From contig OX485805.1 in NCBI GenBank assembly GCA_950295325.1, positions 32,105,501-32,169,500 of the forward strand: a stretch of 64,000 bases of DNA. The letters are read 5' to 3'. Positions 1-64,000 of this stretch are shown piece by piece (positions within the stretch are counted from its first letter, which is position 1; each line of letters starts with the position of its first letter). The notes below the pieces were generated by a model that was not told where the DNA came from, made no database searches, and saw only the letters and a list, made by a program, of their open reading frames with translations. Position numbers and translations under genes: made by a program. Source of the DNA: Polytrichum commune. Lineage: Eukaryota > Streptophyta > Polytrichopsida > Polytrichales > Polytrichaceae.

Positions 1-462
1 TTAAACGGGGATTTCAACATCACAAAAAAACAAAACAAAAAAAACTTATTTGTAGAATAGTCCAATCCCACAATAGGATGCAAAACATAAACTCTCATAT
101 AGGAATGTCCACATGCAAAACCAAATAAAATTCTCTTCAGCCATTGTCGTGTCTTGAACAACCCCATTCATCCTCCTCACAGTTCATGGAGGCATGTTTC
201 CCAACGTCCTACCCTTGCATCCTCAATTGGCACTATCTAAAGGAAAATAAAATCCTCGCTGTGATCAACTTTAACTTTTGCATCCGAACTCCCAATTTAA
301 ACCTGAAATAACAAACTACATGATACACAACAAATAACAAGGATGAGACAATGCCCAATAAGATCCAATGGTGAAATTGTATGCCAAGTTGAAAAGTTAC
401 AAATTGTGCAACATATCTTACAAACAAATCATTGAACAAATAAAGTCAGTTTATATCAAGCC
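1..462. other. Gene-free AT-rich flank of the LRR array
   Basis: No supportable gene is seen. On the minus strand, 439-233 could encode a short hydrophobic peptide, but it has no clear join to the LRR frame. It is as likely to be decayed 3' sequence as a lost C-terminal exon. Confidence 0.5.
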
Positions 463-3400
463 ATGGACAAGTCTTTCAAACACCAAAAACCTTCAAGTCC
501 ATCCCGCACATACCTCAAAGATATCCTACAGTACAATGACAACGCCTCCAAACTCCTTAAGTCCATAGCCCAATACGAAACTCCTCCAACGCCTCACTAT
601 CTCAATTTCTTCAAACAAGTCAAACCCTCCAACACTTCTGTTATTTTCCTCAAAGAGTTGCGTTCATTGAATGATGATTCCTTTAGAGCCTTAGAGTGCA
701 TATTCCGGAAAAGGAACTCTTCCAAGGCCTCGCAATCACCTATGTACAATTTCTTCAAACAAATCAACCCCCGACCCTTCCTATATTTTCTTCAAACATA
801 AGCATTCACGGATTGATAGTTTGTCCAAAGCCTTCACAATGCATATTACTGTACGGAACTCCTTTGGAGCCTCGCATTCCCAAATGATCAATTTCTTCAA
901 ACCAGTCAACCCCCCCACCAATTCCAGTATTTTCCACAAAGATTTGCATCAATCAAATCTAATTCCTCCAAAGCCTTGAGAGCGGATACTCCATAAGGGA
1001 GCTCCTCCAAGGCCTTGTAAACCCTCATGCCTAATTCTATCAAACAATTCAACCCCCCCAACCCTTCCAATATTTCCCTCAAAGATTTGCACCCTTTGAA
1101 AACTTATACCTCCAAAGCCTTAACAGTGAATACTCCAGAAGGCAACTCCTCCAAGACCTCACAATCCCTCATGCCCAATTCCTTCAAACAACTTAACCCC
1201 CCCAACCTTTCCAGTATTTTTCTCAAAGATTTGCATCCTTTGAATGATAATTCTTCCAAAGATTCCAGAGTGCATATTCTGGACGGGACCTTCTACAAGG
1301 CCTCGCAATCCCACATAATCATTTTCTTCAAACAAGTCAACCCCCCCAACCCTTCCGGTATTTCCCTCAATGATTTGCATCCATCGAAACATAATTCCTC
1401 CAAAGCCTTGAGAGTGCATATTCCGGAAGGGAACTCCTCCAAGGCCTCGCAATCCCACATGTGGAGTTTCTTCAAACAAGTCAACCCCCCCAACCCTTTC
1501 GGAATTTTCTGTAAAGATTTGCATCCATTGAAGGATAATGCCTCCAAAGCCTTGAGAGTGCATATTCCGGAAGGGACCTCCTCCAAGGCCTCGCAATCCC
1601 ACATAATCATTTTCTTCAAACAAGTCAACCCCCCAACCCTTCCGGTATTTTCTGTAAAGATTTGCATCCATTGAAATTAAATTCCTCCAAAGCCTTGAGA
1701 GTGCATATTCCGGAAGGGAACTCCTACAAGGCTTCGCAACGTGACATGTACAACTTCTTCAAACAAGTCAACCCCCCCAACCCTTCCGGTATTTTCCGTA
1801 AAGATTTGCATCCATTGAAGGATAATTCCTCCAAAGCCTTGAGAGTGCATATTCCGGAAGCGAACTCCTCCAAGGCCTCGCAATCCCACATGTGGAGTTT
1901 CTTCAAACAAGTCAACCCCCCCAACCCTTTCGGAATTTTCTGTAAAGATTTGCATCCATTGAAGGATAATGCCTCCAAAGCCTTGAGAGTGCATATTCCG
2001 GAAGGGACCTCCTCCAAGGCCTCGCAATCCCACATAATCATTTTCTTCAAACAAGTCAACCCCCCAACCCTTCCGGTATTTCCCTCAATGATTTGCATCC
2101 ATCGAAACATAATTCCTCCAAAGCCTTGAGAGTGCATATTCCGGAAGGGAACTCCTCCAAGGCTTCGCAACGAGACATGTCCACTTCTTTAAATAAGTCA
2201 ACCCCCCCAACCCTTCGGGTATTTTCCTCAAAGATTGGCACCCATTCAAATCTAATTCCTCCAAAGCCTTGAGAGTACATAGTCCGCACGGGAACTCCTC
2301 TAAGGCCTCGCAATCCCACATGTGCAATTTCTTCAAACAAGTCAACCCCCCAACCCTTCCGGTATTTCCCTCAATGATTTGCATCCATCGAAACATAATT
2401 TCTTCAAAGCCTTGAGAGTGCATATTCCGGAAGGGAACTCCTCCAAGGCCGAGCAACGTGACATGTGCAACTTCTTCAAACAAGTCAACCCCCCCGACCC
2501 TTCCGGTATTTTCCGTAAAGATTTGCATCCATTGAAATTAAATTCCTTCAAAGCCTTGAGAGTGCATATCCCGGAAGGGAACTCCTCCAAGGCCTCGCAA
2601 TCCCACATGTACAATTTCCTCAAACAAGTTAACCCCCCCAACCCTTTCGGTATTTTTCGTAAAGATTTGCATCCATCGAAACATAATTCCTCCAAAGCCT
2701 TGAGAGTGCATATTCCGGAAGGGAACTCCTCCAAGGCTTCGCAACGTGACATGTACAACTTCTTCAAACAAGTCAACCCCCCCAACCCTTCCGGTATTTT
2801 CTGTAAAGATTTACATCCATCGAAACATAATTCTTCCAAAGCCTTGAGAGTGCATATTCCGGAAGGGAACTCCTCCAAGGCTTCGCAACGTGACATGTAC
2901 AACTTCTTCAAACAAGTCAACCCCCCCAACCCTTCCGGTATTTTCCGTAAAGATTTGCATCCATTGAAGGATAATTCCTCCAAAGCCTTGAGAGTGCATA
3001 TTCCGGAAGGGAACTCCTCCAAGGCCTCACAATCCCACATGTACAATTTCCTCAAACAAGTCAACTCCCCCAACCCTTCCGGTATTTCCCTCAATGATTT
3101 GCATCCATCGAAACATAATTCCACCCAAGATTTGAGAGTGCATATTCAAAGGAAACTCCACCAAGGCTTCGCAACGTGACATGTGCACTTCTTCAAATAA
3201 GGCAACCCCCCCAACCCTTTCGGTATTTCCCTCAATGATTTGCATCCATCGAAACATAATTCCTCCAAAGCTTTGAGAGTGCATATTCCGGAAGGGAACT
3301 CCTCCAAGGCCGAGCAACGTGACATGTGCAACTTCTTCAAACAAGTCAACCCCCCCGACCCTTCCGGTATTTTCCGTAAAGATTTGCATCCATTGAAATT

Positions 3401-5254
3401 AAATTCCTTCAAAGCCTTGAGAGTGCATATCCCGGAAGGGAACTCCTCCAAGGCCTCGCAATCCCACATGTACAATTTCCTCAAACAAGTCAACTCCCCC
3501 AACCCTTCCGGTATTGCCCTCAATGATTTGCATCCATCGAAATATAATTCTTCCAAAGCCTTGAGAATGCATATTCCGGAAGGGAACTCCTCCAAGGCCT
3601 CACAATCCCACATGTACAATTTCCTCAAACAAGTCAACTCCCCCAACCCTTCCGGTATTTCCCTCAATGATTTGCATCCATCGAAACATAATTCCACCCA
3701 AGATTTGAGAGTGCATATTCAAAGGAAACTCCACCAAGGCTTCGCAACGTGACATGTGCACTTCTTCAAATAAGGCAACCCCCCCAACCCTTTCGGTATT
3801 TCCCTCAATGATTTGCATCCATCGAAACATAATTCCTCCAAAGCTTTGAGAGTGCATATTCCGGAAGGGAACTCCTCCAAGGCCGAGCAACGTGACATGT
3901 GCAACTTCTTCAAACAAGTCAACCCCCCCGACCCTTCCGGTATTTTCCGTAAAGATTTGCATCCATTGAAATTAAATTCCTTCAAAGCCTTGAGAGTGCA
4001 TATCCCGGAAGGGAACTCCTCCAAGGCCTCGCAATCCCACATGTACAATTTCCTCAAACAAGTTAACCCCCCCAACCCTTTCGGTATTTTTCGTAAAGAT
4101 TTGCATCCATCGAAACATAATTCCTCCAAAGCCTTGAGAGTGCATATTCCGGAAGGGAACTCCTCCAAGGCCGAGCAATCCCACATGTACACTTTCCTCA
4201 AACAAGTCAACCCCCCAAACCCTTCCGGTATTTTCTGTAAAGATTTGCATCCATTGAAGGATAATTCTTCCAAAACCTTGAGAGTGCATATTCCGGAAGG
4301 GAACTCCTCCAAGGCCTCGCAATCCCACATGTACAATTTCCTCAAACAAGTCAACTCCCCCAACCCTTCCGGTATTTCCCTCAATGATTTTCATCCATCG
4401 AAACATAATTCTTCCAAAGCCTTGAGAGTGCATATTCCGGAAGGGAACTCCTCCAAGGCTTCGCAACGTGACATGTACAACTTCTTCAAACAAGTCAACC
4501 CCCCCAACCCTTCCGGTATTTTCCGTAAAGATTTGCATCCATTGAAGGATAATTCCTCCAAAGCCTTGAGAGTGCATATTCCGGAAGGGAACTCCTCCAA
4601 GACCTCGCAATCCCACATGTACAATTTCCTCAAACAAGTCATTTCCCCCAACCCTTCCGGTATTTCCTTCAATGATTTGCATCCATCGAAATATAATTCT
4701 TCCAAAGCCTTGAGAGTGCATATTCCGGAAGGGAACTCCTCCAAGGCTTCGCAACGTGACATGTACAACTTCTTCAAACAAGTCAACCCCCCCAACCCTT
4801 CCGGTATTTTCCGTAAAGATTTGCATCCATTGAAGGATAATTCCTCCAAAGCCTTGAGAGTGCATATTCCGGAAGGGAACTCCTCCAAGGCCTCGCAATC
4901 CCACATGTACAATTTCCTCAAACAAGTCAACTCCCCCAACCCTTCCGGTATTGCCCTCAATGATTTGCATCCATCGAAATATAATTCTTCCAAAGCCTTG
5001 AGAATGCATATTCCGGAAGGGAACTCCTCCAAGGCTTCGCAACGTGACATGTGCAACTTTTTCAAACAAGTCAACCCCCCCAACCCTTCCGGTATTTTCC
5101 GTAAAGATTTGCATCCATTGAAGGATAATTCCTCCAAAGCCTTGAGAGTGCATATTCCGGAAGGGAACTCCTCCAAGGCCTCGCAATCCCACATGTACAA
5201 TTTCCTCAAACAAGTCAACTCCCCCAACCCTTCCGGTATTTCCCTCAATGATTT
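463..5254 (-). repeat. Decaying LRR-coding minisatellite (72-bp units)
   Basis: About 66 further leucine-rich-repeat units follow the stop codon of the kinase-NBS-LRR gene. Each unit is 72 bp (24 residues, pattern C-S-L-IP-GLGGLTCLKKLYM or C-ALEEFPSGICTLKALEEL). They are arranged as 144-bp pairs of two LRR types, and those pairs alternate MSRC and MWDC versions (288 bp). Larger blocks are duplicated too: an identical frameshifted stretch recurs at 3141 and 3714, 573 bp apart. A second in-frame TGA lies at 4391-4393. Runs of 6 versus 7 C, and a lost base in the GCAAC motif (near 3180 and 3755), shift the frame. Units become more diverged toward 463, so the distal end is the oldest. Because the unit is a multiple of three, long open frames also appear antisense; they are artefacts. 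Confidence 0.85.
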
Positions 5255-8200
5255 TCATCCATCGAAACATAATTCTTCCAAAGCCTTGAGAGTGCATATT
5301 CCGGAAGGGAACTCCTCCAAGGCTTCGCAACGTGCCATGTGCAACTTCTTCAAACAAGTCAACCCTCCCAACCCTTCCGGTATTTTCCGTAAAGATTTGC
5401 ATCCATCGAAATATAATTCCTCCAAAGCCTTGAGAGTGCATATTCCGGAAGGGAACTCCTCCAAGGCCTCACAATCCCACATGTACAATTTCCTCAAACA
5501 AGTCAACTCCCCCAACCCTTCCGGTATTTCCCTCAATGATTTGCATCCATCGAAATATAATTCTTCCAAAGCCTTGAGAGTGCATATTCCGGAAGGGAAC
5601 TCCTCCAAGGCTTCGCAACGTGACATGTGCAACTTTTTTAAACAAGTCAACCCCCCCAACCCTTCCGGTATTTTCCGTAAAGATTTGCATCCATTGAAGG
5701 ATAATTCCTCCAAAGCCTTGAGAGTGTTGAATCCGAAAGGGAACTCCTCGAAGCTCAGACATCTTGAGATGTCCAATTTGACTAGAGATGACAAATCGAT
5801 TAAGTTTGTGGGTAGTGTTATCAAATTTTTGCATTGAGAAATGGTGAGTTCTTCCAATTCTAACTTTCCAAGGCCAATTGGAAATTGCCCTTGTGGGAAC
5901 GTGCACTTGATGAAAGATACTTCTTTCAAGAATTTAGGTTGGAAATTTTGGAATATAGTAGGTGTGCAAATTATGATTTCAAATAGTTCAAGTACACCCA
6001 ATTGTTGAAGGTGGTCTTCACCAACATTCATGAATTCGTTGATAAAATCTGTATGTTGCGGGAAAATGTTGTCATATAGAGTTGAGAAATGGATCCTCAA
6101 CCATTTTAGTGTCACAGTTTTGGTAATGATATCTAAGAGCAAGTCGGTATGTTCACAATTGTTAATACTTAAAAATCGTAGGTTTTTCATAGTGTTCACA
6201 CCTACATTTGTTTGAATTGCAAAATTATTCCTTTCAAACGTAGTAAATGAAAGGCCTTCCACAAGTTCTATGCCCTGCAAGTACAACACCACATGCAATT
6301 AATTCCCTAGTATAATTATCACCATATTCTAACAAAGTAGCAAAGAATCTACAATTTCATTTGCATTATGTATCATACCTTGTGATTCCAATGTTTGAGG
6401 AATGTTGTCAAAGATAAATTCCACACTCGAGTTTGTTGAAACTCTTTTTCAACAATCATGTGTCCCATATCCCGCAATTGATCATGTATATCCAAAATGC
6501 CCCTTTTGTCAAATTTCACCAATGATTTGTCTTGTAGACTTTCCAATGTTTGTTGGGCACTATTGATGTCATCATGAAACTTTCTAAGTAGTGTTGCTTT
6601 TGTAAACTTCCAATCACCAATTGAGGAGCCCTTGGAAAAGAAACAACATATGTCTAAAAACATACTTTGTTCTTTCTCACCGAGTTCATCAAAGCTAATC
6701 CTCAATGTTTCCCATATTTTTCCATCTATGCTTCCATCATGTCTTGCCCTCAACAACCTTTGTAAAGTTCGCTCCCATATTCTCAACCTCCTTTCTCCAT
6801 ACAAATAACTACCCATCACCTCCAAACTCAAAGGAAGCCCATCACAAGCCTTTACAATCTTCTCAACTACATGTTCCAAATATGGCAAACATGGTTGGTT
6901 GGTCGCAAATGCATGGAGAGAAAATAATTTTGTGGATTGCTCTTTATCAAGGGTCTCCAATTCTACTTTACCATTTATAGGTACATGTTGTTTCAAAGAC
7001 TCCCAACTACGGGAAGTAGCAATTAGTTTGCTACCATGAACATCAAGACATGTGCAATCACCTAATAGTTCTTCCAGTTGCGTTGCGTTGCCCACATTGT
7101 CCAAAACAATAAGGATTTTTTCGGTCTCTTGCAATTGTTTCAAAAATTTGTGCCCTTCTTTCAATATTTTGGTTCGAGGTGGCTCTTTCACATCTTGTAG
7201 TTTGTATTTCACGTGAATGGTACAACTTTCACATGTAAAGTCACCCACGAAGCATGTCGCACCAAATTTGTGGGAAACATGGTCGCTTAGAGCATTTGCC
7301 AAAGTTGATTTGCCAATTCCTCCCATGCCAAGAATCCCCAACCTACCAAGGTTGTGAAGTTGCTTCTCCAATTCCAATATCTTTCCTTCGAGTCCGACCA
7401 ATTTGGAGATTCGTTTTGTTTCCTTAGTGACCTGCATAAAATGTCAAATGAAAACTTTCATTGCCATCTAACAAACCTCACTAGAAAAATACCACTAAAT
7501 TCCAAAGTTTACCAATAAAGTCACAATGCACAACCTTTAGACCCCTACTAAAAGTTGATAATGAAGCTTGACCTCATTCAATGCTTACCTGATGAGCTAT
7601 TTTATTTGATGTTGTGATGTTTGAATTCTCTTGAGCACTTGATGATGAAATGGAATTTGCCTCCGAGAAATTTGATATGTAACGTGGCAACCATTGAGCA
7701 AAGGTGATAAACATTTGCCACAAAAGAAGAATTGCCCATATATTGAATGCATGGAGTTTTTGTTTGACCATTGTCCAACATCGCTTTGGATATTCAATAA
7801 AATTGCTAGGAGTTGTGGATTCGTCCAAAATTTTAGCCACTCTCACATCACTAGGAACCTTGAGCATTGCATCACTTTTGACTTTTCTCAACCTCTCAAA
7901 GATATCAAGGAATGTGGGCCTGTTCAAAGGCTTCAAAGACCGACATTCATGTATCAATGATTTCAAATCTTTAGAGCAAGTTTTAGGTAACTCTAGTATC
8001 TCATTTTCCAAATACCTCACATAGTCACAATACCTCTCTCCACTGTAAGGTCTCTTGTTCGAAAGAATCTCGTAGCACATCGTGCCAAAACTAAACACAT
8101 CCATTTTGAATGCATCCACCTCTGATCTTCGTTTTGTATAAGCTTCAGGTGCCATATATCTGAGAGTACCAAAACAACCTCCATTTGTAGGCACTTGTGG

Positions 8201-9310
8201 GGAGTTTTTCACTTCAATCTTTGAAATCCCAAAATCAAGTATCTTCACATGCACATGTTCCAATGTTGAGCCACCCGTTGAAGTCAATATAACATTATCG
8301 GGCTTCAAATCACGATGCGCCACTTTCATGTCATGAAGATAACACATTCCACTTGCAATTTGTATCAAAATGTCAACTCCCATGGCTTCTGTGTGCATAT
8401 CTCCTTCCAAAAACTCTGATAAGCTCAAAATTCCTTGTTCCATGACAATTTCAAATCTTTTACTATCTCTTGCACGTGCGTCACATTCCGTTGATAAGCC
8501 ACAACCAAAAAACTTGATGATATTGGGATGATCCAATCCGCCCAAAATACTAGCCTCCTTGCGAACAATTGTTTCATGCTCAAGGTTCTCAACTTTGAAA
8601 ATCTTTGTAGCAGTTTCAAATCCAAACCATTTGGTTGAGCATACACTCCCATACGCCCCATTACCCAAAAGCTTAGGTGCCTTCCCATAGTCAGGGGATT
8701 CAAAGTTATCTGGAAAGATGATGCTATCTAATTCACCACCCGTGGCCTTTTGCAACCCCCTTATTCGTTCCATCAAATATCGCAAAAGCATGCAATGATC
8801 GTGGCAATTGTCAATTGTGCACAAACCAACTTCCTTGGAAAGTCGTTCAAATATTGCATTTTGGTCTTGCTCAACTTCATCAATGGTTGTCGGGTAGAAT
8901 GTTGTAGACTTTTCCATATCTCGGATTTCAACTTCACGACTGGGAAAAGATTGGCAAAATATTTCGCACATTGTGTGGAAACAATACTCAAAGTCCAAGA
9001 GAAGTTCTCTGAAGGATTCTTTGTTATTCAATTGCATTACCACCACTCGACACCAATCACCAACCTTGCAACATTCTTCAACCATATGCCTTGCTTTCTT
9101 CATAATACCAAGCATCTCTTGCTCTACTTGGTGGAACACATCCCCCCCATAGGCACCATCGATCATGTTTTGAATTGTTTCCACACCATTTTGAATGTTC
9201 ACCAACAAATTCTTGCATTGCCTACTATTCAAAACCTCTGGATTCTCCTCTGTTTTAGGGAAGTTTGTAACTTCCTCTAGTAAGCCTTGTATGTTTGTCA
9301 TAATTTGCAT
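5255..9310 (-). CDS. Protein kinase-NBS-LRR immune receptor (PNL-type), premature TGA in the LRR array
   Basis: This is a predicted intracellular immune receptor. Exons are 9310-7589, 7431-6379 and 6274-5255, all joined in phase 0 at GT-AG sites. Exon 1 carries a Ser/Thr kinase (about residues 205-475) with glycine loop GNGAYG (216-221), Lys236, HRDLKPDN (332-339), DFG (359-361) and APE (387-389), so it looks catalytically competent. A hydrophobic segment follows at about 535-560. Exon 2 is an NB-ARC with P-loop GMGGIGKST (609-617), kinase-2 ILIVLDNV, GSKLIATSR, CDGLPL, FLDICCFF and an MHD-like IHDQ motif. Exon 3 gives about 340 residues of LRRs and stops at TGA 5257-5255, where sister repeats read TGC (Cys); the product would be about 1,264 aa. 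The kinase-first architecture is known from mosses. The start at 9310 follows a good acceptor (TTTTCCAG), so an upstream exon is possible. It may be a truncated functional receptor or an incipient pseudogene. Confidence 0.85.
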
Positions 9311-9433
9311 ATGTAGCTGGAAAACCAAACACAAAACATCACAATCAACATAATTATGTGATATACCAATATGCAAGACACAAAACCTTAGGGAAGTTTG
9401 TAACTTCCTCTAGTAAGCCTTGTATATTTGTCA
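9259..9433 (-). repeat. 45-bp duplication of the receptor's first coding segment
   Basis: The sequence at about 9259-9303, which encodes MTNIQGLLEEVTNFPK at the receptor N-terminus, recurs at about 9389-9433, 130 bp upstream in the direction of transcription. The upstream copy keeps an ATG and is followed by AAG|GTTTTG, a possible splice donor. It could be an alternative or duplicated first exon, or a simple local duplication. Confidence 0.6.
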
Positions 9434-10209
9434 TTTTCATAAAGGAACCGCTTTTTGTCCGTCTTCCATCAAATCATACTTTGCATATATTCCTACTAAA
9501 TCATACACAAAACATCACAAATCAGTAAAATATTTAATATTCCAATATGCAAGCCAAAAAGGAAAATTATTTTCATTCTTTGACGAGAATAAAACTACAA
9601 GCGTCCTCAAGCTAAGCAAAACTAGAACCTCAAATGTTCATATTCACAAGAAGCTAATGAATGATATTCAACGTACCAACCACAACCTCTTCAAATTGAA
9701 ATCAATACAATATGCTCAAATGAAAAAATACAATTATAGTTCATTCTACAATGACAATTCTCCTTTAAAGCTTTAGATGCTTCCACATGACAACTCACAT
9801 TGTTAACCTTGACAAGACACATTGTACACAACTCAATGAACAAAATTTCAAAATTGAGAGGTGAACTACACAATTCACCTTTTCTTCAAGAACTACAACA
9901 ATGTAATCAACGAACATAATCAAATATTTAAAACTATTAATGCATATTATTCCTTCCCTAACAACGTTTAATGATGAAACATAAGTTATTAATTTAGGCC
10001 ATAGATAGATATTTAAGCCAAGTCCAGTCATCAACATACAAAACCAAACATGTCAAACTAGATACACTTAGCATGAATGGTTAAGACAAAACCATTGTCA
10101 TTGAATTAGCAATTCAACTTCAACAGGCATAATGTGCACTCTATTTGATTCTATCAATAAATCCCTCTACTTGCAATATGCACATGCCTACCTCTAAATG
10201 TTCGCCCAC
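9434..10209. other. AT-rich intergenic stretch upstream of the receptor
   Basis: There is no convincing open reading frame or repeat. The promoter of the minus-strand receptor gene should lie in this stretch, but no clear TATA box could be assigned. Confidence 0.4.
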
Positions 10210-11747
10210 TACCGTACGTTAAGGGCAGCTTCGGCGCTCTCTTGCCGAATAATTATTAAAAGTAAAAACACAGTGTTCGGCGGCAAAAAAAAAATTACTA
10301 AAAATTTTGGCATTTTAAATAGTTTAATAATGCAATTTCGGCATACATCCAAGAAGTTATTATCTAACGGTAAACAAGGATGTTTATTCACGATTTCACA
10401 ATTTGTGTGAAGAGTTTTACAAAAGATATAAACCTTTCACGATTTTGTGAAGAATTGAGAATGCTCTGTGCTTTATACAAGTAGAGTGGAGTTGTGTTCA
10501 ACAATGCATATGGGATATGTAAAGTTTGAGGTGAAGCACCTAGTTAGACTTCATTTTTATAACACGCATAACTTTTGCATAGAGTCTTCAAATGACATAA
10601 AATTTGTTGGAGGTGAAAGATTACTTGATTTCTAAACTTTTCTTAGAGCAACAAAATTCCAAAAAAGTTGATCTTCTATGCACAAATGAGCTCCGAAAAA
10701 CTGTTATGAACGCATTTTAATTTTTTGATGTTTACACGGCTGCAATGTTTTGTCCATATCTTTTGCATAAAGACTTATTTTGACACAAAACTTGGTGGAG
10801 GTGGAAGATTACTTGATTTCTAAACTTTTCATAGAGCAACAAAATTCCAAAAAAGTTGATCTTCTATGCACAAATGAGCTCCGAAAAACTGTTATGAACG
10901 CATTTTAATTTTTTGATGTTTACACGGCTGCAATGTTTTGTCCATATCTTTTGCATAAAGACTTATTTTGACACAAAACTTGTTGGAGGTGGAAGATTAC
11001 TTGATTTCTAAACTTTTCTTAGAGCAACAAAATTCCAAAAAAGTTGATCTTCTATGCACAAATGAGCTCCGAAAAACTGTTATGAACGCATTTTAATTTT
11101 TTGATGTTTACACGGCTGCAATGTTTTGTCCATATCTTTCGCATAAAGACTTATTTTGACACAAAACTTGTTGGAGGTGGAAGATTACTTGATTTCTAAA
11201 CTTTTCATAGGGCAACAAAATTCCAAAAAAGTTGATCTTCTATGCACAAATGAGCTCCGAAAAACTGTTATGAACGCATTTTAATTTTTTGATCTTTACA
11301 CAGCTGCAATGTTTTGTCCATATCTTTTGCATAAAGACTTATTTTGACACAAAACTTGTTGGGGGTGGAAGATTACTTGATTTCTCAACTTTTGTTAGTC
11401 GGACAAAATTCTATAAAACTTCATCTTCTATGCTCAATTGGACTCCAAAAAATTGTGTACAACACATCTGAAAAGCCTCACTTAGAGTCTTGCTACTTCT
11501 TAACCCATATTCTTTGTGGACTAGTGTAAGTGAGCTTGATTACAAAAGGAGCACCTTCTCTCCATCAGAATTCATATATGCTTCCAGTGTAAGTAAAATT
11601 CTAGTGAGAAGTTAAAATTTCTTACTTTTCGGCAATTTTGAAAATTAATTAATTTTATATTCGGTAAAAAATGTCAATAATTTTCCAAAATTTTCGGCGT
11701 CTATTTTTAGAATTATTTTGTGCCGAAGCTGCCCTTAAAGTACGGTA
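10210..11747. mobile_element. Non-autonomous TIR element, 1.54 kb, with internal tandem repeats
   Basis: The two ends are inverted repeats. The left end (10210-10235) reads TACCGTACG then TTAAGGGCAGCTTCGGC. The right end (11722-11747) is its reverse complement with one or two changes. Similarity continues weakly inward as AT-rich, CCGAA-containing sequence. No transposase is encoded. The target duplication is ambiguous: TA outside CCGTAC, or TTAA inside it, would both fit, so the superfamily is left open. Most of the interior is the 188-bp tandem repeat annotated separately. Confidence 0.75.
10560..11400. repeat. 188-bp tandem repeat, about 4.5 copies
   Basis: The landmark TTTACACGGCTGCAATG recurs at 10731, 10919, 11107 and 11295, exactly 188 bp apart. 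Units are nearly identical in the middle and diverge at both edges. The array sits entirely inside the TIR element and has no open frame of note. Confidence 0.9.
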
Positions 11748-12689
11748 TGTCACAATGTGTATATATCTATGTCTCAAAGACACTATTATTGTAGACTATC
11801 AAGTTGGTCATCACTGGCTAGCTTTGCACAATGTCTACCTAGTGTTGTTTATTCTATAGTTTGTATTTGCTCGACAAATCTTAAATTCTTAGTTCAAGGA
11901 GAACATGTTGCAAGGTGAAACGATCATCCTACTAGATGACTTCCTCTAACTTCCTAAGAACATTTCTAGCTTAGGATTTCAACTACACTAAATTGGCTCA
12001 TCAATGTGACAATATTAATCCCCCAACATGTCATGAATATATTACAAATATTGTAATATTGAATGTCAAATTGGACTAAAATTGCTACATGAAAATATTC
12101 TATTGGTAAATAAGTAACAAGATCATTGTTAGTAATATTGAAAAAAACATCTTAGATCCTAGTCTTCACAATAGCACGTACACTTACCTAGATCCACATT
12201 GTTGAAGTGAAATTTGACTTTACCATAGTAACTTGGTATCGCAAGTCAACACCTCAACCCCCGTACACAAAAACGTGTCTTTAAGCTACATACATGCATT
12301 TTTGGACGATTGTTTTAAAAACGATCATATGTAATTCTCTCTTCAAATGCACTTTTGAAGTATGGTGTGATGAAATTGATTCAAATACACATTGTGGAAG
12401 CATATATATAATACGTATGCTAATCATCAATGTTGCATATGAAAATTATTCTTTTTCTTCTCTTACATTAGATAATTGCTATGTAAAGTTTCAAACCACT
12501 AAAGATAAAAATGTTATTATGTTTCAAATTCCAAGAGAGACAAAAAAACAATTGTGCATATAGGTCGTACATCAATCCCCCTTCGTCCTTTAAAGGTTAA
12601 ACACATTGGATTCGATTCAACCATTCAATCTAATTAAACATCTACACTTGCAAACTCCTACTTACAATTGGTTTGGGACTCGATCTTAC
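11748..12689. other. AT-rich intergenic sequence
   Basis: No gene, RNA or structured repeat is recognised. The short open frame at 12294-12563 has no family features and is probably chance. Confidence 0.4.
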
Positions 12690-14180
12690 AACCACTTTCG
12701 ATGATACATAATATTTTTTCAAGCAATAACATAATTATAGGTAATTCCCCATCTACATGACAACCATTCGATTTTGGTTCTCCAACATCACAACATCGCA
12801 TGAAGATTACAACATTACAAGATCCTTATTCCTAGCTTGTTTGAGGGCAACATGAGTTTACAACATGAGAGGAGCTTGATTGTGAGGAGATCAAAGATAT
12901 TACGATGACCAACCCTAGAGAATTTGTAACAAAACTATGCCCATGAACAACTGAAAACCGATAGGTTTGCCTTTGGGCAAAAAAGACTGACTCGAGCAAC
13001 ATTCTAGCAACTAAGAATGCAAATTTGCACTCACCAAGAACACCTATCATCTCCACAAATGTCTAAACTACCTAGGACAAGCAAAGGTGCACAACCCACA
13101 TAGATCCCGAATATAATATACACATAAGAGAATATCATACCAAAATGATTTAACTTAACACAATTCAAACCCTAAACCCAAAGACAAAGAAATGAGGATA
13201 GAACATAAAGAGCTTCTAGTGTCCTCGTTCTCAAGACATGAATGTCCAAAAACGATGAGCACACATTCTTGTTGATAATGCCTAGTGACCATGTCTAGGA
13301 ATGTTGGAATGCACAATTCCAATAACTTAATATATCATTTTCTACCACACCTTCAAGGGACAAGTGACAACAACATGACCACATATTCATATCCTAGAAT
13401 ACCGGTATTACAAACTCCTATTAGCATGAGCACCACTCTAACTTTCAACAAAATCATAGGAGACAATACAATGGTGTGCTCTCTGGAATTGTATGTGCCA
13501 AAACATCAAACTTCTACAATATAGGATATCCTCACATGGAGAATACACATAAAGTTGTTCAAATAATTGAGCTTGATGCTTTCTCAATGACTTCAAACCC
13601 CAAATGAACAAAACAAATCACAGTATTCAAAAGGTTGCACTAGTGAGCCTATTTCATCCAGCATCTATGAGGATGTTTTCCAACCTATGACATTGATACA
13701 TAATGGTTTCTACAAGCAATAGCATTATTATAGATTGTTGCGCAACTAGCCAACAAACATTGGTTATAGTTGTGCACCATCACAACATTGCATGAAGTAC
13801 CACCAACGATTTCCTTAGTCCATAACTTGTTTATGAGCATCAACCAAAGCACGAGAGCAGGTTGCCTATGGAACAATGGAAGTACTACAATGAGTGGCCC
13901 CAAGGAATTGTAACAATACTATGCTGAGGAACAAAAGCAAGTGAATAGGTTCAACTTTGGACCAAGAAAACGACCTTGGGCAAGATTCTAGCGACTTAGT
14001 GCTCAATATGCGAATTCCCACAAGCCAAGCGCACACATGCGTAAACAACTACCAACACCAAACATACAACCCACATAAATTCCAACTTTTTCATGACACC
14101 GACAAAGTACTCCAATGAAATATCTCAAAATATCTAAAGATGGAGCTCCTAATATTGAAATATGCACAAAGAGAATATCG
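12690..14180. repeat. Two diverged copies of a dispersed repeat (about 450-500 bp each)
   Basis: Segments 12690-13140 and 13665-14180 align along their length. Shared landmarks are CAAGCAATA, ATCACAACAT(T/C)GCATGAAG, GAATTTGTAACA or GAATTGTAACA, TTTGG(G/A)C(C)AA, ATTCTAGC and CAACCCACATA. A third, partial copy is at 16080-16310. Minus-strand translations share patchy similarity around ARxLxxxxFL, suggesting a decayed coding sequence, but I do not recognise the family. Confidence 0.55.
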
Positions 14181-14859
14181 AACTTTTTTTAAAATTTCAA
14201 CATGATTCAAAACACTAACAAAGAGAGAGAACATAGATAAGAAAATCATTTCCATTAATGGTTTATTCCCCAACAACCTATCAAGGGCCCTTGCTCTTGA
14301 ATTCTTTCCTTTGTAGTGTTATTTCCTACATTCTCGTACGAGGACAAGTAAACACTGACAAACAATTCAACTTCCTCATTTTTTTGCATGCCAAATCCTC
14401 ACTGACTAGGTATATCCATACCTTCCACAAAGGTAGCTCTTCACAAGAACAGAGGTAACACAAGAAAGAACTGCAAACCCTCATCTAGACGAACCAGACG
14501 AGTAAACGATTGAACCCGAATGGTTACATACGTTTCAAATGATTTGGAACTAACAAGCTCGTCATAAGTCTTGAGGTCTATAAATGCTCACCTTGTAGTC
14601 CGGCACCATCTCCTTCAACACCACCTACAAGAGTATAATTGTTTGCGACAACTTTGCTCCCTTCCCAAAGAAGCGTATAACCCTCGGGTTGTACAATGAT
14701 GATCACAACCGTGATGACTTAAAATGTACACCTGGAAGACATCATTAGATGCAAAAAAAATTAGTTGCAGCATTCAGCTAGCATATAGTAAATGCCTCCA
14801 TTATAGATACTCATACAAAGACGAACAATCACCTGTGAATGTCCGTTGAAGTTTATACC
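14181..14859. other. Unassigned intergenic DNA
   Basis: No gene or clear repeat is seen. A few short open frames on either strand lack any recognisable motif. Confidence 0.35.
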
Positions 14860-15625
14860 TCCATAAAAAAGACCCCATGAATAGTCTCTCACCTTATCAA
14901 AAGAAGTACCCTTTCACTAAACACAAGAAAGTATCAAGTTGCTTCAAAGTTGGAACACCCCTATTCCAACATTCATTGTTGGCTTCCTCAACAACCAATG
15001 ATCCTAGCCCCTGAAAATACACATCAGCAATCACAACTTCAGTATTCCCGACAAAGATCTATGAAATCCACATCGGGGAGATATTTGAAACGAATTTGCG
15101 CATCTTCAATCATTGCAATCGATCATTCTGTAAGAAGAGCAATACAAACTTCCCATCCACACGCTACTCTATCTAGAGCCTCGTGAACCATGTCATCATC
15201 ACTACTAATTTTTTCGAGTGACAAAAGTGCGATGATATTGAGATATAACACTTTCTACATGAACTATCCTCCAGGCTCGAAGTCTTTCTCGCACAGATGT
15301 GTGGAAGCAAACTTAAAAATATGCATTTTGAGTGATCAAACTGTGGAAAAGTTTCCAGTCATCAGCACGAGTGAGTACAAAAAGCAAGGGAGCCCATTTC
15401 CTCACTATCCCGACAACTTCGCTAAGAGTAGGTCATGAAATGGTCTGAACCCCCTCGGACACTTTTGTACCACCAGAATACTAGAGAGAACGAAGAGTAT
15501 CACATATTTGAAGGCGAGGGTACCAACTGTTCTAAAAAACTGGGAAACAATTTGCAGATAAGTCATGTCATACGAGGATTTTGGCACATCCACTTCCACT
15601 CAAGGAACCCTAAACTCCTTAGAGT
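14860..15625. repeat. Duplicated block, copy 1 (possible gene remnant)
   Basis: This aligns with 16690-17470. Shared stretches include TTGTTGGCTTCCTC, CCACATCGGG, CACGCTACTCTATCTA, GCCTCGTGAACCATGTC and the region around GGCACATCCACTTCCACTCAA. On the minus strand both copies share peptide-like similarity (for example DMTYL, LAFKYVILFVLS, RVACGWEVCIALLTE), interrupted by stops. It looks like an old protein-coding exon set or transposon gene, duplicated and decayed. The family is not recognised. Confidence 0.55.
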
Positions 15626-16079
15626 TGATTGATTTGATGTCAGTACAACACACTATAAAAAAAACCAAGTGAACAATATACGGTTCAAGGTTGAGAGGAA
15701 CGAACTAAATTGTAGAGGTGTGAGCTTCATCTTGCTTCCAAACATGCTATGGATTGTACAATTTCTAAGATTCTTGTAACAAATCGGTATCCTATCTTAC
15801 ACAATTCGCAGAGCAGTGGATTCAAATACATTCAATCGAATCGAGTCTACCCAACAATAGGCTCCATACTCCACATGTGACTGACTGACCATGGCCACAA
15901 CTCAATCAAGAACACAATTAAGTTACAAGTACCAGATGAAGTAACAAAATTGGGGAGACACAAAATTCACAAATGTCCATAAAATCACTTTCTTCTGGAG
16001 CATGCAATCCGCTTTGAACTTCCTACATACACGCTTGCAGTCACTTGCAAGGATAGCTTTAAAACATATAGGTATTGAC

Positions 16080-16310
16080 TAGGCGTTGCTATGATGAATG
16101 GCCCCAAGGAACTATCACGTAATTGTAAGCAAGAACAAAAAACAATTTGAAAGGTCTACCTTTGGGCCAAGAAAATGGACTCAACGCATGATTCTAGCGA
16201 GTAGGCGTTTAAAATGCAAATTTCTACCAACAAAGCATACATCCTCTGTACAAATGTCTAAACAATTAACGAGAAACCAAGTAGATCCCAATTTTTTTAA
16301 GACACTGACA
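16080..16310. repeat. Third partial copy of the 12.7/13.7 kb dispersed repeat
   Basis: It shares GAATGGCCCCAAGGAA, TTTGGGCCAAGAAAA, GATTCTAGCGA and the following AAATGTCTAAACAA with the earlier copies. The duplicated block at 16690 follows it in the same order as in the first set, so a compound segment of about 2 kb was probably duplicated and then rearranged. Confidence 0.5.
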
Positions 16311-16689
16311 AAACACTTTTCTTGGCGTTGACCAAAACCCCATTGGATACGACCTTTCCTTCATTCATCCCTATAGAAGCTCCACCCCAACCAGACCACA
16401 TAGCAAAACACACCAACCCCTGATTCATATTTGCTTACTCCACAACCCTCACCAAGCTACACTAAATCCACACAAGAACAAAACCCACATGAGCCCACGA
16501 GTTGTAGCCCAAACTGCATTTCCAAGGCCCCCCGCACCAATGACAAACAAACTGCTCCGATAGTAGATTTCCGATTAAACATCGTACAAGAACAAACTTT
16601 TCTATGTATTTTCGCAAGTTGCCAAACCATCATCATCAACCTGAGAGGCAATCCAAACTAGTCACTTGAACCCGTGGTCATGACCAGCG

Positions 16690-17470
16690 TTGTTGTATGG
16701 AAAAGGCCTCACGAGTAGTCTCTTACGTAATCAAAAGAATTCCCTTTTCACTAAACGCAAGAAAGTATCAAATTGCTTCAAACTTGGACCATTCCAATTC
16801 ATGCTACTTCATTGTTGGCTTCCTCCATAACCAATGATCTCAGCTCTTGAAAGTACACGTCAGCGATCATGAATTCAATCAACCTGAGAAGGATTTGTGA
16901 AACCCACATCGGGAAGACATTAGAAAACAAATTCACGTAACCTCAATCATTGCAATCATCATTCTATAAGAAGAGCAATACAATTTTCCCATCGACACGC
17001 TACTCTATCTATAGCCTCGTGAACCATGTCCTCATCACTAATCATTTTTAAAGTGACTGCAGTGCGATGATTTCGAGAGATGACATTTTCTATAGGAACT
17101 GTCCTCCGGGCTTGAAGTCCTCGCTTAGGTGTGTGGAAGCAGACTTAAAGTATACAATTTGAGTGTTCAAATTATGGAATAATTTTGAATCATCTACACG
17201 TGAGAGTAAAAAAGTAGGGAGCCCGTTTCTTCGCTCCCCTTACAACTTTGGGAAGCTAGGTCTTTGTCCTCACATGAAATGATCTAAACCCCCACAGACA
17301 CTTTTGTACTGCCATAATAGAGAGAAAGAAGAGTATCACATATTCGAAGGCAAGAGTACCAACCGTTTTAAGAAACAAAGATGAAACCCCCCTAAGTCAT
17401 GTCATACAAGGATCTTGGCACATCCACTTCCACTCAAAGAACCCTAAAACTCCCTCATACTGGTTCATAA
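16690..17470. repeat. Duplicated block, copy 2
   Basis: This is the diverged partner of 14860-15625, in the same orientation and with many indels. Minus-strand frames are broken, for example within the LAFKYVILFV-like stretch, so no intact gene is inferred. Confidence 0.55.
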
Positions 17471-18364
17471 ACCTTGACATGTCAACTCCATTAGAAATAG
17501 ATGCACATCATCAGCAAGCAACTTCTAAGGACCCCATCCCCCACCCGATGCTCGAAGAAATTCAGCGTTTGTAACAATACACGTAACCACAACCACTTGA
17601 GACATATAAGTGCACAAGACCGTCAACTCGTGTAGAGCACAACAACCTACACATCCACCCCCGTTCCGGTCGAGAACACATTGGCACTCCTCTCCAACCT
17701 GGCCAACACAATGCGCTTTCCTTTCTACACTCACCTCCATGTCCAAGTCCAACTCAAAAGATTGATCACCGCACCGCACCACAACCAAATCAACCAAACC
17801 ACGACAAACGATCTTCCACCTCACAAATAACTCAAATCTTGAAGATCACACCGCTCCCACTTGTTGACAAGTGCGACCCAGCAACAACACGGACCAAATT
17901 TTGATGCTCAAATTGGGGAGACGCCATTATACAAGTAGGGAGTTTGACTTGTTTGCCTTTTTTGAAAAAATCTAACTAATTATTTAAAGGGAATAAAATT
18001 ACGAACAACTTGCATTCCTCGTCATTTCCTCTACTCCATCATTGAAGAAATCTTGCACAAATTTCAAGCCACACTTTCTAGCCAAATCGGTTTAATTCCA
18101 CTGTTATTCATATTTCTGCCTTACACCTAGTAGAACATATTTATACAACAACTGGCCAAATTGTTTATTTTGATGCCATAAGATGGACTTGGTCTTGAAT
18201 GGACACTATCATTGGGTTTCTTTATATCACCAATTTGCTTCTGTGTATGTTAATAACTAAATCTGGCCAAATTCAAACTGACAACCATGAGAGTTCTACT
18301 TGTTAATTTTGAAATCGAAGTGATTAATGTTTTAAAGTTTTGAAGTGTGTCATTCATAGACCAC
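17471..18364. other. Intergenic; one unassigned minus-strand ORF
   Basis: A 99-codon minus-strand frame (17824-17525) starting MRWKIVCRGLVDLVVV lies just upstream, in transcriptional sense, of the decayed block. It could be a first exon of the same lost gene. It is Cys/Val-rich with no domain I know, so it is not called as a gene. Confidence 0.25.
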
Positions 18365-18610
18365 CATTTTTTGGGGGTTTTTATTATTCATCATGGGGCC
18401 CGTGACTTGGGTCGAGGGCCTCCTTGGTTAACAATGTGCTTGAGTGGACCCTCGTCCGCCACATAATTTTAACAACCCTTGACACCTTCTCCCCACGCAC
18501 TATGAAATTGTCGGTACTTCTTGAGCTTATTAGCACCGGAAAGCAAGCTCACAAGGTAGCACAATTAGTAGTCCAACACCGGAATAACGCAAGAGTGGCA
18601 GGCCCCACTT
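18365..18610. repeat. Dispersed repeat, copy 1
   Basis: It is about 85% similar by eye to 24665-24875, including ATTATTCATC(A/G)TGGGGCCCG, CCTTGACACCTTCTCCCC and CTTATTAGCACCGGAAAGC. Copies are in the same orientation 6.3 kb apart. No terminal structure was found; it may be a fragment of an LTR or an old transposon. Confidence 0.6.
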
Positions 18611-19794
18611 GGAGTGTGTTGGAATTCGGTGCTTTATAATTTATAACTTCCCCCCAATAGGAAAATTTTGGGGACACGAGCGCCGACGAAGCAGGGCCAA
18701 GCAAGCGCCCCTGCTACCTTGCCCACTCAAACCCACCAAGCCACTGTGGAAGAAGATCACGTTCCTTCACTTATGCAAATGGAACAAACGCGGCTTGGTC
18801 GTCCCTGCACCGTTTATGGATTTTTTAATGTACCATACTATTCAGAGTCATGCAAGGCTGTAAAGTGTTCAGAATACAATTCCTTTCTTACCACACTGGT
18901 TATCACAATTACTGTGTGTTAGTATGCAGAGTTACGAAATGCTATAACTATTTAATGAGACTGAGCAAAGTCATTTATGTTCTATAATGTTTGAACAACT
19001 TATTGTATTGAACTTTCTTTAGTAAAAAGTATACTCCTGAGTAAGATGTAATTGCTCTGGGTAATTTCGAATAGTCGTATGCACTGATTGCGGATAATCT
19101 ATGTAGCAAAGCTCAAATAAGGTGTTTGCACAATGTAAAAACATTAACGACTTTACTTGCGGAAACCTCCCACTCTTTGTAACAATTTAGAGCGTTGAGT
19201 AGTTCTGAGTGGCAAGTGACACCATTTTCCCAAGGAAAAGTTTGATTGAATGTTCGATTAAGATACGTAACTGAAGTAAGCCCACTTCCCTTGACCCGTA
19301 TACATGTAAAAGGTCCATTTTTTTGAGCCTCTGGATGTCATCGATAGGGTTTGAGAAATTTCGATGGTCTTTTCAGCAAAAAATAAATATGAAATTAAGC
19401 CCATTCGTCATATACATGAAACCAATTGGAACATTCATAAAGAATGAATTAAAAGAAGATTCTAGATATCCAATATGGCCATTTAATGAGTACAAGAATC
19501 TTCACTTCCGTAATGGATGAGTTATTCATAAGAACTCCAAAACCTACGAGGAAAGTGACTGTGGCCTCCATTAGGATTTCCTAACAATTTTATACAAATT
19601 ATGTGTTTCATATCCTCAGGCTGTTTGGAAAAGTTTTTTACCATCAACACAACATCAACAACACATTACCAACATCCCATCAAAAACAACAACAACCACT
19701 CACACATCACATAACTACTGTAAACTCGAGATGGAACCCTTTGGACACCCAGAAATGCAACAACGTACCGAAAACGAAGACACCTTCGCTAAAC
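18611..19794. other. Intergenic DNA without recognisable gene
   Basis: The sequence is AT-rich with short unrelated open frames. No RNA gene or repeat was identified. Confidence 0.35.
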
Positions 19795-20990
19795 TAACAT
19801 GAAACAAAACACAACACAACAAAACAACACAAAACAGAGTAAGCTAAAGACCAGCCCAGAGGATGTCCTCCCCATCTCAACAACAAAGAATCGGCCCAAA
19901 AGGCCGCGGATCCCACACACCCAAATCTGTGAATTGAATTTTAAAGCTAAACCCTCAACTGATCACAACTCAAACCTAAGCCAATAACACTCCAAACTCC
20001 ACAGAAAACCATCAACACATCCCAAACCTTCGACACGTTGAAATCTGCAAACATTCGTTCTGTCTCCAAGGGTGGGATCACTCACCCCCACTCCCAAATG
20101 CTCCCATTTTCGATCACTGACCACGACATCGCCACCGCAACATATCCCTCCCCTCCACTTCCCTCCCCTTCCAAGGAGCGCCCCAACCTAACATGAAACA
20201 ACACACAACAAAACAAAACAACACAAAACAGAGTAAGCTGAAGACCAGCCCAGAGGATGTCCTCCCCATCTCAACAACAAAGAATCAGCCCAAAAGGCCG
20301 CGGATCCCACACACCCAAATCTGTGAATTGAATTTTAAAGCTAAACCCTCAACTGATTGCAACTCAAACCCAAGCCAACAGCACTCCAAAATCCACAGAA
20401 AACCATCAACACATCCCAAACCTTCGACACGTTGAAATCTGCAAACATTCTTTCTGTCTCCAAGGGTGGGATCACTCACCCCCACTCCCAAATGCTCCCA
20501 TTTTCGATCACTGACCACTACATCGCCACCGCAACATATCCCTTCCCTCCACTTCCCTCCCCTTCCAAGGAGCACCCCAACCTAACATGAAACAACACAC
20601 AACAAAACAAAACAACACAAAACAGAGTAAGCTAAAGACCAGCCCAAAGGATGTCCTCCCCATCTGAACAACAAAGAATCGGCCCAAAAGGCCGCGGATC
20701 CCACACACCCAAATCTGTGAAATGAATTTTAAAGCTAAACCCTCAACTGATCGCAACTCAAACCCAAGCCAACAACACTCCAAACTCCACAGAAAACCAT
20801 CAACACATCCCAAACCTTCGACACGTTGAAACCTGCAAACATTCTTTCTGTCTCCAAGGGTGGGATCACTCACCCCCACTCCCAAATGCTCCCATTTTCG
20901 ATCACTGACCACGACATCGCCACCGCAACATATCCCTCTCCTCCATTTCCCTCCCCTTCCAAGGAGCGCCCCAACCTGCACAAAACACCA
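19795..20990. repeat. 394-bp tandem repeat, three copies
   Basis: The landmark TAACATGAAAC recurs at 19795, 20189 and 20583 (394 bp each). Each unit contains an ACAAAACAACACAAAACAG stretch, a conserved GGCCGCGGATCCCACACACC segment and a GC-richer part around GGGTGGGATCACTCACCCCC. The third copy runs into a unique segment near 20980. Minus-strand open frames across the units are an effect of low stop-codon density rather than evidence of a protein. Confidence 0.85.
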
Positions 20991-21084
20991 AATTCCTGCC
21001 CGAAAAGCTTGAAACGTTGACGCGGGGGAGGTGGGAAGAAGATGTGATTCAACTGGGCTCCACTGCAAATATCGTACACACGAG

Positions 21085-21087
<3 letters not shown>

Positions 21088-21136
<49 letters not shown>
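21088..21136. repeat. (AG)n microsatellite
   Basis: About 24 AG dinucleotides in an otherwise GC-rich stretch adjoining the 394-bp array. Confidence 0.95.
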
Positions 21137-21140
<4 letters not shown>

Positions 21141-21318
21141 CGGGGTGGAAGGTGGGAGGAAGGGGGCGCTGGGCGCTGGGCGCCGGGTGACATCAGCGGG
21201 GTGGGGGAGGTGTAGTTCATCCGTTACTTTCCAGGATCTTTGTTGTTGCTTGCGCCCAACGGCGACTGGGGAGTGGCCACGTAGTCAGCTACTCAGTAAT
21301 AATCATCGACATGACTTA

Positions 21319-21849
21319 TGGGGCATTCCCACTTGACTTTAGTTAAGACCCAAAGTATTTCCTAAAAACCGGGTAAAGCTCCCTTGGTTATAGCGGAGGC
21401 ATCCGGCTATCCCAATGCACCTACGAGAACTTGCTCCGGAGATTTTCAAGTAGGTTTTAGTTAAGTAGCTTTCACACATGTTCGTTGTTTTATCTACCAA
21501 GCAATGAATGTTGGGTAGTTTTTGTCCCATCCCCAAATGCCTTACTACTCACCTATCTTACCATCGGTTTTTGTTAATGAAGCTCCTCGTGCCCTCATAG
21601 CTAAGACTAAAAAGCAACCAATCACAAGGGTGGGAGGCGACACTTTTAAAGTTCCTATATTCTTGCCTCATGTTTAGGTACCGATGGGAGGGTCGGTGGT
21701 TGAGGCTTAAAACCTCCACTTTTAAGCCATGCCACATCATTTGCCACCTAGGCTCGGCACTAAAAAGAGCCGTATGTGTGAACCCTACATAACTAAAACC
21801 GCTTTTAGACTAAAACTACTTCTAACTAATGTCAGGTGGGAATGCCCCA
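21319..21849. mobile_element. Tourist/Harbinger-like MITE, copy 1 (531 bp)
   Basis: The termini are inverted: TGGGGCATTCCCACTTGAC at the left, and its complement ending GTGGGAATGCCCCA at the right. They are flanked by a TTA direct duplication (21316-21318 and 21850-21852). A copy of identical length lies at 60337-60867, flanked by TAA. A 3-bp TWA target site and GGG-type TIRs fit the PIF/Harbinger superfamily. No transposase is encoded; the minus-strand frame at 21740-21558 is shared by both copies only because the element is. Confidence 0.88.
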
Positions 21850-24664
21850 TTAGGGTATTAGTTGAGTGGGGAGGGACTTAAGTGTCACACTAATTAAGAT
21901 AGGTGGGCTTTAAATCCTTACTTTTTCCCAACCACACTTGCTTATCCCAATTAGTGCGTGTCACTACTCGGAGTTACACGGTGCAATAACGTCTTACTCG
22001 GGAGTTCAATGTTCCTTAACCAAAGTTCAATTGGATATTATAGGCTATATAAATGACTTTGCTTGGTAAAATGCTACGTTCTCGTTAAATGGTTATAGCA
22101 ATGCATGACTCCGAATAGTAGCACACACTAATTGGGATAAATCAGTCTAGCCCACTTCTCCTAGGATGTGAAACACTCGATTAGTACCTATGAGATGGTT
22201 TAGCAAGTCTAAATCAAGGCCATGGACCACTTTCCTCGTAATATTTGGAGCTCGTGTGAATATCTTATTTATTATCAAAGTGAGGATTTTTGCACTTGCT
22301 AAATGGCTCCTAAATGATCATATATATCCCCTTCCCCAAAATTATGTTTAGTTTTGGAGCCTAGAATGGATATCATATTTTGAACACCGGTCCCATTCAT
22401 ACATGCGTCTTTTTGGTATATGTTCACAAAATCACACCAAACCATGTACTATTGAAATACAAGTGTTTGATTAGCATAAGTGATTGAATTAGGCATGTCT
22501 ACCTTAGATACCCGAATGATACGAACTCGACATTGGTAAAAACTTACTTTCTACAAATTTGATGTTGTTTCATCCTACATTATTGTATTCATCTTAATTT
22601 GGAGTCTCTATGTGTGATTTAGGCATTGATTTGACTAAATATAGAAACACCCAAGCTCTATATAGCAATCAATGTTTTCACCCTCCACTTTGGTAGATGC
22701 TCCGGAACATCACCCTATAGTGGGTTGGACAAATTTCTACAAATTTTGAAGTCATTTATTGATCGATTATTCACGATTTAAAGAGTCACACTTGATAAAT
22801 GAAAAATAAATTATTTGATGATAAAGTGCGGGCAACTTCCTTTGACATGATTCCCATTCTTTTCACAAGATATGTTGTTTGCCATTACGGAAGGCAATTG
22901 CTTGGAATAAAGCCTTGTCAAAATTGTCGTGTAGCACAACGCAAGGCTGACCTCACCTATTGATGTGTCCATTTTGGTAAAGTGGACATCATAGATTCAA
23001 AAAACGCCCAGCGGTGACTAAGAAGTGCCCACGTAGTTAGGGTGAATGGCTCCTATCATATGGACATGACCTAGGTCAAGTGAGTAGGGAGGAATTAGTG
23101 GCTGAAAAATGTAATGTGGGTTGGAGAATGATCTCCAAATTTGAAGAGCTTTCACTTACCATGTAGGATTTTATTTATTTTTTCACAATTCAAAGTCTTG
23201 GATTTTTTAAATGAAAAATCTCGTAGAATGATTTTTGGAGAATTATTACTTTGAAGAATTTTCTGCATTCTTTGTAATGTTTGTTGTTTGTGTTTAACAA
23301 TGACTGAGGTGTGGTCATGTGGTCATGATGAAGAACTTAGGGCAAAATATATGGCCAAATACACAATTTCTACAAGCCTCACCAAATACGTTTGGTTTAT
23401 GTGCTCTACTTTTGTAAACTATTGTATTCCACAGGGAAGGGGTAATTTTTAATCTTAATTTTTTATTAAATCTCGCATTTGACATAAATGATCAAAATAC
23501 AAGGTATGTGTTTGTATCCAAGGGCACCCAATTTGTGTCTTTTAACCCAAATTATAACTAATTCCAAATTTTCTATCACTATGAAACTATCAAAACAATG
23601 CATAACTTTTACATAGCATTGCTTTTGACATATTCAACCAAATATTGAAAGCATGTAGTTCAAATCAAGGGGGGGGGGCACTAGCAAAAAAATAAAGTAG
23701 GAACTACGTGTGATAAAATATAGGATTTTGTATATTAATTAAGGGTAAAAAATGTAAAATAATGCTCTAGGTGTGTGAAACATTTATGCATGTAATGTAG
23801 TATTTGACATAACATCATAAAATTACGTAAGTGGTATATATAAAATATCATGGAAATAAGGGGAGTAGATTTGACTATTCACATACCTTGCATTTTAGTA
23901 AAGAATAATGGATGTATAATTATTGAATTCACATGAAGAATTCAGGAATAATTGAAGTCGGTTGTAAAATCATCACCCCCAACTGTTTACATGTCAGGGT
24001 TTCATTATTCTTTGTCTTCGTAAGAGTTTCCACCCAATGAATGGAGTTTATAAATTATAATACGCCTAAAGTAACAGACTATAATGGCTTCTGATTGATG
24101 GAAGTTAATATCCACTTGATGGTCCACTTGGAAGAAAAACTCGAGACTACATAGTACTACATTCTAAAACAAGGAAGAAACTCAAATACAATGAATAACA
24201 AAGTAAGGTGCCCAATATTGTCACACATACTATAGAGGGCTCCCTCTTTCATCTTTACATGTGCCGGAATGTAGTTACCATGTGTGATACAAATGGGTTG
24301 TGTCGAATGTGAGCATGATATTGTACGTGGCAATTTTCGAGGGAAAATAATGAACTTCTGTCGGAATAGGGAGCCCTCTATGTACGGTTACCTAGAGATA
24401 TAAATATGTTCTTGAATATTAGATTATTCTTAAATCATGGACGCCGGTTTTACTGGTGTTCCCTAGACATTGCACGATGCATACCTTAAGGGTTACGCTA
24501 ATGTATTACACTCCACTTGAAAAGTCACAACTTTCAAGACAGCTGGATGTGCACGAGTCCACCCTCTTTTTCTTTTTCTTTTGGGGTGAAGGTGTAATCT
24601 TGGGCTATGTACCACAAATGTGGGCTCCGACTCCATGCCACCACCAATGTATTTGTCGTCGTTG
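21850..24664. other. Long gene-poor AT-rich region
   Basis: No gene is supported. There is a 10-bp G run near 23671 and scattered microsatellite-like AT stretches. Confidence 0.4.
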
Positions 24665-24875
24665 TTATTATTCATCGTGGGGCCCGTAACTTGGGCCGAG
24701 AGCCTCCTTGGTTGACGATGTGGTTGGGTGGACCCCGTCCTCTACATACTTTTAACAACCCTTGACACCTTCTCCCCAGGCACAATGAAATTGTCAGTAC
24801 TCATTAAGCTTATTAGCACCGGAAAGCAAGCTCACAAGGTAGTACAATTGGTGCAACACCGGCCGGGGATTCGCG
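24665..24875. repeat. Dispersed repeat, copy 2
   Basis: This is the partner of 18365-18610 in the same orientation. The match ends shortly after CAACACCGG in both copies. Confidence 0.6.
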
Positions 24876-25439
24876 GCACTCAGGTAAAGTCATCCGGTAA
24901 CAAAAATCGGATGAATCCATCAAAGAGCTCGGATGGAGCTTACTTTAGTGAAACACCTACGAGTTGGCACGTAAGAGCCCCTTGTTCCCTCATAGCTATT
25001 ATGAACTACTAGCTATTTTGTAAATATCAACTAGTTAACTAAAGGCCATGATGTGGCTTTGGATGCTCTAAGCCTATTTTCTAACCTTTCATAAGTTGTC
25101 ACGAAAGCCATGATGTGGCTTTGGATTCCATGTGGTTATATTGATAAATATTGCAAATTGTCAACATGTGCAACATGTGATAAGTGGTTATGACGTGTCG
25201 TCATAGCCATTTTTTATAAATGTTTTTACAATTTTTTTACAATTTTGCACTGGTGTCATTACTCAAATATTTGTAAAATTAATAAAAGACACGTATTTTT
25301 ATGATAAATTGGTTAACTCTAAAAACCAATTTAAGGTAATAACTATTTTCATTTTTCTATTATAAAAATATATTTATTGAAATATATATAATTTAATTTA
25401 TTTGAAATATATATATTATATAATATTATTTTAAAGATA
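24876..25439. other. AT-rich intergenic DNA
   Basis: Contains a short direct repeat of CATGATGTGGCTTTGGAT (about 25049 and 25110). Nothing else was recognised. Confidence 0.4.
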
Positions 25440-26410
25440 ATATGATATTTGATGATGATAAATTTTTACAATGCATTGGATAGACTATAGTCAGAACTTA
25501 GGATTTTCTGAGTATACCCCATCTATAATATTATCCCATAAATATATTTTCAATTAATATATCATTTATTTATATATTATATTATATTTATTAAAACATA
25601 AAGTTTTTTTGCATACTTTTGTTTATATTTTGTGTTTGATCTTCATTGTTTCACTTTGGTAATTTAATGAACATATATACTTATCTATAAATTTTATCTT
25701 TTATATCGTATCTTAGTTTTATTACAAAAAAACATCATCTCAACTCTTTCTACATATATTGGTTGATGATGGTAACTTTTTACAATACATCGGATAGACT
25801 ATAGTCAGAACTTAGGATTTTCTGAGTATACCCCATCTATAATGTTATCGCACAAGTCTATTTCCAATTAAGATATCATTTATTTATACATTATCTTATA
25901 TTTATTAAAATATAAAAAATTCTTTGCATTATTTTTTCATATGTTATTTTTTTTATCTTTATTGTTTCACTTTGGTAATTTAATGAACATATATACTCAT
26001 CTATAAGTTTTGTCTTTTATACCTCATCTTAATTTTATTACAACAAAACATCATCTCAACTCCTTCTACATATAATAGATGATACAATAATATAATATTT
26101 GATGATGATAAATGTTTACAATTCATAGGATAGACTATAGGATATTCCGAGTATACCCCATCTATAATGTTATCCCACAATTTTAATTCCAAATAAGATA
26201 CCATTTATTTGTACATTATGTTCTATTATTTAAAGATAAATTTATCTTTGCATATTATTTTAAAGTATTTCTTAATTTTATCTTCATTATTTCACTTTGG
26301 TAACTTTATGAATATTTACATTCATCAATCATTTTTGTCTTTTATACCTTATCTTAGTCTTATTACAAAGAAACATCATCTCAACTCATTTTACATATAA
26401 TAGATGATAC
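25440..26410. repeat. AT-rich tandem repeat (314-336 bp, three copies) with hairpin motif
   Basis: GGATAGACTATAG recurs at 25478, 25792 and 26128. Each unit holds an imperfect inverted repeat: the arm around TATAGTCAGAA, a short loop, then TTCTGAGTATACCCCATC (reduced in the third copy). Units also share CTTCATTGTTTCACTTTGGTAA and AACATCATCTCAACTC. The same hairpin motif recurs around the transposon at 28.7-34.6 kb. Confidence 0.8.
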
Positions 26411-28754
26411 AATATATTGTTGGATTTCCTTAGATACCTTATCTTGTAATTTGCATATTTGTGATTAATCCTAGTAAATCTTATGTAACATACCGTTTTG
26501 CAAGTTTTGCTACCACCACAAATAAATTAATAATAAATATATTACAAATAGATCCGCAATGACCATATTTTGGTGTATATATATATAATTTAATTTATAT
26601 TCCCTACTTTACAACCTATCGAACGTATCCAATTAATAGTTACTTAAATAATCTAGTACAAAGTTATTTGGTTCTAGAATATAGTTTATCTTCACTACTT
26701 GATGAGGACAAAAATTTGCTTTGATAATGATTATTATATTTGTATGTGTTTCAAACATTATGAAGAAACTCGCTACAACTTTAATTTGGATTTGCTAGCA
26801 ACCTTGAACTAGTCGCGTGTTTCATATCCTAAGAGAGGTGGGCTAGTAGAAAACTTAAATAATTAATATCAATGTACATTAGTGCTAGTAATGGATCAAG
26901 TTGTAATAAGCTACCCCACAAACTAACCATCCCAAGAGTATTATTTTGTTTATATCAATAACCTTTGTGAAAATGATATGATGTTGTGTTTAAATATAAG
27001 AAACCAAAAGACTTATATTATTAGGTATACATCAAAATGTTGTAAAAAAAAAAAAAATTCCTAGAGTAATGAAATGTAGTACCCTTTGTTAGATATAATA
27101 ATGTATTCTAGAAAATACACCATGTTATAACAATTCGATGGTCGATTTGGAAGTGACACTTGAGACAACCTTATACAACATTATTCAATAGGGAAATAAA
27201 TATATCTCTAATGGAATTCTAGAGAGAACATTCCAACACAAAATATGTTTCATTGTCAACTGTTTTTGGTAATCATAATTGACATATTAATGTTGTAACC
27301 TTAGATTTTTGAAAAAGAAAATAACATGATCAAACATCGTTCACATACTTCATAGACTTCAACATTGATTTCGATTTGTTTACCATCTCGTACTAATTGT
27401 GTGTTTCATATCCTAAAATATACATATTTGTTGAAAAATCAAGCCATCCACATTAGGGTTTAGGGTTTCATATAACATTCCAAGTTCCACTCATATTAAC
27501 AAACCCCAACACGGAGACAAATTCTCAATTTTGGTGCCTTTAGTGATGTCTTGAATATGGTTGAACATCATTATAGTCAAACTTTATTATTTAATATAAA
27601 TATATTCACGGGAATTGGTTGGACAATTGGGTCTAGTTTTTGGCTTGATCCTACTCGCAACACAAGCCCCAAACCTTACCTCTAAAAACTGTTGCAATGT
27701 AGGCATTCATGTCAAAATTTGGACTTAAGTCTTGGTACCCCAAGTGAAGTGGTAGGTGTGAATTTACATGCTCTTAACGGTCGAGATTACATGAATTAAC
27801 CTTATGTGACTTTGGGACTTGGGACTAGGCACCTATCTAATCATTTGATGAACTATCATATTGGATTAACAATAGATATATGATTTGCGATCATTGTATT
27901 TTATAAAATAAATATATTATTCTAAGGTGATTTATTATGGATTCCCTATCTTATAACTCATCATGTATATCCGATCAAATCTTAGATAAATGATCTAGTA
28001 CAAGGTGGTATAACTTAGCAAAGATATTCTATCTTGTGTTCATTATCATGATTATCTTATATGGTTTAGATTATATATAAAATTTATGAATTTCTATTAA
28101 GATGTTAATATAAGATTATATTAAAAAAGTATTATTATTAATTATTATTAATTTACAATGATTTTTTATTATCTTAAAGGGTTTATCATAAGTTTGTAGA
28201 ATGATAGACATAGTATGTTTAAGTCCACATAATTAATATCTTATGATGTTATCTAATAATATAATCTATATGCATGGTGCATTGTTATAAGATTTAGGGC
28301 TTAGGGTAATGAAGATTATGAATCTACATTTCATTTGCTAATAAATTTATCATTAATCCAATGTGTCTACTACATAAATTTCATTTTAGGGTTTTCAAGG
28401 TCTTTTTCTCTTGCATCACTTCCAAGGTATGTGTTCTCTCTATATTTTGTTTTGTGTTGGGATATGATGTCATTCGATAAGGTATATTTATATTATTTTT
28501 TTATTTACATACATATTGTCAACAATATATATAATAAATATTCAATTTTTATTTTTATATATATTAAATATTTTGATATTTTAAAATTATATTTGTTAAG
28601 TTGGAATATAGATAACTCGTTAGATAAGGTATTGTAATTTATGAAGATAAAATATGTGATTTGTTTAAGATAGGTTATCGTCAAAATTATGGCTAATTCT
28701 ATGGTCATCCAATCGCCATATGTGAGAACTTTCAATCACCGCCACTTACAATGA
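26411..28754. other. AT-rich intergenic DNA with one dispersed repeat fragment
   Basis: No gene is seen. A segment at about 27620-27735 (CAACACAAGCCCCAAACC then TGTAGGCATTCATGTCA) matches 41225-41310. A GATAAGGTAT-type motif begins to appear from 28477, leading into the transposon. Confidence 0.4.
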
Positions 28755-31495
28755 GTGAAATCTACTCGCGGAATGCGACCTTGTAAGATAGCTCGAATTC
28801 CATTAGATCGTTTAGATGATTTCCAAAAAGGAGAAAAAATTGGTGTTGGAGGCATGAAAATTTCTTGGACAATTCACAAGATTCGGAAGATTCCATCTGA
28901 AGATCCAACGCTTCCAAAGCATGTTCGATCCACAACAAGTCTTGGACACATCACGTAAGATACCTAACTTGGATATGTATTTGGATAAGATATAGTCAGG
29001 TTATTTCTTGTGATATTATTATATATTTATATTTATATGTATTATTTAAGATATCATTGTTCATATAGCCCTGAAGACCATAGAAACAAGAATGAGATGA
29101 GACAAAATCATAAACGAAGTTGTCTTGCACGATATTCTATCAAGATTTTGGCTAAACCCGCGGATACGGTAGAGATAGCCTATTTCCAAGAAGAACATAC
29201 CCGAATCGATAGACCACCGGCACATGGCGTGCAAGATCCGGATTCTTCGGTATGTCCTTCCGCACTTGCTATGCGATGGTCGGATTCATTGAAAACCTAT
29301 ATTGACAATAGGTTGAAGAGCGGTCTTAATGCACGTCAAATTTATGATGAGCATCATCAAGTGTTTGCGGATTGATCACGGATGGGTTATCCAATGCGCA
29401 AAGATGATATTCTTCTTTTGAAGAACATTCGAAACATCGAGCGTACGTTTTTACGAGGTAAGTGAAAACGACATACTAACGAGGCAAAAAATGTTGATTC
29501 GTGGATTACGAAAAATCGCGATGATTTTTTCGTCTTACAAGAGTCAACTTCTGTGAATGGAAAAAATACGGCATTTGTATTGGGTTTGCAATCATCCGAA
29601 CAATTCAATGCCATGTTAGAATATGGTGATAAGGCCGCTATATCTATGGATGCGACATTTGGAACTAGCGCGTGTAATTATTTTCTCTACACACTTGTGG
29701 TATTTGATGTTTGCCGCAATGGGTTTACAAGTGCATGTATTATAACGAATAAGCAAGATTCTGAAAGTCTCATTGTTTTTTTAAAGCCTTTGTCGGAGAC
29801 GTTACGAGCGGCCTGGCAGGGATGGCGCCCTAATGCGTTTATTGTTGACAATGATGAGGCCGAACATAATGCTTTGAGGTGCGTATGTTGTATTTTGTTT
29901 CCTCTGAATATAGCCTATCTAGAATCCATTGCATTTTGATATAATTGTCTGAGTATACCCTATCCGAATATATTATCCTAGGATATTTTTGTACGTATAC
30001 CCTATCCACGAACTTTATCAGTTTTATTTTTATTTACCTTATAAATTTTATTGGTATTATTTCATATTTATTTTGTTTGGTCAATATGTAGACGCATATT
30101 TGGAGAGGAGGTCTGTATATATTTATGTCAATGGCATGTATTGGAGTGTTGGAAAACAAATGCTTTGGCGAAGATGAGGCCGGATGAAGAATTTCGGGAT
30201 TGGATATACTATGGATTGCGGGAGGTGATGTATACGGATATAAGATGGAGAGAAACTGAAGATGATTTCATCAAACGTGCAAAAACAAATGCAACATTTG
30301 TATTGGTTACGGAAAAAAACTATCGGAGAGCACGGATTGTATCATCGATGGATTCTCGGGGAGCACAACAAATAGCTTCCGAATTGGAAAGAGACCTACA
30401 CAACATTGACGTGTTTCAAACATACTTTGAGGAATGATATGGCGATTATGGTAAGTATTAACATGATACAATGAGATGACTTTACATAATAAGGTATTGT
30501 AAATTTAAAGTTCCATGGATATAAATATTGGATAAGGTATTGTTAAGAATATGACTTCAATTATGTGAGATGCAGGTATGTGGACAAAAGGAGTAAGAAG
30601 AATTCCTCATCCGGGACAAGACACAAATTCATCAATAGAATCTTACCATGGCGCAATGAAGAGATGGTTAGGTTTCATTACGAAAGGTTTGCGAGGTCGA
30701 CGGCTCGATTGACTTATCACAATGTTGACAACTATAATTCATAATCATTATACACATCGTTTGGCAATGAAGAAAGCGGGATTGATTAAAAACGACATCA
30801 TGACTCTTAAAGTTCGAGAAAGCGTGAATTTGTCTTACTCCATCGATGAGGAGTGGATTCTTGAACCTACAAATGAATGTAAGCATTGGATGTGTCGAAG
30901 CGCTACGTATCCGGAGAATTGGTATTCTCTTCCTTATCCACATCATGATTATGCTTGTTGTGATTATGAATACGCAATCCGAAGAAATTTTTGCAAACAT
31001 GAAGTCGCCATATTATTGAAAACAATGGATGTGGACTAAGATTGTATTGTTGAATATTGTGGCACGTACTACGGCACGGCTCGTGGAGGATTGGTGGAGA
31101 TGTTTAAATCGGAGAGAGGATTTCGTGACGAAGACAGATTGGATGACGATGTCATTATTGATATGACCAATACAAATCCCGACGCGACATCTAATCTAGA
31201 TGATTTAGAGATTGTGGTAGTGTTCTCGCAAAGGAATGACGAACATGAAGTGGATGAAGATATCATTCATGCGAGAGTGATAAAAAAACACGCAAAGGAT
31301 TATAAGAAATTTCAAAGACTGATAAAAGGCAACGGATTGCGTATGGCAGAACATGCTACTTCCGAATTTCGTGCATTATTAAACCGGATGTCGGAGTTGT
31401 GTCTCACGGATTACCAAGGCACACTACATCCGGAAACCCAATTCGTGAGATTAGATAGAGGTATGGATAATTCAATCCGTAGAAAGCAAGGGTAG
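28755..31495 (+). pseudogene. MULE-type transposase, inactivated by five in-frame stops
   Basis: Four exons can be joined: 28755-28954, 29069-29878, 30092-30450 and 30576-31495. All have GT-AG introns and consistent phases. The reading frame is broken only by stops at 29373 (TGA), 29463 (TGA), 30435 (TGA), 30710 (TGA) and 31037 (TAA). The core fits Mutator-like DDE transposases: ISMDATFG, then FIVDNDEAE, then FGEEVCIYLCQWHV, followed by a YHGAMKRW segment and a SWIM-like zinc finger (CCDYEYAIRRNFCKH). The C-terminal tail after the TAA stays in frame for about 150 codons. Several stops sit where Trp is expected (for example R-L-D-stop-L-I), so they look like TGG to TGA or CGA to TGA transitions. 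The product once catalysed cut-and-paste transposition; this copy should be dead. Confidence 0.85.
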
Positions 31496-31699
31496 TATGA
31501 AAAGATGCTCTCAAAAAAACCTCGTCAATTGAATACTTTGTTAGAGTTATTATTAATGTATCGATATGTATAGGGCAACTATGTTCTTCTAGGATGTTTT
31601 ACTTTTCTACATATTATTGTAGGTGAATATATTCACCATTATATTTATTTCATATATTTTATTCAATTATAAGAAGTCTTATCTATATATTTATTTTTG

Positions 31700-33480
31700 T
31701 CATTGCATCGTGACAACAATTATAGATAAGGTATTGATGTTTTACATATTGAAGATAAAATTTAAAACAACAAAGATAAGGTATACTCAGAAGATGATTA
31801 TCATCTGAATATAGATTATTCTACAACGTAATCTATAGGATTATTACGTACGATACCCTATCTATATGTATTTCAAAAGATGACTGTTGTGGATAAGGTA
31901 TTGTTATTTTTTATACTTAAAGGCTATTATGAAAGCAAAAATGATAGGGTATACTCAGAAAAATGCTAACTTTCTGACTATACCCTATCGCATAACCTAA
32001 TCCATTATTCAACCACTTAATTAAAGCTATTGAACTGCCAATTAGGACCCAAAAAAATTATCCAATTAAGGAATCTAACTCGAATCAACCTCATATAACT
32101 TACAACATGTGAACATGCTTTCACCCGTCAGGAAGTAGAATGGCTTTGGACTTGACCTCTCCATTGGTACACTAAATATGATATTTGATGTCGCCAATTT
32201 TATTTGTCTTATACCATCCTATAGTGTCACCAACACTAAACATTCAATCAAAATCATTTGTCATTGATTGTAAAATATTTTTGGAATTATAAATTTACAA
32301 AGTTGCAGTTGTTGTCACTTACAAATTGATTTTTCATCCAAAATTGAATTATTTATTACAATATTTCCTCACAAGTTGGTCACAAGAGAAGATATCATTT
32401 TGACCAATGGGTGAACTCGTCCATCATCCAAGAAATTCATAAGAACTGTCATCCAAAAAGTTTCCATAGGTAAATCTAAAGGCAGAGCACAATTGACTTA
32501 GTATCTTGTAATTTGTAAAATTAGATCCTAAGTGGCAATCTATGTGGCAATGGTCGTTGGTCCAAACATAGCTAACACTTAACCACAAACTATTTGGGGG
32601 CAGGAAACCCGAAGCTACACAAAATATGATATTTAGTGTTACATACATTAAATAAGAACACTACAGTAAATATCACTAAACTTATGAAAATATCACTATA
32701 TTTGGTAATTTGAGACTTTATCTTGTCTCAAATTAATGGATGGACCACAACAACATGGTCTAATGTTTGGGTCGTCCTACCTAAACCATCTTCATATAAG
32801 TTCTTAATTGGGATCTTAATATGGACACCCGCTTCAAAGTATTTGCATCTTACGACATTCTTCAATATTTGTGTGATTTTGTCCACGTTCTTATATTTGT
32901 ATCTATCTCAAAATGCCAAAAAATCCCAAACTAACGAATATAGTGATAAGTAAATAATATTAAATAAAAATCCAAACACTTAATATCATATAATATGGTA
33001 AGATGTCTAACACTAATTATATGGAAAAAAAACTTAACAATGATAAAATGAGAAGGGACATAGTAGTAAGAAAGATGGCGGCACATTTGTGTCTAACATT
33101 AATTATCAAATAATTAAAAATTAATGTTGAACAGAGTATGGTGGTGACAACACCAAATCTAATCAACTGGTTATGCCCAAAAATCTCCCCGGTCATTGTT
33201 CACAAATGAAGATGAAGCTAAGGGCCGCTTCATACTATGACCAAAAATGACCATTATGGATAAGGTATTGTTCTATTTTGTACTTAAAAGATATCTTAAA
33301 ATCTAAAATGATAGAATATACCAAAAAAATCCTTACTTTCTGACTATACCCTATCATACAATACATTCTTTATAATGACCATTTGACAATACCCTATTCA
33401 TATGTATATCTTCAAAATAATAAAAAGTCACCATTATGGATAGGGTATAGATGTTTTACACTTTGAAGATACTATGAAAG
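31700..33480. repeat. GATA(A/G)GGTAT repeats and hairpin units around the MULE element
   Basis: The motif GATAAGGTATTG or GATAGGGTAT occurs at about 31725, 31772, 31891, 31943, 33257, 33342 (inverted), 33386 (inverted) and 33438. Two roughly 100-bp units (31890-31990 and 33256-33355) share order and spacing and end in a near-palindrome: GATAGGGTATACTCAGAAA, a 10-base loop, TTTCTGACTATACCCTATC. Further copies lie in introns or flanks at 28477, 28622, 28985, 30489, 30533, 34660 and 34710. They may be subterminal transposase-binding repeats. Between the two units (about 32000-33230) no gene is seen. Confidence 0.7.
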
Positions 33481-33639
33481 TAATAATAAAAATATAAATT
33501 AAACAATTTAATGCTTTTTATTTTTATATTAAAATAACATACATTACAAAAATACTATGATAAATAAATATCAAATCCTACTTCTTTATTCTTTTATTCA
33601 TCTTCTTCATCTTCGTAATCTACGGAGTCCGCTTCGTTG

Positions 33640-34619
33640 CTATTCTCGGGACTTGGCGCCTTCCAATCCATCATTACTAGCTCGAGATTGTGATTCCCAA
33701 GCTAATACCGCTTTCCGTTCGGCTCGGAGGGCTCGAATGCTTGAAGAAGATGCACGAAGACGGGCACTCAACTTCACGTAATGTTCATGAAAAGCCTCAA
33801 AATTCCCAAAAAATTCCATCTTCTTGTGAACATGTGCGATGGTATTGTATTCCGCGAGCGCCCGAAAAGCAAGGTCTTGAATATTCTTGGAATCTTCCAT
33901 TTGGTACCGTTCGCGAGTAAATGCGGGTGCAATCGCAGACATATAAGGCAACCTCGATTTCGCTATCCTGATGCGAATTGGTTTGCTTCGCTTGAAGGCC
34001 GTCCACGTGGTAGGATAAAAAATAGCATCTGCCCAAGCCGCAAAGCCAAAATTACCTTTAACTCACCGGGTAAAAACATTGCAAGAGGGGGCAATTCCTC
34101 TGGCAAAGGATTTTCAGCGGCATCTTGAAGCATTTTGTCCCACTGTCGCGCGGCGGCGATGGCCCACCTCGACTTTGCCTTCCCGTCTTGCCGCTTTAGC
34201 TGCGCAATGGGATTGGACACTGCGCGTAGATTGTTCCTTCGATTCTCCTCTACCGTGGTTGCACGTGTTCTTGTGGGGCCCGCCATTCGCGGTCTTCCTC
34301 CTTTGCCACCGCTTTCAACATCAACAAAACAATGGTCATTTATTAAATGTTTCTTTAATTTTTTTTTACTTACGTAATTTCTTTTACACTCCACCCAAAG
34401 ACAATGAAACTTTTTGCGGGTGCCTTCTCCTCGTATAGCCCAATGCACATCCATTTGAGCGATCCCGTCGGCGGGAAGCTCACTTTCGCGCAAATGCGGA
34501 CCTTCTTCGGAGGCTTTGTAGTCGTCGTCCATAGGAGTCAAATCTTCCTCCACCTCTTCATTCATCGTATTATTCTCTCCTATTGCCTCATTAAGAGATG
34601 ATGGTGAGGCCAAACCCAA
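33640..34619 (-). pseudogene. C2H2 zinc-finger accessory gene of the MULE element, frameshifted
   Basis: The minus-strand frame 34619-33963 begins MGLASPSSLNEAIGENN. It has an acidic N-terminus and a CX4CX12HX4H finger (CLWVEC ... HLINDH), then basic Arg/Lys-rich sequence. The frame ends at a TAG near 33963 and continues in another frame from 33951 to 33640 (RERYQMEDSKNIQDLAFRAL... to KSRE). This fits one gene with a frameshift around 33960-33990. It converges on the transposase gene, as the second gene does in two-gene Mutator elements. A DNA-binding role at element ends is inferred; its decay matches that of the transposase. Confidence 0.65.
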
Positions 34620-34719
34620 ATGAATGGGCGAATTATCTACAAAAGAGATAAGGTTGAAGATAAGGTATCGTCAAGTTTTGATTCCATGCATTACAAAAAT
34701 TAATGAACGGGATAGGGTA

Positions 34720-36171
34720 TTGCAAATAAAAAATATACAAAGAGTGGCAAAGATGGTTAAACATTACCTTGCAAATGTACTTCCACTGTGGTTGCAATGG
34801 TACATTCCGAAAGCGTAATGTCCACTATCATTGGGGGAATCGGTTCGGTGTTAAGAGCCATGCGAATTTCAGTGGTTACTGCAGTTTGAATAATTGGAAT
34901 ATCCTCCATAATTCCACAAAAACAAACTCCAAAAAATACACTATTCAATAAATAGGATAAACTAACCGTTAGTTGTAAAAGAACCGGTTAAGTTTGAAAA
35001 ATAACAAATTCAAGTTGAAAACAACATAAGTTTATTATGTATATATAAATAATCTATATAATATTATATATATATATTAACATGTATATAATATTGAAAT
35101 ATAACAAATAAAAAAAATTGTCAACATTTCATTGGTTAGGTTAGCTTCTTTTTCGAATGAAGTTTAAGACTGTAGGAAAAGTTTCGGCCATTACAGATGG
35201 ACGAGTTGAGTTTGAAAAAAAACCGAATAAAGTTATAGACTGCAGGAATCCATTGATAACATTTTTGTCTGAACTTAAAAAGGTAATTCTACTCTATTAG
35301 ATATCATCTTTAGAGCTAATTAAAAGCAACTTTCCTAAAGCATGGGTCATCATCCAGACATTCTAGCGGAGATTGTGGATATTTCTTTTCACTTCTAAGA
35401 ATTTAGAGTCTTTGAAAGTGCTTGTAATGCAAAAGCAACTCCAAAACAATGATTAGGCTTTCATATTATCTCCAAACCACGTTCTAGAAGACACAAACCC
35501 CTGCAGGTCCTACATATAGATGCCACCTCAATGCAAATGTGGGGTTCAATATCGCAAAGAGATGAAGATGAAGAAGCAAGATAGTGGCAGTTTCAGAAAC
35601 CATGTTCCTCCTGCTTCTCCATGAAGCTCATCATCAACCGTCCAGAAATGCGGACTTCTTTAGCCATCAGTAATTGCAACATTATCATGTTACATGAGGT
35701 CAGTGCTTTCCTAATTGACAGCCTACTACATGAGCTCAACGAAATGTCTCAGAACATCGACAAGCAATTGTGCTGAATTAACCTATGTTAGCTGCTGACA
35801 TTGGACTAACCCAAATCTTAGTTTGATCATTACAGATCAGTTCATTTTTTATGGACCAGTGGTGTTTGAGAAATAACTGGTTGAAATTTAAGACTGCAGG
35901 AAAGTTACCTGTTGAGCGTGAAAGATGACTGTAGAAATTAGAAAGAAATTTGATTATATCAAGGGTTCAATCTACGAGACCTCACTCCTAGCAGAATGCG
36001 ATATTGGTATAATCTCATCTCTAAAGTAGTTACAAGACATTGATTATCAGCAGTAAGTTCAACATCATTGAAGAAATTTCTAAGATGATCGATGGTTGAA
36101 CACCATCAACACTGGAAGCAGAAGTAAAACAGCTTGTATGGATCAGCGCAGAAACAAGGACCTCTTAGATT
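34720..36171. other. Gene-poor region between MULE remnant and kelch fragment
   Basis: AT-rich to 35150, then more even composition. Sequence just upstream of the kelch fragment does not encode the expected F-box. Confidence 0.4.
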
Positions 36172-36655
36172 GTGCTCTCGAACAAGTCATATGTAGATGT
36201 ACAGTACATTATGGATAAGAAGGCTTTAGTCTCCGCTGATGTCTATGATGTTGAATCAGATCGGTGGTCTAGCCTACCGAACATGAAAGAGGAGCGTGAC
36301 GAATGCACCGGTGCTATCTTGAACGAGAAATTCTATGTTATATCTGGCTACAGAACCGATATGCAAGGGGCGTTTTCGAAGTCAGCCGAGGTTTTCGATC
36401 CTGTAACTAACCTCTGGAGCAGTATTGAGAACATGTGGCCTTTGGAAACTGAGGTTTCCGAGGTTCTTAACCCTGGCTCCTTCGCCGTTCTTGGAGGTAG
36501 GTTGTTTGTTCTTCACGGGAAGGAGATCGTGGTGTATTCAAGTGAGAAGAGCATTTGGTCTGTTGTGGACAAGATCCCTGAGGGCGAGAAAGGGGAAATG
36601 AGCCCTTCCTGTATCACTGCTACGTCTCATTCTATCGTAGTCACCGGCCTTGTTA
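36172..36655 (+). pseudogene. Kelch-repeat (F-box/kelch family) gene fragment
   Basis: The frame encodes two to three kelch blades: SADVYDVESDRWSSLP with KEERDECTG and FYVISGY, then SAEVFDPVTNLWSSIENMWP, then FAVLGGRLFVLHG with IWSVVDKIPEG. These match plant F-box/kelch proteins, which act as substrate receptors of SCF ubiquitin ligases. The N-terminal F-box is missing. After VVTGLVK the frame runs into unrelated retroelement-like sequence, so both ends are lost. It could be a spliced exon of a larger gene, but no neighbouring exon was found. Confidence 0.65.
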
Positions 36656-36860
36656 AGACGATAAACTTCACTCAACACAGTTTCAGAAGAAACGGAGGCA
36701 GGAGGAACAGAACGGGCAGTAAGATTTGCTTGATTCTGATCAACAGTAGGGGAGGAACGAAAGGTGGACATTGGTGTAACAGAACTTCTGTATTATTCAA
36801 TCCTCAAGCTTTTCGTACAGAAGTGGGTACAGAAGTTCAGAGGGATTAAAATAATACAGA
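36656..36860 (-). mobile_element. Retrotransposon fragment (possible copia gag start)
   Basis: On the minus strand the frame starting at 36771 reads MSTFRSSPTVDQNQ... followed by SETVLSEVYRL, resembling the N-terminus of a retroelement gag. The upstream side carries a repeated ACAGAAGT(T/G) motif (36786-36862). It replaces the C-terminal part of the kelch gene. The assignment to copia is tentative. Confidence 0.35.
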
Positions 36861-37310
36861 AGTTCTTGGGTTCGATATGTGACGACAGGCATGCACAGGT
36901 TTGTGTGGCACTAACTTGAACACATCCAGAGGTGACCGATTACCAAAGAGCTGCTCTCGATTTTTGGAGTCCTGATGCGCCTTGGATGGTAAGAAACAAA
37001 TAGTCACGGACATGATAAATTCATTACAAGTGCTCTTGGAATGTCAACACCCACGGAGGTAGCTCTATGCCATCGACTCAGTTTCTCACTCTTGTGAAGA
37101 ACTGAAATGAAAATGGATAAGGCCACAAAGAAGCTGAATCTAATTAGACGAACCCATATCTGCTGTTAGCCTAGTACTCGCGACTTTGGATCAGGTAGAT
37201 CTGGAAAAGGCATAGTCGATCCAGATTCTAGTGTTTCCAAGTCCAACTGGTTATATGTTGACAACTTCCATTTGAATTCTAAACCTATACTCCAAAGCCT
37301 ACTACAAGAA

Positions 37311-37744
37311 GCATCTAGTCTAAGTAAATGCACAACACTTCATTCACAAAAAATTGATTTCACAAAAACAAGTGCAAGTTGCAAGATTTCAAAAAATTCA
37401 TTTACAACCCTAAACTTCAACCTTGCAATTGCTAAGAGACACTAAACAATACCTTGCAAAAATGAATGTAAGGTGAGTGATTTGAGAGAGAATATGACAA
37501 AGGTGAGAGTGTAGGAGAAATAATGAAGCATCTAGTCTAAGTAAATGCACAACACTTCATTCACAAAAAATTGATTTCACAAAAACAAGTGCAAGTTGCA
37601 AGATTTCAAAAAAAATCATTTACAACCCTAAACTTCAACTTTGCAATTGCTAAGAGACACTAAACAATACCTTGCAAAAATGAATGTAAGGTGAGTGATT
37701 TGAGAGAGAATATGGCAAAGGTGAGAGTGTAGGAGAAATAATGA
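37311..37744. repeat. 217-bp tandem duplication
   Basis: 37311-37527 and 37528-37744 are almost identical, starting GCATCTAGTCTAAGTAAATG and ending GGAGAAATAATGAAG. The main difference is one or two extra A in an A run. No coding potential is seen. Confidence 0.92.
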
Positions 37745-40213
37745 AGAGGGGAGAGAAGAACCCCGGAGGTTGGAGAAGAACCGTTCACACAAAGATGAGA
37801 GGGTGGGAGGGCAAAGAGCCTTAAATGGCTCAATAAAATGGCATGCTAATTTCTTAAAAATAACCACACGAGTAGTCATGGGTTGGCAACCCATGATACA
37901 CCCACTTGTTCTTAGAAATATCCCAACTAATAGTGATGGGTTGCCAACACATGGTGCACCTACTTGCTCTACACTAGACACTCATTTTTAGATGAACTAA
38001 ACTTTGTATTTACTAACACCCTTTAAATTAGGTTGGGATGGTTTTAGACACCCTTTAAGTATTTTCGGTCACCTCGAGACAAGGAGCCGACACCACAAGG
38101 GTCATTCTAAAGGGGTTGATCTCATCCAATGATATGAATGAGCTTATACGTATGATTTTACTTGAGTGCCACGAATCCCCGGCCCCTTTGTTGATGTATG
38201 TATGTATGTATGTATAGTAGCTTCATATTATTTTGATTGAAAATTGACAGTTTTCTACGGACCCTTTTTCTTACCTCAAAGTATATATCTCTTCTTAATA
38301 TAATCCTGAAAATTTGGACCCAAATTTTATTGCATATATTTATCATAATCCATCAAAGTTTAATTACTCTAAATTAATTATTACTACCTACTAATTATTG
38401 CTACCGTATTGATGTGATCTTAAAATCATCATCAACAACTTTTCTTTTAGGTAAAATAACAATCAAGCTCTAGAAGCTTTTTTTTAAATGAATTATTGAA
38501 ACCACAATATGCTTATATATGGAAGTTAAGGGCTAACTTTACGGTAGAGACATTTGTTGTTGGCATGTTAAGCAATTGAACATATATCTTAAGACGGTAA
38601 GCAAGTTTGACACATATTAATTTAAAAAACCAACGAATTGCCACACGTCAATATTATGTTAATTGGAGTCCCTACAAAATGTCACTTGTACGACCAAAGT
38701 TCTTTAACTACCTAGCACGTACCTATGGAGGTATTAGGATGACATATTAATAGATATTATGTGAAAGGCAAGTACATTACGAATCCAAATTCTTTAAAAT
38801 CATATTTGTTGGACTTTACATAATTTATCTACCTTATGATTATTTGATGTTGAGAAAGACATGGGTCTTTCATACTCACGTAGGTGCCTCTAAGTCCATC
38901 ATTCTCAATATTTTAGAAAAGACAAGTGCATGTCAATTGGGTAGTTCAACTTGTAAGTGTTGTATTTGGAACTCATATGTGTTGATGATGAATGCTTTTA
39001 TAGAGGAGACATTAAGAAACGTAACACACTCTTCGTTCCCAACGTCTAGGTACATTTTATAACTACATATTAATTGATAGTTCTTAAAGCCAAGTTCGTA
39101 GATTTGAAACCATCCATCACCCAAGAATGAGTGGCAAGACTACGTCAAGAATGCATATCGGTCCATCTATATGTTTACACATTACATGTTCTTGTGATAA
39201 TTTAGACTCCGAAAGAATGAGTTGTGATGTATTTGGAAGGTGGTTGCATTGTCACTTGTTGATTGTTAGTTACAATTCAAGATAACGATGAAATGAATTA
39301 ACTATTTTGACTAAACCCTTCAATTAGATTTGGTAAGTATTGATTGCGATCATTGTTGGAGTAAGCGAGGGTGTGGCAAATAATTACATTGTGTTTTTTT
39401 TGAAAGATTTGCATATATCACCATTACAAGTTCAAAAATATGGTAAACTTGCATTAAGTGATAGCAAGTATGCGGTGCATACCTAGTTCACAATATAGAA
39501 TACCAAATAGAGCCCACCTTTTCAAAGGAAAGCATTACCGTAGCACCATAGTTGGTTTGTGCAAAAATAATTCCCAAATAAATAAAAAATCAAAATTATG
39601 AACCCGATCAAATGAATAACTGAAAATTTGTATTAGGGAAAAAAATAATTAATGGAAATTTTGGACTCTTCTAAGCTTCAACCACGTCAACGTGCCATAA
39701 AAGGTTGCATGCTAACGTGTTAATAGCTCAGCACCTTGCTCACCCAAAGCGGAAACTCTCTTTCTATATCCATTTCCCTCTCCTCCTTGCTAATAAGGAA
39801 AAAAGCAAAATCAACCTGTCGTTGTTTTGGGTGCCATTTCTAACACTCTTCTCACACATGTCAAAGTGCAAATACATACAAAAGACCTAACACATACACT
39901 ATGCAAAGACAAACAAGAACCACACTAAGTAAGGTTAAGGTGGATACTTAGGTTTAAGGCCAAGAAGCCGCCACGAATGAATGAAAAAACAACAACCTAC
40001 TTCCAATACTACCGGACCTTACCAATTTATTTAAAAAATATATATTTCTAATCCATAGGACTGACGACATTTCATAAATTATATTTTTAGTTGACGAACC
40101 TTATTTTTCAAAAAAATATATATATTCATTTTGAGGTGCACGAACCAGCTATGGTGCTACAATACATCTTTATATTGTAATGTAAAGTGACCATAACCCA
40201 TGGACATCTTATG
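37745..40213. other. AT-rich intergenic region
   Basis: No gene is supported. It contains a short palindrome CATGGGTTGGCAACCCATG near 37877 and an (ATGT)n microsatellite at about 38192-38215. The downstream part to 40200 is low-complexity AT. Confidence 0.4.
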
Positions 40214-40600
40214 ACCGACAAAGACGCCCCGGGTTAGATCACATCTTCATTCGGTGGGGCCCCTACCCTCCGATGCCTCCTTCACTACCCGGTCTTCCTG
40301 CCCACATTTGCGTGGATACTCCTCCTCATTGGAAATCAATGTGACAATACCCAGTCAAAATAACAGATATTCAAGTTGACATCACTTTCGTTATTCCCAC
40401 GTCGATTGATGAAGTCCCTTCACATGCCAAAGGAGCTTAATGGCTTGAGTGACTGGGTATTGTCATATTGGTTCCCAACAAGGAAAAGTTCCCATGCAAG
40501 TGCAGGCAGGAAGATCGGGCAGTGACGGAGGCGTGGGAGGGGTGGGAGGGGGTGGGGCCCAGTTGAATGAAGATGTGATCTAGCTTGGGGCGACAAAGAA
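40214..40600. repeat. Foldback element with about 150-bp arms
   Basis: The left arm (40214-40361) and right arm (about 40449-40600) are imperfect reverse complements. Matching landmarks are GATCACATCTTCATTC, TGGGGCCC, CTTCCTGCC and TGACAATACCCAGTCA. The loop is about 90 bases. If transcribed it would form a long hairpin resembling a MIRNA or hpRNA precursor. It could equally be a MITE or a local inverted duplication. Confidence 0.7.
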
Positions 40601-40619
40601 CTATTCACACATGTACATT

Positions 40620-40945
40620 AGAATTATCTTTTAATTCAATTGGAGTTTTGATCAGGAGGTGATTATAATGTATTCAACAATTTCTATATTCAATAAGTTT
40701 TCGGTGCATGCTTGGAGTTGGTGTGGAGGTTTGAACAAATTACTTTGTGTATTGATTCATCGAGGTCAAAGTCGTTTGACATGCCCACAAGTGCTAGAAT
40801 GAGTTTGGCCCCCAAAGAAACAATATAAAACGTTTTGTTGTTCAAACCTCCACATTGACTTCAAGCATGCACCCAAAACTGTCCATGTTAACAACCGACT
40901 CCTTGCCAAAACTTTGATTTGAATTGAAGAATAACTCTGATGCAG
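40620..40945. repeat. Second foldback, arms about 110-120 bp
   Basis: Left-arm landmarks (TTTTAATTCAATTGGAGTTTTGAT, then GGTGCATGCTTGGAGTT, then GTGGAGGTTTGAACA at 40737) are repeated inverted to 40945, with CAAGCATGCACCC and TTGATTTGAATTGAAGAA. It follows the first foldback directly. Confidence 0.65.
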
Positions 40946-41197
40946 TGAGATTGGTTTCTATTTTGTTCATCAAAGTTCACATAGAAGTCCCATAAGCTTG
41001 TAGATACTCTCTCCACAAAAAATTTCACTGGACAATGTAACTATTGTTTGTTCATATCAAGGCCAATTCACATTGGATCCCAAGTCCCAAGGCCCACTCA
41101 TGTTAGCAAGTCCCAACTTTTGAGCCTCAAGAAACCATTAAAACATGGTTTAATTATCAACAAAGTTGGATCTTGATTATTTTATGCAACATATTAG

Positions 41198-41310
41198 CGG
41201 GACTTGTGTTGAAAGTTGGTCGAGGTTTTTGCTCGACCCAACTCTCAACACAAGTCCCAAGCCTCACCTCCAAAAAATGCCATGTAGGCATCCATGTCAT
41301 ACTTAAGACA
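41198..41310. repeat. Compact hairpin and dispersed repeat
   Basis: GGGACTTGTGTTGAAAGTTGG is followed by a short loop and its inverted copy ending CAACACAAGTCCC (to 41264). The downstream sequence matches 27640-27740 (CCTC(A/T)C...TGTAGGCATNCATGTCA), so this is a repeat family with at least two copies. Confidence 0.6.
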
Positions 41311-43027
41311 AATAAAGTTAGGTTTACATTTAGTGTTGGTGACACTACATGGACGGTTTACCATTAATATTGAGCAAGACAAATAGAATCAGTCACACTA
41401 AATACCATATGTACACTAAATATGATATTTAGTGTGACCAACGATTTGAATTTACGCAGTGCTATATCTAGTTACTGTACATCTCATATTTTACCAACAA
41501 ATATGAAATTGATAGGTTAGAGATTATAGAACATTGACAACTTTACTTAGTAAAGAAAAATATCTCAATACCAAAAAGATATAGCACCTTGTAAATCCAA
41601 ATAGTGAGTCACACTAAATATCTTATTTGGTGTAGTGTCCATAGCCTTTGATGATTGTCGATCAATGGCATATAGAGAGACCCTCGTGTGGAGATCCCAA
41701 AAAGGTCCTAAAGGGTGGCACGACCCACTCCTCCTTCAGTTTGGCCACCCTCTTTGGGGTTGTGCTGTAACAAGGAAATTGTGTGGACGAGTCGAACTTA
41801 GTAAAGAGGAGTCCCCACACTTAACTTATACCTTTCAAGATTCCTACACCTCGCGTCTTGGCAAAGGCATCCATTGGGAAGGTCCGCACTTAGGGCCATT
41901 TCACACACGAGCCAAGAGCCGTGACCATGAAAGTGTGAGAGCCCAAAAGAAAGTGTCGAAAGGCCGTCCCAACACACCTCCAAAATCATGTATTGTGGTC
42001 ATGGGCTCTCAAGTGTAGTGTGAAGTCGTATGTGACCGGGCCCTCAACCGAATGCTATTTCAATGAATTTCTATTCATGCGGGTGCTCACACATGATAAA
42101 ACATAATAAATCAACGGTTGTGAGCGTTCAGAGTGCCCTGGTCTCCCGGTTTTGTGTTAGGCCGACCTCCAAAAGGTGGTTTTGGAAAATAGTCCAAGTG
42201 ACCATGAAACATGATCCATTCGATGCCATGTAGGAGTCCATGTAGACTTTACATCCATCTTGCATTTACATACTCCGTTGGTCCCTCAAGCGTAGTGTGA
42301 AGCGAACTTGGACATGCTCCACCCTTTTCACCAATGAGAGTGCTTGAAGTGCAATGGTCACGGGCTCTCAGTCTCGTGTGTGAAGTGGCCCTTAGCATGA
42401 GAATCCGTGGTAATAACACGGATGAAGGACGACACTTGTATGTGAGCGTAGAGCGTAGAGCGGAGAGCAGAGATTTGGAGAGCGGAGAGCGTAGAGGAAA
42501 TAAAAATAGTAAACTTATCATACTAAAATTAGGATATTTCAAAATAGCCAAGAATATACCAAGAATATTCTAGAATATGAAAATAATAGTAAAAAAATTG
42601 GACCTATTTCCGTGGGATGTATAGGTCATAAAATAAAATAAAAACCCTGAATTTGAAATGGTCTCATTAAGTTTGGAAACCGTGAGGTGGTTGAATTATT
42701 AAAACCAAGGATGACTACAAGAAAGAATCAATGAAAATGGATTTTTTGAGATTGGTATAATTGAATAATGAGTCAATCAAAATACAAAGGAATCAAAATA
42801 ATAAATTTGCTTCGACCGGGTCCACCTCCCTCGCAATCATCTAAGAAGTATGCAAAACGGAAATAGAGTTGATAGACATAGGAAGCATTGTAATACAAAA
42901 TTTTGAAGCAAATAAAAATAATCATTGAGATTATACCTTTATTATATCAATCAATTATTGCTTCACAAGAGGTCCAGAAATGGACACATATATCATAGCC
43001 CAATGTATTGCTAGGCTGAGAGGAATT
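41311..43027. other. Intergenic DNA with inverted and palindromic repeats
   Basis: A near-palindrome ACACTAAATATGATATTTAGTGT-type sequence lies at 41408-41432, with relatives at 32163, 32622 and 41612. A segment at 41895-41935 (GGGCCATTTCACACACGAG ... GAGCCGTGACCAT) returns inverted at 42353-42397. An AGAGCG-rich minisatellite spans 42441-42495. No gene is seen. Confidence 0.5.
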
Positions 43028-46000
43028 CTAAGAAGTAGACTTTGTCAAAAGACCCCCTTCGAGGATGAGTTTGACCTCATTGAAGCTAAATGTCGGGGCG
43101 TGAATGAACAAATTCACTTCCGCATCCAAATTAGAAACCTTGATGAAAATGTAATACAAATGTTTACAATTCAGATAAGAATTTCGTTTGCGGCTGTACT
43201 TGGAAATCATATCCAAGAAGTATGTGCAGTTGCACTCTGGAAGAGAACTGACTGTGACTTGGTAGATCGGTGGTTGGGGTTCTGATTTGGACTGCAGTGT
43301 GATAATGCAACCAAATCCTAGTTGAGGGATCATAGTTAACTTCAGAACGGTACCATGCATAGCTTCAGCAGAGGCCACCATCTGCCTCTGCTTTGCCGAA
43401 GGTGCGCTGCTGGATCGCCGAACAAGCTTGGACAATCTTGTCGGAGGGATCATGTCGGGGTTTTCTGGAACACGGATTCCAGACATATCCAGCGGGGGAG
43501 CAGAGTTGGTGAAGAGTTGAGTCGGTGTGATGCGCTCCTTTGGTGGGAGTTGAAAACCTGCGTTCTCAAGGGCGAAGATCTCCGAGCGGGTGAGGTTGGT
43601 ACCAATCTTCACGGGCCAGATTGGGGGAATAGAAGGCTTCTGGTCATCAGCAGAGAACGGCATGACCCATTTCCGACGAGGGCCCTTCACGCAACGCTCA
43701 ATGTTGTCTGGGCAAAAGACAAAGTCCGTGCGCTTCATCGATTGGAGTTTGTAATGATGCCACATACCGGTGTAGGTCGGCGCAGGGACGCTCTTATTAT
43801 TAGTGACGATTCTTGCGGTGCACTTCTTCTTCGTGCCCGCATGATTAGCCCAACAAGACTTCCCAGACGTATAGGGTATGCGGGCAATATGCCAAAGAGA
43901 GACATCTACTTTGGTTTCTTGCACGGCAGTGACACGCTGGAAACCAAGTCCTGCAGGTGAAGGCACTTGAACCTCTTGTACAGAGGGGGAAGACTCCTCA
44001 ATGATAGTGGGTAGTGTTTCTGGTTGAGATCGAGTGACACGCTTACCGGGGGGAGGGCGAGAGAAGTTCACGGTATCGGGGCGGTGGGTCTCGCCATCAT
44101 CACCAATTGGAGTGTCTGGTCTTCGCTTCTGCGATCCAAACACCTCGGCGCCCTCAAGGTGTGGATCGCGAGTGCAAAATTCTTCCCCACCGGACATGTC
44201 AAGCAAGACCTTCTGCAACACTGTGGGGTCGCCAGTACGCTGAGCTCGACGTTGAGCACCCCTGAGCTTTAGTTCTTCTTTGCTTGGACCATCTCCGCCA
44301 ATTCCACCTTTAAGGAACTGGTAGTATGCAACAACTTGTAAGAAGGCGCGAATGTAGTCGTCAACCGTAGCCACGTATAGATCTCCACCCTTGTTGCCGG
44401 AGGCTTGAAGCCACTTGTTGTGGACGGACTCCGCAAGATTGCACGACGGCATCTCGGCCAATTGGTCTTGGGTTAAAACCTTTTCCTGATTGGAGAAATC
44501 AAGTATTAATATAAATGTACAGAGAGAGGAAATCGAATCCAAGAAAAACCAATAATGAATTATGAAGGAGATGTACCAGTTCCATGAAACCACCCCATTG
44601 AAGGTAGCGGAAGTGCCAAAAAGCAAGCCAGAGCTGAAGATGCTTGAGACCGTCCTCACTTGTACAATTTGATGACGCCCACCAAGCCTTGATAGCTAGG
44701 TACCTAGTCTCAGCCTCTTCCATAGATGACGCATTTCGATATTGAAGGCAAAGATGTCTATGTTGGTCTTGTAACTCATGCTTTATATACGATTTCGTAT
44801 GTTTTTCGAGTGATTGTTTCCAATGGAAAAAACAAGTGCGCTCACGACCCTCCATTGGAACTTTGGGATCCCCTGAACCGTACACAATGCGAACAGCGTT
44901 CCAATTGGCTTGGGCACTGTCCGCCATGAAGCCTATAAAGTTTGGATGTGGGATACCGTGTCGGGCCATGACGTGGTTGAGGTTATGCCAGAAGAGAACT
45001 TGGGCATCCTTATCCTCCGATTGGAAATCACAACATGAAATGGTCATGACCCGTTGATAAGTCCCATCGTACACATGAGCGGCCATGGTGGTCCACCCTT
45101 TGACCCGCTTCACATGATCGGACATCATCCACGCGTTCTCCAGGTCCCCACCCGGTTGCATCCGACGAACCAAATCCACTCCACTTCCAGGACCAACCTC
45201 CGACATCTTGAAGACGAACACCTTGTCTGTATCGTCACCTTGTCCTGGGAATTGATTCCGTTGGACGTAGGCCCAATTGCTAATACCTCGGAGCTTTGCG
45301 ATGCCATCCATAACACCAAACCTCCGCAAATATTTGAAAGAGGTAACCTTAGAGCGAAGGTTTGGGGAATTCAACTCTCTACAGCTTTCAAAAACAGGTT
45401 CAAGCTCTTTTAAAGAGAAGAGACGGTGTGTGTCATTATCGCCAGAAAGGAGAAACTCACCAACAATGTCTTTGCTAGCTTCAAGGACGATCTTGCTGTG
45501 GGTGGCTTGAGGCGTACGTTCAACGTGCTCCTCAAGAAGTGCATTGATACGCTTCCGACTGTCTCTGCAGTCTCCAACCTTCACTGGATGTTGATGAGAA
45601 CCGAGATGAATGCAGGCTCTTTGGGATGACTCCTTCCCATGGACGTAGAAGATTTTGGCCTCGCATAGTGCAATGCATTTGGGAGGCTCTTTACAGATCC
45701 TGCAGACAAGAGTAGATCCGGATGGCACAATGCCAGAGAGAGGGAAAGGATCTTTAGTGAAACCTTCAAATTCTGTGTCATTGACCTTAGAGGTACGATG
45801 GGCGCGTTGAAGGTAATCACAACTCAGGTTTTGGCATTGGAGATGGCCAACACAGGTAGAGGAACGAAATGCAAGGCCAACGTCGTTTGTAATGTTGGTG
45901 GTTTGAGTCTTAGTCCAAACATGGCCATCATATTGCTTGTCCATGCTGTCCAACGACTTGGCCCTGGTTTGAGATGAAGAGACTTCTGCTGCAGGGAGGA

Positions 46001-46700
46001 CAAATAACTGGGTGCCATCGAAACGAGGGGGAAGGTGATTAACTTCTTGGATTTTGATTTTATCGTAATCTATTTTCTTGAGGACGTTCTTACTACCGGG
46101 CATAGAGCCAAGACGACGAAGACATTGAACAATAGTTTGAGGAGGTTTAGATGTAGGGACCGAAGGAGTTGAAGGGACAGAGCTAGATGGAGAAGGCGTT
46201 ACGTAGGATGCAAAGGGAAACAAATGAGGGAAATCATGGACAGCAGCCTTATGCACTGGTACATCTTCACTCGAAGAATCAGACAAGTCTATAACGTTGT
46301 CTACACCAGGCTCGGTCTTGACGCTTATTACCGGGGGTGTGCTAAAGGCAACAGTGGATGATCGAAGAGGAGGAAGGATTTCTGTTGACACTCCCATCTG
46401 AGAATCTGGCCAGCCACAAACCCTATACTTTCCCGCGCCAAGCTCCCACACTACATTGCCATTGTCAGTTACCTTGGAGGTCTCATGGAAGGTATGAACG
46501 AGCAATCCAGTATCAGGATGGTAGATCTCACGCTCTACCCATATTGTACTAGCTTTCAAAGAGAACCTAATGCTAAGATGAAGCTCCGAGACAACAACAA
46601 TACCTTGTGCACCAATGGGGAATATAATAGGGACCCCGATGCCATGTGAACGAAGTTCGGCCATCTCAGAGACGGGAGGAAGAATTGAGGTGGAAGCCAT
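43028..46700 (-). CDS. MULE-like transposase with SWIM zinc finger, intact
   Basis: Two exons, 46700-44577 and 44485-43028, are joined in phase 0 (donor CTG|GTACAT, acceptor CAATCAG|GAAAAG). They give about 1,193 aa without interruption. The core carries YDGTYQ (Asp about 545), FMADSAQANW (Asp about 594) and CFFHW (His about 625), matching a Mutator-like DDE transposase. A Ser/Pro-rich linker with an acidic patch follows. A SWIM finger closes the protein: C1126, C1128, C1148 and H1150 (CNC ... CKH). The N-terminal 500 residues include Cys/His pairs (CICKEPPKC-like) that may bind DNA. The start at MASTSILPP is preferred; an upstream ATG at 46739 is in frame. It probably moves DNA by cut and paste. 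Divergent transcription of the next gene suggests a two-gene element. TIRs were not found. Confidence 0.82.
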
Positions 46701-47019
46701 GAAGGCAGAGAAAACAAACGTGAAGGAACAAAGATGCAAAGATGCATAGAGAAGGAAAATGGTGATGACGATGAAATTATAAACAAATACGCATGAATAT
46801 CAGGAAGGAGACAAAACTGTCAGGCATCCTAAAAAAAGATACCCCTAATTACAAAGATGGTTGTCAGATAGTAAAGCGCGCCTCCCATCAGGAGGTATTG
46901 CAATTATATACTGAGAAGAATGCGATTGCTCACTTTCTTTCCAATGTGTGAGTTTGATGTGGTGAGGTTGTGGAAAGGAAATAGAGCGAATAGGTCTGAA
47001 TTGCGGGAGGGTTGAACAC
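46701..47019. promoter_or_regulatory. Divergent promoter region
   Basis: A 319-bp interval separates the transposase start (-) from the basic-protein start (+). On the plus strand TTATATACTGAG near 46907 is a plausible TATA box. On the minus strand TTTATAATTT near 46777 is a candidate. Confidence 0.4.
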
Positions 47020-48040
47020 ATGAAGGAAATAGGCAATTCACAACCTCCGACAACGGAACCATCTAAGAAAAAGAAGAGGAGGCGATCGTCTACACATTAC
47101 ACTGATAAGAAGAGAAAGACAGTGAGGACACAAAAGTCACAGGCAAGGAAAGCGCCAATCGTGGGCCGTGGGACGCCCGAGGATTTGAGCCAAGGCATAA
47201 AGGACCTGCGGAAACCTTCGTGGAGGCTAGACTGTGGGATTCGGCCTTTTCATTTATCACCGATTGTAGAAGAGGCAGACGGAAGTAAAGCGCAACCAAT
47301 GGCAGAAGTGGAGGAGTTGGGAAACGACAACATCCAAGAGGACTCACGCGAAGAAACAAACTCTACAAGTGTCGTACGTATTCTTCGGGTTCTCCATATA
47401 TTCAGTTGTTTGAGCACATAATGAAAATGGTAGAACATATTCAACTGTGAAACAACTTTTCTTTTAGATATTATGGTTTGTCATCATTGTTATAAACATT
47501 GTTTTATCTTAAATATAGGAAGAGGGGGGGAGTGGAGATAGTGGAAATATCTACGAAGAAGACAACAAGGAGGTAGCACAACAAATTGAGAAGGCGTTAG
47601 AAGAGCGAGAACCGATGTCGGGACAACCAACGATTCAAGCAAGAGAAAAAATGAAGGCGTCCAAGAGGAAAGCGGCAAAGGAAGATCTGAAATCAAATTT
47701 GTTGGGAGGCCGCGAAAGAGCTGAAGGAGGAGACCCATGCGCAGAAACCCTAAGTGTGGATGTTGTGACCCCTGCTTCAAGATTTATGCGAAGCAAGGCG
47801 GGCGGAACACAACAAACATCAAGGCGAGGGCGTGGCCGCAGGAGAGGAATGGCGCAAGTAAACCTCGGAGATTCGAGAAGCACTCCAATATCGCCGACAG
47901 AGGACGGGACCTCGGAAGATAGTGGCGCCAATATAGGGGCTTCAGTGGAGGGCATACTCCAATTTCTGGTAAGGTGTCGGGATCTCGGCCAAGCTATGTT
48001 CGCCAACGTTTTTGCTTTCTATCACCTTGATTTCTCATAG
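47020..48040 (+). CDS. Basic, low-complexity nuclear-type protein, partner of the transposase
   Basis: Two exons are inferred: 47020-47373 (donor GTC|GTACGT) and 47519-48040 (acceptor AATATAG|GAAGAG), phase 0, about 291 aa. The protein starts MKEIGNSQPPTTEPSKKKKR and has a strong nuclear-localisation cluster (KKKKRRR), then acidic Glu-rich stretches and an RRGRGRRRG motif. No known domain was recognised. A second phase-0 donor (CTG|GTAAGG at 47969) could splice out the palindrome-rich DNA that follows, so the 3' end is uncertain. Divergent pairing with the transposase suggests an accessory protein of the same mobile element. Confidence 0.55.
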
Positions 48041-48106
48041 TATTTGGAATATCAGCTTGACTTGCTTTCGGCCTTGTCTTGATTTGGGTTTAGGAACATG
48101 TCAAGA

Positions 48107-49560
48107 AAGGTATGTTTGTGCTTGAAAAATCAAAAGGTTATGTGCACATCATGTTGCTCTCGGCCTTGTCTCGTTTTGTGTAGTGCACAAGAACGAGCTA
48201 GGGGAAGAGGCCTCGGATCCGAGACCTCATATTTGTGTAAGTTTGACTATGTGAAAGGTAGGGTTTTGAGAGAGGCGAGGTTCTTGATTTCTCAAACTAA
48301 TGGAATGTTGACTTTCTTGCTTTCTTGATTCCTTGCTCTCGGCCATTTCTTCTATTGTGTAGTGCATAAGTGGGAGCCATAGGAAGAGGCCTCGGATCCA
48401 AGGCCTCTTATTTGTGGGTAGGTTTGTGCTTGAAAAATCAAAATGTTATGTGCACATCAATTGCTCTCGGCCTTGTCTTGTTTTGTGTAGTGCATAAGAA
48501 GGAGCTAGGGGAAGAGGCCTCGGATCCGAGGCCTCTTATTTGTGTAAGTTAGAGTATGTGAGAGGTAGGGTTTTAAGAGAGGTGAGGTTCTTGATTTCTC
48601 AAACTAATGGAATGTCAACTTTCTTGCTTTCTTGATTCCTTGCTCTCGGCCATTTCTTCTATTGTGTAGTGCATAAGTGGGAGCCATAGGAAGAGGCCTC
48701 GGATCCGAGGCCTCTTATTTGTGGATAGGTTTGTGCTTGAGAAATCAAAATGTTATGTGCACATCAATTGCTCTCGGCCTTGGCTCGTTTTGTGTAGTGC
48801 ACAAGAACGAGCTAGGGGAAGAGGCCTCGGATCCGAGGCCTCTTATTTGTGTAAGTTTGAGTATGTGAGAGGTAGGGTTTTGAGAGAGGTGAGGTTCTTG
48901 ATTTCTCAAACTAATGGAATGTCAACTTTCTTGCTTTCTTGATTCCTTGCTCTCGGCCATTTCTTCTATTGTGTAGTGCATAAGTGGGAGCCATAGGAAG
49001 AGGCCTCGGATCCGAGGCCTCTTATTTGTGGGTAGGTTTGTGCTTGAGAAATCAAAATGTTATGTGCACATCAATTGCTCTCGGCCTTGGCTCGTTTTGT
49101 GTAGTGCACAAGAACGAGCTAGGGCAAGAGGCCTCGGATCCGAGGCCTCATATTTGTGCAAGTTTGAGTATGTGAGAGGTAGGGTTTTGAGAGAGGCGAG
49201 GTTCTTGATTTCTCAAACTAATGGAATGTCAACTTTCTTGCTTTCTTGATTCCTTGCTCTCGGCCATTTCTTCTATTGTGTAGTGCATAAGTGGGAGCCA
49301 TAGGAAGAGGCCTCGGATCCGAGGCCTTTTATTTGTGGGTAGGTTTGTGCTTGAAAAATCAAAATGTTATGTGCACATCAATTGCTCTCGGTCTTGTCTT
49401 GTTTTGTGTAGTGCATAAGAAGGAGGTAGGGGAAGAGGCCTCGGATCCGAGGCCTCATATTTGTGTAAGTTTGAGTATGTGAGAGGTAGGGTTTTGAGAG
49501 AGGTGAGGTTCTTGATTTCTCAAACTAATGGAATGTCAACTTTCTTCCATTTTTGATTCC
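48107..49560. repeat. 307-bp satellite, each unit with two 22-bp palindromes
   Basis: The perfect palindrome with core AGGCCTCGGATCCGAGGCCT starts at 48207, 48386, 48514, 48693, 48821, 49000, 49128, 49307 and 49435. The gaps alternate 179 and 128 bp, which makes an exact 307-bp period. Two copies have single changes (48207, 48386). Units also share CTCTCGGCC, TTTTGTGTAGTGCA and CTCAAACTAATGGAATGT. Small open frames here are repeat artefacts. Confidence 0.93.
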
Positions 49561-49680
49561 TTGCTCTCTGCCTTGTGCCCCACGGGCGAACGCCCGTGGG
49601 CCATGTAACAAGTAACTTGGTTAGGCATGTCTTTATGAGGCACTTTGGTTGGTTCTGAGTATGTAAACTAGTTTGTGTGT

Positions 49681-50840
49681 GAGGCCTCGGATCCGAGGCC
49701 TCTCGGCCGAGGCCACTTGAGGTTTTTTGATTCAAAGTATAACTTGTATGAATGAGGCACTTTGCTTGTTTTTGAAGATGTAAACTAGTTTGTGAATGAG
49801 GCCTCGGATCCGAGGCCTCTTTTATGTGTTCCAAAACATGTGTACGGATGAGGCACTTTGGTTTGTTTTGAGTATGTAAACTAGTTTGTGAATGAGGCCT
49901 CAGATCCGAGGCCTCTTTTATGTGTTCCAAAACAAGTGTACGGAAGAGGCACTTTGGTTGGTTTTGAGTATGTAAACTAGTTTGTGTGTAAGGCCTCGGA
50001 TCCGAGGCTTCTCGGCCGAGGCCACTTGAGGTTTTTTGATTCAAAGCATAACTTGTATGAATGAGGCACTTTGCTTGTTTTTGAGGATGTAAACTAGTTT
50101 GTGAATGAGGCCTCGGATCCGAGGCCTCTTTTATGTGTTCCAAAACAAGTGTACGGATGAGGCACTTTGGTTTGTTTTGAGTATGCAAACTAGTTTGTGA
50201 ATGAGGCCTCGGATCCGAGGCCTCTTTTATGTGTTCCAAAACAAGTGTACAGATGAGGCACTTTGGTTTGTTTTGAGTATGTAAACTAGTTTGTGAATGA
50301 GGCCTCGGATCCGAGGCCTCTTTTATGTGTTCCAAAACAAGTGTACGGAAAAGGCACTTTGGTTGGTTTTGAGTATGTAAACTAGTTTGTGTGTAAGGCC
50401 TCGGATCCGAGGCCTCTCGGCCGAGGCCACTTGAGGTTTTTTGATTCAAAGCATAACTTGTATGAATGAGGCACTTTGCTTGTTTTTGAGGATGTAAACT
50501 AGTTTGTGAATGAGGCCTCGGATCCGAGGCCTCTTTTATGTGTTCCAAAACAAGTGTACGGATGAGGCACTTTGGTTTGTTTTGAGTATGCAAACTAGTT
50601 TGTGAATGAGGCCTCGGATCCGAGGCCTCTTTTATGTGTTCCAAAACAAGTGTACAGATGAGGCACTTTGGTTTGTTTTGAGTATGTAAACTAGTTTGTG
50701 AATGAAGCCTCGGATCCGAGGCCTCTTTTATGTGTTCCAAAACAAGTGTACAGATGAGGCACTTTGGTTGGTTTTGAGTATGTAAACTAGTTTGTGTGTA
50801 AGGCCTCGGATCCGAGGCCTCTCGGCCGAGGCCACTTGAG
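49681..50840. repeat. 96/117-bp higher-order array of the same palindrome
   Basis: Twelve palindromes start at 49681, 49798, 49894, 49990, 50107, 50203, 50299, 50395, 50512, 50608, 50704 and 50800. Spacings are 117, 96, 96, then 117, 96, 96, 96 repeated. The 117-bp units carry a 21-bp extension with CGGCCG. Both lengths are multiples of three, which keeps a 444-codon minus frame open; each palindrome reads EASDPRP there. No gene is inferred. Confidence 0.93.
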
Positions 50841-51058
50841 GTTTTTTGATTCAACGTATAGCTTGTATGAATGAGGCACTTTGCTTGTTTTTGAGTATGT
50901 AAACTAGTGAAGTGTCCATCGGCATCTACATTTCACGTAGATGACGATAGAGTGGTTGATTGTTAGATTCGGAGACCACACGTGGAAGATATGGAGGTCC
51001 GAAGCTGCGGGGGGGGGGAAATGTGTTTTGTTAAGTGCATAAGTAGGAGCTTTGGGAA

Positions 51059-51336
51059 GAGGCCTCGGATCCGAGGCCTCTTTTTTGTGTCAAGGTTTGT
51101 GCTTGAAAAATGAAAATGTTAGGTTCATTTTTGAATTCTCTCGGCCATTTTGTGTAGTATGTATTTCATAAGGAGGGGCATTCGGAAGAGGCCTCGGATC
51201 CGAGGCCTCATTTTTGTGTCAAGGTATGTGCATGAAAAATTAAAAATTTATGTTCATTTTTGAATGCTCTTGGCCCTCTTGTTTTGGGTAGTGCATAAGT
51301 AGGTACTTTGTGAAGAGGCCTCGGATCCGAGGCCTC
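51059..51336. repeat. Three further AGGCCTCGGATCCGAGGCCT palindromes
   Basis: Perfect copies at 51059, 51188 and 51315 (spacing 129 and 127) sit in units related to the 307-bp satellite (GTGCATAAGTAGG, TTTGTGTCAAGG). Confidence 0.9.
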
Positions 51337-51559
51337 ATTTTTGTGTCAAGGTATGTGCTTGAAAAATGAAAATCTTATGTTCATTTTTGAATGCTCTTGG
51401 CCTTCTTGTTTTGGGTAGTAACACTATATTCGTTAAATTGAGACTTTTTGGGCATTTTGAGACATTCACAAAAATAAGAACAAGGATAAATGGAACACAT
51501 ATTGGAGAAAGTTGTAAGATGCGAACACTTTGAAGCGGGTGTTTAGAACAAGATCCCCA

Positions 51560-51850
51560 TTAATAACTCATATTTGGGATTGTTTAGGGTGGGCAATCCA
51601 AACCTTAGGCCAAGTTGAAGGGGAAATCTTAAAACATTCATATTATCGCACAAAAACTTGTATGAATATGGTTTAGGTAGGGCAATCCAAACCATAGATC
51701 ATATTGAAGGGGAAATATGTGAACCAATATAATATAACATACAAAATATTCCAAACTCATATTTGTGATGGTTTAGGTAGGGCAATCCAAACCTTAGACC
51801 ATATGGAAGGGGAAATCATGTGACACTTATATTATTGCAAAAAAAACATA
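51560..51850. repeat. Three diverged 90-100 bp units
   Basis: GGGCAATCCAAACC recurs near 51591, 51680 and 51780, each followed by AGGGGAAAT. No palindrome or gene is present. Confidence 0.6.
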
Positions 51851-51957
51851 CAAAGTGTGGCATGTAAAATGCATAGCATGCTAACACCACACATCCATTG
51901 GATAGTGCGACCCAAAATGTTCTTGCCTATGGCCCACAACCCTACGCCTACTATGGC

Positions 51958-52842
51958 CTATCTAGCCTCGGAGACTACCTCTTTTTCTTTTGCTTTTTTT
52001 TCTTTTGCCTCTTTTTCTTTTGCTGCGGCTTCTTTTGCTCGCATTGCTTCAACATTCCTGAAAATCTCCGCCCCGCGACTATAGCCATTCTTGGGGTGAC
52101 CGCCATCAAAAACACATTTTGGATTCCGTCGGCCGCCCGAATTATACGACGAAGAATTCGAATACGATGAAGTGGACTGTCTTGCATTTCTGGTCATGGA
52201 GTAGAAACGCTCCAACTCGACGGACGCACTAGCCCGCATAGGTTTACGGGTGGGAGCAACCTGCAACGCGTCAATGCAAGAACACACGTGTTAGTTTAGG
52301 GAGGAAGACCCAAACGTGTCACACGTTCATTTTTTAAGTGCCGGATGATTGTAATGCGCGGTTAACCATGTTTGGGGGGGGGGGGGGGGGGGGTTCACCT
52401 TGTCACCGGGGGCGTTCCCGTCGGGGTCGGCGAGGAGGGGCAATGCGTCCCGCAAAGGAATAGGAAGGGTGCCACTCTTCGTAGGCCGAGCGTCCATCCG
52501 CAGCCGCCGTTGAGGTGTACTACTGCCGCCGGGCCGAGACGGGGACGTCCGGACGCATTTGCGATTTATGCCCTTGAGCGGCGACGGGGACGGAGATGGC
52601 CGGAAGATTTGCTTGGGTGGGGGGCTATCGACGACGCCGGCGTCGATAGGCTCCTTGGAGTAGTCGATGGTGGACGCGGCATCGTAGACGGTCTCGTAGA
52701 AGAAGCTCCCCAAGTTTGATTCGCTGACGATCTCAATCGAGGGCTCCAAACGCTGGCGCAAAAAAGGAAACAAAACAAAACCCAAGGGGAGGGGGGAGCA
52801 TGTGAAAATCGATATACAATTGAGGCATAATATATCACACAC
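51958..52842 (-). CDS. Small Pro/Ser- and Lys/Glu-rich gene, function unknown
   Basis: Two exons are supported: 52752-52399 (acceptor GCGCCAG, donor AAG|GTGAAC) and 52260-51958 (acceptor GTTGCAG), phase 0, about 218 aa. The first encodes RLEPSIEIVSESNLG..., a Pro/Ser-rich basic middle with RRLRMDARP. The second encodes ASASVELERFY and ends in a KEKEAKEKKAKEKE coiled/charged tail. The start is uncertain: the frame stays open to 52842 but without an ATG. It is also in the same frame as the FCP1-like exon upstream, separated only by the TGA at 52866-52864 and 111 bases. It may therefore be the 3' end of that gene. Confidence 0.5.
52374..52393. repeat. G20 homopolymer next to a splice donor
   Basis: Twenty consecutive G on the plus strand (C20 in the minus-strand intron), starting immediately after the donor GTGAAC. 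Similar long G runs occur at 53891, 63170 and 63240. Confidence 0.9.
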
Positions 52843-52863
52843 AATGGCACACCATGTAGTATC

Positions 52864-53709
52864 TCAAATGAGTTTATTATATTTCGCGTGAGCGTACAAC
52901 TCTCTATACATATAGTCCTTCGGATCCATGTATCTTTCGCCTATCGGATTACAACTAAGGAACCGGGGCACGGGTAGTCCGCTCCCCACGAGCGTTTGAA
53001 TGTACTTAAGTAGGTCTAACAAAAAGCGGTCTCGGACCTTCTCGACCGTCCACGTGGGGCAAACTATGAAGTTCGAGGTCGGGTTCAAAATGTTTTTGGA
53101 AGCGCTGTCGTCCACCATCAACGTGTTGTCACGGGTGGGGCGAACGTCGTAGGGACAGCCGACCATGGTCGGACGCTGGTCCCATACGACTGGCTTCAAG
53201 ACCTTAAGAAATTGGTTTACGGCGGGGTTGTTGGGCTTTTTCACAACCCTGCCCTCGGGGGTGTATAACGTTCTACAAGAGTCCTGTCCTAGGACCAAGC
53301 ACGGGGGTTGGAGTCCCTTGAAGATGAACTCCACGACGGCCTGGGTGTTCTCGGACTTCATGGAGCTCCACACGATCACCCACCATTTGGATAGGGCGAC
53401 CTGCAGGAAGCGCCGAAGCCACGGGCGGAGGTACACTAGCTTGCTTTTGATGTACGCGGGGGGACCATCGTAGTTGGCGTCCTCGGGCTTGCAGAAAGGC
53501 ACCGTGGGGACCCTCGGACAATGCACGCACTGGACAAGGACCCCGTTGAGGTCTAGCACCAGGAACCGGGTCTTGGGAGGCGAAGGTGGCGAGGGCAAAA
53601 TCGGGGGGACCACCGCGCTGTCCTCCACACTCCTCGGAGAGGATCGGTGGGGAGCTGCGACGCTATGCTCCGAACCCTGCGGCGACGAGCGAGAGAAGGC
53701 GGACGAGGA
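52864..53709 (-). CDS. FCP1/SCP-like HAD phosphatase exon (DLNG type)
   Basis: The exon encodes an NLI-interacting-factor / FCP1-like HAD domain. It shows FLVLDLNGVLV (motif I), VIVWSSMKSEN (motif II), and NTLMVDDSASKN with FIVCPTW (motif IV). The second Asp of the usual DxDxT is Asn, as in a plant clade with DLNG; activity is therefore doubtful or altered. The fold is complete and ends KYNKLI at TGA 52864. There is no ATG: the frame is open back to an in-frame TAG that forms a good acceptor (AACATAG|TCC, exon start 53709, phase 0). The nearest upstream minus-strand exon ends with a phase-0 donor at 54170, so this is probably the C-terminal domain of the ParB/methyltransferase-like protein. 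An unseen private first exon is the alternative. Confidence 0.68.
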   Translation of the reverse strand, partial: SSSAFSRSSPQGSEHSVAAPHRSSPRSVEDSAVVPPILPSPPSPPKTRFLVLDLNGVLVQCVHCPRVPTVPFCKPEDANYDGPPAYIKSKLVYLRPWLRRFLQVALSKWWVIVWSSMKSENTQAVVEFIFKGLQPPCLVLGQDSCRTLYTPEGRVVKKPNNPAVNQFLKVLKPVVWDQRPTMVGCPYDVRPTRDNTLMVDDSASKNILNPTSNFIVCPTWTVEKVRDRFLLDLLKYIQTLVGSGLPVPRFLSCNPIGERYMDPKDYMYRELYAHAKYNKLI

Positions 53710-54169
53710 CTATGTTATGCTATGTCCATCTCAAGCAGAACGGAAATTTTGTGCAAACACAAGAAGAATTGGACCATTGGTGGCAACAAAAACATACAAG
53801 GGGAACAACATACATTGGGACACGGATGCAAACATATGGGCGCCAAAAATAATAATTTTATTTTTACAAATTTCTATGTACAATTTGATTGGGGGGGGGG
53901 GGGACCGCGGTGAACGAGGGCATTCACACTATCCTAATTCTACATCTACAAAATTGGTTGCGCGCCGCCAAGGTCGAGCATAGTCGAGTGCAGGTGAGAC
54001 GAAGGGGATCGCGGGGGGGCACGTTGGGGGGAGGGGGAGCAAGTGTAGAGCATGGGGGGCAGGGGGTGTGCATTTCCTCCTAGCAAGGGGGACACGACCA
54101 CGCCAACAAGACAATGACCCAGGAAGTTTGGGTCGGTCGACCCAAACTGGGGAGGGCTCAGTGTATTAC
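53710..54169 (-). other. Probable intron linking the methyltransferase-like and FCP1-like exons
   Basis: It is bounded by GAG|GTAATA and AACATAG|TCC, both phase 0. It contains one TTTGGGTCG palindrome (54126-54147) and a G13 run at 53891. No exon with its own ATG was convincing here. Confidence 0.45.
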
Positions 54170-54539
54170 CTCGCCCTGGTCATGTCTCGACGATGTGGAA
54201 GCCTCCACCGTCCCCGCTGCCCCGCCTCTCTCGCCACCGCCTTCTCCGACGACGTCAGGAACCTTCTCCTGCAAACGATCGGCATCAGGCCCTTGTCCTA
54301 AACCAATCTCCGCATTTGCATCATGCATGGGTTCATCGATTTGGTTAGGAGTAGAGGTATCACCAGGCCCTTGCAAGCCTTCAACATCTAGCATGGCCGT
54401 GTCTAGTTGACACCCATGTTGGTCAAGGGAGGACTGCGCTGCAACGGGGTTTGGGTCGGGCGACCCAAACTGTCCTGCATCTGGAGAGGGCCCTTCGGAC
54501 ACTCCAGTGGATGGTGGGTTTGGGTCGGTCGACCCAAAC
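54126..54539. repeat. Three TTTGGGTCG-NN-CGACCCAAA palindromes, two of them in coding sequence
   Basis: Copies lie at 54126-54147 (intron), 54449-54470 and 54518-54539 (exon 3). Centres are GT, GG and GT. The two exonic copies encode FGSPDPN and FGSTDPN in the minus frame. Confidence 0.95.
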
Positions 54540-57500
54540 ATCCTGGGGTCGTCCGATTGGTGAGGGGGCGCCATGACTATCGGGGGCCGAAGTGGTGGAG
54601 GGCCCAAAGGGGAGGAGGCTCCAGAGACGCGCCAGATGTTGGGGTCATCCACTTGCTGGACCGGCGCGTACGGAACTTGGTGGGGCCGAATCAAGTGCTG
54701 GAAGCTGAAAGACGATTGCGGCACAAGCTGCTGAGGGATGCTCTGCGGAGGGAAGCCGGGGGGCAAGTGCGGGAAGGAGCTGGAGGGAGCCACCACCAAA
54801 CCTTGCGCCCACATTCCTTGTATCACTTGTGATATCAATTCGGCGTGGGACGGAGGTTGGGCCATCGCCCTCTGTCGTTCCTGCTCCAACAGGAGAGCCC
54901 TTAACTCTGCTACCTCGTTCCGCATTGAGGGTTCTTCCGCGGCAGCCTTCTGCAGGCGGACTCGCTGCTCCTCGTCCCTCCTCATCTTCTCGTTCGCCTC
55001 CTCCACAGTCAGGACCTCGGGCTTCACCCTAACCATGCCAGCGAACGCTGTCGGGGACGGGGGATCTGATCTTAGCCGTTTGGCGAGCTCAATGTCATCG
55101 TCGTCCTCGCTGCTTATGGCAATGGTCTCCTCCACGGAGTAGTCGCCATACAGCTTCTTCCCCTTCATCTTCCTCCTCTCCCTGAACGTGGCGGTCGCGT
55201 CCCTGGAGTACATGTCCCGTGCATCGTCCACCGTCAGGACGGGCACGAGCTTACTCTGCGGGGTTGCCGCCCGCATCGCCTTCTTCCGTTGAGGGGCTTC
55301 GGATTCTTGCGTGAAGCCCGTTGCCCCTTCCTCCACGTCGCCTTCCTTCTCCGCCTCCTCGTGCTCCTCTTCTTCCTCCTCCTCCTCGACATCGCCACCT
55401 TCTGTGCGGGACGGATTGCCCGGATGCAACCCGACAAGAGGTTCGGGTTCTTGGGTTGTGGCCCTCATGGCCATTTCTTCCGGGTTGATCCGCCTCACCC
55501 TATCAAGAGGGTTTTCGCCCCCCTGAACAACCTCGTCGACGTAGCTACCCGGGATCCAATCGAGGATGTCCATCTTCTTCGCCAACGATCTCTGCGTCCT
55601 GTAAAATGGCAGATCGCCATCCTCTATGTAGGAGTATATACTCAGCCCCGACATCTACACAATCCAAGTTATATAGACATTAGAATTAGGCGAGGGACAT
55701 AAACAAGACCAAGTACAATGTGTAGTTTGGGTCGATCGACCCAAACCAACAAAGAGCCTAGTTTGGGTCGATCGACCCAAACCAACACAGAGCCTAGTTT
55801 GGGTCGATCGACCCAAACTGCGCACGAGTTATAGAAAGTCGCTTACCATGGCAGCATAGATAGGTTTAGAGCCTCCGAAGACGTTGAAGATGCAATCCCC
55901 TCTCCTCGTCAGCGTCCTCATCATTCTCACGTAAAATTCCATCCGCAGCTCATCTAAAGGATAGTTCGCGTATTTAGCCTCGTCGTAGAGGCACTTGTTG
56001 ACACCCAACCCTTCTGGAACTTGGAAGAGTTTGTCCATCCGGGATATAGGGTGGTTCGGCACCTTCAGCAACTCCGCTTTGTACACGAAGTACAAACACA
56101 AGACGTTGACGAACTTGGTCTTCTTGTCCCTCAACGTCGTGTAAGCTCCCTCCGCCGGTGCGGCGATGTAGTGAGACTTGGAGACTGCATACTCCGGCTG
56201 CAGTTTCCGGACAAGCTCGTACACCTGCTCCGCCCTCCTATCCTCGACTATCCAAAGCCAGATATCTACCTCCCTGAACTTAGGGCTTGCATAATCGACG
56301 AACTTAGATAGGAAGGGGTCATAGAAGAGGGTGCTCATCGTGCCCTCAAATGAGCTTCCAGGAATATTCCTGAAATCAATCATCCCAAAAGGAAAGCGGT
56401 CCCTTGCTTTCGTCCTTATCGCCATTCTGGCGTCTTGACCTGGCCAACCCTGAATTTTCAACGGGTCGGCGGTGACAAGGTTGAAGTACGCTTCCCCTTC
56501 AAACTGGACAATCTTCTTCTCCTTGATGAAGTTCGAGAACGCACGCGCTGTGTGATCCGGAAGCGCCCGGTTCTTCCCACCCTTCACCATCTTGGCCCGC
56601 AAGAAGTCGTCCCCCGCTTCCCTTATTAGAGCCGCCATGGAGGCACTGGTGAACTTATATTCAGCTTTGAATGCTCTCCAGTTAGCCTCATGGACCTCGC
56701 CGTCCACGACAATATTCCTCTCTGGCACTAGTTTATGCAGCTCCTGCACGATAGTCGTCTTCTTTTTCCTGTTATCCGTCCATTCCTTCATGGTGTAGCA
56801 TGAAGGAACGAAGGATTTGGGCTTTTGGAAGACAATCTTCGGGTGCACCCAACACCTCTTCGCCGTGGGTGCCACGTGCAGGATGTGAGATGCCGCCTTC
56901 TCCACCTCCGTCTCTGACAGCCCTTGAAGAGTTCTAAAGAACTCTCTCACGAGAGGCTTCATCTGCTTGAAGCGCGAGGTTTGGCTGAAGAAAATGCCAG
57001 TGTCGGGGTCGATCAAATCCCCCGTCTCGTGCTTTTCAAACACGGTTTTCCACTTCTTCCAAACTGAGTCAGATGTTGTAATCAAGTAAATCTCCCCCTT
57101 GAGGTCGCTGTATTTCTTCTGCTTGTGGCTCGAATTATCAATGGAGGAGAATTTGTTGATCATTTGGTATTTGAAATCCTGCACGTCCACAAAACAGAAC
57201 ATTTGAATGCGTGTTAGATATGTACATGTGATTTCCAACCCATATCATGACCAACATCTGCAACAACAGTTTGGGTCGATCGACCCAAACTAAATAAACT
57301 AGCTGCATCAGGAGTTTGGGTCGGTCGACCCAAACTAAATAAACTAGCTGCATCAGGAGTTTGGGTCGGTCGACCCAAACTAAATAAACAAGGCTGCATC
57401 AGGAGTTTGGGTCGGTCGACCCAAACTAAATAAACAAGGCTGCATCAGGAGTTTGGGTCGGTCGACCCAAACTAAATAAACAAGGCTGCATCAGGAGTTT

Positions 57501-58853
57501 GGGTCGGTCGACCTAAACAATACTCACCTCCCATTTGGGATTCTTGTCCTTCGCATTCTCCCTCTCCTTGGGAGGCCTACCATAGAACTCCCACACCTCC
57601 CGCGAGGCCATGATATTCCTTATCCAGGAAGCTTGGTAGGCCCTCTTCTTATTTCCCATATTGAAGTACCGGGAGATGTCGCTGAGCTTGGTCTCGTCGT
57701 CAGACCACACCACTAGTGCCTTCCAAACCTTCAGCTTTTCCTTCTGATTGTTCGGATCATCCCACTCATTCATGAGTTGGATTTTCTTGGATGCCTCCAC
57801 GCTGTGCTGGCCGTCTATGAGCCAAAAATCGCCCTTCTGAATTGTGGGCCACATTTCAGGTGTAGGCATTTTCTTGAGACCCTGTGGCATCACTACTATC
57901 GTTTGCCTGTCGTCTTTAAACTGCTCGCAAACGATCTGCGCGATTATCCAGTCAACGTAGGCGTCCTCCTTTGCCCGGACACACTTCTCCGGTGGCGCTA
58001 GATGGCACTGGCTGATGTTCACGTCGAACTTAAAATCCCTGCCCATGAAAAAACAGTGGGAGCATTTCGTCGTGAAATTGTTCACGATTTTCTGCAGCTC
58101 CCCTGCATCCACCTCTTCGCCGGGCTTCGGCATGCGCAACTCCGGTGAGACTGGCTCGTCAGTCATCACAGATGACTCTCTCCCCCTCTTGGATGGAGTT
58201 GTTTGACGGCTCCCAGAAGGTGTAGGCGTCTCGCTATCCGCAGGTGTTTGGGAGGGAGTGGTCCTCCGCGAGTCAGCCGGTACTGGTCGCGGCTTCCTCA
58301 CCGATTGAGGTCTTGACGACCCTGCTCCTTCCTCTGTGGTTGCTTTCCGCCTCACGGGTTGCTGAGACTTGGTTTTGCTCTGCAGGGCTTTGTTGAGCAC
58401 GCTGATTGCATGCTTTAGTTTCGTGAATCTGCTCGACACCTTTGTGTTCGATGTACTGTTATCGATGAATATGGACTCCGGTTTGATGACGTCTGGTTCT
58501 ACACATGTTTCTTTTGCATAGATAGCGTCAAAGGGTTCGGAGAACTGGTGCATAAACATATGCGCGTTCTGGACAGCGTTGTTCTCGAGGATGACATCCA
58601 CGTAGTCTCCAAGAGACTGAACCGATGCCACCTCCCACCCCGTAAGAGTAGCCCATGTGTGCTTCTCCACGGTCCCAACCTTCACAACAAAAATCATTTT
58701 GTATTGCGAACCCTTAACCACTTGTATAGACCACGCGAGGACAAGCCCGTCCTTAGGGGAATAGGAGTCATCCTGCGGGGTTTCGTGCTCCTGCCACAAC
58801 ATGTCCGGCGCAGGCATGAACCACCTTTCGCCGGGTCTTTTCTTTGGAGCCAT
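54170..58853 (-). CDS. ParB/DGQHR-like plus degenerate DNA-methyltransferase-like protein
   Basis: Exons 58853-57528, 57178-55847 and 55654-54170 are joined in phase 0 (donors GAG|GTGAGT, ATG|GTAAGC; acceptors GTGCAG, GTGTAG). The ATG follows a CTTACAG acceptor, so a 5'-UTR intron is likely. Exon 1 (442 aa) has an unknown N-terminal domain, a Pro/Ser/Thr-rich linker, and a ParB-like domain at about 265-360 (NISQCHLAPPEK, IVVMPQGL, FWLIDGQHSVEASKKI). Exon 2 (443-886) ends GDCIFNVFGGSKPIYAAM, continuing in exon 3 as SGLSIYSYIEDGDLPFYRTQ. This resembles motif I and the following strand of beta-class N4/N6 DNA methylases (DPFxGSGTT ... IGIE). A DPPY motif is not seen, so it is probably inactive or diverged. 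Exon 3 (887-1381) is Glu/Pro/Gln-rich and disordered. The GAG|GTAATA donor leads toward the FCP1-like exon. Function unknown; DNA association is inferred. Confidence 0.7.
55725..55818. repeat. Three intronic palindromes, 36-bp spacing
   Basis: Perfect 22-bp palindromes at 55725, 55761 and 55797, all with centre AT, separated by an AACAxAGAGCCTA spacer. They lie within the 192-bp intron between exons 2 and 3. Confidence 0.95.
57269..57518. repeat. Six intronic palindromes in a 45/46-bp minisatellite
   Basis: Copies start at 57269, 57314, 57359, 57405, 57451 and 57497. The spacer is TAAATAAAC(T)A(A)GGCTGCATCAGGA-like. The last copy has one arm change (ACCTAAAC). The array fills most of the 349-bp intron between exons 1 and 2. 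Confidence 0.95.
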
Positions 58854-58879
58854 CTGTAAGAAAATAATGTGCAATGTTA

Positions 58880-59304
58880 GTTTCGGTCGTTCGACCCAAA
58901 CAACTACGACATGAATAGGTTTAGATGGATTGTATATTTATATATTTCAGCATCATTTGTATTGATAATAAGAATGTTTTGATTATTGGGTGGATTTGCA
59001 TTTTATATTGTTTGTGACATGCAGGATTACTTGATACTTTTCCTTGATACATTCCTTGATTATTATTTTTTAGTGGATGTGAATTTTATATTGATGCAAA
59101 AATCATGGATTTCTTTATGAATTTATAATTAGAAGACGTTGTTTGGGTCGTTCGGCCCAAACATGATGCTTTGTTTTGTGTTTGGGTCGGTCGACCCAAA
59201 CAAGAGACTGTGTTTTGTGTTTGGGTCGGTCGACCCAAACAAGAGGCTGTGTTTGGGTCGACCGACCCAAACCTGTGGCCGTGTTTGGGTCGTCTCCCCA
59301 AACT
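58880..59304. repeat. Six palindromes in the 5' leader/intron of the ParB-like gene
   Basis: Copies at 58880, 59141, 59180, 59219, 59251 and 59283. Centres vary (TT, GT, GT, AC), and 58880, 59141 and 59283 are imperfect in an arm. Confidence 0.92.
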
Positions 59305-60336
59305 TTCCTATTTTAATGTAATTTTTAAAAGTTGGCACGTAGCATATACAATGCTTATGCGTTGTGTATGCTACAATACCTTCAATTGACAAACACTTAT
59401 TGCATATAATAAAAGAAAATACCTTTGTTGTATGTAGCAGTTGTTGTAAACAGTTGCTTTAGAACAGGTGTTCTTCTTCCAATAACACAGAAACAGTTGA
59501 ATGTAACCTCTCACACAAATCCACAATCTCTCATACAACTCCTAGATCTCTTTTGAATCTCTCAAACAACAATTCAATACTTCAAACAACCTCTGAATCT
59601 CTAAGAACAAGTGAATCTCTCAAAACAATAACTGACTCTCTCAAATGACTTAGATATCTCTCAAACAACAATTGAGTGTTTCAAACAACCTCTGAATCCC
59701 TAAGAACAAGTGAATCTCTCAAAACAATGACTGACTCTCTCAAATGACTTTTGTATCTCTCAAACACCTCCTGATTATCTTATAGAACTCCTAAATCTCA
59801 CAAACTCTCCAACTACAATACAGCCTCCAAAACCCGCAAGCTTAGAATGTTGGAAAACCCTTCAACAATCTTCTACTTACTTCACTCTACAACAATCACT
59901 CTACTAACTCTCACGCACTCTAAAACTCTCTCCTTAGGTTTCTGTTCTATTGCAAACACTTCCTAACTTCTACAGCAAGAGAAGGGAGGGAAGGAGAAGA
60001 ATCAGTAGGCGCCAAAGCAACAAGAAGGGAGGGAAGAGAAGAAAATCGCCACCCTGAATCGCCACGGCGCTTCGCGAAAGCGGCGCTTCAGGAGAGGCGG
60101 CGCTTCCACAAGAGGCGCGGAGCGAATGCTTGGCGCGGAGAGAGAGAGAAAGAGCGAAAAGTTGTGACGGCTGGGGTTTTGTATGCCTCGGGAATTGGCC
60201 CCCAACCGCACGAATAGGGTGCCAACGGGATTAGGGCACCAACGGAATTAGGATTACGGGGAACCCTAAATCCTAAAGCCAAACTGTAAACCCTTAGCGG
60301 GCATTAGTATTTTCAAGACACTTTGGAGTACCCTAA
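59305..60336 (-). promoter_or_regulatory. Likely 5' leader and promoter of the ParB-like gene, with a 99-bp repeat
   Basis: No coding sequence is seen. On the minus strand this is GA/CT-biased, like plant leader sequence. A 99-bp unit (AAGAACAAGTGAATCTCTCAA at 59603 and 59702) is repeated just over twice at 59554-59770. A GC-rich segment (60050-60150) with an AGAGAGAGA stretch may mark the transcription start area. Inferred from position only. Confidence 0.35.
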
Positions 60337-60867
60337 TGGGGCATTCCCACTTGACTTTAGTTAAGACCCTCACTATTTTATAAAGACCGGGTAAAGCTCC
60401 CTCGGTTATAGCGGAGGCATCCAACTATCCCAATGCACCTACAAGAACTTGCTCCGGAGATTTTCAAGTAGGTTTTAGTTAAGTAGCTTTCACACATGTT
60501 CATGGTTTTATCTACCAAGCAATGAATGTTGGGTAGTTTTTGTCCCATCCCCAAATGCCTTACTACTCACCTATCTTACCATCGGTTTTTGTTAATGAAG
60601 CTCCTCGTGCCCTCATAGCTAAGACTAAAAAGCAACCAATCACAAGGGTGGGAGGCGACACTTTTAAAATTCCTATATTCTTGCCTAATGTTTAGGTACC
60701 GATGGGAGCGTCGGTGGTTGAGGCTTAAAACCTCCACTTTTAAGCCATGCCACATCATTTGCCACCTAGGCTCGGCACTAAAAAGAGCCATATGTGTGAA
60801 ACCTAGATAACTAAAACCGCATTTAGACTAATACTACTTCTAACTAATGTCAAGTGGGAATGCCCCA
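60337..60867. mobile_element. Tourist/Harbinger-like MITE, copy 2 (531 bp)
   Basis: Same length and nearly the same sequence as 21319-21849, with TIR TGGGGCATTCCCACTTGAC. It is flanked by TAA on both sides (60334-60336 and 60868-60870). High identity of the two copies indicates recent mobility. Confidence 0.88.
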
Positions 60868-61314
60868 TAAGGTGCACATCAAATGCGGTATTCTACAAAA
60901 TGAAACCATTTATACAACTAATGCATTTTTACAACGCAACGTTATGCTAAAACTAAGACTTAACCCCTACTCACATGACACCATAACCTAAATTTCCCAA
61001 ACAAGTTGAAATCATTGGTTTCTCTTTTGTTTGAGCAAGTTAGAAAAATAATACAATTGCGTGACATTTAACGATGTAATCGTTGACATTTAGACTTTAC
61101 CAATGATGCCAAGAACTCACACAATATGCAATGAATAAAAAATATAACCCCCGTCCCCCAACATGAAATTCGGAAATTTAGGATATTTGAATGTGTTTGC
61201 TAAATGTATACCTTCCCCAAGAGCATTTTCTCAGGGTTTGGAATTGCATGATCCTTATGTCGAAATGCTAACATGCTCAAGTTTTTAGTAAATCCCTTAC
61301 ATACTCACTTGAAT

Positions 61315-62145
61315 GAATCACATAGTCGCCAATAAACCATGGATCGTGATATATGTACTTCGAATGTGATATAAAAGTAAATCGGAGAACCACAACATCA
61401 AATGAAGCCCTTTGACGCAATCATGTTGTTATTGAATGTTCCCTCCACGTATATTACATAATGGCGCAAGATAAAGTTCATGTTGTTTGTATGTGGAGGT
61501 AGCAGTGAACAACTACGAATTTTTGTATTTAGGGTTTAGGGTTTAGGGTTTAGGAGTTAGGTTTATAACATATTAATCTATCCAATATTAACATATAACA
61601 TTGACTTACTGGTGAGAATAGGTTTTTACTGGAAGGTAATAGAAAAGACGATCTTGATTATGTTTATTTGTTATTACGGACGTTTAAACGTGATATAGTG
61701 AATGGTCTTGTGTTTATTCAAATAACATGAAATGTTGTGGATGTTATTAGGGGTAAGGGGTTCAACTTTGGATGTTTTGCTCACTTTAGGGAATCACATA
61801 GTCGCCAATAAACCATGGTTCATGATGTATTTAATATATGGAATGTGATGCAAAAGTAAATAAGAGAAGCACAACATCAAATGAAGCCATTCACGCAATC
61901 ATGTTCTTATTCATTGTTCCCTCCACATGTATTGGATAATGGAGAAAGATATAACAGATATTGTTTGCATAATATGAAGAAGAGTCTAATAGGAAGGTTA
62001 TAGTAAATACAATCTTGATCATGTTAATATGTTATTTGGGACGTTTAAACATGATATACTAATTGGTTTTGTATTTTGTCAATACGTATTTCATGTTGTG
62101 GATGTTATAAGGGTTTAGGGTCCAACTTTGGATGTTTTGGTCACA
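61315..62145. repeat. Tandem duplication (476-bp offset) with telomere-like tracts
   Basis: 61315-61790 recurs, diverged, from 61791 to about 62145. Shared landmarks are GAATCACATAGTCGCC, CAACATCAAATGAAGCC, GACGTTTAAAC and ACTTTGGATGTTTTG. (TTTAGGG)3.9 sits at 61528-61554 and shorter tracts near 62110 and 62305. No gene is seen between 60868 and 62630. Confidence 0.8.
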
Positions 62146-62629
62146 CACATTAGTAAACTTGAAGTGAACTTGAGGATGGATTGAAATAACATTAAAAGAT
62201 TGAACCAAAAAGCGACATTGCTAGTTAGTATCCCCTTAACAACGTCCACATACGTTTATCATTGCCACACTTCCATGCGAGATAACAGAGCCGCAATGTT
62301 CTAGGGTTTAGGGTTTAGGGGAGACAAATAAATAATTTTATTCATCATGACAATGGCCTCAAGCCTTGGAAACTCTCTCATAATTGCAACCTCTAAATGG
62401 CCCCAACCCCACCTAAATAGGTTTGCACTTGAAAGCATTGAATGGAGTTGTGGTTGGGTATACATATTGGTTAAAATATACCGTTGTGACACTTGAAAAA
62501 ATTAATGTGGCCGCCACCCTTCCTCCCAATGTCGTATGTCATATACACACAAAACCAAAAAAAGATTAAATATCATAGACTAAGACATATGACGGCTGGG
62601 GTATGAGAGGGGCATTGAAAGATGCGCAT

Positions 62630-63000
62630 TTTCTACAATAAACAGAAAACGGGGAATTCTGTCAGGAGGTTTGAAATAAGAAGGCGGGAAAGGCATCCAA
62701 TGAGGAAGTCGGGCAAGTGGAGGTGGATAGTATAAAGGGGCGCACCCCCCAAAAGTTGGTTCTTTTTTGCTCTTCTCCCACTCCTGAATTCGTAGAGAGA
62801 ACTCTTAGTCGGAGCTGTACTTTGAGGTTCGTTCACGCTGTTGTTCATGAGGACCTATTCACAGCATGCAAGTCCGCAGTGAACTTTGCAATGAGATGAA
62901 ATTCCACACACCTCTCAATATCCGCTGCATTATACGCCGCATTATACGCTGTATTATACGTCGGTCGACACTAGTGTTGGCGGGTTTCAATTTGACCCTT
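62630..63000 (+). other. Possible promoter/leader upstream of the 63-kb palindrome array
   Basis: A TATA-like AGTATAAAGGGG at 62728 precedes mixed-composition sequence. A 12-bp unit around GCATTATACGCC is repeated three times at 62927-62960. No convincing ORF is present; any transcript would run into the palindrome array. Confidence 0.25.
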
Positions 63001-63005
63001 GTGAG

Positions 63006-63955
63006 GTTTGGGTCGGTCGACCCAAACCCCTCCACTAGTGTGGGCGGGTTCTAGTCTGACCATTCTGAGGTTTGGGTCGATCGACCCAAACCCCTCCACT
63101 AGTGTGGGCGGGTTCTAGTCTCACCCTTGTGAGGTTTGGGTCGGTCGACCCAAACCCCTTCACTAGTGTTGGGGGGGGGGGGTCTAGCCTGACCCTTGTG
63201 AGGTTTGGGTCGATCGACCCAAACCCCTTCACTAGTGTTGGGGGGGGGGGGGGGTCTAGTCTGACCCTTGTGAGGTTTGGGTCGGTCGACCCAAACCCCT
63301 TCACTAGTGTTTGGGGGGGGGGGTCTAGTCTGACCCTTGTGAGGTTTGGGTCGGTCGACCCAAACCCCCTCACTAGTGTTGGGGGGGGGTCTAGTCTGAC
63401 CCTTCTGAGATTTGGGTCGGTCGACCCAAACCCCTACCCCACTATGGGCGTTTATCGTAAAACCTTTCAGAAGGTTTGGGTCGGTCGACCCAAACTTTTT
63501 CGCACATCGTGAACGAATTGTTAATGGCCCTTACCCAAGGTACTCAGAAGGTTTGGACGGACAGAGTAGGAACCTTATCCCATCATATGTAATGTTTGGG
63601 TCGAGCGACCCAAACCTCATCCCAGTGTGGGTGGATTTACACTGTGAAAGTTTGGGTCGACCGACCCAAACCCTTTCCCAGTGTGGGTGGACTTACCCTG
63701 TGAAAGTTTGGGTCGACCGACCCAAACCCCTTCCGAGTGTGGTGGGTTTACCCTGTGAAAGTTTGGGTCGGTCGACCCAAACCCCTTCCCAGTGTGGATG
63801 GATTTAGCCTGTGAAAGTTTGGGTCGACCGACCCAAACCCCTATCCAGTGTGGGTGGATTAACCCCGTCAAAGATTGGGTCGGTCGACCCAACCCCTTCC
63901 CCAGTTTCGGAGGTTGTAGTTGACCATGACAAGGATTGGGTCGGTCGACCCAAAA
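63006..63955. repeat. Dense array of 15 TTTGGGTCG-type palindromes
   Basis: Copies start at 63006, 63070, 63134, 63203, 63275, 63344, 63410, 63474, 63594, 63650, 63706, 63761, 63817, 63873 and 63934. The first half has a 64-72 bp period with spacer CCACTAGTGTxGGG...TCTAG(T/C)CTGACCCTTGTGAG and expandable G runs. The second half has a 55-57 bp period with CCCAGTGTGGGTGGATTTA...GTGAAA. Centres are GT, AT, AC or AG. The array probably continues beyond the window. Open frames on both strands are repeat artefacts. Confidence 0.95.
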
Positions 63956-64000
63956 TTTTCCCCACAGCGTGATGGAATTCTAAATGGCCCTCAACCCATC

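Follow-up and report, generated by a model that had tools for sequence, protein, structure and literature searches.

A candidate palindrome-binding, VANC-like accessory gene in a Sola-like DNA transposon of the moss Polytrichum commune

Why should a moss genome hold a gene in which a ParB-like motif, a methyltransferase-like region and an FCP1-like exon follow one another? In bacterial and phage proteins that combine ParB with an N4/N6 methyltransferase, the ParB-like motif comes first and the methyltransferase-like motif after it. The same order is found in the protein studied here, which differs in being encoded by intron-bearing genes of eukaryotic transposons and in its degenerate motif IV. 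The gene lies in the window, that is, the whole stretch of 64,000 nucleotides of Polytrichum commune that was analysed (contig OX485805.1, positions 32,105,501 to 32,169,500), and it had been read in the initial annotation as a plant nuclear gene. That description has to be given up: the gene belongs to a high-copy element recognised by its copies, its ends and its DUF7869 transposase, a DNA transposon of 17 kb of which the locus forms a part.

A search of the genome of the same species (408 Mb) with exon 2 returned 1,239 candidates at first look. Of these, 94 were scored; they are all 92-100% identical, every one of contigs C1-C7 has some of them, and internal stops are missing from 71 of the 94, as counted from the listing. 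A 127-residue piece of exon 1 gave 857 candidates, and all 150 that were scored are 90-100% identical. So many near-identical copies are those of a mobile element and therefore not of a host gene. Copies A, B and C carry the 28-bp terminal inverted repeat AACACTATATTCGTTAAATTGAGACTTT at both ends, and 4-bp target duplications (ATAC, AATG and ATGT) were present in all three copies with both ends read. Copy B, which is complete, measures 17.0 kb; copies A and C share its ends and contain inserts. The left arm of copy B, in element orientation, contains two open reading frames of 507 and 504 residues on the opposite strand, the second of which matches DUF7869 (PF25273, 8.4e-42), a domain that we take to be the Sola transposase and on which the literature search gave no paper. 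No MULE match was obtained for the transposase in Pfam, and the transposase and the second gene are transcribed divergently, head to head. The window copy extends past the end of the window to coordinate 66298, at which point, by comparison with the other copies read, it has been truncated or interrupted, so that 12.6 of its 14.9 kb lie within the window; its right end, at 51420, sits inside another repetitive element. The reading frames at 43-47 kb, considered as the transposase of this transposon, were rejected, since they belong to a separate element interrupted at 51420. The transposon is probably a member of the Sola group, because its size and its 4-bp target duplication fit that superfamily, for which the available part of PMC10741241 describes 4-bp target duplications, some elements larger than 15 kb and an occurrence in the moss Physcomitrella. 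Accessory genes and palindrome arrays, both present here, go unmentioned for Sola in that part of the source.

Table 1. Positions of the features in the window.
Feature	Position	Strand	Remarks
Second-family element, interrupted at 51420	42805-51419		Arrays of GAGGCCTCGG-AT-CCGAGGCCTC
One transposon copy, partial (12.6 kb)	51420..64000	-	Alignment with three other copies
Right terminal inverted repeat	51420..51447	-	Plus-strand text AACACTATATTCGTTAAATTGAGACTTT; copies A, B and C agree up to this end and differ outside it
Probable downstream coding exon (RLEPSIEIVSES...)	52399..52752	-	Conserved in the diverged subfamily; borders judged by eye
FCP1/NIF-like exon	52864..53676	-	Pfam PF03031, 1.6e-13; D-L-N-G instead of D-x-D
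Palindrome in intron 3	54125..54148	.	
Exon 3	54170..55654	-	End of methyltransferase-like region, then acidic, proline-rich tail; two in-frame palindromes (FGSxDPN)
Two palindromes within exon 3	54449..54539	.	
Palindrome array, intron 2	55723..55819	.	36-bp units
Exon 2	55847..57178	-	Methyltransferase-like motif-I region (NVFGGSKP) at the end
Palindrome array, intron 1	57268..57519	.	46-bp units
Exon 1	57528..58853	-	N-terminal region and ParB/DGQHR-like motif region; ParB label from the motif alone
Palindromes upstream of exon 1	58880..59272	.	
Main palindrome array	63005..63954	.	Transposase side of the element

The exon set was borne out where it had been placed on the minus strand: exons 1, 2 and 3 and the FCP1-like exon are all open, share a single phase and have GT/AG borders. 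Exon 1 contains LAPPEK, IVVMPQGL and LIDGQHS, and exon 2 ends in NVFGGSKP..AAM. The exon 3 donor (..QGE/GT) and the acceptor of the FCP1-like exon (CAG/GSEHS) are in phase also in a diverged subfamily of the element, and a splice from 54170 to 53676 is plausible. The FCP1-like exon is terminated by a stop codon. Further on, a coding exon is probable, with 132 of 149 aligned residues identical to the diverged subfamily.

Of the three domain names initially attached to this protein, FCP1-like is the one with statistical support (PF03031, NIF; 51.1 bits against a cut-off of 21.8). The catalytic motif of FCP1/NIF proteins is DxDx(T/V); it is absent from this exon, which reads DLNGV in both subfamilies. 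For exons 1-3 there was no Pfam match at E<=1 and no convincing match in NCBIfam or PHROGs. The ParB-like reading stands as far as the motif goes, and neither a significant profile match nor the fold came to its support; no ParB/DGQHR domain was matched in Pfam in this or the second transposon family described below, the label being taken from the motifs DGQHS and EGNHR. Likewise, the methyltransferase-like reading keeps its motif-I-like stretch (NVFGGSK), with no DPPY seen, and gained neither a profile match, PF01555 (beta-class DNA methyltransferase) included, nor a fold. AlphaFold models of single sequences reached a mean pLDDT of 37.9 for the ParB-like region and 33.9 for exon 2, and neither fold was confirmed. 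Profile searches of the PDB with window-type alignments returned unrelated chains, among them no ParB chain and no methyltransferase: one gave a nanobody (0.026) and a hypothetical protein (1.5), another a hydrolase (1.9), and a third cytochromes and the nanobody, where one cytochrome value, 3e-5, is a sum over three repeats of which no single stretch passes. Comparison of window-type profiles with those of the second family does pick out the expected motif, though not above shuffled controls, whose scores reached the observed one in 82 of 150 shuffles for the ParB region and in 15 of 120 and 10 of 120 for the methyltransferase region. No relatives were confirmed in viral contigs or in bacterial and archaeal genomes.

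In another copy of the second-family element at 42805-51419, beyond the arrays, lies an intron-rich gene (exons predicted by eye) in which a ParB-like motif, EGNHR, is combined with a methyltransferase part that has some statistical support. The profile of this part matched DpnA in the PDB with an E value of 0.001 and CcrM with 0.38, and two of four members matched PF01555 (best 1.4e-4); the first member scored below the curated cut-off (12.6 vs 26.7 bits), and a relative, L036, exceeded it and reads DIPY. All four members read have DIPE, NVPE or DVPD ([DN][IV]P[ED]) where DPPY would stand, and motif I, with GxG and an acidic residue, is kept in both members read that far. Transposon-borne methyltransferase relatives that have a partly supported methyltransferase part and lack the catalytic motif are thus present in the same genome. 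Because this ParB-motif protein also lacks DPPY, it is reasonable to read the window protein as a degenerate methylase, as judged from its motifs.

The second gene is under strong purifying selection. Rates were calculated on the exact exons against the diverged subfamily, represented by copies S and T, with copy T used for exon 3 and the FCP1-like exon. Exon 1 has 384 of 442 residues identical between subfamilies, with pN 0.079 and pS 0.755, at which synonymous sites are saturated. The dN/dS ratio is 0.052 at dS 1.67 in exon 2, 0.17 at dS 0.97 in exon 3 (synonymous difference 0.54) and 0.19 at dS 0.76 in the FCP1-like exon, and the gene is therefore maintained. For the two transposase reading frames, compared between B and S, dN/dS is 0.135 and 0.224 at dS 0.29 and 0.47. 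These values make the 5' exons of the second gene older in history than the adjoining transposase, as if modules had been exchanged. Copy T has the normal order; in copy S the right part is inverted and the tail of exon 3 is frame-shifted.

The initial annotation had overlooked, besides the high-copy transposon, palindromes in numbers far beyond chance. When up to 3 mismatches are allowed, the window contains 34 copies of the palindrome TTTGGGTCG-NN-CGACCCAAA, against 0.03 expected; one of the 34 lies outside the element, and by our own count 27 of the 34 are exact. The whole genome holds 9,731 exact sites; the reversed control has none. A logo of 109 sites in five stretches, taken with no more than 4 mismatches, is 22 bp long, with sharp bounds and random flanks, and 14 of the 16 possible dinucleotides occur at its centre. 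The palindrome itself has 20 letters, 18 conserved bases and a free 2-bp spacer. In copy B the transposase-side array is directly upstream of the transposase gene, and the array closest to the left end begins about 4 kb from that end. Array numbers vary from copy to copy. Copies B and T have both kept the two exon 3 palindromes whole; the sites read FGSxDPN, with the third codon positions of F, G, S, D and P unchanged between the two. The palindrome is conserved in the diverged subfamily, whose exon 1 is synonymously saturated, and the intron sequence flanking it is mostly unalignable between copies B and S. By our count, 81 of the first 100 palindromes listed have one of three scored ParB hits no more than 8 kb away; the other 19 have none of the 150 scored hits in their neighbourhood. 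Counts of CpG transitions among copies, taken as a proxy for methylation, gave no clear sign of escape from it.

In the second family, the palindrome type follows the protein lineage across a sample of 11 members. The ParB-motif exon of this family gave 1,278 candidates, of which 150 were scored (60-100% identity), and palindromes were surveyed in the 6 kb upstream of 11 members hand-picked to span the identity range. CCTCGG-NN-CCGAGG was found in five of five members at 72-87% identity, and CCCTCTCGG-NN-CCGAGAGGG in three of four at 64-68% (L028, L029 and, as 18 imperfect versions, L027), the fourth, L032, having no array within the 6 kb examined. Both members at 60% have AATCCCACGG-AT-CCGTGGGATT. 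The relative L036 mentioned above has no array within the 10 kb examined. Second-family elements also hold a few third-family palindromes. Exact genome-wide counts of the three palindromes are 2,217, 2,064 and 85, with no site for any of the reversed controls, and all share one layout, two CpG-bearing arms around a 2-bp centre.

A third family has another DUF7869 element, with a 692-residue reading frame and CCCACGGGTG-NN-CACCCGTGGG adjoining the transposase (644 exact sites genome-wide, none for the reversed control). No second gene was found in a stretch of 20 kb around one transposase copy, because this stretch was too near the transposase, to judge from two other copies in which a second palindrome cluster lies about 15-22 kb away from it. 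Two short stretches of one copy, lying between palindromes, were then chosen from palindrome positions and spacing as predicted exons of a second gene. One of them, L039, encodes a 415-residue reading frame homologous to window exon 2 (29% identity over 200 residues, E=1e-20), whose end, NICGGNKA, aligns with NVFGGSKP of the window. The window protein thus has a distant homologue, known from exon 2 alone, that is paired with a different palindrome; L039 was picked by palindrome positions and proved to encode this homologue, and it is counted for the pairing of protein and palindrome. The match was to exon 2, where exon 1 had been predicted. The other stretch, L040, has an acidic open frame where exon 3 would lie, and similarity to the window protein was not detected in it.

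Different palindromes accompanying related or similar proteins suggest that each protein recognises its own element. The transposon carries an accessory gene, divergent from the transposase, with ParB-like, degenerate methyltransferase-like and FCP1-like parts, and we propose that the protein of exons 1-3 would bind, as a dimer, the palindromes of its own element (TTTGGGTCGNNCGACCCAAA). Palindromes with a free centre are typical dimer targets. Catalytic methylation would have been lost, and the bound protein would keep the promoters of its own element active. Like VANC on VANDAL elements, it would most likely do so by keeping host methylation and silent chromatin away or undoing them. Palindromes would switch as protein lineages diverge, which would confine the effect to the protein's own family. 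Self-recognition perhaps serves escape from silencing. The explanation as a whole, a Sola-like transposon with a palindrome-binding, VANC-like anti-silencing accessory protein, of which we infer both the binding and the anti-silencing, seems to us evenly poised between right and wrong. Against it speak L032 and L036, which show no array in the stretch read, the few third-family palindromes in second-family elements, the 19 listed sites away from scored ParB hits, the lack of similarity in L040, and the transposase as a possible binder in the first and third families. More tentative, and in our judgement rather less likely to be true than false, is the wider idea that several unrelated giant transposons of this one genome share a catalytically dead ParB-methyltransferase-like reader of a lineage-specific palindrome with a free 2-bp centre, together with arrays of that palindrome over their promoters and introns, a bacterial-type methylase turned into a family-only silencing shield and a second, independent invention of the VANC type.

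Other explanations have to be set against this. The palindromes could be binding sites of the transposase or be required for transposition, like subterminal repeats, with the ParB/methyltransferase-like gene as separate cargo. The transposase could bind them in the first and third families, because both have DUF7869, and in both the palindromes adjoin the transposase gene. Yet the sites are internal, the one array nearest the left end of copy B starting about 4 kb from it, and the second gene has them in its introns and in one exon as well; moreover, the second family has palindromes while its reading frames match no Pfam transposase family, and there the palindrome changes with the ParB-motif lineage, the ParB-motif protein lineages alone having been compared. 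We regard this explanation as unlikely, if still a serious one. Somewhat less probable again is that no dedicated binder is encoded by the element and that the palindromes serve a host factor or act as promoter elements, or else are tandem repeats that spread selfishly within transposons. The variation of array number between copies would agree with it, as would L032 and L036, which carry the gene and have no array in the stretch read, but near-exact conservation of 18 bases between random flanks and around a free centre, conserved third codon positions in exon 3 and palindrome versions tied to protein lineages speak against it.

It is very improbable that the protein is an active DNA methyltransferase and modifies the CpG-bearing palindromes of its own element, the mark recruiting activators or protecting the element. 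The motif I kept in two second-family members and the matches to DpnA and PF01555 speak for it; against it are the change of DPPY to [DN][IV]P[ED] in four members, with DIPY in L036, and a window protein in which no DPPY is seen and motif I reads NVFGGSK. A host gene with a new domain combination would account for the introns and intact frames, but it is refuted by at least 94 dispersed near-identical copies, the element ends and the target duplications, and we give it practically no weight.

Among plant transposons, to our knowledge, no system of sequence-specific anti-silencing is clearer than VANC. The available parts of PMC5735166 and PMC10398659 describe, for Arabidopsis VANDAL elements, an accessory gene encoded by the element and a family-specific short motif in introns and upstream of the transposase, with arrays that diverge fast and related families using different targets. 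The transposon accessory gene proposed here resembles VANDAL21 in having sites in accessory-gene introns and upstream of the transposase (PMC5735166, as far as available) and VANC in that the target motif changes between families (PMC5735166, PMC10398659, same parts). It differs in its unrelated DUF7869 transposase, which is not Mutator-like with VANA/VANB/VANC, in a 2-bp-spaced palindrome instead of the nine-base YAGTATTAY given in those parts of the VANDAL sources, and in ParB/methyltransferase-like and FCP1-like parts of putative function. Fungal DNA transposons with TET/JBP dioxygenases offer another parallel: in the available part of PMC12730594, a gene common to unrelated transposon lineages is proposed to counter silencing, so that there, too, a DNA-modification-related gene is shared by unrelated transposons. 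The enzyme family is another one, and palindrome arrays are unmentioned in that part. Among the top-ranked papers of a literature search by title or abstract, with subscription journals and preprints outside its scope, none describes the present module.

If the proposed anti-silencing role is right, plants would have a second system of this kind, in which the proteins are unrelated to VANC, the targets are clear palindromes and one genome holds several protein-motif pairs, and the co-evolution of a transposon protein with its target would become directly testable. Such a role would also account for the survival, after loss of catalysis, of what could be a bacterial-type methylase fold in a plant transposon. 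The paired lineages form a natural experiment on change of DNA specificity.

Comparison of stretches from the diverged subfamily (L016-L017 and L021) with copy B, the complete 17.0-kb copy of the ParB-type transposon, revealed that synonymous divergence decreases along the element, from exon 1, where it is saturated, through exon 2 (1.67), exon 3 (0.97) and the FCP1-like exon (0.76), to the main transposase ORF (0.29). This gradient suggests module exchange or conversion.

The insertion point of the ParB-type element, at 51420, lies inside a separate repetitive element, whose ORFs gave no transposase match in Pfam. Elsewhere in the window, the kinase, NB-ARC and LRR ORFs, together with a tandem array of ~36 units of 144 bp, likely form a single kinase-NBS-LRR resistance gene.

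Other features of the window
Feature	Position	Also found in	Content
Kinase/NB-ARC/LRR ORFs	1159-9409		Consecutive protein kinase, NB-ARC and LRR ORFs
MULE ORF	29466-29939		Match to MULE transposase domain
Separate repetitive element	42805-51419	L018-L019	ORFs at 43028-46799; GAGGCCTCGGATCCGAGGCCTC arrays

In the same genome, three copies of exon 2 with equal scores, ~84 kb apart (G000:C3:10601879, 10685654 and 10769496), are probably a tandem segmental duplication. In G000:C1:438280-478027, on another contig, the window palindrome occurs at 14 sites and two other palindromes at one site each, with no ParB match nearby among those scored. L036 (G000:C1:9657001-9667000) holds a relative of the second-family gene; this relative reads DIPY, no palindrome array was found in the 10 kb of that stretch, and it is perhaps an older or domesticated form. 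Strong N6_N4_Mtase matches also occur on G000:C10 and C12, outside the seven large contigs, and these two contigs perhaps represent bacterial contamination of the assembly.
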